From the NCBI GenBank assembly GCA_017882305.1, contig JADGPU010000027.1, positions 1-35,386 of the forward strand: a stretch of DNA of 35,386 nt, in the 5' to 3' direction. Positions 1-35,386 of the stretch are shown here, in pieces; within the stretch, counting starts at the first letter, position 1; each line of letters opens with the position of its first letter. The position numbers and the translations under genes were made by a program. The notes below the pieces were generated by a model. That model had not been told where the DNA came from and ran no database searches. It was given only the letters and a program-made list of their open reading frames with translations. This DNA comes from Bacteroidales bacterium. Its GTDB lineage: Bacteria > Bacteroidota > Bacteroidia > Bacteroidales > VadinHA17.

Positions 1-4
1 TGCT

Positions 5-178
5 GGAGATCCTTCGCTCCGCTCAGGATGACAAAGCTGTCGGTTGGTCATAGGGGGAAGAAGCGGCGATTCGCAATACAACTCACTATTTTTAGATGTT
101 TTTTCCCGCGAATCGCCGCTTCTTCCCCTTTCTGTTCCACAACCAGCATGTCATCCCTAGCGTCAGCGAGGGATCCCC
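5..178. repeat. palindromic repeat element, copy 1
   Basis: Non-coding GC-rich element with nested symmetry. The core is a perfect 21-bp inverted repeat: 54-74, beginning GGGGAAGAAGCGG, pairs with 108-128 across a 33-nt spacer. Outside it lie two degenerate inverted arms, GGAGATCCTTCGCTCCGCTC at the left (from 5) and its diverged reverse complement ending GCGAGGGATCCCC at the right (149-178). The same architecture recurs at 5682-5871. No transposase is present, so a non-autonomous MITE-like or REP-like dispersed repeat is the best description. The rest of the stretch up to the permease start at 437 is AT-rich and regulatory-looking. A 60-codon open frame across the element (28-210) is not considered a gene. 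Confidence 0.7.
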
Positions 179-251
179 TATTCACTTTACTCAATCCTTT
201 ATACGATTGAAAGGAATTCCAAGATTATTGAAATACTATCAAACAAGTATT

Positions 252-263
252 TGAGATATCTCA
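252..263. promoter_or_regulatory. 12-bp perfect palindrome upstream of permease A
   Basis: TGAGATATCTCA is a perfect palindrome about 125 bp upstream of the proposed -24 box of permease A. That is a usual distance for an enhancer of a sigma-54 activator. No second copy was found, so function is unproven. Confidence 0.25.
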
Positions 264-304
264 CAAAAGCGTATCCTTGTTTTTCTGTCTAAAAATTTGA
301 ACCA

Positions 305-327
305 TTTTGTATGATTTATATACAAAA
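305..327. promoter_or_regulatory. dyad TTTTGTAT-N7-ATACAAAA, candidate activator site
   Basis: Perfect 8-bp inverted arms, 305-312 and 320-327, separated by 7 nt. The dyad lies about 60 bp upstream of the sigma-54-like promoter at 388-403. Single half-sites of similar sequence occur in front of permease B: ATACAAAT at 8470-8477 and ATTTGTAT at 8537-8544. It is a candidate binding site for one of the two NtrC-type regulators. AT-richness makes a chance occurrence possible. Confidence 0.35.
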
Positions 328-387
328 GGGATAATTCACACAACTTTTCTAAAGTTATATTCCTGATTATGTGAGCAATAAAACAAC

Positions 388-403
388 TGGCATACCCTTT
401 GAG
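388..403 (+). promoter_or_regulatory. candidate sigma-54 (-24/-12) promoter of permease A
   Basis: TGGCATACCCTTTGAG compares with the sigma-54 consensus TGGCACG-N4-TTGCA. The -24 element TGGCA is intact and TTG stands at the correct -12 position, although the C of GC is A. Transcription would start near 413-415, leaving a leader of about 23 nt before the ATG at 437. This argues against the GTG at 371 as the start. The same TGGCAT-N5-TTG pattern precedes permease B. Confidence 0.5.
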
Positions 404-436
404 ATTTTTTTAGGGTCTTTACTAAACTTCAGACAT

Positions 437-2797
437 ATGATTAAAATATTAATCCGTAATGGATTACGATCGCTGGTCAAACAAATGCCATATTCATTTG
501 TAAACATTCTGGGTCTGACAATTGGCCTAGCCTCCGTTATTATCCTGATTCTTTGGATCTCGATAGAAACCAGTTTTGACAAATTTCACAAGGATCAGGA
601 TCGATTGTATAAGGTAGGCATGATCGTCAGAACTCCAAACCGGGAATATAACGATGCAACAATAAATGCACCGGCCGGACCTGAATATAAAAGAACCTTC
701 CCTTCAGTTGAGCAGATGGTGAGGTTCGATCCCCGCCAGGAATCTGTAATGTACAACGACAGATTTACAATGCTTAAAATATTCTATTCAGACAGTACAT
801 TCTTTGATATGTTTTCTTTTGGTTTGATAAAGGGTGATAAATTAACCTGTCTGAATTCCCCGTCAAGTATTGTACTCACTGAGAACGCGTCAACTAAAGT
901 GTTCGGAAAGGAAGATCCTTTAGGAAAAGTTGTCTTAATTTCAGGTAATACATTTATTGTTACGGCTATTGCCAAAGATCCTCCTGTTAATACAAGTTTG
1001 CAGTTTGATTGCATTGCTTCGCTCAGTGTGATTGTAAAGCACAGACACGTCGGTTGGGATGGCGGACTGACATGTCATACCTATTTGAAATTAGTAAAAG
1101 GGACCCAACTACCTTCTCTTGAAAAACAGATCCTTGTATATATGGATGATGCAATAAACAAGGAATGGAAACAAGTCGGTTATGCCATGCTGCCTTATCT
1201 TCAGAAGATAGGTGATGTACATCTCTATGCAGAGGCGGAAAACGAACTCGACGGAAAAGGAAATATAACGCAAGTGTACATATTTTCAGGTATCGGACTT
1301 TTAATCTTAATAATCGCATGTTTAAATTTTGTGAATATAAGCACAGCCATTTCTTTCAGAAGAACAAAAGAGGTATCTGTTAAAAAAATTTTCGGATCAG
1401 ACAGGAAACATGTTATTTTCTTTTTTATATCTGAATCGGCAGTTGCTATTTTAATTTCATTGCTGATGGCCTTCTTACTGGCGAAATTACTTATTCCTCC
1501 TGCGTCTGCATTTATAGGTAACAAGATGACTTTGTCCGGAATCAGCACTTTAGGATGGTTGATTACATTTTCTTCACTTTTTCTGTTCTGTACAATCTTT
1601 GCCAGCTTTTATAGCTCTTTATATCTTTCATCAAGCAGTCCTCTCGCATTACTAAACAGTATCAACAGGGGAAAAAGGAAACAGATATCAAGGAATATTC
1701 TCGTTACAATTCAGTATACAATTTCCATTATTTTAATTATTTGTTGTGTGGTTATCTTCTCCCAAATGCGGTTCATTAATAAAAGTCAAAAGGGATTCGA
1801 TGAAAAAGATGTCCTCATGGTAAATCTTAATTCAAAAACGTCAGCAACAAATGAATTAATAAAAAACAGATTTTTATCTATCCCCGGAGTATTATCTGTT
1901 TCTGTTTCAGCCGGTGGAACACCGGGGGTTGGATTCACATCAAATGGATATATGCCTGAAGGAGTTGAAAAACCAATAATGGCAGATGCAGCATACGTAG
2001 ATGAAAACTATATCACGACTATGGGTATCTCTATTCTTGAGGGACGTAATTTCAGAAATCCAAAGACTGATGGAAATAAGGCAATAATCAATCAGACATT
2101 TAAGAAATTTCTGGGATGGGATAATCCTTCAGGTAAAACTATTTCAAGAAATGGTATTAAATACGAAGTTATTGGGGTGGTGAAAGACTTCAATACTTCC
2201 ACTTTTCACAGCAAGATCGAGCCTCTCTTTATCTCAACTGTCAATGAAGGGGACAGATTTGATAATATTAATATTAAATACTCTCCCGCCAACCTCACCG
2301 GCGTACTTAAAAGCACTGAATCAATATTAAAGGAAATCGATCCTCAGTCTCCTTTTGAATTTGAGTTTCTTGAAGATGCCATCTCCAAAGCATATTCATC
2401 GGAGCAAAAGCTCTATATTCTATTCCTGGTATTATCGGTAATTGCTATCTTTATTTCCAGTCTTGGATTATTTGGTCTCGCGACATTCGCTACCCAGAGC
2501 AGGATAAAAGAAATCAGCATCCGGAAAATAAACGGTGCAACGATTTATGATGTCTTCAGAAAATTCAATATTGAATTACTAAAGTGGATTGTGATATCAT
2601 TCATAATAGCATCACCAATCGGATATTTTGCTATGAATAAATTATGGCTCAATAGTTTTGCCTATAAAATGACGATTACTATATGGCACCTAATTTTTTC
2701 AGGATTTTTTGCCCTGGCTATTGGTCTGATTACTGTCAGCTGGGCTTCGACAAAGGCAGCACGGACTAATCCTGCACAAAACTTGCGAACTGAATAG
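437..2797 (+). CDS. FtsX/MacB-type ABC transporter permease (permease A)
   Basis: Inner-membrane permease subunit of the MacB/FtsX superfamily, 786 residues, in the double-module form common in Bacteroidota. Each module has a first helix, a large extracytoplasmic MacB_PCD-like domain and three further helices, giving about eight helices. The first helix spans residues 21-43. The last module carries the typical cytoplasmic loop RIKEISIRKINGAT, and the protein ends NPAQNLRTE, matching the NPxxxL ending of its paralogues here. An in-frame GTG lies at 371, but ATG 437 gives the standard N-terminus MIKILIRNGLRSL and leaves room for the promoter at 388-403. It converges on the kinase gene 29 bp away. 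No ATPase partner is nearby, so the motor must be encoded elsewhere or the protein acts without one. Substrate unknown. Confidence 0.9.
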   Translation: MIKILIRNGLRSLVKQMPYSFVNILGLTIGLASVIILILWISIETSFDKFHKDQDRLYKVGMIVRTPNREYNDATINAPAGPEYKRTFPSVEQMVRFDPRQESVMYNDRFTMLKIFYSDSTFFDMFSFGLIKGDKLTCLNSPSSIVLTENASTKVFGKEDPLGKVVLISGNTFIVTAIAKDPPVNTSLQFDCIASLSVIVKHRHVGWDGGLTCHTYLKLVKGTQLPSLEKQILVYMDDAINKEWKQVGYAMLPYLQKIGDVHLYAEAENELDGKGNITQVYIFSGIGLLILIIACLNFVNISTAISFRRTKEVSVKKIFGSDRKHVIFFFISESAVAILISLLMAFLLAKLLIPPASAFIGNKMTLSGISTLGWLITFSSLFLFCTIFASFYSSLYLSSSSPLALLNSINRGKRKQISRNILVTIQYTISIILIICCVVIFSQMRFINKSQKGFDEKDVLMVNLNSKTSATNELIKNRFLSIPGVLSVSVSAGGTPGVGFTSNGYMPEGVEKPIMADAAYVDENYITTMGISILEGRNFRNPKTDGNKAIINQTFKKFLGWDNPSGKTISRNGIKYEVIGVVKDFNTSTFHSKIEPLFISTVNEGDRFDNINIKYSPANLTGVLKSTESILKEIDPQSPFEFEFLEDAISKAYSSEQKLYILFLVLSVIAIFISSLGLFGLATFATQSRIKEISIRKINGATIYDVFRKFNIELLKWIVISFIIASPIGYFAMNKLWLNSFAYKMTITIWHLIFSGFFALAIGLITVSWASTKAARTNPAQNLRTE

Positions 2798-2826
2798 ATA
2801 ATGCCAAAGAATATTAATAGAACATA

Positions 2827-4194
2827 TCAGAATATCATTGAGATAGTAGTTCCAATACCCGGAATTGAATCGCAGGATATGTTCCCGTTATGAATCCTTA
2901 TAATCTGGCGCGATAAACTCAAACCAATACCGGAACCCGATTCTTTCGTAGTGAAAAATGGCACGAATATTTTCTCAAGTGTTTCAGAATCCATACCAGG
3001 ACCGTTATCCTGAACTGCAAGCACAATTCTTCCTTCAGGATTCCTGCCGGCATTAATGGATATCTCTCCTGGCTGACCCAACTGGTCAAAAGCTTCAATA
3101 GAATTTTTAACAATATTGAGAAAAACCTGTGCCAGCAATTTGTCATCCGCCATTAATGTAAGGTCTTCAGGTACTACATTTGCTGAAATTACGGGCCTGG
3201 CAATATTTTTGTTACCCTCTGAGTCAAAATTGCTGTTAACTAAAATTGTAATCCGTTCAAAAAACTCTTTTATATTAACCCTTGTAAACTCTGGTTTTGG
3301 TAATTGGGTAAGACTTCTGTAAGATTCAACAAAATGTATCAACCCTTTACCATGATCTTCTATGATATTCAGACCTCTGATAGTGTCTGAAATTATTTTA
3401 GGTGTAATTTGTTCAGGACTTCTCTGATCATCCCCAGACTTATAGAAGCCTGAAAGTGTGGAACTTAAAGAAGTAATTGGAGCCACCGAGTTCATGATTT
3501 CATGATTAAGAATCCTGATCAGTTTTTGCCATGAATCCATCTCGTGCATGTCGAGTTCACTTTTTATATCCTGCAAAGTCACTATTTTTACCTCCCTGTT
3601 CTGAATTATAATCGATTGGGAATGTACTGCAAGGCTCAGGAGGTTGTAGTTGACTTTTACATTTATCCTTTTCTGTTCTCCGGATTCAATTTTTTCGAGT
3701 AGTTCCACCAGCTTTGGATCAATATTCTTTAGTTTATTAATATGCGAAATCTGATCCAACCCAAACATTCGTTTAATTTCAGGATTTGTAAATTCAACAA
3801 CACCATTTTTATAAAAAGATATTATTCCGGTTCTGATCCTCTCCATTATGCTCTTATAAAATTTCTCCTGAAGTTCGATGTTAAGCTTTGCATTCTTTAA
3901 CCTGTTATTCAATTCATTAAGGCTTTTATTAAGCAACTTCTCATTTGCAAATCCAACTCCCTCCGGAAAAAATAATGACGTATCTTCATTCCTGACGGCA
4001 CTAAAGAAAAATGCAAGCTTTTTATTAGTCCTGTTAAGCCATATTCCAAATAAAACAGTGATCAGCACCAGGCTAAAAAGTGAAATTATTGAATAGGTAA
4101 TGTCCTTCCTGAAACTGAATGCAAAAACTAAGGCAAAAAGAATAATCCCTGCCAGATAGACAACAATAACCAGCCAAAATCTCTTATAGATCAT
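2827..4194 (-). CDS. membrane sensor histidine kinase, NtrB-like (HK1)
   Basis: Sensor kinase of 455 residues that autophosphorylates and passes the phosphate to the regulator encoded just upstream. Two N-terminal helices (about 6-27 and 33-52) have almost no extracytoplasmic loop, so the signal is probably membrane-borne or relayed by a partner protein. A coiled segment and a PAS-like domain follow (about 112-208). The H-box is NHEIMNSVAPI with phospho-acceptor His231. The ATPase domain has an N-box (VFLNIVKNSIEAF, 357-369), G1 (DNGPGMD, 396-402) and F/G2 (FFTTKESGSGIGLSLS). Its start overlaps the end of the regulator gene by 11 bp, indicating translational coupling. The closest relative in the window is HK2 at 10016-11356, which has the same layout and the same His231. 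Confidence 0.92.
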   Translation of the reverse strand: MIYKRFWLVIVVYLAGIILFALVFAFSFRKDITYSIISLFSLVLITVLFGIWLNRTNKKLAFFFSAVRNEDTSLFFPEGVGFANEKLLNKSLNELNNRLKNAKLNIELQEKFYKSIMERIRTGIISFYKNGVVEFTNPEIKRMFGLDQISHINKLKNIDPKLVELLEKIESGEQKRINVKVNYNLLSLAVHSQSIIIQNREVKIVTLQDIKSELDMHEMDSWQKLIRILNHEIMNSVAPITSLSSTLSGFYKSGDDQRSPEQITPKIISDTIRGLNIIEDHGKGLIHFVESYRSLTQLPKPEFTRVNIKEFFERITILVNSNFDSEGNKNIARPVISANVVPEDLTLMADDKLLAQVFLNIVKNSIEAFDQLGQPGEISINAGRNPEGRIVLAVQDNGPGMDSETLEKIFVPFFTTKESGSGIGLSLSRQIIRIHNGNISCDSIPGIGTTISMIF

Positions 4195-5551
4195 ACTTTT
4201 TCAGCTTATTATAGAGCGTCTGACGGGTAATTCCCAGTTTCGAGGCGACTATGCTTAAATTATTATCATGCTTTTTGATTGATTCAGCAATCAATTTTTT
4301 CTCCATTTCTTCAAGTGTAGTATTGTCATTTTCAACCACTCCTTTCGATGAAGTATTGAAAGAAAAGTCCGAAGGACTGAGTAATGAGGAGTCGGACAGG
4401 ATTACTGCTTTTTCAATTGAATGTTGCAGTTCACGTATATTTCCCGGCCACTGGTAATTTGAAAGTTTTTCCAAAGCCTGAGTATTTATTTTCTTGCCGG
4501 GTTTATTATATTTATCGCAGTATACTCTAAGGAAGTGAAACGCCAGTACAGGAATATCATCTACTCTGTCCCTCAGAGGGGGTACTTCGATCTGGATGGT
4601 ATTTATTCTGTAGAGAAGGTCTTCTCTGAACAATCCTTCGATCACCCTCGAAGAAAGAATACAATTTGTTGCACAAATTAATCTTATATCAACCGGGATC
4701 TGTCTGTTTGATCCTACCCGAACAATATATCTGTTCTGAAGGGCGCTAAGCAGTTTGGCCTGCGATTGTAAAGAAAGATTTCCAATCTCATCGAGGAAAA
4801 GCGTACCCTTATGAGCTATTTCAAATTTACCTGAACGGTCTTCCTTTGCATCAGTAAACGCACCCTTTACGTGACCGAACATTTCACTTTCAAACAGGGT
4901 TTCTGTAATAGAACCCATATCCACACCAACCATAAGTTCATTACTCCTTTTTGAAAGATTGTGGATTTCCCTGGCAACCAGCTCTTTCCCTGTACCATTT
5001 TCTCCTGTTATCAGGACATTGGCATCTGTTCCCGCTACTTTCCTGACAATGTTCATCACATTAATCATTGTTGGAGATGCGCCCAGGACTATCTTTTCTT
5101 CGCTTCTTTTTATTTCTTTTTTAAGGAACTGATTATCATTCTTAAGGATGAGTGCTTCCTTTCTTGAAGTTCTCAGTTTCCAGGCTGCATTTATTGTTGC
5201 CAGTAGTTTTTCGTTATCCCATGGTTTGAGAATGAAGTCGATTGCTCCTTCTCTAAGAGCCTTAACAGCAAGTTCCACATCGCCATAAGCAGTTATCATA
5301 ACAACACTTATATTGTTGTCATGTTTCAGTATCTCTTTCATCCAGAAAAGACCCTCATTTCCTGAATTAACACCTGCCTGAAAATTCATATCGAGCAGCA
5401 CAATATCTATTTCATTCTGCTCCAATACTTCATGTATTCTCTTGGGACTGCTGATAGTAATAAGTTTTTCTACCTCGTACTGCAACATCATTTCAAGTGC
5501 ACTTATAACACTCTTGTTGTCATCTACAATCAGAAGAGTTCCCTTTATCAT
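4184..5551 (-). CDS. sigma-54-dependent response regulator, NtrC family (RR1)
   Basis: Enhancer-binding transcription activator of 455 residues. The N-terminal receiver domain has the acidic pair DD at 10-11 and phospho-acceptor Asp54 (LLDMNF). The AAA+ sigma-54 interaction domain shows Walker A GENGTGKE, the sigma-54 loop as GAFTDA rather than GAFTGA, Walker B TLFLDEIGN and PGNIREL. A C-terminal Fis-type helix-turn-helix ends ITRQTLYNKLKKYDL. A TTG upstream at 5569 is possible, but ATG 5551 makes the protein exactly as long as its paralogue RR2 and begins directly at the receiver domain. It is co-transcribed with HK1 through an 11-bp overlap. The likely target is permease A, and perhaps B, whose upstream regions carry sigma-54-like promoters; that link is inferred from context. 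Confidence 0.92.
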   Translation of the reverse strand: MIKGTLLIVDDNKSVISALEMMLQYEVEKLITISSPKRIHEVLEQNEIDIVLLDMNFQAGVNSGNEGLFWMKEILKHDNNISVVMITAYGDVELAVKALREGAIDFILKPWDNEKLLATINAAWKLRTSRKEALILKNDNQFLKKEIKRSEEKIVLGASPTMINVMNIVRKVAGTDANVLITGENGTGKELVAREIHNLSKRSNELMVGVDMGSITETLFESEMFGHVKGAFTDAKEDRSGKFEIAHKGTLFLDEIGNLSLQSQAKLLSALQNRYIVRVGSNRQIPVDIRLICATNCILSSRVIEGLFREDLLYRINTIQIEVPPLRDRVDDIPVLAFHFLRVYCDKYNKPGKKINTQALEKLSNYQWPGNIRELQHSIEKAVILSDSSLLSPSDFSFNTSSKGVVENDNTTLEEMEKKLIAESIKKHDNNLSIVASKLGITRQTLYNKLKKYDL

Positions 5552-5600
5552 ATGTCCATTTTTTATCAAAATACTGAAATATAATAATATCTATCAAATA

Positions 5601-5621
5601 TGTGTCAAATAATTAGACACA
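5601..5621. promoter_or_regulatory. dyad TGTGTC-N9-GACACA upstream of RR1-HK1
   Basis: Six-bp perfect arms (5601-5606 and 5616-5621) lie 50 bp upstream of the RR1 start. Position and symmetry suit an operator or an autoregulatory site. No other copy was found in the window, so this is tentative. Confidence 0.3.
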
Positions 5622-5681
5622 TTATTATCAATTATTTCTTTCTGATAAAATAGGCGGAAGATTGTTAAAGAAGCTGTATCA

Positions 5682-5871
5682 GGAGATTACCTTCGGTGAG
5701 CTCGCATTCTGCTCGGTTCCTCGCTTGCGCTCGGAATGATATTGTCTGTATGGGGTAACATTAGAAAGCAGAGGCGGTTCGCACTGCAAACCGCCTCTGC
5801 TTTCCCCTCACCTTAATTGAACTGTCATTCCGAATGGAGCCGCCGAAAGGCGGAGAAATGAGGAATCTCCC
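5682..5871. repeat. palindromic repeat element, copy 2
   Basis: Same design as the element at 5-178. The core is a perfect 16-bp inverted repeat: 5764-5779, beginning GAAAGCAGAGGCGG, pairs with 5789-5804 across a 9-nt loop. The outer arms are diverged inverted copies of a unit resembling GAGATTCCTC...CGGAATGACA. The right arm contains a further small hairpin CCGCC-GAAA-GGCGG (5840-5853). The core shares TTCGCA-x-x-x-CAA with copy 1 but otherwise has a different stem sequence. It fills most of the 408-bp gap between RR1 and permease B. The hairpin could also terminate transcription of permease B arriving on the minus strand. No gene was seen in the gap. Confidence 0.7.
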
Positions 5872-5959
5872 ATCGAAAGGAAAATTAATGAAATGAGAGA
5901 GTGAATATGAATGAATTTTTATCCATGATTCCCAATACTCACATTAACTTTTAAACCTT

Positions 5960-8368
5960 TTATTCATATTTCAAAGTATCAACCGGATTCGAATTTGCGG
6001 TCTTATTCACCTGAAAACTGACAGTCAGGAATACGAAAACGGCAGATACCAAACCAGCCAAAACAAAAACCCAAAGATTGATATTGCTATGATATTCAAA
6101 ATTTTGCAGCCACTTGATCATCAGGATATATGCAACCGGGAATGCCAGGAAAATTGATATTGATACAAGATACACGAATTCAACAGACAGTTTGGTCAGT
6201 ATATCAGCAGGGGTTGCTCCCATGACCTTCCTGATACCAATTTCTTTTGTCTTTTTCTCCGCATTTATCATCGACATTCCGAAAATCCCGAGTAATGCAA
6301 TAAAAAGTGTCAGACCTGAAAAGAGCATTAATATCTTTCTAAACCGGCTGTCTTCGCTATATAATTCATCTGTTGAGTCACTCAGAAATGTATACTCAAA
6401 TGGCTTTTCTACAGCAAACTCATTCCAGATCCCTTTGATGAATTCAATTGATGATGCCCGATCACCGGTACTTAGTTTTATCAAAAGTGTTCTCACCCCC
6501 TGTGGATTAAACTGCATTAGCATGGGAGGAATTTTCTTTTGAAATGAGTGAATATGAAAATCCTCAACAACACCTATTATAGTTCCAAAAGCTAACTTCG
6601 TACCTATTGGATTATCGATCCCTAATGCTTCAACAGCGCTCCTGTTAATTATTACGTTCCCGGCATCACTTCCCATATCCTCGGAAAAGTCTCTGCCTTC
6701 CAGAAGTTTTAATCCGACGGTATTCACAAAATTATAATCCACCATCAGTCCTTCGACGTTGACAATCCTGGATTTATCGTCAACTCTTGGCAATCCTATT
6801 GTCATTGTATTTCCATTGGGCAGGGCCCACATTGATCCCGTCACGTTTTCAATTTTAGGAGATGATTTGATTTTATTTTTAATTATCTCATAGTTTTTCC
6901 TGACACCTTCGTCAATTAGATTTACACTAACGACATTACTTGTTTTGAAACCAAGATCGCTCGATTTGAAATATTTTATCTGAGCGTAAATAGTACCCGT
7001 ACAGATTATTAAAATTATAGAAATTGTAAGCTGAAAGATGTTAAGCGCTTTAGTAAAAAATGATTTGCCCGATCCTGTTCCAGTAGTTCTTTTAAGAATA
7101 TCAACCGGATTTGAACTGAGAATCCTGACCGCAAGGTATATCCCGGAACCAACTCCTATTATAGTTGTGACAATGATCAAACCCAGGGTGAAGCGCCAGT
7201 TTTCAATATAATTTATTGTAAGCAGCTTATTAAAGAGAGGTTGGCTGACATAAGGGAGCCCCAATTCGGTTATTGATATTCCAAATGGAAGAGCGAGAAG
7301 CGAAATAAAAATAGTTTCGCCCAATATCTGCCTGATAATTAATAACCTGCCTGCTCCTGCTGTCATTCTGAGGCCAAATTCTTTTAACCTTTGTTCAGAT
7401 CTTGATGTTGATAATAATACATAGTTGAAACTTGCTGTTAACATCAGAAGTACTGCAATTATCGAATAGATGTAAATATTTCTGAGGCTCCCTCGGGGAG
7501 TATTTCCCCCCTGTATATTATCGGAATGAAAATAAATTGCTTTATAGGGCTGCAAATTAAATTTCATCCTGGAAGGTTCCTTATCGAAGTGCTTTCCTTC
7601 ATAGCCGGCCATTATTGTCTCCAGATATTCAGGTTTATAATTATCGGGAAATAATACCAGAGTAGTGAAGAAAAAACCCATGGGCCAGCTGTTGGCATAG
7701 AATTCAGGACCATTTTTTTCCCCGGAAGTACTAATAACAAGTTTATCCAGTTGCTTAAAGGCTATATCAATATTTATTATTATTTCAGGTTTGAATGTTG
7801 AAGTAACCGGCAAATCCTTAATTAGTCCGGTAACTGTAAGATTGTATGTATCACCACTATTAACCAAAATCAGGAGTTTCCCCAACGGGGATATATTACC
7901 AAAGTATTTTTTTGCGATGGCTTTTGTTATCACAACCGAATTAGGTTCTTTCAGGAAGTTTTCCTTATTCCCTTCCATAACGTTAAAAGAAAGTATATTA
8001 AATAACTCATTATCTGCACAATAAACACTTTTTTCATAAAATACTTTATTGTCATATTTTATACTTGTATTGCTTAAATTAAAATATCTTGCCACTTTAA
8101 ATGTTTCAGGAATATCAGTGCGAAGTGTTGTCCCAAGAATATAAGGTGTAGTTGGAAATACCATTCCGGGAGTCAAAAGTTCCTGATTAATCTGATAAAT
8201 ACGGCTCAGAAACTTGTTGTGTTTGTCGTACCTCAGTTCTGTTGAGACATACAATAGCAGAATAAATGTACCGGCCAATCCTACTGAAAGGCCTGTCAGG
8301 TTAATTATTGAATACATCTTCTGTCTTATGAAGTTCCTAAGGACCAGTCTTAAATTAAATTTCATCAT
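5960..8368 (-). CDS. FtsX/MacB-type ABC transporter permease (permease B)
   Basis: Double-module permease of 802 residues in the same superfamily as permease A but clearly diverged. The first helix is at about 20-42 (IINLTGLSVGLAGTFILLL), followed by an extracytoplasmic domain containing KKYFGNISPLGK. A second half of the same plan ends in the loop KTKEIGIRKVMGATPADI, then two last helices and the terminal NPVDTLKYE. Tandem ATG codons (8368 and 8365) are equally good starts. It is transcribed divergently from RR2-HK2 across 290 bp, which holds a sigma-54-like promoter in the right orientation. Activation by RR2 is therefore the simplest reading. There is no ATPase gene in the neighbourhood and no residue evidence for substrate. 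Confidence 0.9.
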   Translation of the reverse strand: MMKFNLRLVLRNFIRQKMYSIINLTGLSVGLAGTFILLLYVSTELRYDKHNKFLSRIYQINQELLTPGMVFPTTPYILGTTLRTDIPETFKVARYFNLSNTSIKYDNKVFYEKSVYCADNELFNILSFNVMEGNKENFLKEPNSVVITKAIAKKYFGNISPLGKLLILVNSGDTYNLTVTGLIKDLPVTSTFKPEIIINIDIAFKQLDKLVISTSGEKNGPEFYANSWPMGFFFTTLVLFPDNYKPEYLETIMAGYEGKHFDKEPSRMKFNLQPYKAIYFHSDNIQGGNTPRGSLRNIYIYSIIAVLLMLTASFNYVLLSTSRSEQRLKEFGLRMTAGAGRLLIIRQILGETIFISLLALPFGISITELGLPYVSQPLFNKLLTINYIENWRFTLGLIIVTTIIGVGSGIYLAVRILSSNPVDILKRTTGTGSGKSFFTKALNIFQLTISIILIICTGTIYAQIKYFKSSDLGFKTSNVVSVNLIDEGVRKNYEIIKNKIKSSPKIENVTGSMWALPNGNTMTIGLPRVDDKSRIVNVEGLMVDYNFVNTVGLKLLEGRDFSEDMGSDAGNVIINRSAVEALGIDNPIGTKLAFGTIIGVVEDFHIHSFQKKIPPMLMQFNPQGVRTLLIKLSTGDRASSIEFIKGIWNEFAVEKPFEYTFLSDSTDELYSEDSRFRKILMLFSGLTLFIALLGIFGMSMINAEKKTKEIGIRKVMGATPADILTKLSVEFVYLVSISIFLAFPVAYILMIKWLQNFEYHSNINLWVFVLAGLVSAVFVFLTVSFQVNKTANSNPVDTLKYE

Positions 8369-8425
8369 GATTCAAAGTTTTATCAATATCGTGTAACAAT
8401 AAATACCAATTATGCCTAGCTTATA

Positions 8426-8441
8426 TACAACCTTGATGCCA
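8426..8441 (-). promoter_or_regulatory. candidate sigma-54 (-24/-12) promoter of permease B
   Basis: Read on the minus strand from 8441 down to 8426 the site is TGGCATCAAGGTTGTA. TGGCA at -24 and TTG at -12 stand at consensus spacing; the final GC is GT. Initiation near 8416 would give a leader of about 48 nt. It shares TGGCAT-N5-TTG with the site in front of permease A. A second TGGCACG lies further upstream (8555 to 8549) but with a poor -12. Confidence 0.55.
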
Positions 8442-8658
8442 ATCTCCTAACATTCTAATAAAGTGAGGCATACAAATTTTCAGAAGAATAGCATGAGTAA
8501 TTTCTTTCCAATACTCTGAGTAATTATTACACAATAATTTGTATATTTCGTGCCATAAAAAGAGATAACCGTAGGCTCATTTCGAAACAAGCATTCTCCA
8601 ATATATATTACAAAGAAAGGTTACTTTTTAATCTGTCCCTTTCTGTAAAATCAGAATT

Positions 8659-10026
8659 ATGAAGAACAAAGGAAGAATATTAATAGTTGATGACAATGAA
8701 GAGATATTAATTGCTTTGAAATTATTTCTCTCAAATCATTTTGAAATTGTAGATATTCAGAAGAATCCTGACACCATTCCTGAAATAATTCATCACCAAA
8801 GCTATGATGTAATTATTCTTGATATGAATTTTTCCGCGGGTGTAAATACCGGCAATGAAGGAATCTATTGGATGAAAAAGATTCTGGAATACGACCCGCT
8901 TGCAATAATATTGTTTGTTACAGCTTATGGGGACATAGAGCTGGCTGTTAATTCCATTAAGGAGGGAGCGACAGATTTTATCCAGAAGCCCTGGGATGAT
9001 GAAAAACTGCTGGTTACACTTCTGACAGCTGTCAAATTAAGAAAATCTAATCTGGAGATAAAGAAGCTCAGGAATAAACAAATTCATCTTAGTGAAAATA
9101 TCAATAAGTCATTTAACATGTTTGTTGGTAATTCACCGGAGATGCAAAAGGTGATTAAAACAATCTCTAAAGTTGCCGGAACGGAAGCAAATATTCTTAT
9201 CCTTGGTGAAAACGGCACAGGAAAGGAGCTTATCGCGAGAGAGATTCATAAACAATCATTAAGGTACGGCGAAGTTTTTATAAATGTCGATTTGGTTTCT
9301 TTCAATGAGGGGATATTTGAGAGTGAATTGTTCGGACATATGAAAGGCGCTTTCACAGACGCGAAAGAAGATAGGGCGGGAAGATTTGAAATAGCCTCGG
9401 GAGGCACACTTTTTCTGGATGAAATAGGGAACCTGACTTTATCAATGCAGACAAAGCTTCTTGCTGCACTTCAAAACCGTGAAATATTCCGGATTGGATC
9501 AAACAAATCAATACCTATCGATATAAGATTAATCTCAGCAACCAACAAACCGTTAATTGACATGATTTCTGCCAATACTTTCAGAGAGGACCTACTTTAC
9601 AGAATCAATACTATACAAATTTTGCTTCCGCCATTGAGGAACAGGGTTGAGGATATCCCATTATTAGTCAATCATTTTCTGGTGATGTACGGCGAAAAGT
9701 ATAATAAACATGAGTTGAAAGTTTCAAATAAGGGAATGGATGCTTTACTTAAATACAGTTTTCCGGGAAATGTCAGGGAACTTGAACATATGGTTGAAAA
9801 AGCAGTTATTCTTTGTGAATCAGGTATATTGAAACAAGAGGATCTATTTTTTCAGCAAAGAATTTCCCATGTTTCCAACAAAAAGTCATTAGACCTGGAA
9901 ATGAATGAAAAGCAACTTATTTTAGAAGCTTTGGAAAAGCATAAAAACAATTATACTAAGGCCAGTATTGAGCTGAGTATAAGCCGAAAAACACTTTATA
10001 ATAAAATTAGGAAATATGGCTTTTAA
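8659..10026 (+). CDS. sigma-54-dependent response regulator, NtrC family (RR2)
   Basis: NtrC-type activator of 455 residues, paralogous to RR1 over its full length. The receiver domain has the acidic pair DD at 11-12 and phospho-acceptor Asp55 (IILDMNF). The AAA+ domain has Walker A GENGTGKE (183-190), the loop GAFTDA (230-235) in place of GAFTGA, Walker B LFLDEIGN (251-258), a conserved RINTIQ segment after FREDLLY, and PGNVREL (369-375). A Fis-type helix-turn-helix occupies about 418-452 (ISRKTLYNKIRKYGF). The gene overlaps the following kinase gene by 11 bp. It is divergent from permease B, its most likely target. The ATG at 8659 starts directly at the receiver domain. Confidence 0.93.
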   Translation: MKNKGRILIVDDNEEILIALKLFLSNHFEIVDIQKNPDTIPEIIHHQSYDVIILDMNFSAGVNTGNEGIYWMKKILEYDPLAIILFVTAYGDIELAVNSIKEGATDFIQKPWDDEKLLVTLLTAVKLRKSNLEIKKLRNKQIHLSENINKSFNMFVGNSPEMQKVIKTISKVAGTEANILILGENGTGKELIAREIHKQSLRYGEVFINVDLVSFNEGIFESELFGHMKGAFTDAKEDRAGRFEIASGGTLFLDEIGNLTLSMQTKLLAALQNREIFRIGSNKSIPIDIRLISATNKPLIDMISANTFREDLLYRINTIQILLPPLRNRVEDIPLLVNHFLVMYGEKYNKHELKVSNKGMDALLKYSFPGNVRELEHMVEKAVILCESGILKQEDLFFQQRISHVSNKKSLDLEMNEKQLILEALEKHKNNYTKASIELSISRKTLYNKIRKYGF

Positions 10027-11356
10027 TCGTTTTTTCAGAATTGTAATTTTACAGGCAGTTTTACTTGCCGTCACAGGAACATTTTTTTTATGGACCATGA
10101 TCCAGGATTATCTGTTAATTACAAAATTCACTATTGGATTTATCTGGTTACTTGAGATTATATTACTTATCCATTATCTGACGAGAACTAACCGCGGGCT
10201 TGATAATTTTCTGAAATCGGTTAAATATCTTGATCCTGTCAGAGGAGTTACTGAAGGGGATAAGTCATTTGACCATTTAAACCTGACATATAATGAGATA
10301 ATTGATACAATCCTGAAGGTAAAAATTGAAAAAGAAGCAGAACATCATTACTTTCAGAATACAATTGAACATGTAGGTATCGGATTGATATCTTTTAATG
10401 AGGCGGGCCAAATTGAGCTATTTAATAAGGCTGCCAGAGAGTTATTCAGAGTTGAATTTGTAAGCAATATTCATGAGTTGAACAAATCAATACCGGGTAT
10501 TTCAGAGCAGTTTTTTTCGCTGAAACAAAGGCATTCTAAAATGATAAAAGCTGTTTCAGGCGATGAAATACTGAAATTATCAATCAGAAAAACAGTTTTT
10601 AAGATACAGGATAATACAGTTAACCTGGTGTCACTTCAGAACATTCGAACTGAACTTGAAGAAGAAGAAATTGAAGTTTGGAAAAAATTAATAAGTGTAC
10701 TTACACACGAAATTATGAATTCGGTTGCACCTATAAAATCACTGACAAATACAATGATAAAAATATTTGAAAAGAACAGATTTTCAGAAGCGGAAAAGGA
10801 ATCTAAATATAATGATGATACCTTAATGGCTTTAAAGGCTATCCAGAAAAGAAGCAAAGGACTTTTGAGTTTTGTTGAAATCTATAAAAATCTGGCAAAG
10901 ATACCAAAACCAGTTTTTCAGGACATAGAACTGAAGAGTCTTTTACATGAAATTATAATCCTGATGAATAGCGAATTGCAATCATCTGACATTATATTAT
11001 CTACAGAAGTAAAACCCGATAATCTTAAACTTACAGCAGATGAAAAATTGATTACCCAGGTAATTATTAATCTGATTAAAAATTCCATCGAGTCAATTAA
11101 TAATAAGAAGAATGGGAAGATCGGGATAAAGGCCTTCATATCTCCTCAATCTGAAACAAATATACAGGTAATTGACAATGGGTCAGGAATAGCTGCTGAT
11201 TTAATTGACAAGGTTTTTATCCCTTTCTTTACTACCAAAGAGCATGGTTCGGGTATAGGACTAAGCCTGTCACGCCAGATAATGAAGCTTCATGGAGGCT
11301 CAATTTCGGTTTTCTCAAAACCGGGAAAAGAGACAGTGTTTTTATTAACATTTTAA
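10016..11356 (+). CDS. membrane sensor histidine kinase, NtrB-like (HK2)
   Basis: Cognate kinase of RR2, 446 residues, with the same domain order as HK1. There are two N-terminal membrane helices (about 9-29 and 37-55) with a minimal loop between them, a coiled linker, and a PAS-like domain (about 112-208). The H-box is THEIMNSVAPI with His231. The ATPase domain has N-box INLIKNSIESI (351-361), G1 DNGSGIA (387-393) and FFTTKEHGSGIGLSLS. The ATG at 10016 lies inside the last codons of RR2 (11-bp overlap), the same junction as in the RR1-HK1 pair, so the start is well supported. The gene converges on the DUF1080 gene only 13 bp downstream, with no obvious terminator between them. Confidence 0.92.
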   Translation: MAFNRFFRIVILQAVLLAVTGTFFLWTMIQDYLLITKFTIGFIWLLEIILLIHYLTRTNRGLDNFLKSVKYLDPVRGVTEGDKSFDHLNLTYNEIIDTILKVKIEKEAEHHYFQNTIEHVGIGLISFNEAGQIELFNKAARELFRVEFVSNIHELNKSIPGISEQFFSLKQRHSKMIKAVSGDEILKLSIRKTVFKIQDNTVNLVSLQNIRTELEEEEIEVWKKLISVLTHEIMNSVAPIKSLTNTMIKIFEKNRFSEAEKESKYNDDTLMALKAIQKRSKGLLSFVEIYKNLAKIPKPVFQDIELKSLLHEIIILMNSELQSSDIILSTEVKPDNLKLTADEKLITQVIINLIKNSIESINNKKNGKIGIKAFISPQSETNIQVIDNGSGIAADLIDKVFIPFFTTKEHGSGIGLSLSRQIMKLHGGSISVFSKPGKETVFLLTF

Positions 11357-11369
11357 TAATCCTGAACTT

Positions 11370-12236
11370 TTATTTTGCCGACTTTTTTACATCCAGAATA
11401 TTATCAGGAATTTTATCTATGGAACAAATTTTAATATTGCGATAAAATATTTCGGCACCTTCGGATTCAAACTGAATTTTCCCTTTAGTCAATGGAATCT
11501 CTTTATTACCTTCAAGCTGACGTGAATTATGAAGTATCATATTAACAACTCCATTTACTATATGCACACTGGTACTTCCATAACAATATAAGTCAATTGT
11601 ATTCCATTCTCCTGAAGGTTTTTCCGCGTCAGGGTATTTTTGGCAGTTTCGCCCATTCGGGCTGACAGTACTAAAAATAAAAATATCTCCATCCTTATTA
11701 TAAACATAGGTACTATCGTTTTCCTTTTTTGCCATTACATCAAAAACAGCTCCTGCACAGGCCCAGTAATCTCCGCAATCTCCTTCCTCTATCTGAAACT
11801 CATGGGAACGCATCCAGAATCCGCCATCTGCACCCTGAGGTCCCACTGCATAATACATTAAGCCACTATCTTTCTTCCCTTTTTTACTTGGAGGCCATTT
11901 TAATTGTCCCCACTTAAATTGCAATTGCAGATGATAATTTTCAAATTCCATAATTGTTGAGATTCCACCAAATTGTTCACCTGAAATCCTCATCACTTTT
12001 TCGCCTCCCATCTCAATAACACTAAAGACTTTGGCTGGATCAATATTGAGCCCTGTTGGAATTGTATCCCATTTGTTCAGAATTGTATCGTATTTAGGTC
12101 CCAGATAGGTATTCCAACCAGTTAAGTCTTTCCCATCAAAAAGAGACTTCCACTTGTAATTTTCTGATGATTGGTTTAAGCAACTACCTAGAAAGAAAAG
12201 TAACAATATCGCTTTTGACAAGTTTTTATAATACAT
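11370..12236 (-). CDS. DUF1080 (3-keto-disaccharide hydrolase-like) lipoprotein
   Basis: Secreted lipoprotein of 288 residues. The ATG at 12236 gives a clean lipoprotein signal peptide, MYYKNLSKAILLLFFLGSC, with lipobox LGSC and lipidated Cys19. An upstream ATG at 12278 would add 14 residues in front of the signal and is rejected. The mature part begins with WKSLFDGKDLTGWN, the usual opening of the DUF1080 family (PF06439), a concanavalin-like beta-sandwich. Some members have been assigned 3-keto-glycoside hydrolase activity; that activity is known for the family and not shown here. Further family-like features are the glycine-rich, tryptophan-rich middle and the final segment FYRNIKICSID. 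Location is probably the outer membrane or periplasm. No partner oxidoreductase genes are adjacent. Confidence 0.85.
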   Translation of the reverse strand: MYYKNLSKAILLLFFLGSCLNQSSENYKWKSLFDGKDLTGWNTYLGPKYDTILNKWDTIPTGLNIDPAKVFSVIEMGGEKVMRISGEQFGGISTIMEFENYHLQLQFKWGQLKWPPSKKGKKDSGLMYYAVGPQGADGGFWMRSHEFQIEEGDCGDYWACAGAVFDVMAKKENDSTYVYNKDGDIFIFSTVSPNGRNCQKYPDAEKPSGEWNTIDLYCYGSTSVHIVNGVVNMILHNSRQLEGNKEIPLTKGKIQFESEGAEIFYRNIKICSIDKIPDNILDVKKSAK

Positions 12237-12303
12237 GGCATATAGGTTATTATTATAGTCTGTCCCTTCAAGGAACACATCTAAGATAGTTTTTTTTCTT
12301 TTT

Positions 12304-12311
12304 CAAAGTTA
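12304..12311 (-). promoter_or_regulatory. candidate -7 box of the DUF1080 gene
   Basis: TAACTTTG on the minus strand matches the Bacteroidota -7 consensus TAnnTTTG exactly. It lies 68-75 bp upstream of the ATG at 12236. The -33 TTTG partner at 19-nt spacing is not recognisable, so support is partial. Confidence 0.4.
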
Positions 12312-12409
12312 TTAATGCAACGTTATTCTAAGTTTCACGTCTTTATAACAAATAAGGTAAATGAAGAAAGAATAATAAGTGTTCAGGGAAACCACTAATA
12401 AGCAAAACC

Positions 12410-12721
12410 ATGACAGTAAAATTAAATGCAAACGAAGTTGTTCTGAAGGCCGGAGATACAAACCAGGTAATAAACAACAATACGATTGAAGGTAAATTGA
12501 TAGTAACAAATCAGAGGATTTATTTCAAAACTCTGAATGAAGAGACAGAAAAATTCAATCTCGAAATCCTATTTGACAACATTCGTGAAGTAATATTTTA
12601 CAGTAAAGGATTGTTATTTGGAATCAAAGGATTAAATGTTGTAACAAGGGATGGCAAATGCCATAGTTTCCCATTAAAGAAACGAGATGAAATAGGACAA
12701 CTTATCAATAGAATGTACTAG
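12410..12721 (+). CDS. small GRAM/PH-like domain protein
   Basis: Cytoplasmic protein of 103 residues with no signal peptide and no membrane helix. The pattern EGKLIVTNQRIYFKTL, followed by IREVIFYSKGLLFGIKGLNVVT and a basic, hydrophobic C-terminal helix, fits a GRAM or bacterial PH-like fold. In such domains one strand reads 'G.L.lTn.Rl.F' and the second half closes the barrel. These domains bind lipids or proteins in other organisms; the role here is unknown. It is a single-gene unit divergent from the DUF1080 gene and ends at a strong hairpin terminator shared with permease C. The 173-bp divergent spacer (12237-12409) presumably holds both promoters. Confidence 0.75.
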   Translation: MTVKLNANEVVLKAGDTNQVINNNTIEGKLIVTNQRIYFKTLNEETEKFNLEILFDNIREVIFYSKGLLFGIKGLNVVTRDGKCHSFPLKKRDEIGQLINRMY

Positions 12722-12760
12722 AGCCCTTTCATTCACTATATATATTGCTACATTAAATCA

Positions 12761-12790
12761 AAAAAAATCCTGCAATTGCGGGATTTTTTT
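12761..12790. terminator. bidirectional rho-independent terminator
   Basis: An A7 run, then ATCCTGC-AATT-GCGGGAT, then a T7 run. The stem has one G-T wobble and is extended by A-T pairs, with T runs on both strands. It lies between the converging GRAM gene and permease C; its right edge touches the stop codon of permease C. It should end both transcription units. Confidence 0.85.
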
Positions 12791-15165
12791 TACTCATATC
12801 TCAGTGAATCAACAGGATTCCTCAGAGCAGCCTTTCCAATCTTAAAAATAATTGTAAGTATTGTTGCCACAATCATTATTGAAGCCGCCAGTATAAGTAT
12901 CCCTGGCTTTATCTGAACAAAGTAGTCCCAGATACTGTCTAATAACATAATCGACATGTAATATCCTCCTGTACATCCAATCAAAGAAGCAATTATAAGT
13001 ACAACCAGGAATTTCCTGCTCACCAGGTACATGATTAAAGGAACAGGAGCTCCCTGTATCTTTCTTATACCCATTTCTTTTGTGCGTCTTATAATATCTA
13101 GAGATACCAGGTTATACATACCAATAAGTGACAATAAAGTAGCTGCTATGGCAAGGAAAACATTTACTTTAAGGATGCTGTTGTTTATTGCCTTTTCCTG
13201 TTGCATGGTATCTTCCTGGAACATTCCTCCAAAAATGAAATTTGTAGCCTGGCTTTTCCATTTCAGCCTTAAATAATCCAGAACTCCCGGCAGATCTTTA
13301 GGTTCAGCTCTTATTGCTAAAACATTGTATTTCTCATTTGAGGATAATCTGAGCATAGTAGGATTAATCTTCTGCCAGAGCCCGCTGATATAAAAATCTT
13401 TCACCACCCCTACTACGGTAAACCTTGTTGTGTCATAAAGTGTAACAGTCATTCCAAGTGCCTCTTTCCATCCGAAATCATTGACCATTTTCTGATTTAT
13501 AATAATAGATTTATTCGTAAGGTCTGCCTCAGCCCTCGACTTATCAAACAGGCGACCCTCAACAAGTCGCAGACCCATGGTTGAAGCGTATTCCGGACCA
13601 ATATCCATGACATCCACTTCCAGCTTCTTTACCGCATCCTTTATCGGTCTCCGGTAGGTCCCAAATCCAATATGGTTTTGAGTACCTTCAGCAGAGATTA
13701 TCTTCGGATTCGTAAGGATTTCATTCCTGAAAGAGGTACTTAACTCCGGCGCAACAGGCATAACAATCAGTTTATCCCTGTCATACCCGAGATCTAATGT
13801 CCTCTGATAAACAGCATTCTTGGAAAAAACCAGACCCAAAACCAGGGCCATTACAGATATAGAAAACTGGAGTGCAAGAAGCACAGAGGATAATTTTCCT
13901 GCCCCTCTGAAAGGCGAGGCTCCTTTTAAAACATTAACAGGGCTGAAAGAACTTACATACATTGCAGGATAAACACCCGCCAAAAACCCTGTAAGCGACA
14001 GAAGCAAAAGGAGAAATATCCAGAAGAAAATATATTTGGTGAAGGTAAGTTCAATTTTCATATAATCCCATAGACTGCTGTAAGCTGGAACCAGGAATTC
14101 AGCCAAAATGATCCCGACTAATAATGCCAGGAAGCAAATAATCAGGGTTTCTAACATGAATTGAGCCACCAGTTGCCTTCTTTGTCCGCCAAAAGTTTTC
14201 CTTAAACCAATCTCTTTTAATCTTTTGCTGAATGTTGCTATTGAGGTATTGGCAAAATTGAAGCATGCAATTAATAGAATAAAAAGAGCCATTACCGGTG
14301 GAGCCATCAGAGCAGCTGGATGAAGAGAGGGAAATAGTCCTGAAGACCATGTAGTTCGAGTATTTGAACCAACCTCCTTCAAGGGAACAAGGGAAAACCT
14401 TGTAATCCGGAAATCTTCTCTTGCACGGTTTTGTACCGGGACATAATTCTTCAAAGATTTAGTGATTGAAGGAAGCAGAGATTTGTCAGGAACCTGTATA
14501 AAAAGGACTGTTGTGAGGTTTTTCCAGTCTGCATCACTCCAATTCCACATCAACTTGAAATTGTCATAGTGTGAAAGAATATCAATCCTGAAACTTGAGT
14601 TTTCAGGCAGATCTGCAAAGACTGCACCGACTGTATATGTAAATTCCTTGTTATTATCATTTACAATTGATATAGTTTTTCCGATGGGGTATTCCTTTCC
14701 AAACAATTTGTCTGCCATCGTACTGCTTACCAGGATATTTGCCTGGTTTTCAATTGATTTCTTATCTCCTACGACAATAGGAAATGTGAATATATCAAGA
14801 AATTCAGGATCAATATAGGAGATCTGGGTAGGAAAGATATTCAACCCTTCTTTGACTGGTGAACCTGTTCGCATCAATCGTGCTGCTTTCTCGATACCGG
14901 GAATATCCTTTTTTACTTCCAGGCCGAGAGTTGCAGGAACTATCCCATATTCCTGGTCCCTTCCCTCCATATCCCTGAAACTGTTAATCCGGTATATCTT
15001 GTCGAAATTTACATGTGTCCTGTCAAATTCATAATTGAACATATGGTTGAAAAAAGCCACAATGCAAACAGAAAGTGCGATTCCCAGTCCAAGAATATTT
15101 ATTAGTGTAAATATTCTGTTTTTCAGTAAATTCCTGAAAGTAACCAGCAGATAATTTCTAAACAT
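12790..15165 (-). CDS. FtsX/MacB-type ABC transporter permease (permease C)
   Basis: Double-module permease of 791 residues, last gene of the minus-strand permease run. It opens MFRNYLLVTFRNLLKNRIF with helix 1 at about 18-42 and has an extracytoplasmic domain containing GKEYPIGK. A central membrane bundle contains the loop RLKEIGLRKTFGGQRRQL. After a second extracytoplasmic domain the last bundle contains RTKEMGIRKIQGAPVP, and the protein ends NPVDSLRYE. It is much less similar to the four D copies than they are to each other, so it is an older paralogue. It sits 157 bp downstream of D1. That gap has a weak hairpin just after D1 and AT-rich DNA that might hold its own promoter. Co-transcription with the D array is therefore possible but not certain. 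Confidence 0.9.
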   Translation of the reverse strand: MFRNYLLVTFRNLLKNRIFTLINILGLGIALSVCIVAFFNHMFNYEFDRTHVNFDKIYRINSFRDMEGRDQEYGIVPATLGLEVKKDIPGIEKAARLMRTGSPVKEGLNIFPTQISYIDPEFLDIFTFPIVVGDKKSIENQANILVSSTMADKLFGKEYPIGKTISIVNDNNKEFTYTVGAVFADLPENSSFRIDILSHYDNFKLMWNWSDADWKNLTTVLFIQVPDKSLLPSITKSLKNYVPVQNRAREDFRITRFSLVPLKEVGSNTRTTWSSGLFPSLHPAALMAPPVMALFILLIACFNFANTSIATFSKRLKEIGLRKTFGGQRRQLVAQFMLETLIICFLALLVGIILAEFLVPAYSSLWDYMKIELTFTKYIFFWIFLLLLLSLTGFLAGVYPAMYVSSFSPVNVLKGASPFRGAGKLSSVLLALQFSISVMALVLGLVFSKNAVYQRTLDLGYDRDKLIVMPVAPELSTSFRNEILTNPKIISAEGTQNHIGFGTYRRPIKDAVKKLEVDVMDIGPEYASTMGLRLVEGRLFDKSRAEADLTNKSIIINQKMVNDFGWKEALGMTVTLYDTTRFTVVGVVKDFYISGLWQKINPTMLRLSSNEKYNVLAIRAEPKDLPGVLDYLRLKWKSQATNFIFGGMFQEDTMQQEKAINNSILKVNVFLAIAATLLSLIGMYNLVSLDIIRRTKEMGIRKIQGAPVPLIMYLVSRKFLVVLIIASLIGCTGGYYMSIMLLDSIWDYFVQIKPGILILAASIMIVATILTIIFKIGKAALRNPVDSLRYE

Positions 15166-15303
15166 ATTCTATCAATCAAGGGTAATCAAATAATTATTTA
15201 TCAGGGTTATTCAATGTCGTTTAATTAAGCCCTGAAGATCTGATTTTGTAAATATATTTAATTTCAATTATTTAATAAAATAATGTCAATAAACTAAATC
15301 TAA

Positions 15304-15316
15304 GGTGCAGAGCACC
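15304..15316 (-). terminator. weak hairpin after permease D1
   Basis: GGTGC-TCT-GCACC on the minus strand begins 7 nt after the D1 stop codon and is followed by a moderately T-rich tract. The five-pair GC stem is short, so it would act at most as a leaky attenuator or partial terminator between D1 and permease C. Confidence 0.3.
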
Positions 15317-15322
15317 GCAAAA

Positions 15323-17743
15323 TTATTCATACTTAAGTGACTGCGCCGGATTTATACTTGCTGCTCTCAATATACGATAACTTATTGTAAGAATTGCAAT
15401 TCCGAGGGCAATTGTAAGGCCTGCAATAAAACTGAAAGCACTAAGTGATATCCTGTAATAGAAGTTCTCTAACCATTTTGCCGCTACAAAGTAAATTATT
15501 GGAAAGGCAATTAGAGCTGATATTGATATAAGAATTATAGCCTCTTTTGAAATAACACCATATATACCGGTAACACTTGATCCCATAGCCTTTCGCACTC
15601 CAATCTCCTTGGTTCGTTGTTCCACAGCAAATGAAGTGAGTCCGAAAAGGCCCAGCGAAGCAATGAATACTGCAAGTATTGAAAAGATCACCGCCATCCT
15701 TGCATTCTGTTTTTCTGCAATATACATCTGTTCAAAATCCTTATCAACAAAATAGTACTCCAAAGGTTTGTTTCCTGTAAACTCTTTCCATCTGCTTTCA
15801 ATCGCGCTGATCGTTTTTGAATAATTCCCGGCCGACAACTTTACAGACAAATATCCCCCTAAAATGTTATCAGTTTTAAGGATGAACAAATATGGACCTA
15901 TTTGATTATGAAGTGATTTGAAATTGAAATTTTTCACTACCCCTATTACCTGCAAATAATTTTTACCATTCGGATCTCCAGGCTGCGTGAATCTGGTCTT
16001 TTCAAGGTCGGTAATCCCAAAATTCTTAACAGCACTTTCATTGATCACACATGCCTGCTGGTCAGTGGTAAATGATTTATTAAAGGTTCTTCCGGAAACC
16101 AGGGTTATTCCATAGGTTTCCAGATAGTTATAATCGATAAAGTTGGTCTCTAAATCCAGGAGCTCATTATTCCCTCCCTCCATCTTATAAGCAGCGGTTC
16201 TGTTGTTGCGCCCTGGAACAGCCGTAGAGCTGACAATATTTATAACGCCGGGGATTCCCTTTATAGTCTCCTTAAAGGAGGTTATCTTTGTCCCCAAAGC
16301 TCCCGCTTTATTAATTACTAAAATCTGTTCCTTGTTGAATCCCAGATCTTTATTCAGCATATATTTTATCTGCCGGTACATAATTATTGTTCCGACAATG
16401 AGTAGAATTGAAACAGCAAACTGGAAAATTACCAGCACTCTCCTTAGAAGACCGTTCTGCATACTGCTTTTTACTCTTCCCTTTAATACTTCATAGGGAT
16501 TGAAAGCTGAAAGATATAGTGCAGGATAGCTTCCTGAAAGAAAACCAACTACCAGGGTAAAAAGAATCAGAAATGGAATTATGTACCAGCTGGCAAACAG
16601 ATTAAGAGCCAGTTTTGCTCCGATCAGATTGTTAAAATACGGAAGTGCGATTTTAATAAAAATGAGGGCAATAATCAAAGAAATAAATGAGAGGATGAAA
16701 GATTCTGTCAGGAATTGGAAAATAAGCATACCCCTTGTGGAACCACCGACTTTTTTGATACCTACTTCTTTCGCTCTCCTTGATGCCTGCGCAGTTGACA
16801 GGTTCATGAAATTAATCGCAGCAATTAATACAATAAGTATGGCTAAACTGCCCAATATCTTCAGATACTTTGGATCACCTGCTTCTTTAAATTGCTGCTG
16901 AATTGAAGGATCAAGATGTATATCCGAAAGGTTTTGCAAAGAATACCTGTATTTGTTTCCCTGGGCAAGAAAATCATTTAACGATATACCCATATATTTC
17001 TGGACTTCAGGTCCTACATTCTTTTTAATCAATTCGGGAAATTTTTCAACTACTGTTACATAGCTGGAATTTGGTTTTAATAAAAGATAAGTGCTGAAAC
17101 TATTGCTAAACCAGATTGGATCATTTGACTCCGGATTAGTCATAAATGAAGAGATAATGCTGGCTTCAAAATGAGAATTTTCAGGTAAATCGGCCATCAC
17201 TCCTGATATTGTGTATCTCACAGTATCTGACCCTAATTTCAATGTTTTATCAATCGGGTTCTCGTCCCCGAAATATTTTTTTGCAGTTGAGCTCGAGAGA
17301 ACAACTTTTCGTGGAGCATTAAGAAGATTTCCAGCATCACCTTTTATAACAGGTATTGAGAAGAAGTTAAAGAAGGAGGAATCTGCTTCAACCAGGTGCT
17401 CCTCGGTAAAAGTCTGATTATTATACTCAACTTCAGTAGGTCCTATCCTGTTCATTCTCAGAAAACTCTCAATCTCAGGATATTCTTTCAGCAAAGTGGG
17501 ACCCATAACTGCTGGACTAAATGATATATTAAAATCCTTCCCTTCAAGATTCGCGTTAAAAATCACCCTGAAAATTCTCTCTTTCCTGGTATTAAATTTA
17601 TCATAGCTTGCTTCATTCATTACGTAAAGCGCAATAAACAAGCTGCAAGCAATACCAATGGAAAGTCCAAGGACATTTATAATGATGTATGAACGCTGTC
17701 TTTTAAAAGACCTTAAACTATGCTTTATCAGATTTTTAAGCAT
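15323..17743 (-). CDS. FtsX/MacB-type permease, tandem copy D1
   Basis: Permease of 806 residues, the promoter-distal member of the tandem array. Approximate layout: helix 1 at 20-43, first extracytoplasmic domain 44-294, helices 2-4 at 297-317, 345-368 and 386-412, helix 5 at 434-456, second extracytoplasmic domain 457-680, then three last helices. Cytoplasmic loops read SRRAKEVGIKKVGGSTR and VEQRTKEIGVRKAMGSS, both typical of the family. It ends NPAQSLKYE and stops with TAA, where the other three copies use TAG. It differs from D2-D4 in having IASLGLFGLTSFAVEQ where they have IAALGL(F/Y)GLTSFTVEQ, yet its last 40 residues resemble D4 more than D2 or D3. No ATPase partner. Substrate unknown. 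Confidence 0.9.
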   Translation of the reverse strand: MLKNLIKHSLRSFKRQRSYIIINVLGLSIGIACSLFIALYVMNEASYDKFNTRKERIFRVIFNANLEGKDFNISFSPAVMGPTLLKEYPEIESFLRMNRIGPTEVEYNNQTFTEEHLVEADSSFFNFFSIPVIKGDAGNLLNAPRKVVLSSSTAKKYFGDENPIDKTLKLGSDTVRYTISGVMADLPENSHFEASIISSFMTNPESNDPIWFSNSFSTYLLLKPNSSYVTVVEKFPELIKKNVGPEVQKYMGISLNDFLAQGNKYRYSLQNLSDIHLDPSIQQQFKEAGDPKYLKILGSLAILIVLIAAINFMNLSTAQASRRAKEVGIKKVGGSTRGMLIFQFLTESFILSFISLIIALIFIKIALPYFNNLIGAKLALNLFASWYIIPFLILFTLVVGFLSGSYPALYLSAFNPYEVLKGRVKSSMQNGLLRRVLVIFQFAVSILLIVGTIIMYRQIKYMLNKDLGFNKEQILVINKAGALGTKITSFKETIKGIPGVINIVSSTAVPGRNNRTAAYKMEGGNNELLDLETNFIDYNYLETYGITLVSGRTFNKSFTTDQQACVINESAVKNFGITDLEKTRFTQPGDPNGKNYLQVIGVVKNFNFKSLHNQIGPYLFILKTDNILGGYLSVKLSAGNYSKTISAIESRWKEFTGNKPLEYYFVDKDFEQMYIAEKQNARMAVIFSILAVFIASLGLFGLTSFAVEQRTKEIGVRKAMGSSVTGIYGVISKEAIILISISALIAFPIIYFVAAKWLENFYYRISLSAFSFIAGLTIALGIAILTISYRILRAASINPAQSLKYE

Positions 17744-17797
17744 GATAATTAAATATAATGGAAATTTACAGACACTGTTCTTTGGTATTAAACTCGC

Positions 17798-20218
17798 CTA
17801 CTCATATTTGAGTGACTGGGCGGGATTAACTCTTGCTGCTCTCATTATCCGATAGCTGATAGTCAGTATTGCGACACCCAGAGCGATGCTTAACCCGGCA
17901 ATAAAACTGAAAACTCCAAGGTTAATTCTATAATAGAAGTTCTCCAGCCATTTACTGGCGATATAGTAAATTAATGGCCAGGCAATCAGAGCTGAAATTG
18001 AAACCAGGATAATCACCTCCCGTGATATTACGATATAAATACCTGTGATTGAAGAGCCCATAGCTTTTCTGACTCCAATCTCTTTAGTACGTTGTTCGAC
18101 TGTAAATGATGTAAGTCCGAAAAGACCAAGAGCGGCTATAAAGATTGCAAGGATTGAAAAGATCACTGCCATCTGGGCATTCTGCTTTTCCTGAATATAC
18201 ATTTTTTCGAAATCCTCATCGACAAAGTAATATTGTAATGGATTATCTGGTACAAACTCTTTCCATTTGTTTTCAATGTCTTTAATGGTTTTAGAAAAAG
18301 CCTGGGCAGATAACTTTATTGTCAAATATTCCCCCATCATTTCATCAGTTTTGAAACAGAGGATATATGGTCCTATCTTATTTCTCATCGATTCAAAACA
18401 GAAATCCTTAACAACTCCGATAACAGGTATGTAAGTTTTGGTTTTTGATTCGCGTGGAGCCATGAATCTTGCCTTTGCAACGTCACTTATTCCAAATTCC
18501 TTTATAGCACTTTCATTGATCAGACAAGCTTGTTGATCGGTACTAAATGATTCATTAAAAGGTCTTCCTGATACAATTGTTATACCATAAGTTTCAAGGT
18601 AGTTTTTATCGACCCAGTTAGTCTGCATCAGGAAGGTTTCGTCTTTCCTGCCTTCCATCGTATAACTGAACTTATTATTGTTATGACCCGGGACGCCAGT
18701 AGAGCTGGCAATATTAATTACACCCGATATTGCTTTTACAGCATCTCTGAATGATGGGACTTTTGTTCCCAGCGCTCCTGCCCTGTTTATGACAATTAAT
18801 TGCTCCTTATTAAATCCTACATCTTTGTTCAGCATATATTTTATCTGCCTGTACATTACCAGTGTACCAATAATCAAAAGAATTGAAACAGCAAACTGAA
18901 AAACAACCAGTATTCTCCTCAGCCCACCGTTTTGTCCGGCATTTTTCATTTTTCCCTTCAGTATCTCATAAGGACTGAAGGAAGATAGAAAGAAGGCAGG
19001 ATAGCTTCCGGCAAGTAAACATACAAATAGACAGAGAAGAATGAGAAGTGGAATAGTGTACCAGTTGGTAAAGATGTTAAGTAACAGCTTTGCACCCAAC
19101 AGATTATTAAAATACGGAAGGGTTATTTTGATAAATACCAGGGCAATTATCAAAGAAATAAATGAGAGAATAAAAGACTCTGAGAGGAATTGCATTATTA
19201 GCATACCTTTTGTAGAACCGCCTATCTTTTTAATTGCAACTTCTTTCACCCTTCTGGAAGCCTGGGCCGTTGACATATTCATAAAATTAATTGCAGCTAT
19301 TAAAATAATAAGTACAGCTATACTCCCGAATATCTTCAGATATTTTGGATCACTTGCTTCTTTAAACTCCTGTTGGATTGAAGGATCAAGGTGGATATCA
19401 TTAAGACTCTGCAGATAGTACCTGTATTTGTTTCCCTGTGCGGCGAAATCACTTAGGGATATTCCCATAAATCGCTGGACTTCCGGTCCTACATACTTAA
19501 TTAACAATTCAGGAAATTTTTCATTCACAGTGATATAACTTGAATTTGGTTTTAATAGCAGGTAGGTACTTAAATTGTTATAGATCCATATCTGATTACC
19601 TGATTTAGGGTCGGTCATAAATGAAGTGAGGATGTTAGCCTTAAAATGAGAATTATCAGGGATATCTGCCATAACTCCGGCAATTATATATCTAACAGTG
19701 TCACTCCCTATTTTAAGCGTTTTATCAATCGGATTTTCATCACCGAATATTCTTTTTGCATATGATGCAGATAATACTGCCTTATGGGGAGCATTCAAAA
19801 GGTTTTTGGGATCTCCCTTTAATACAGATATTGAAAAGAAATTAAAAAAGGATGAATCCGCTTCAACCCAATGTTCTTCAGTAAAAGCCTTATTATCATA
19901 CTCAACAACTGTAGGTCCGCCTTTAGTCATTCTCAGGAAATCCTCAACTTCAGGAAATTCTCTGACCAAAGTAGGTCCTATAATGGATGAGGCTGAGGCA
20001 AGAGTAACTTCCTGACCTCCTATTTTGCCATTAAGAATCAGTCTGAATATTCTGTCTTTTTTAGTATTGAACTGATCATAACTTAATTCATTGATTACAA
20101 ATAGAGCAATGAGAAGGCTGCAGCCAATTCCTATAGAAAGGCCAAAAATATTTATAAGGATATAGGTACGTTGTCTTTTAAAAGACCTTAAACTATGCTT
20201 AATCAGGTTTTTGAACAT
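17798..20218 (-). CDS. FtsX/MacB-type permease, tandem copy D2
   Basis: Permease of 806 residues with the same topology as D1. Its final 131 residues differ from D3 at only 9 positions by my reading, including the shared segment NLGVFSF and the ending ARVNPAQSLKYE. By contrast, residues 57-117 of the first extracytoplasmic domain differ from D3 at 18 of 61. Loops are SRRVKEVAIKKIGGSTK in the first module (Ala for the usual Gly in 'EVGIKK') and VEQRTKEIGVRKAMGSS in the second. The start MFKNLIKHSLRSFKRQR is shared with the other copies. It is preceded by a 54-bp spacer without a recognisable promoter, so it is presumably read through from D3. Confidence 0.9.
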   Translation of the reverse strand: MFKNLIKHSLRSFKRQRTYILINIFGLSIGIGCSLLIALFVINELSYDQFNTKKDRIFRLILNGKIGGQEVTLASASSIIGPTLVREFPEVEDFLRMTKGGPTVVEYDNKAFTEEHWVEADSSFFNFFSISVLKGDPKNLLNAPHKAVLSASYAKRIFGDENPIDKTLKIGSDTVRYIIAGVMADIPDNSHFKANILTSFMTDPKSGNQIWIYNNLSTYLLLKPNSSYITVNEKFPELLIKYVGPEVQRFMGISLSDFAAQGNKYRYYLQSLNDIHLDPSIQQEFKEASDPKYLKIFGSIAVLIILIAAINFMNMSTAQASRRVKEVAIKKIGGSTKGMLIMQFLSESFILSFISLIIALVFIKITLPYFNNLLGAKLLLNIFTNWYTIPLLILLCLFVCLLAGSYPAFFLSSFSPYEILKGKMKNAGQNGGLRRILVVFQFAVSILLIIGTLVMYRQIKYMLNKDVGFNKEQLIVINRAGALGTKVPSFRDAVKAISGVINIASSTGVPGHNNNKFSYTMEGRKDETFLMQTNWVDKNYLETYGITIVSGRPFNESFSTDQQACLINESAIKEFGISDVAKARFMAPRESKTKTYIPVIGVVKDFCFESMRNKIGPYILCFKTDEMMGEYLTIKLSAQAFSKTIKDIENKWKEFVPDNPLQYYFVDEDFEKMYIQEKQNAQMAVIFSILAIFIAALGLFGLTSFTVEQRTKEIGVRKAMGSSITGIYIVISREVIILVSISALIAWPLIYYIASKWLENFYYRINLGVFSFIAGLSIALGVAILTISYRIMRAARVNPAQSLKYE

Positions 20219-20272
20219 AATAATGATGTATAAGGGTAATTTACTTACTCTCTTGTTGGATCCTAAAGTCTC

Positions 20273-22693
20273 CTACTCATATTTGAGTGATTGTGCAGGG
20301 TTTACTCTGGCTGCGCTTAAAATCCGGTAACTGATTGTAAGAATAGCAATACCAAGCGCAATAGCAAGTCCGGCTACAAAACTAAACACACCAAGGTTTA
20401 TTTTATAGTAGAAATTCTCCAGCCATTTACTGGCAATATAATAGATTAATGGCCAGGCAATTATTGCTGAAATTGATACAAGGATTATGACTTCTCTTGA
20501 TATAACAAAATAAATTCCGGGAATTGAAGAACCCATTGCCTTTCTTACTCCTATCTCCTTGGTTCGTTGTTCTACGGTAAATGATGTAAGTCCGAAAAGA
20601 CCAAGAGCCGCAATAAATATGGCAAGGATTGAGAAGATCACGGCCATCTGTGCATTCTGTTTTTCCTGAATGTACATCCGTTCAAAATCCGCATCAACAA
20701 AGTAATACTGAAGAGGATTATTTTCAGTGTATTCTTTCCATTTGTTTTCAATTTCAGCTATAGTTTTTGCATAATTCTGTGCCGATAACTTTACTGATAG
20801 ATATCCCCCTATCATCTGGTCCTTTTTCATGTTGAATATATATGGACCGATTGGATTACGGAGAGATACGAAATTGAAATTCTTTACGACTCCGATCACT
20901 TGCAGATATTTTGCATTACTTGAATCTCCCGGGGTTATAAATCTTGTCTTTTCAATATCTTTTATCGCAAAGTTCTTAATTGCTGTTTCGTTTACCAGGC
21001 ATGCTCCCTGATCAGTTGAATGTGATTTGTCAAATGGCCTTCCTGACTCAATAGTCATCCCATAGGTTGCAATATAATCTTCATCGACAAAGTTGGTTTG
21101 CATCAGGAAAGTTTCGTCTTTTCTTCCTTCCATCATATAACCACTATTACTGTTTTCCCTTCCCGGGACAGCAGTGGAAGATGCAATATTTATAACCCCG
21201 GAGATTCCCTTGACAGCTTCTTTAAAAGACTTCATTCTTGTTCCCAGAGCTTCCGTCCTGTTTATAACAATTAATTGCTCTTTATTGAATCCGACATCTT
21301 TATTGAGCATATATTTTATCTGCCTGTACATAACCATTGTACAAACAATCAACAAAATGGAAACTGCAAATTGAAAAACAACCAGCACCCTTCTGAGCCT
21401 TCCGTTTTTCATACTGTTTTTTACGCTTCCTTTTAGCACTTCATAAGGATTAAAAGAGGAAAGGAAGAAAGCCGGATAGACTCCTGACAGAAAACCGACA
21501 ACAACTGAGAAAAGAATCATTACAGGAATGGTATACCAGTTTTTCAAAAGATTTAATTTCAATGTTGCACCCAAAAGATTATTGAAATAGGGAAGAGTCA
21601 CTTTGATTATAAGTAAAGCAATTAACAGTGAGATAAATGAAAGTATAAATGATTCTGAAAGGAACTGAGTTATAAGCATCTCTCTTGAAGAGCCACCAAT
21701 CTTTTTAATGCCTACTTCTTTGGCTCTTCTGGCAGACTGGGCAGTTGAAAGATTCATGAAATTAATAGCCGCAATTAAAATAATTAGTATTGCAATACTG
21801 CCGAATATTTTCAGATATTTCGGATCGCTGGGCTGCTTAAACTGTTGTTGGATCAACGGATCGAGATGAATGTCAGTTAGATTCTGGCAATAAAACCTGT
21901 ATTTGTTTCCCTGGGCAGCGAAATCAGCAATCGATATCCCCATAAATCGCTGGATTTCCGGTCCAACATATTTAATTAATAACTCGGGAATCTTTTGATC
22001 TACAGTTGTATAGCTTGATTTTGGTTTTAATAACAGATAAGTACTTAGACTGTTGTTTAGCCATATTGGGCTCTTTGACAAAGGGTTAGTCATAAATGAG
22101 GAGATGATATTGGCTTCAAAATGCGAATTTTCCGGTACGTTGGCCATTACTCCTGAAACAGTATATCGTGCTGAGTCGGATCCAATCTTAAGAGGTTTGT
22201 CAATCGGGTTTTCATTGCCAAATATTTTTTTTGCCATCGATTCCGATAAAACAACTTTCCGTGGAGCATTAAGAAGATTTTTTGGATCACCTTTAATTAC
22301 AGGAATTGAAAAAAAATTGAAAAAGGAAGAATCCGCCTCAATCATATGCTCCTCAGTAAAGGTCTGGTTATTGTATTCAACTATTGTGGGTCCTCTTCCG
22401 GTCATTCTGAGATAATCCTCAACTTCCGGAAATTCCTTTGCCATCGTAGGGCCCATAGCCGATGAGGTATAGGCTGCAGTTAGCTCCTGACCTCCTATTT
22501 TCCCATTGAGTATCAATCTGACAATCCGGTCCTTCTTTACATTAAACTTATCATAACTGGCTTCATTTATTACAAAGATTGCAATAAGAAGGCTGCAGGC
22601 AATTCCGATTGAGAGGCCAAGAACATTGATAATGATATACGCACGTTGTCTTTTAAAAGATCTTATACTGTGCTTGATAAGGTTATTGAACAT
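20273..22693 (-). CDS. FtsX/MacB-type permease, tandem copy D3
   Basis: Permease of 806 residues with the same topology as D1. The first module loop is ARRAKEVGIKKIGGSSR and the second VEQRTKEIGVRKAMGSS, ending NPAQSLKYE. It is nearest to D2 in the last 131 residues. The first extracytoplasmic domain is distinct: KIGGQELTAAYTSSAMGPT, against QEVTLASASSIIGPT in D2. The 55-bp spacer before its start (22694-22748) contains TGGCAC, but no -12 element follows at sigma-54 spacing. Transcription probably comes from upstream. All membrane segments and loops appear intact, with no frameshift or missing segment, so it is likely functional. Confidence 0.9.
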   Translation of the reverse strand: MFNNLIKHSIRSFKRQRAYIIINVLGLSIGIACSLLIAIFVINEASYDKFNVKKDRIVRLILNGKIGGQELTAAYTSSAMGPTMAKEFPEVEDYLRMTGRGPTIVEYNNQTFTEEHMIEADSSFFNFFSIPVIKGDPKNLLNAPRKVVLSESMAKKIFGNENPIDKPLKIGSDSARYTVSGVMANVPENSHFEANIISSFMTNPLSKSPIWLNNSLSTYLLLKPKSSYTTVDQKIPELLIKYVGPEIQRFMGISIADFAAQGNKYRFYCQNLTDIHLDPLIQQQFKQPSDPKYLKIFGSIAILIILIAAINFMNLSTAQSARRAKEVGIKKIGGSSREMLITQFLSESFILSFISLLIALLIIKVTLPYFNNLLGATLKLNLLKNWYTIPVMILFSVVVGFLSGVYPAFFLSSFNPYEVLKGSVKNSMKNGRLRRVLVVFQFAVSILLIVCTMVMYRQIKYMLNKDVGFNKEQLIVINRTEALGTRMKSFKEAVKGISGVINIASSTAVPGRENSNSGYMMEGRKDETFLMQTNFVDEDYIATYGMTIESGRPFDKSHSTDQGACLVNETAIKNFAIKDIEKTRFITPGDSSNAKYLQVIGVVKNFNFVSLRNPIGPYIFNMKKDQMIGGYLSVKLSAQNYAKTIAEIENKWKEYTENNPLQYYFVDADFERMYIQEKQNAQMAVIFSILAIFIAALGLFGLTSFTVEQRTKEIGVRKAMGSSIPGIYFVISREVIILVSISAIIAWPLIYYIASKWLENFYYKINLGVFSFVAGLAIALGIAILTISYRILSAARVNPAQSLKYE

Positions 22694-22748
22694 GATAATT
22701 GTATATATAACGGAAATTTGAAATCAATTTATTCAGTGCCATCTTTTC

Positions 22749-25169
22749 CTACTCATATTTGAGTGACTGCGCGGGATTTACACTCGCTGCTTTAAGGATA
22801 CGATAACTTATTGTAAGAATTGCAATTCCGAGGGCAATAGTCAGTCCTGCAATAAAGCTGGAAGCGCTGATTGATATCCTGTAATAGAAGTTTTCCAACC
22901 ACTTTCCTGCAGCATAGTAAATTATTGGCCAAGCGATTAGGGCCGATATTGATACAAGAATTATTACCTCTTTTGAAATCTCAGCATAAATGCCTGGAAT
23001 AGTAGAACCCATTGCTTTTCTGATCCCAATTTCTTTTGTCCGTTGTTCTACAGTAAATGATGTGAGTCCATAGAGTCCAAGAGCTGCTATGAAGATTGCA
23101 AGAATAGAAAAGATTACAGCCATCTGGGCATTCTGTTTCTCTTGCTTATACATAAGTTCAAAATCCGCATCAACAAAATAATACTGCAACGGGTTATTTG
23201 ATACGAACTCTTTCCACTTATCTTCAATAGCACCTATAGTTTTAGAATAATTCTGACCTGATAATCTTACAGTTATATATCCCCATAGCATTTTATCATT
23301 CTGAAATTTAAGTATATATGGACCAATCGGGTTACGCAGTGATTCATAATTAAAGTTCTTCACAACACCTATAACAGGTAAATAATTTATTTTCCCTGAA
23401 TCACGAGGTTCCATGAATCTGGTCTTTTCAATATCAGTAATCTTAAAATCCTTACGGGCACTTTCATTAATAATACAGGCATCCTTATCAGAGGCAAATG
23501 ACTCATTAAAGGATCTTCCGGAAACTAGGGTCATACCGTATGTTGCCAGAAAATCATAATCTACCCAGCTGGTCGCCATCAGAAAAGTCTCATCTTTTCT
23601 TCCCTCCATCATATATCCGTTATTATTATTTGTACGACCTGGTATGGCAGTAGAGCTTGATATATTAACTACACCGGGTATGTTTTTCACAGTCTCTTTA
23701 AAGGACTTCATTTTTGTTCCAAGTGCTTCAGCCCTGTTAATGACTATTAATTGTTCCTTTTTGAATCCTACATCCTTGTTAAGCATGTATTTTATCTGTC
23801 TGTACATGATCATTGTACCCACAATAAGTAGAATAGAAACAGCAAACTGAAAAACAACCAGAATCCTTCTCAGTCTGCCATTTTGCATGCTGTTTTTTAC
23901 ACCACCCTTAAGTACTTCATAAGGATTAAAAGAAGAAAGAAAAAGGGCCGGATAACTCCCTGCCAGAAAACCAACAAAAAGTGAGAACATAATAAGTATA
24001 GGAATTGTGAACCAGGAGGAAAAAAGATTGAGCGCGAGATTTGCTCCCAAAAGATTGTTGAAATAAGGAAGTGATAGCTTAATAAATATTAAGGCAACTA
24101 TCAGAGCTATAAATGATAGAATAAACGATTCAGAAAGAAACTGACCTATGAGCATGCTTCTTGTTGAACCCCCGACTTTTTTTATACCTACCTCTTTTGC
24201 CCTTCTGGACGCCTGGGCAGTTGATAGATTCATAAAATTAATTGCTGCCATTAAAACAATAAGGATAGCAATACTACCAAATATTTTAAGGTATTTAGGA
24301 TCAACTGAGGCTTTAAAATCCTGCTGAACAGAAGTATCAAGATGAATATCGCTGAGATTCTGCAGGTAAAATCTGTATTTGTTACCCTGAGCTATAAAAT
24401 CGTTAAGTGAAATGCCTGTATATTGCTGGATTTCCGGACCAACGTATTTTAACAGTAGATCAGGATATTTCGCGTCGACGGTTTTATAGGATGAATTTGG
24501 TCTTAACAGAAAATAGGTACTGAAGCTGTTATTCATCCACTTAGGTTCTTTGGACCTGGGATTGGTTATAAATGAGGATAAAACATTTGCTTCAAAATGC
24601 GAATTTTGAGGTACATCAGCCATAACACCTGTTACTATATATCTCAAGGTATCAGATCCTATCTTGATGGGTTTATCAATCGGGTTCTCACTGCCAAATA
24701 TTTTTTTTGCGGTTGATTCTGACAAAACAACCTTTCGGGGAGCGTTAAGCAGATTTTTCGGATCACCTTTTAGAACTTCTATCGAAAAGAAATTAAAGAA
24801 AGATGAATCGGCTTCAACTATATGATCTTCAGTAAAGGTTTGGTTATTATACTCAATAACTGTAGGACCCATTCCGTTCATTCTAAGAAAATCTTCAATT
24901 TCCGGAAATTCTTTTACCATTGTAGGTCCCATAATTGCAGGGGAAGTTGCTCCCGTAATTTCCTGTCCGCCGATTTTACCATTAAGAATCGTTCTGAAAA
25001 TCCGGTCTTTTTTTACATTAAATTGATCATAGCTTGCCTCATTTATTATATAAAGTGCAATCAGAAGGCTGCAAGCAATACCAATTGACAAACCCAGTAT
25101 ATTAATTATAATATATGCACGCTGTCTTTTAAAAGATCTTATACTATGCTTTATTAGGTTTTTGAACAT
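22749..25169 (-). CDS. FtsX/MacB-type permease, tandem copy D4
   Basis: Permease of 806 residues, first gene of the tandem array in transcription order. Topology as D1. Loops are SRRAKEVGIKKVGGSTR, identical to D1, and VEQRTKEIGIRKAMGST. The ending AASVNPAQSLKYE resembles D1, and a 41-nt stretch near the 3' end is identical to D1 while D2 and D3 differ there, suggesting gene conversion. It lies 127 bp downstream of the broken permease E. That gap is AT-rich and may carry the array promoter, but no -24/-12 or convincing TAnnTTTG site was found. The start MFKNLIKHSIRSFKRQR is conserved among the copies. Confidence 0.9.
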   Translation of the reverse strand: MFKNLIKHSIRSFKRQRAYIIINILGLSIGIACSLLIALYIINEASYDQFNVKKDRIFRTILNGKIGGQEITGATSPAIMGPTMVKEFPEIEDFLRMNGMGPTVIEYNNQTFTEDHIVEADSSFFNFFSIEVLKGDPKNLLNAPRKVVLSESTAKKIFGSENPIDKPIKIGSDTLRYIVTGVMADVPQNSHFEANVLSSFITNPRSKEPKWMNNSFSTYFLLRPNSSYKTVDAKYPDLLLKYVGPEIQQYTGISLNDFIAQGNKYRFYLQNLSDIHLDTSVQQDFKASVDPKYLKIFGSIAILIVLMAAINFMNLSTAQASRRAKEVGIKKVGGSTRSMLIGQFLSESFILSFIALIVALIFIKLSLPYFNNLLGANLALNLFSSWFTIPILIMFSLFVGFLAGSYPALFLSSFNPYEVLKGGVKNSMQNGRLRRILVVFQFAVSILLIVGTMIMYRQIKYMLNKDVGFKKEQLIVINRAEALGTKMKSFKETVKNIPGVVNISSSTAIPGRTNNNNGYMMEGRKDETFLMATSWVDYDFLATYGMTLVSGRSFNESFASDKDACIINESARKDFKITDIEKTRFMEPRDSGKINYLPVIGVVKNFNYESLRNPIGPYILKFQNDKMLWGYITVRLSGQNYSKTIGAIEDKWKEFVSNNPLQYYFVDADFELMYKQEKQNAQMAVIFSILAIFIAALGLYGLTSFTVEQRTKEIGIRKAMGSTIPGIYAEISKEVIILVSISALIAWPIIYYAAGKWLENFYYRISISASSFIAGLTIALGIAILTISYRILKAASVNPAQSLKYE

Positions 25170-25296
25170 AATCGAATTGTATAAAAGATTAATTAATAGG
25201 TTATTAAACTGTTAAAAAAACCTTCAGTTCTGATATTATCCAGCTCTTCTTTTAGAAAAGACGTACAAAATATTGTTAAGTTGCAGCTGAGCCGGA

Positions 25297-26372
25297 TTAT
25301 TCCACTTTAAGAGCTTCAGCCGGGTTAATACCGGTTGCTTTATATGCCTGGTAACTAATTGTCACCATTGCAATTACAATCGCTCCTACTGCTATCGCAG
25401 CAAACACAAAGAAACTTATATCTATCCTGTAAGCAAACTGTTTCAGCAAGTTTTTGACAATGACCCAGCCAAGAGGAATTGCTATTATAATTGAAATAAG
25501 TACAGGTAAAAGAAATTCCCGGGCCAGCGTATATATGACTGTAATTGAATCCGCTCCCATAACTTTTCTGATACCGATTTCATTAGTCCGCCGTTCAGCT
25601 GAATAGGATGACAAACCATATAGTCCAAGGCAAGCAATAATTATCGCCAGAATAGTAAAATATTTCAAAAGCCCCGTAATACGAACCTGAGCCTTGAATA
25701 AGTTATCGTAATCCTGGTCAATGAATGTATATTCGAGAGGAAAATCCGGAACAACCGCTTTCCAGACTTTTTCGGCTGCTTTAAGCGATTCAGGAACACT
25801 ACCGGGGGTTAACCTTATAAGGATACATCGCAGATAGTTGATTGGGGCCAGGGCAAATGCCATTGGTTCAATGGCCTGGTCAGCACCTTTAAAATGGAAG
25901 TTTTTAAGAACTCCTACGATAACGCCATTAAGCCCCATAAATCTGAAGTTCTTGCCGACAGGGTCTCCTATGCTCAAAGGAAAAGTAAAAATTTTAAGAA
26001 GCTCCGAATCTACTGCTGCAATACTGGATTCAAAGAAAACCTTATCCTCATATTTGAATAAAACACGTTGAAGCCATAAATTTATCCTGACCTGATCTTC
26101 TATTTCCGGGATCTTTTCTTTCCACACTGGTCCGCTGGGGACCGGAGTCACCGTTACATGATAACGTGCATCGGAATAGAACTGATCCTCTTCGACACGA
26201 TAGATTTTTTTGCATTCAAATTGAATTTTTCGAAACTGAATTCATCCTGAACCCATAAGAGTATCAGTAAGGAAGCAGCCAGCCCTACTGCAAGACCGGT
26301 CACATTTATAAACGTAAAACCTTTTTGTCTGGCAATATTCCGGACAGTTATACGAAAGAAGTTTTTAATCAT
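25297..26372 (-). pseudogene. broken FtsX/MacB-type permease (E): internal deletion plus frameshift
   Basis: Remnant of an 800-residue permease. The ATG at 26372 starts a normal N-terminus (MIKNFFRITVRNIARQKGF, then helix 1). The frame breaks in a homopolymer at 26205-26211 (seven A on the coding strand). Adding one A restores IYRVEEDQFYSDARYHVTVT and joins the downstream frame. The sequence then runs to FTFPLSIGDP and jumps to VGKNFRFMGLNGVIVGVLKN, which in the paralogues lies in the second extracytoplasmic domain. By comparison with D1 about 455 residues (roughly 137-590) are missing. The deletion ends at a GDP/GDPxGK motif present in both halves of such proteins, near 25960-25968. The C-terminal bundle with RTNEIGIRKVMGADS and the ending NPAEALKVE is intact. 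The single-base shift could be an assembly error; the deletion is harder to explain that way. Confidence 0.88.
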
Positions 26373-26377
26373 GGCTA

Positions 26378-26435
26378 AAAAAGTTATATGCAACTAAAAG
26401 AAGAATTTCGTTTTTTTTGTTGCACATAACTTTTT
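26378..26435. repeat. 17-bp inverted repeat between the GH3 gene and permease E
   Basis: AAAAAGTTATATGCAAC (26378-26394) and GTTGCACATAACTTTTT (26419-26435) are inverted with one mismatch, which becomes a G-U pair in RNA. They enclose a 24-nt spacer containing an 8-T run. On the minus strand the hairpin follows the GH3 stop by 21 nt and ends in a T run 5 nt before the ATG of permease E. It could terminate the GH3 transcript or mask the start of permease E. A protein-binding site or element end is an alternative. Confidence 0.55.
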
Positions 26436-26456
26436 AACCAACATTTAAAGTCGTTT

Positions 26457-28895
26457 TTATTTTACTGCCTTTAGTTCATTGATCTTTTCTTTTGGCAGAA
26501 GTGAAACGCTTTCTTTTTTTACAGTTAGCTCTTTAGCAAGCGCAAATGAGGCGGTCAGCTTTATATCTCTTGAAGATGCTCCTACTTTTACATCGTACTT
26601 TCCTGCTTCGGCAATCCAGGAAGAGGTGGCAGGATTAAAAGAGGAAAGACGACGGCTGTCTATCACAAAAGAGAGGGTCTGAGATTCTCCCGGCTTGAGA
26701 AGCCTGGTTTTTGTGAATCCTTTCAGCTCCAATGATGGTTTATCAAGTTTTACTGCGGGAGCAGTCAGATATAGTTCCGCAACCTCTTTTCCAGCAACAG
26801 TTCCACTGTTTTTCACATCAACAGTAACTGTAATAGTTCCACTAAACTTTGGTGAGCTTAGTTTAAGATTACTATAAGTGAAATTTGTATAAGAGAGACC
26901 AAACCCAAATTCATATGAAGGTTTTACTTTAAATGTATCGAAGTACCGATAGCCAACATAGATGCCATCTTCATAAGTTACTTCAGAAGGTACGTTTCTC
27001 ATAAATGAAGCCATAGGACCTTGATCTGCTGATTTTGTGTTCACCAGTTCTTTTCCCGGGAAAGTCTTTGCTGACGGATTATCCTCATACTTAACCGGAA
27101 AGGTAGTTGCCAGTTTGCCGGAAGGATTGGCTTTCCCGGTTAAAATATCAGCAATTGAATTTCCTGTCTCCTGACCACCCTGCCATGCAAGAAGTATAGC
27201 GTCGGGAAGGTCTTTCCAGCTCGCCGTTTCAATAACTCCGCCTATGTTAAGAATAACTACTACTTTTTTATTCTTTGCTTTAAAAGCCGTCATTACATTT
27301 TTAATAAGCTGTTGTTCATAATCGCTCAACTGAAAATCGCCTTTATCATTTACCCTGTCAGAACCCTCACCAGCATTTCTGCCAATTGTAATTAACGCTG
27401 CGTCGCAAACATTTGCCATACCGGTGATTATATCCTTATTAAGAGCGAGTTCTTCAATTGGCTTTGATCCCATTAAAGCCATAAATCCTCTCAGCTGTGG
27501 ACGACCTTCCTTGGTTAGTTTCAGGTAGTTGGAATAGAGATTAAGAAGTTCTTCATTTTGATTCAATCCATTATTCTTCAAACCTTCAGAAAGTGAAATA
27601 CTATAAGCCTTATTTACAAGTCCGCTTCCTGTTCCTCCGACAATTATATCATAAGATGTATTACCGAATGCTGCAATATTTTTTATACCTGACCCGAATG
27701 GCAATGCACCATTATCATTTTTCAATAATACCATACCTTCTGATGCAGCCTGACGAGTAACTTCTGCATGTGCCTTAAGATCAGGTTTATTTGAATATTT
27801 ATAACCCTTAAAACGGGGACTCTGAAGAAGTATATTAAGGATCTTTTCGACGTTCCTGTCTAAATCCTTTACATCGAGTTTCCCTTCCTTAACTGCCTTG
27901 ATTATCGCTTTAACCTGATCAGGTGTTCCGGGCATAAGCATGTCGTTCCCTGCTTTCATCTGAGCTACCGGATCTTTTCCACCAAACCAGTCGGTCATAA
28001 CAAAACCTTTGAAACCCCAGTCATTCCTTAAAATGTTAGTAAGAAGCTCCGGACTTTGAGAAGTGTAAGTACCATTAATCAGGTTATAGGATGACATCAC
28101 AGTCCATGGTTGGGCTTCCTGAACAGCGATTCTGAATCCTTCCAGATAAATCTCGCGCAAGGCACGTTCACTAATGATTGTATTAAGTGAATTTCTGTTT
28201 GTCTCTGCATTATTTGCTGCAAAATGTTTAATTGAGACACCTACTCCCTGAGATTCAACACCCTTGACCATTGCAGCAGCAATTTTTCCTGTTATATAGG
28301 GATCCTCAGAATAATATTCGAAATTTCTTCCGCATAACGGGTTGCGATGAATATTCATTCCCGGACCGAGCAAAACGTCTGCGCCATATTCAAGCACTTC
28401 ATTCCCTATTGCCTGACCTACTTTATATATAAGATCTATATCCCATGAAGATGCCAGTAAAGTGCCTACAGGAAATGCTGTACAATAATAAGTATTATTG
28501 TCATTGCTCCTCGTAGGATCAATTCTAACACCTGCAGGTCCGTCGGTAACAACCATTGGAGTGATTCCAAGTCGGGGGAGTGCAAAAGAGGTCCCAGCTG
28601 CTCCTGCAACCAGACTTTGTGTCTCGCCAATAACCGGACCTGAAGGCGGAGCCGGTGGCTTGGCAGATGGATTTCCATTTGGAGAAGCCGGCTGATTACT
28701 ATTGGGAGAAGGTGGCGGACCACCAGGCATTCTCATACCAGTACCGACTACCATTGCAGCTTTCTCCTCCAGGGTCATTGCTGCAACAACTTTTTTTACC
28801 GGATCTTTACCCAGTTTTGGAGCAACTGCGCTTTGCGAGTTTCCCGACATAATAAACGCAATACTCAATACCAAGGAGATTAGGATTCTTTTCAT
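26457..28895 (-). CDS. GH3 beta-glucosidase-like glycoside hydrolase
   Basis: Exported glycoside hydrolase family 3 enzyme, 812 residues from the ATG at 28895, which begins a clear signal peptide (MKRILISLVLSIAFIMSGNS). A longer frame from 28946 would put 17 extra residues before it and is rejected. Domain 1 contains VTDGPAGVR, GRNFEYYSEDP, KHFAANNAETNR (223-234) and the nucleophile Asp302 in VMTDWFGG. Domain 2 holds IGRNAGEGSDR and QGGQETGNSIAD. TYEDGIYVGYRYFD carries Glu642, matching the acid/base glutamate of several GH3 beta-glucosidases. A fibronectin III-like domain closes the protein. An unusual proline/asparagine-rich insertion occupies about 58-87. It probably cleaves beta-glucosides or related oligosaccharides in the periplasm; exact linkage cannot be read from sequence. 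Confidence 0.93.
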   Translation of the reverse strand: MKRILISLVLSIAFIMSGNSQSAVAPKLGKDPVKKVVAAMTLEEKAAMVVGTGMRMPGGPPPSPNSNQPASPNGNPSAKPPAPPSGPVIGETQSLVAGAAGTSFALPRLGITPMVVTDGPAGVRIDPTRSNDNNTYYCTAFPVGTLLASSWDIDLIYKVGQAIGNEVLEYGADVLLGPGMNIHRNPLCGRNFEYYSEDPYITGKIAAAMVKGVESQGVGVSIKHFAANNAETNRNSLNTIISERALREIYLEGFRIAVQEAQPWTVMSSYNLINGTYTSQSPELLTNILRNDWGFKGFVMTDWFGGKDPVAQMKAGNDMLMPGTPDQVKAIIKAVKEGKLDVKDLDRNVEKILNILLQSPRFKGYKYSNKPDLKAHAEVTRQAASEGMVLLKNDNGALPFGSGIKNIAAFGNTSYDIIVGGTGSGLVNKAYSISLSEGLKNNGLNQNEELLNLYSNYLKLTKEGRPQLRGFMALMGSKPIEELALNKDIITGMANVCDAALITIGRNAGEGSDRVNDKGDFQLSDYEQQLIKNVMTAFKAKNKKVVVILNIGGVIETASWKDLPDAILLAWQGGQETGNSIADILTGKANPSGKLATTFPVKYEDNPSAKTFPGKELVNTKSADQGPMASFMRNVPSEVTYEDGIYVGYRYFDTFKVKPSYEFGFGLSYTNFTYSNLKLSSPKFSGTITVTVDVKNSGTVAGKEVAELYLTAPAVKLDKPSLELKGFTKTRLLKPGESQTLSFVIDSRRLSSFNPATSSWIAEAGKYDVKVGASSRDIKLTASFALAKELTVKKESVSLLPKEKINELKAVK

Positions 28896-29118
28896 ACAAA
28901 TGATTTTAATAATATATTTATAAATGTAATTTGTAAACTTATTCACGGGTTAGATAAATGTAAAGGTAATTGAAACCAATGTTAAGAGTTGTTAAATTAT
29001 TTTAAAATAAATGTATATACTGACCCGAATCAATAAAAATTAAATAGAAGTACTGAGGAATTTTACCGATGGAGAGCGGTTTTTCAGATATGATCAGAAC
29101 TTTATCGAATGGGGAAAA

Positions 29119-30408
29119 TTATTTTTCCGAATTTTTCCTGTAATAAACTGTATTATAATTCCAGTCCTTCGCAATAAGAACTCCGTTATGATCAATAAAA
29201 AGGTTATTCAGATTATTATTGGTCCAATATACTTCATAAGAACTAAGGTCAGAGGACTTCAGAATTCCGAACCCGGGGAGAAGGATATAATAAAAATCTC
29301 CCCATTTATTAAAAATGTTATCCATTTCCGTAACGAACTGAGGAGCAGCAGCATACAGAGGTGAATATGATACACCATAATCAGTCGATTTGTATATAAT
29401 GATTATACCTGGTCCCTGACTGACAATGTAAATCTCATCCTTTTCATTAACAAACAGTTTGAGTAAATAATCAGGCGTCTTTATTATCGTCCATGTAAGA
29501 CCGTCATCGAACGATCTATACATATTGCAACAGTCCGAACCTCGCAAAAGCAGAGAACCATCTTTGAGCCGGAAGACATCTCCAATGCCCCCAGCTGTTA
29601 ATTCACTTAGTGCAGCCGTATCTGTCCATGTCATACCGCCATCCTTCGAAAACTTTGTTGGATGATCCCATGCAAAAGCCCAAACATAATTGTCGTTTGA
29701 AATATATGGATAAATATAATAAGGACGGTCAGGAAAAGGTTTTGTGCAGGTTTTCCATGATACACCGTGATCGGAGCTCTTCACTAATTCTCCGGTCCAG
29801 GTACTTACATAAATGACGCCTTTATTATCCATCATAAGAGTCCTTGGCGAAATTAATAAAGGATCATTAACCGGCTCCCACAAATAATATCTTTCCCCCT
29901 GCCTGAATATTTGATTATTGGTAATCATCAGTGTAAACTTATTTACTGTATCGGCTACCATTCCCATTATGTAACTATCAGGAGAGAATGAACAGGTATC
30001 CCAGGAATCATTTCTGAATCCATATTCAACCAGATCCGTAGAGGTAAGGTAATTCCCTGAAGTATCGAATGTTTTTGCCCTGAGTTTCTGTTCAAACGAT
30101 CCCGTACCAAGTTTCCATCCCGTATAGGAAAATCCATTCTTCCCTGTAGATGTAGATGGTATAGTGACATTTCCTCCTCCTTTTACAGCCTCAAAAAGTA
30201 CTTTGATTGAATCTTTTAACGGATTATTACTATCCACTGCATAAAATTTAACACTATCACTCACCCATTCACCGGCAAAATATTTTTGCCCCGGGTTGAT
30301 CTGAAAGCTAAATGAATAATTCTTCAAGGAGTTCACTGAAGGATCAGGATACCTGTCGCATGCCAAGGCAAAACAAACAATAGCAAACAATAAAACTGTT
30401 CTTCGCAT
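29119..30408 (-). CDS. Asp-box (BNR/sialidase-type) repeat lipoprotein
   Basis: Lipoprotein of 429 residues with signal MRRTVLLFAIVCFALAC and lipidation at Cys17. Residues about 25-135 look like a beta-sandwich, Ig-like domain. The remainder contains four Asp-box motifs (S-x-D-x-G-x-x-W type): SSDHGVSW (211-218), SKDGGMTW (254-261), SFDDGLTW (299-306) and STDYGVSY (341-348). This predicts a beta-propeller. Asp boxes occur in sialidases but also in many non-enzymatic propellers. No sialidase FRIP motif or catalytic arginine triad was recognised, so an enzyme activity is not claimed. The gene follows the barrel-protein gene by only 8 bp, so the two are co-transcribed and may act together at the outer membrane. 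Confidence 0.8.
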   Translation of the reverse strand: MRRTVLLFAIVCFALACDRYPDPSVNSLKNYSFSFQINPGQKYFAGEWVSDSVKFYAVDSNNPLKDSIKVLFEAVKGGGNVTIPSTSTGKNGFSYTGWKLGTGSFEQKLRAKTFDTSGNYLTSTDLVEYGFRNDSWDTCSFSPDSYIMGMVADTVNKFTLMITNNQIFRQGERYYLWEPVNDPLLISPRTLMMDNKGVIYVSTWTGELVKSSDHGVSWKTCTKPFPDRPYYIYPYISNDNYVWAFAWDHPTKFSKDGGMTWTDTAALSELTAGGIGDVFRLKDGSLLLRGSDCCNMYRSFDDGLTWTIIKTPDYLLKLFVNEKDEIYIVSQGPGIIIIYKSTDYGVSYSPLYAAAPQFVTEMDNIFNKWGDFYYILLPGFGILKSSDLSSYEVYWTNNNLNNLFIDHNGVLIAKDWNYNTVYYRKNSEK

Positions 30409-30416
30409 TGCTGATC

Positions 30417-31802
30417 TTATTTAATGGTCCCCGGTGGAGGTATTGTAAAACCTATCAGAAAAGATATGGTCCTGTTCCTGATCACAAAGTCCTGAATTGA
30501 AAGGTTTTGTTGATCTGCGAAAAGGCTCTTATTATAAACATCCTTAAAGCCTGAACTATATTGCAGAGCCAGGTCTACTTTATACTTATTGAACAAAGGC
30601 AGAGATACCCCTGTTCTGAATATCCAACCCAGATCATTATCCTTTATTAATCTTTCAAGATCATCATAAACAACAGTTTTCATGACAGAATAACTTGAAG
30701 CTGAGCGTTCTTCATTGTAAGCAACTCCGACATTACGTGCATTCAGTTTAAGTCCAAGCCATGGACCGAAATTAATGAAGACCTTTTGAGATTTTCCGAT
30801 CGGCAAACTAAACAGAACTGGAATAATTGCATAATCTGTAAAAATCTTTGCATTGACGGAGTACATCGGAGTACTGTTCATATGCCTGAAGAATAAGGCG
30901 CTGGAATCATTCATTGAGTAGCCTTTTCTTTCAAAAGAAACTCCCGATATAAATGAGCAGCCATGCCCTAAGGGGAAATTAACAGAGAATCCCAGTGAAG
31001 GCCCAAAAACAGTTGAATACATCTCGCGATCGACATCGAGCGCATTCCAGGAAACATCTACCCCACCCCAGTATGTAACTGTAACCTTTTTTGATGAAGA
31101 ATCACTGACTGATTTTGGATTAATATTTGTCTTGTTCTTTTTAATAAACTCATAATCAATACCCAAAGTATATTCTGAAGAACCTTGCCTTAAGTTAGAG
31201 TTTTCAAGAAAATGCTTTCGTCCTGTCAGGTAACTTACATTAAAAGTAGCTTTTATTTTATCACTTAAAGGATAAGAAATCCCTGAAGAAAACATATACC
31301 CGAAATCTTTCTTCTTTGTATTATCGGGTTCAGTGGGATAATAATTATTATTATAGTTCAGACTATGACCCTGCATAAATGAAAAAATCAGTCCGGCCTT
31401 CATATTAAACTGTATAGCAGATGGTATGGAAACAGTCAAAAGAAGTGGCACACGAAGAAAGCTGAAATCCATCTTATCATCGGCAGGGTAATAATAAGGC
31501 GCAATCATATCATTTAAGTCATAAGGATAATATACCACGGGATAAGAGGTGGATTTATGCTCATAATAAACAGTGGAGAAATTTATTCCGGTCTGAATTC
31601 CAATCGATCTGTTAAATGAATATCCCAGATAAAATGCCTGAGTAGGTCCGGGTTTAGGTTCCCATTTACCTCCAAAATCCTGACCATGGATATCTGAAAA
31701 GTTCACGCCACTATATATACCGGTAATGAAATTTTGGGAATAACTAACTGAAGTACAGAAAAATATCAAAAATAAAAAAAACCAGGTTTTAGAATTATTC
31801 AT
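30417..31802 (-). CDS. outer-membrane beta-barrel protein with two PorT-like halves
   Basis: Protein of 461 residues with a signal peptide (about 1-22, cleavage near SYSQ). Two similar beta-rich halves are visible. The first is about 24-221, with FLRVPLLLTV, FNMKAGLIFSF and YMFSSGISYPLSDKIKATFN. The second is about 240-455, with YAIIPVLFSLPI, VFINFGPWLGL and WIFRTGVSLPLFNKYKVDLA. Each resembles a small PorT/OMP_b-brl_2 barrel, and a polar linker (about 222-239) joins them. No plug domain or TonB box was seen, so it is not a SusC-type transporter. It sits in a same-strand group with the SGNH hydrolase, the esterase and the Asp-box lipoprotein. Function unknown; a structural or anchoring role at the cell surface is the most that can be inferred. 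Confidence 0.8.
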   Translation of the reverse strand: MNNSKTWFFLFLIFFCTSVSYSQNFITGIYSGVNFSDIHGQDFGGKWEPKPGPTQAFYLGYSFNRSIGIQTGINFSTVYYEHKSTSYPVVYYPYDLNDMIAPYYYPADDKMDFSFLRVPLLLTVSIPSAIQFNMKAGLIFSFMQGHSLNYNNNYYPTEPDNTKKKDFGYMFSSGISYPLSDKIKATFNVSYLTGRKHFLENSNLRQGSSEYTLGIDYEFIKKNKTNINPKSVSDSSSKKVTVTYWGGVDVSWNALDVDREMYSTVFGPSLGFSVNFPLGHGCSFISGVSFERKGYSMNDSSALFFRHMNSTPMYSVNAKIFTDYAIIPVLFSLPIGKSQKVFINFGPWLGLKLNARNVGVAYNEERSASSYSVMKTVVYDDLERLIKDNDLGWIFRTGVSLPLFNKYKVDLALQYSSGFKDVYNKSLFADQQNLSIQDFVIRNRTISFLIGFTIPPPGTIK

Positions 31803-31861
31803 CTGTTACAATTTCCATAGGCAGAAAAAAATTTGTACAAGAATCATGCCGAAGTCTTAAA

Positions 31862-33085
31862 CTAATTCTGTCTGAATAGTTGGGGTGTAAATTCTGAAAG
31901 ATAAATACGCCAGTTAGCCCAGCTATGTCCTCCCGTGCTTTCCCGATAGGTATATTTTAAACCATGTTTATCTAGTGAACTCCTTAGTGTCTGAACCGAT
32001 TTATAAAGGAAATCATCCTTCCCTACACCGACCCAATAGAGTTTATAACCACTATTCTTCAAAGTTTCGAATTTCGTATCCTGATCCGGATCTGGTTTTA
32101 AACCCATAGTTGTAACATCAACCAGACCCATGCTCATTACACCAATGTAACCAAACATAGAAGGATAATTACCAGTCAATGTAAGTGTCTGCATTCCTCC
32201 CATCGACAGCCCTGCCAGTGCACGGTCATCCCTGTCTGGAATCACTCTGTAATGGCTTTCCACAAAGGGAATTATATCTTTTACCATGCTTTCCTCAAAT
32301 AAACCCATTCCCATATCATAAGGGGCTGATACTGAAGGATTGACTGGAGCCTCAGTAATAGCTGCTGCCTGACCGGGATTTCCATTTGGCATGACGACGA
32401 TCATCGGTTTAGCCTTACCCTGAGAGATAAGGTTGTCCATTATCTGACAAGTACGGCCCAGTGTAGTCCATGCATCCTCATCACCTCCACCCCCGTGAAG
32501 CAGATAAAAAACAGGATATTTCCCCTGGCTATCCTCATACCCCGGAGGAGTGTAAACGTACAACCTTCTGCTAAGCTTCAGGCTCGGGGATTCATACCAT
32601 ACTTTTGAAAGGGTACCGTGAGGAACATTTTTAACAAAATAGAGGTCCGATTCTGTTCCGGGTATCAGAAACATACTTTCATTACGGTTGCCATCACGTT
32701 TTACCTGCGAATTATTGGGATCAAGCACCCTTATGCCATCAATTAAAAAAGTATAGCTATACAATTCGGGTTTGAGCGGTCCAACAGTCAGTGTCCATAA
32801 GCTCGTATCATTTTTGACCATCGGAACGCTTGATCCAAATCCGGGCATCCAGTCTCCGCTTACAGATACAGAACCTGCATCTTTTGAGACCAATCTGAAA
32901 ATCACACTGTTATCGGGTAAAATCTCAGCTGACTTAATAGCCACCGGCATTCTGAATGCAGGTCTGGCAACAGACTGATTTGCAGGTTTTTTTGCAGTTT
33001 CCTGTGCGTTTACACCACCTGATATCAAAGATAAAAACAGAATTGTAACAATAATTACAAAATTTGTTTTACCATTAGTTTTCAT
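31862..33085 (-). CDS. CE1-like (feruloyl/acetyl-xylan type) esterase with N-terminal E-set domain
   Basis: Secreted alpha/beta-hydrolase of 407 residues. The signal peptide is at about 1-27 (cleavage near GVNAQ). Residues about 45-145 form a CBM48/E-set-like domain with GSVSVSGDWMPGFG and YSYTFLIDGIRVLDPNN, as in the N-terminal module of several Bacteroidota feruloyl esterases. The esterase-D-type catalytic domain has LLHGGGGDEDAW (195-206) for the oxyanion hole, GLSMGG with nucleophile Ser294, acidic residues at 357-358 (GKDD) and His387 in GGHSW. It probably removes ester side groups from plant polysaccharides, though the substrate is not determined. The gene lies 28 bp downstream of the SGNH hydrolase and 59 bp upstream of the barrel protein, all on one strand. 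Confidence 0.88.
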   Translation of the reverse strand: MKTNGKTNFVIIVTILFLSLISGGVNAQETAKKPANQSVARPAFRMPVAIKSAEILPDNSVIFRLVSKDAGSVSVSGDWMPGFGSSVPMVKNDTSLWTLTVGPLKPELYSYTFLIDGIRVLDPNNSQVKRDGNRNESMFLIPGTESDLYFVKNVPHGTLSKVWYESPSLKLSRRLYVYTPPGYEDSQGKYPVFYLLHGGGGDEDAWTTLGRTCQIMDNLISQGKAKPMIVVMPNGNPGQAAAITEAPVNPSVSAPYDMGMGLFEESMVKDIIPFVESHYRVIPDRDDRALAGLSMGGMQTLTLTGNYPSMFGYIGVMSMGLVDVTTMGLKPDPDQDTKFETLKNSGYKLYWVGVGKDDFLYKSVQTLRSSLDKHGLKYTYRESTGGHSWANWRIYLSEFTPQLFRQN

Positions 33086-33113
33086 AATATATCCTCTTAA
33101 GACTTAATTAATA

Positions 33114-33875
33114 CTATTTTACACCTGCAATCCACGCCTGTGCCATCAGTTGAGCTCCGGCGAGTGTAGGATGAACACCATCACCCGTCCAGTAGTCGCC
33201 TGGAGCTTGTTTCTGAGCTTCATCAAAGATTTTCTGAAATGGAATAAAAGTCGCCCCGAACTGATCTGCAATCTTTCTGGCAGACTCCTGGTAAGCATAG
33301 AATTCAGGATACCATTTGCCGTCGACAGCCTTTACTCCCGGTACAGCAAAAGGCTCGCATATAATTAGTTTCACCTTCGGGAGAGCTTTCTTTGTCCTCT
33401 CGAGAAGAGCCATATAATCATTCCTGTAGATTTCAACGGTACCGTTATATTGTCCGTTCAGTTTATGCCAGATATCATTTACCCCAATCAGGATACTTAA
33501 TATATCAGGTTTGAGTCCGAGGCAATCTGTTTCCCATCTCTCAGCAAGCTGGTAAACTTTATTTCCAGACACTCCCTTGTTAAACACTTTCAGATTATGC
33601 GATGCATATTTCTGAAGAAGTTTAGCGCCTGCCAGCATAGGGTAGCCTGATCCAAGAGCACTTGAACTGTTAAAAGAGTTATCTTCTTTGTTCCTGCCTG
33701 AATCAGTAATTGAGTCACCCTGGAAGAGAATAATGTCATTTCTGTTTAATGGATTCTTTTTGTGTACCGAGGAGACCATTGCTGCTGACAGTATTTCAGG
33801 AATACTTACTGCCATTAATCCACCCAGAGCGGCTTTCTTTATGAAATTGCGTCTGTTGTTGTTGCTGTTTTCCAT
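33114..33875 (-). CDS. SGNH/GDSL-family esterase with Tat-type signal
   Basis: Exported hydrolase of 253 residues. The N-terminus NRRNFIKKAALGG resembles a twin-arginine signal. All four SGNH blocks are present: GDSIT with nucleophile Ser55, GVSGNK with Gly104, GVND with Asn133, and DGVHP with Asp232 and His235. Such enzymes deacetylate carbohydrates or cleave small esters. With a CE1-like esterase directly downstream, carbohydrate side-chain de-esterification is the likely theme. AGGAAA lies 2-7 nt before the ATG at 33875 and resembles a ribosome-binding sequence, though the spacing is short. It is the first gene of the four-gene minus-strand group; the 179-bp spacer upstream separates it from a divergent gene. 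Confidence 0.9.
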   Translation of the reverse strand: MENSNNNRRNFIKKAALGGLMAVSIPEILSAAMVSSVHKKNPLNRNDIILFQGDSITDSGRNKEDNSFNSSSALGSGYPMLAGAKLLQKYASHNLKVFNKGVSGNKVYQLAERWETDCLGLKPDILSILIGVNDIWHKLNGQYNGTVEIYRNDYMALLERTKKALPKVKLIICEPFAVPGVKAVDGKWYPEFYAYQESARKIADQFGATFIPFQKIFDEAQKQAPGDYWTGDGVHPTLAGAQLMAQAWIAGVK

Positions 33876-33939
33876 CTTTTCCTGTGTTTGAAATTAATTC
33901 TATTATTAATATCGTTTATTGGTTTTCTGGTAATGGTTA

Positions 33940-33969
33940 TTGTTCTTAATATTTAAGATTATAAATTTA
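33940..33969 (+). promoter_or_regulatory. candidate vegetative promoter (-33 TTG, -7 TAAATTTA)
   Basis: TTG at 33940-33942 is followed after exactly 19 nt by TAAATTTA (33962-33969), close to the Bacteroidota pattern TTTG-N19-TAnnTTTG. It would start transcription near 33976, giving a leader of about 79 nt for the gene at 34055. AT-rich surroundings lower confidence. Confidence 0.4.
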
Positions 33970-34054
33970 CTTTTTTTTAATATATAATTTTAACCTCAAC
34001 TATACGTTTGTTAAATAAGAGTCAATTCCATTTTTACTTAATCAATTGAAAATT

Positions 34055-34660
34055 ATGAAACAGTTACTAATCAGATGGTTCTTGATCTTAACTGTGGTGG
34101 TAATTACAGTTATGAAAGTAAAAGGCCAGGCTACAATGCCGGATGTACTAATTAAAAATTCCCTTAGAGAACAATTAAATTATATCGAGGAACATACCAG
34201 GATCTATGAAGACTACAGGGCAATAAGGGAGGATATGTTTCAGAAGATAAAGGGAAATGTCTCAGACACTCTATCTGCAGTCAACAGGAAAATCGCACTA
34301 TTGAACAAAACTAAATCAGCACTAAACTTGACTATCGATTCACTCATGACAAACCTTGAATCAACAAAAACCAGACTGGAGGAAATAACCCGCACAAAAA
34401 ACAGCATAAGCGTAATTGGCCTGGAAATAAACAAGTTAACCTATAATAAAATAATGTGGACAATTCTTGCCGGATTAGTTGCTGCGTTGTTATTAGGATT
34501 TCTTGTTTTAAAACGGAATTTATCAGTCATGTTTAATACAAAAAAAGAATTTCAGGAGCTTAAAGTTGAGTTTGAATCCTATCGCAAAACCTCCCGGGAA
34601 GCCCGGGAAAAATTAACCATGGATCACTTCAATGAAATCAAGAGGCTTAAGGGAGGATGA
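34055..34660 (+). CDS. hypothetical coiled-coil membrane protein
   Basis: Protein of 201 residues from the ATG at 34055; an in-frame TTG at 34046 is a weaker start. An N-terminal signal or anchor (about 4-22, ending VKGQ) is followed by a charged helical segment with heptad character (about 40-118; NYIEEHTRIYEDYRAIREDM). A second membrane helix (about 131-151, IMWTILAGLVAALLLGFLVL) leads to a highly charged cytoplasmic coil (160-200). The likely topology is a periplasmic coiled coil joined through the membrane to a cytoplasmic coiled coil. I recall similar proteins in Bacteroidota that carry misleading methyltransferase names; no methyltransferase motif is seen here. It is a stand-alone gene between the esterase group and the fucosidase. 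Function unknown. Confidence 0.75.
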   Translation: MKQLLIRWFLILTVVVITVMKVKGQATMPDVLIKNSLREQLNYIEEHTRIYEDYRAIREDMFQKIKGNVSDTLSAVNRKIALLNKTKSALNLTIDSLMTNLESTKTRLEEITRTKNSISVIGLEINKLTYNKIMWTILAGLVAALLLGFLVLKRNLSVMFNTKKEFQELKVEFESYRKTSREAREKLTMDHFNEIKRLKGG

Positions 34661-34662
34661 CA

Positions 34663-34700
34663 GAGCTCAGGGCTCAGGACTCAAGGCTCAGGACTTAGGG
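34663..34700. repeat. short direct repeats (GGCTCAGGACT units)
   Basis: The 11-mer GGCTCAGGACT occurs at 34671-34681 and 34685-34695 with a 14-nt period. Partial units GCTCAG flank it on the left and a degenerate TTAGGGC ends it. It lies between the converging coiled-coil and fucosidase genes. It is a simple-sequence intergenic repeat with no coding potential. Confidence 0.6.
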
Positions 34701-34734
34701 CAAATATCTTAAAAAAAGTAGTAATCAATAGAAT

Positions 34735-35386
34735 CTATTTCCTGAATTCAATTCTAAAACCTATTACCTGCCATGATGGTAAATTTGCAGGCTTCTTTAT
34801 TACAAGCGCTTCTGCAGTCTGTTTCCAATTGATTTTTTCCGTACTGCCAATCATTGAAACTGAAGCTACTTTATTGGTGGCTTGTATCTGCGGTTTTGCC
34901 AGCGATCTGATCATTATATCTTCTTCAGGTTTCCCCAGACAATATGCATAGAGCGTATTCGCTTTTGTTGTAAAGCGTATGTCCTTAGAGCTATAGCCAT
35001 AGTTCTCATCAAATCTGCCAAGTTTTTTCGAAGGTTTATCTGCAGGTTTCTCTCCATATATTTTCCATGGACGTGATCCATAAATTCCTTCTCCGTTTGC
35101 TGCTGTCCAAATCCCAATCTCATCAAGTATCTTAAGCATATCGGGTTCAAGGTCTCCTTCAGGAGTCTGTACGACATTAAGCAACAGATTGCCATTCTTA
35201 CTAACAATATCCACAAGCATCTGGATCACCTCGGTAGATGTTTTATATTTTTGACCTGTACGGTAATACCAGTCTCCGATTGATGTGTCTGTCTGCCATG
35301 GGTATCGGCTTATCGTATCTTTTACACCACGCTCCAGATCCTCAACCCACATACCTTCGGATGGTTGTTTACAGGTATAGACAGCC
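34735..35386 (-). CDS. GH29 alpha-L-fucosidase, C-terminal part (cut by window edge)
   Basis: The frame stays open from the stop at 34735 to the end of the window, so the Met at 35352 is internal and the gene continues outside. The visible 217 codons cover the last part of the catalytic barrel and a C-terminal beta-sandwich. The segments QTDTSIGDWYY, SKNGNLLLNVVQTPEGDL, ILDEIGIWTAANGEGIYGS and SRPWKIYGE are the standard closing blocks of family 29 fucosidases. The catalytic nucleophile lies in the missing N-terminal part. The C-terminal domain ends IGFRIEFRK. The enzyme would release L-fucose from glycans, usually after export. It fits with the GH3 and esterase genes nearby but is not in the same close-packed group. 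Confidence 0.92.
   Translation of the reverse strand, partial: AVYTCKQPSEGMWVEDLERGVKDTISRYPWQTDTSIGDWYYRTGQKYKTSTEVIQMLVDIVSKNGNLLLNVVQTPEGDLEPDMLKILDEIGIWTAANGEGIYGSRPWKIYGEKPADKPSKKLGRFDENYGYSSKDIRFTTKANTLYAYCLGKPEEDIMIRSLAKPQIQATNKVASVSMIGSTEKINWKQTAEALVIKKPANLPSWQVIGFRIEFRK

Follow-up and report, generated by a model that had tools for sequence, protein, structure and literature searches.

Four tandem permease genes (copies A–D) lie in a 35,386-nucleotide contig of a Bacteroidales bacterium, referred to here in its full length as the window. The copies share the anatomy of fused-dimer permeases, diverged long ago, are under purifying selection and belong to one conserved locus. The array probably arose by amplification of P806, the middle gene in the locus of a conserved tripartite exporter of the DarBCD-like, MacB-type (type VII) kind, with paralogues that would share one ATPase, one adaptor and one channel. 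We infer the sharing of the ATPase from synteny and conservation.

Results

Organization of the array

Each of the four ORFs starts with ATG and has 806 codons. The start-to-start spacing is 2475, 2475 and 2476 bp and the spacers measure 54, 54 and 55 bp, which agrees with the equal lengths and near-identical spacers given in a preliminary description of this DNA. That description also held that the proteins were substantially diverged, and the alignment bears this out: it spans 806 columns with zero gaps, and pairwise identities are 71–77% for amino acids and 72.5–74.7% for nucleotides. No two copies share an exact in-register stretch longer than 41 nt, so short reads should resolve the copies from each other. 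On these sequences a collapse or false expansion of A–D by short reads is unlikely. The source genome is available as a draft assembly of 186 contigs with 92% completeness, and one more near-identical copy could have been collapsed in the assembly.

The spacers between B and A and between C and B match at 37 of 54 positions, a value equaled in 0 of 5000 shuffles, and the repeat unit is thus the gene plus its upstream spacer, at least for A and B. The spacer between D and C has weak ungapped similarity to the other two (23/54 and 22/54). A probable gene-conversion tract was detected between A and D at codons 778–790 (p = 0.0002), and the other five pairs were not significant. Gene conversion is rejected as the main force because a significant tract occurs in just one of six pairs.

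Table 1. Features of the exporter locus in the window
Feature	Coordinates	Strand	Remarks
Contig overlap	1..99	.	Identical over 99 bp to one end of contig C5, on which the genes for the ATPase, the HlyD-type adaptor and the TolC-type channel are found
P371	371..2797	+	Double permease
First two-component pair	2827..5569	-	Histidine kinase 2827–4194 and NtrC-type response regulator 4184–5569
P802	5960..8368	-	Further double permease of the locus
Second two-component pair	8659..11356	+	NtrC-type response regulator 8659–10026 and histidine kinase 10016–11356
103-aa ORF	12410..12721	+	Conserved, beside P791
P791	12790..15165	-	Permease of a different subfamily, downstream; conserved array flank
Array copy A	15323..17743	-	806-aa double FtsX/MacB_PCD permease; P791-proximal copy; branch ω 0.104
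Array copy B	17798..20218	-	806 aa; branch ω 0.137
Array copy C	20273..22693	-	806 aa; branch ω 0.086
Array copy D	22749..25169	-	806 aa; branch ω 0.060
P813 remnant	25297..26372	-	P813-type permease remnant, upstream of the array; homologous only to residues 558–791 and 1–55 of the G005 protein

The window holds seven intact double permeases (P371, P802, P791 and A–D; Table 1). P813 is full length in eight relatives (G005, G026, G031, G034, G010, G013, G015 and G021). An orthologue of P371 immediately follows the ATPase gene in G005, G006, G019 and G034, and P802 has a clear orthologue in G034 (81%) and a partial one in G006 (85% over 292 aa). The first NtrC-type response regulator is matched at the locus in relatives at 70–92%. 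The two NtrC-type regulator/kinase pairs are candidate regulators of the array. A consensus scan of the whole window found no sigma-54-like site at the array, and sigma-54 promoters upstream of the array were therefore rejected; the single site scoring at least 10/12 lies at 28596 inside the GH3 gene, with 0.5 expected from 20 single-base shuffles.

Structure of the permeases

Copies A–D each contain two PF02687 (FtsX) and two PF12704 (MacB_PCD) domains, all above cut-off, and the domain search found no ABC_tran domain in the permeases. Copy D has eight hydropathy peaks, and its AlphaFold model (56 aligned sequences, pLDDT 85.5, pTM 0.78) has eight long membrane helices. The model consists of two repeats of a transmembrane (TM) helix, a periplasmic domain, a TM helix, a coupling helix and two TM helices. 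Helices 320–332 and 711–719 occupy the coupling positions of the MacB/LolC/YbbP fold, in which a coupling helix lies between TM2 and TM3, and the coupling-helix motifs RxKEVxIKKxxGS and RTKEIGxRKAMGS are both kept in all four copies.

The best full-length fold match of the D model (VIA-align) is Escherichia coli YbbP, with Z = 24.2 and an rmsd of 9.0 Å over 674 aligned residues. The periplasmic domain of a Porphyromonas permease (3is6) matches with Z = 23.3 over 229 aligned residues and BceAB chains match with Z = 20.2–20.5. Halves of the model match MacB chains (Z = 15.7–15.9) and LolCDE chain E (Z = 15.5). A sequence-profile search returned 3is6, MacB, LolF, YtrF and LolC among 12 distinct chains. 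The best NCBIfam match of A–D is ADOP (TIGR03434) at 274.7–290.3 bits over residues 6–806, far below its cut-off of 622.3, and the second is DarB at 104–122 bits, far below its cut-off of 700. The domains, the eight-helix model and the fold matches identify each gene as a complete fused-dimer type VII ABC permease, and A–D are fused-dimer MacB-like permeases of a DarBCD-like exporter locus. Since the permease is pseudo-dimeric, it should need only an ATPase dimer as partner.

Selection on the array copies

Pairwise dN/dS between the copies is 0.062–0.112 and dS is 1.5–2.4, which is near saturation. Branch models were run on a topology fixed from nucleotide trees, in which deep nodes are weak, and gave an overall ω of 0.07 for 23 sequences; terminal-branch values are listed in Table 1. 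A value of ω = 1 was rejected for each branch, with 2ΔlnL of ~25 (A), 26 (B), 100 (C) and 69 (D). Branch B is somewhat relaxed relative to a single ω (2ΔlnL = 7.95), and A, C and D show no difference. The stop-bearing copy in G001 is relaxed (ω = 0.20, 2ΔlnL = 22.8). All four copies are under purifying selection. The earlier proposal that selection keeps all four copies functional stands for this genome, because no copy has a dN/dS near 1. Model M2a collapsed onto M1a and gave no positively selected site class, and positive selection was rejected.

The coupling helices are the most constrained regions (ω = 0.027 and 0.019). TM6 and TM2 have ω values of 0.024 and 0.036. The periplasmic domains have ω = 0.080–0.081, and TM3–4 (0.077) and TM7–8 (0.067) are close to them.

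Preserved length had also been taken as a pointer to selection, and this part of the argument fails. Among the complete homologous ORFs in the relatives' loci, 22 of 26 are 805–807 aa and 17 of 26 are exactly 806 aa, in arrays or not. Copies A–D themselves were kept out of this count, as were five copies truncated at contig ends (in loci L081, L097, L098, L101 and L102), the two split copies of L089, the fragment in L104 and the distant (~44%) copies of L105. The exceptions are 840 aa, possibly from an upstream start, 758 aa with an in-frame deletion, and 712 and 727 aa in stop-bearing copies. An alignment of fifteen array and non-array copies spans 806 columns and contains just one gap, a single codon long, and P791 is exactly 791 aa in six of the eight relatives having a complete ORF. 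Fixed length is a property of the permease family, and equal length was rejected as special evidence of selection. The near-exact period of the array follows from this family-wide fixity of length together with the short spacers.

Relatives and history of the array

Homologues were sought in 35 genus members at E ≤ 1e-150 with scoring of up to 16 candidates in each genome, and copy counts per genome are lower bounds. At least 19 of the 35 carry a copy or fragment at ~59% identity or higher. The recurring order in relatives, whole or in part, is GH3, P813, one or more P806, P791 and the 103-aa ORF. Copy B pairs with a same-locus copy in G031 (89%) that has an in-frame TAG at codon 261. Copy D pairs with the G005 copy (87%), beside those of G017 and G020, and its identity to the three is 85–87%. 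Copy A groups with G026 and G001 (77–78%), and C has no clear orthologue in the trees of the scanned genus members. B and D thus have closer kin in other species than within the array. A tree constrained to keep A–D together as a clade is worse by 470 log-likelihood units and is rejected (p-AU = 1.6e-54). The dS values and this tree test reject a recent or window-specific amplification, as the preliminary description had anticipated in arguing against a fresh one.

The trees resolve the deep relationships among the copies only weakly. ValS (valyl-tRNA synthetase) served as the species marker, as rpoB gave no match here, and ValS had no match in G017 and G031 at the threshold. In the D tree, G005 is nearer to the window than G020, contrary to ValS.

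Read from P791, the array order is A-B-C-D in the window, B-E in G031 (both broken) and D-E in G005. D-E recurs in G019, where the contig stops within D. G026 retains A, and G034 carries an internally deleted E. Single copies occur in G010, G013, G015, G033, G012, G002 and others, some of them cut by contig ends. G018 carries a P806 fragment, and P791 is fragmentary in G034, G017, G001 and G012. Relatives have one or two copies at the locus, several of them broken, and the window has the largest set seen there. Retention of all four copies therefore does not extend across the genus. The arrangement fits one old array with differing losses, although evidence on the order comes from only three multi-copy relatives, of which two have D-E. 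Tandem duplication would have occurred before several genus members split, with later pruning by birth and death.

ATPase, adaptor and channel

The window contains no ATPase gene. A gene for a separate ATPase of 222 aa and an adaptor gene lie at the extreme end of another contig, C5, followed by a TolC-type gene. The terminal sequence that C5 shares with the window (Table 1) has no other full-identity match in the genome, and from this k-mer-like overlap and from synteny we infer that the two contigs join. The adaptor has an HlyD_3 domain and the TolC-type channel an OEP domain. The best NCBIfam match of the ATPase is DarD at 281.5 bits (cut-off 375) and that of the adaptor is DarC at 195.9 bits (cut-off 450), both below cut-off. 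The adaptor passes the general RND_mfp cut-off (142.8 versus 94.9 bits).

ATPase and P806 genes lie on the same contig in eight relatives (G005, G026, G031, G013, G015, G001, G033 and G034). In these eight the ATPase gene adjoins the adaptor gene and a response regulator is also on the contig. In G006 and G019 the ATPase gene is accompanied by P371 and the first kinase and regulator (HK1 and RR1), and the P806 copies are on other contigs. A TolC match was found in nine of ten relatives, that of G013 being 268 aa only; the G033 contig ends inside the adaptor gene. Read from the window alone, the permeases would be orphans without an ATPase, and this reading was dropped because of the co-located ATPase in relatives and the C5 overlap.

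Interspecies identity is 90–98% for the ATPase and 64–89% for copies A–D. Over ten relatives the median identity of the ATPase is 96.5%, that of the adaptor 87% and that of A–D 71–74%; the medians for TolC and ValS, each over nine of the ten, are 68% and 83%. Each value comes from the top match covering half the length or more in the relatives' loci, so that a permease value may reflect a paralogue, and the ATPase sequences of G034 and G019 are incomplete. ATPase identity exceeds ValS identity in 9/9 relatives.

The next closest ATPase in the genome, on contig C3, is 49% identical to the C5 enzyme and could be an alternative partner; no permease was found in a 2.3-kb stretch around it. A simple motif test found no ATPase in the stretches surrounding other double permeases of the genome (C137, C71, C8, C101 and C111).

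Divergence of the periplasmic domains

Differences between B and D that are fixed between the orthologue pairs number 90 in the periplasmic domains and 18 elsewhere, versus 88 and 82 for differences within pairs (p = 5e-8). Extended to 36 contrasts, 12 reach p < 0.05 (uncorrected), every one of them a contrast with B or with the window/G005 pair of D. Contrasts with B reach this level in seven of eight cases (the exception is A|B) and contrasts with the window/G005 D pair in six of eight (the exceptions are D|Dx and D|h). None of the remaining 21 does. For the G017/G020 pair of the D clade the signal appears in contrasts with B alone. In the A pair, where the partner is distant, the changes between the two members are periplasm-rich too. 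With this mixed outcome the contrast was rejected as general proof of specialization. The B/D contrast suggests periplasmic-domain specialization, as a lead and not proof.

Discussion

The complete locus would comprise a TolC channel, an HlyD-type adaptor, one stand-alone ATPase, NtrC-type two-component regulators and several fused-dimer permeases. Copies A–D would be alternative permeases that take turns on the one ATPase, adaptor and channel, and the paralogues may differ in periplasmic substrate or partner specificity. In the MacB mechanism, ATP binding closes the periplasmic domains and pushes substrate into the adaptor-TolC duct, according to one account of that pump (PMC5985334). On this model, ATP would power movements of the periplasmic domains that expel periplasmic or membrane-derived substrates by way of TolC. 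We advance more tentatively, as a possibility short of an even chance, that a single near-invariant ATPase, with its adaptor and outer membrane channel, drives an evolving cluster of at least seven permeases and so widens the substrate range, the array being the place where such heads are made and lost.

The serious rival is mostly neutral birth and death, in which unequal crossing-over and random loss set the copy number, four is a high draw and no copy is specialized. Decay in and around the array fits this account: the window has a P813 remnant, P791 is fragmented in four relatives, both P806 copies of G031 are broken and G018 retains a fragment. The relaxation of B and the confinement of the periplasmic signal to contrasts with B and D lean the same way. 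Against neutrality, ω is 0.06–0.14 on the four terminal branches with ω = 1 rejected each time, and D has been kept across a divergence in which ValS changed by ~10–15%. We regard mostly neutral turnover as rather unlikely.

Less probable still is a dosage explanation, by which A–D are functionally equivalent and have been retained because more copies give more of a single permease. It accounts for the common length, domains and coupling motifs and for purifying selection on all copies, and the short same-strand spacers suggest a single transcript. The copies nevertheless differ by 23–29% and, save for one short tract, have not been homogenized, which disfavors pure dosage. B and D are each nearer to a copy in another species than to their array neighbors, dS between copies is near saturation, and the fixed B/D differences are concentrated in the periplasmic domains. 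An assembly artifact, with the copy number or order of the contig wrong, is very improbable. The assembly is a draft in 186 pieces, and homologues run into contig ends in G019, G006, G021, G022 and G024; set against this are the 41-nt limit on exact matches between copies, array flanks that are the same as in relatives, and orthologues of B and D at that locus. The preferred reading remains an amplified permease gene with a shared ATPase, adaptor and channel.

The usual description of MacB-type exporters pairs a single permease with a single ATPase. MacAB-TolC, a type VII tripartite pump, resembles the present system in the MacB periplasmic core, the FtsX domains, the adaptor and TolC-type genes and the fold of the half-molecule. 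It differs in that MacB has its ATPase fused, whereas here the ATPase is a separate gene and the permease a fused dimer. The DarBCD darobactin exporter (NF038008 DarB, NF038010 DarC and NF038007 DarD) likewise has a double-FtsX-type permease, a separate ATPase and an adaptor, but all three scores here fall below the curated cut-offs (700, 450 and 375, respectively), and this locus has seven intact permeases with one ATPase. The ADOP family is usually defined by the absence of nearby ATPase genes. Copies A–D share with ADOP (TIGR03434) the internal duplication and the large paralogous sets, but the ATPase belongs to this locus, on the same contig in eight relatives and on the overlapping C5 here. 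YbbAP-TesA of E. coli also combines a fused pseudo-dimeric permease of ~800 aa with a separate ATPase (PMC12646458), and its permease is the best full-length fold match. YbbP is described with 10 TM helices (PMC12646458), versus the eight predicted here. YbbAP is described with TesA, and this locus instead has adaptor and TolC genes.

Type VII tripartite exporters, DarBCD, fused YbbP-like permeases and large permease sets in Bacteroidota are already known, the last from two Dyadobacter genomes for which 28 and 33 RAST-annotated copies of duplicated orphan permeases are reported (PMC11573002). Tandem arrays of this kind in Bacteroidota were not found in the literature searched, a partial set without most subscription papers, and neither was a cluster in which seven intact fused permeases, including an old tandem array of four, accompany a single highly conserved ATPase. 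If the ATPase is shared, permease copy number and periplasmic divergence would offer a testable route to a wider export range in Bacteroidota, and the cell may run a set of exchangeable pump heads from one engine. Large sets of apparently orphan double permeases elsewhere, in the Dyadobacter genomes and in Sphingobacterium, would then be explained. The Sphingobacterium loci carry four or five complete double permeases, and one has an ATPase gene 50% identical to the C5 type, which suggests that the pattern is wider than this genus.

Gene neighborhood of the permease array

The permease array is flanked upstream by a gene block (table), in which the SGNH-type appearance of one hydrolase was judged by eye. 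The block is kept beside the array in the related genome G006 and partly in G034 and G031. Escherichia coli YbbAP, a fused permease with a separate ATPase, has the hydrolase TesA as its working partner, as described in PMC12646458, and a link between the upstream block and the array is therefore conceivable. The 103-aa ORF next to the flanking permease gene P791 is without a Pfam match, and a same-locus counterpart lies by P791 in 8 of 10 relatives (78-91% identity). The G034 spacer (L103:11206-11623) equivalent to that 3' of copy A contains several imperfect copies of the palindrome-like repeat, also by eye.

Features of the window outside the array genes
Feature	Position	Strand	Location
GH3 hydrolase, BNR-like protein, outer-membrane barrel, esterase, SGNH-type-looking hydrolase	26457-33875	-	Upstream of array
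103-aa ORF	12410-12721	+	Next to P791
Palindrome-like repeat, core GGTGCTCTGCACC (by eye)	Within 15166-15322		Spacer 3' of copy A
Inverted repeat, arms 5-74 vs 108-178 (76%)	5-178		C39/C5 contig break

Homologues in other genomes

One in-frame stop interrupts each of three full-length homologues of the 806-aa permeases, L082 (G005:C224), L084 (G001:C27) and L089 (G031:C106), with terminal omega values of 0.055, 0.20 and 0.11, respectively. Given the low L082 value, its stop may have arisen very recently, or it may be a sequence error. Homologue L093 (G047:C239), which has 70% identity to copy D and comes from a genome in a different family, groups inside the genus sequences, a placement reflecting either transfer or a binning error. 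Three Sphingobacterium loci (L062, L064 and L067) contain complete ~800-aa double permeases in runs of four or five plus additional double permeases interrupted by the locus ends, and the L064 ATPase gene is 50% identical to the ATPase of the present locus.
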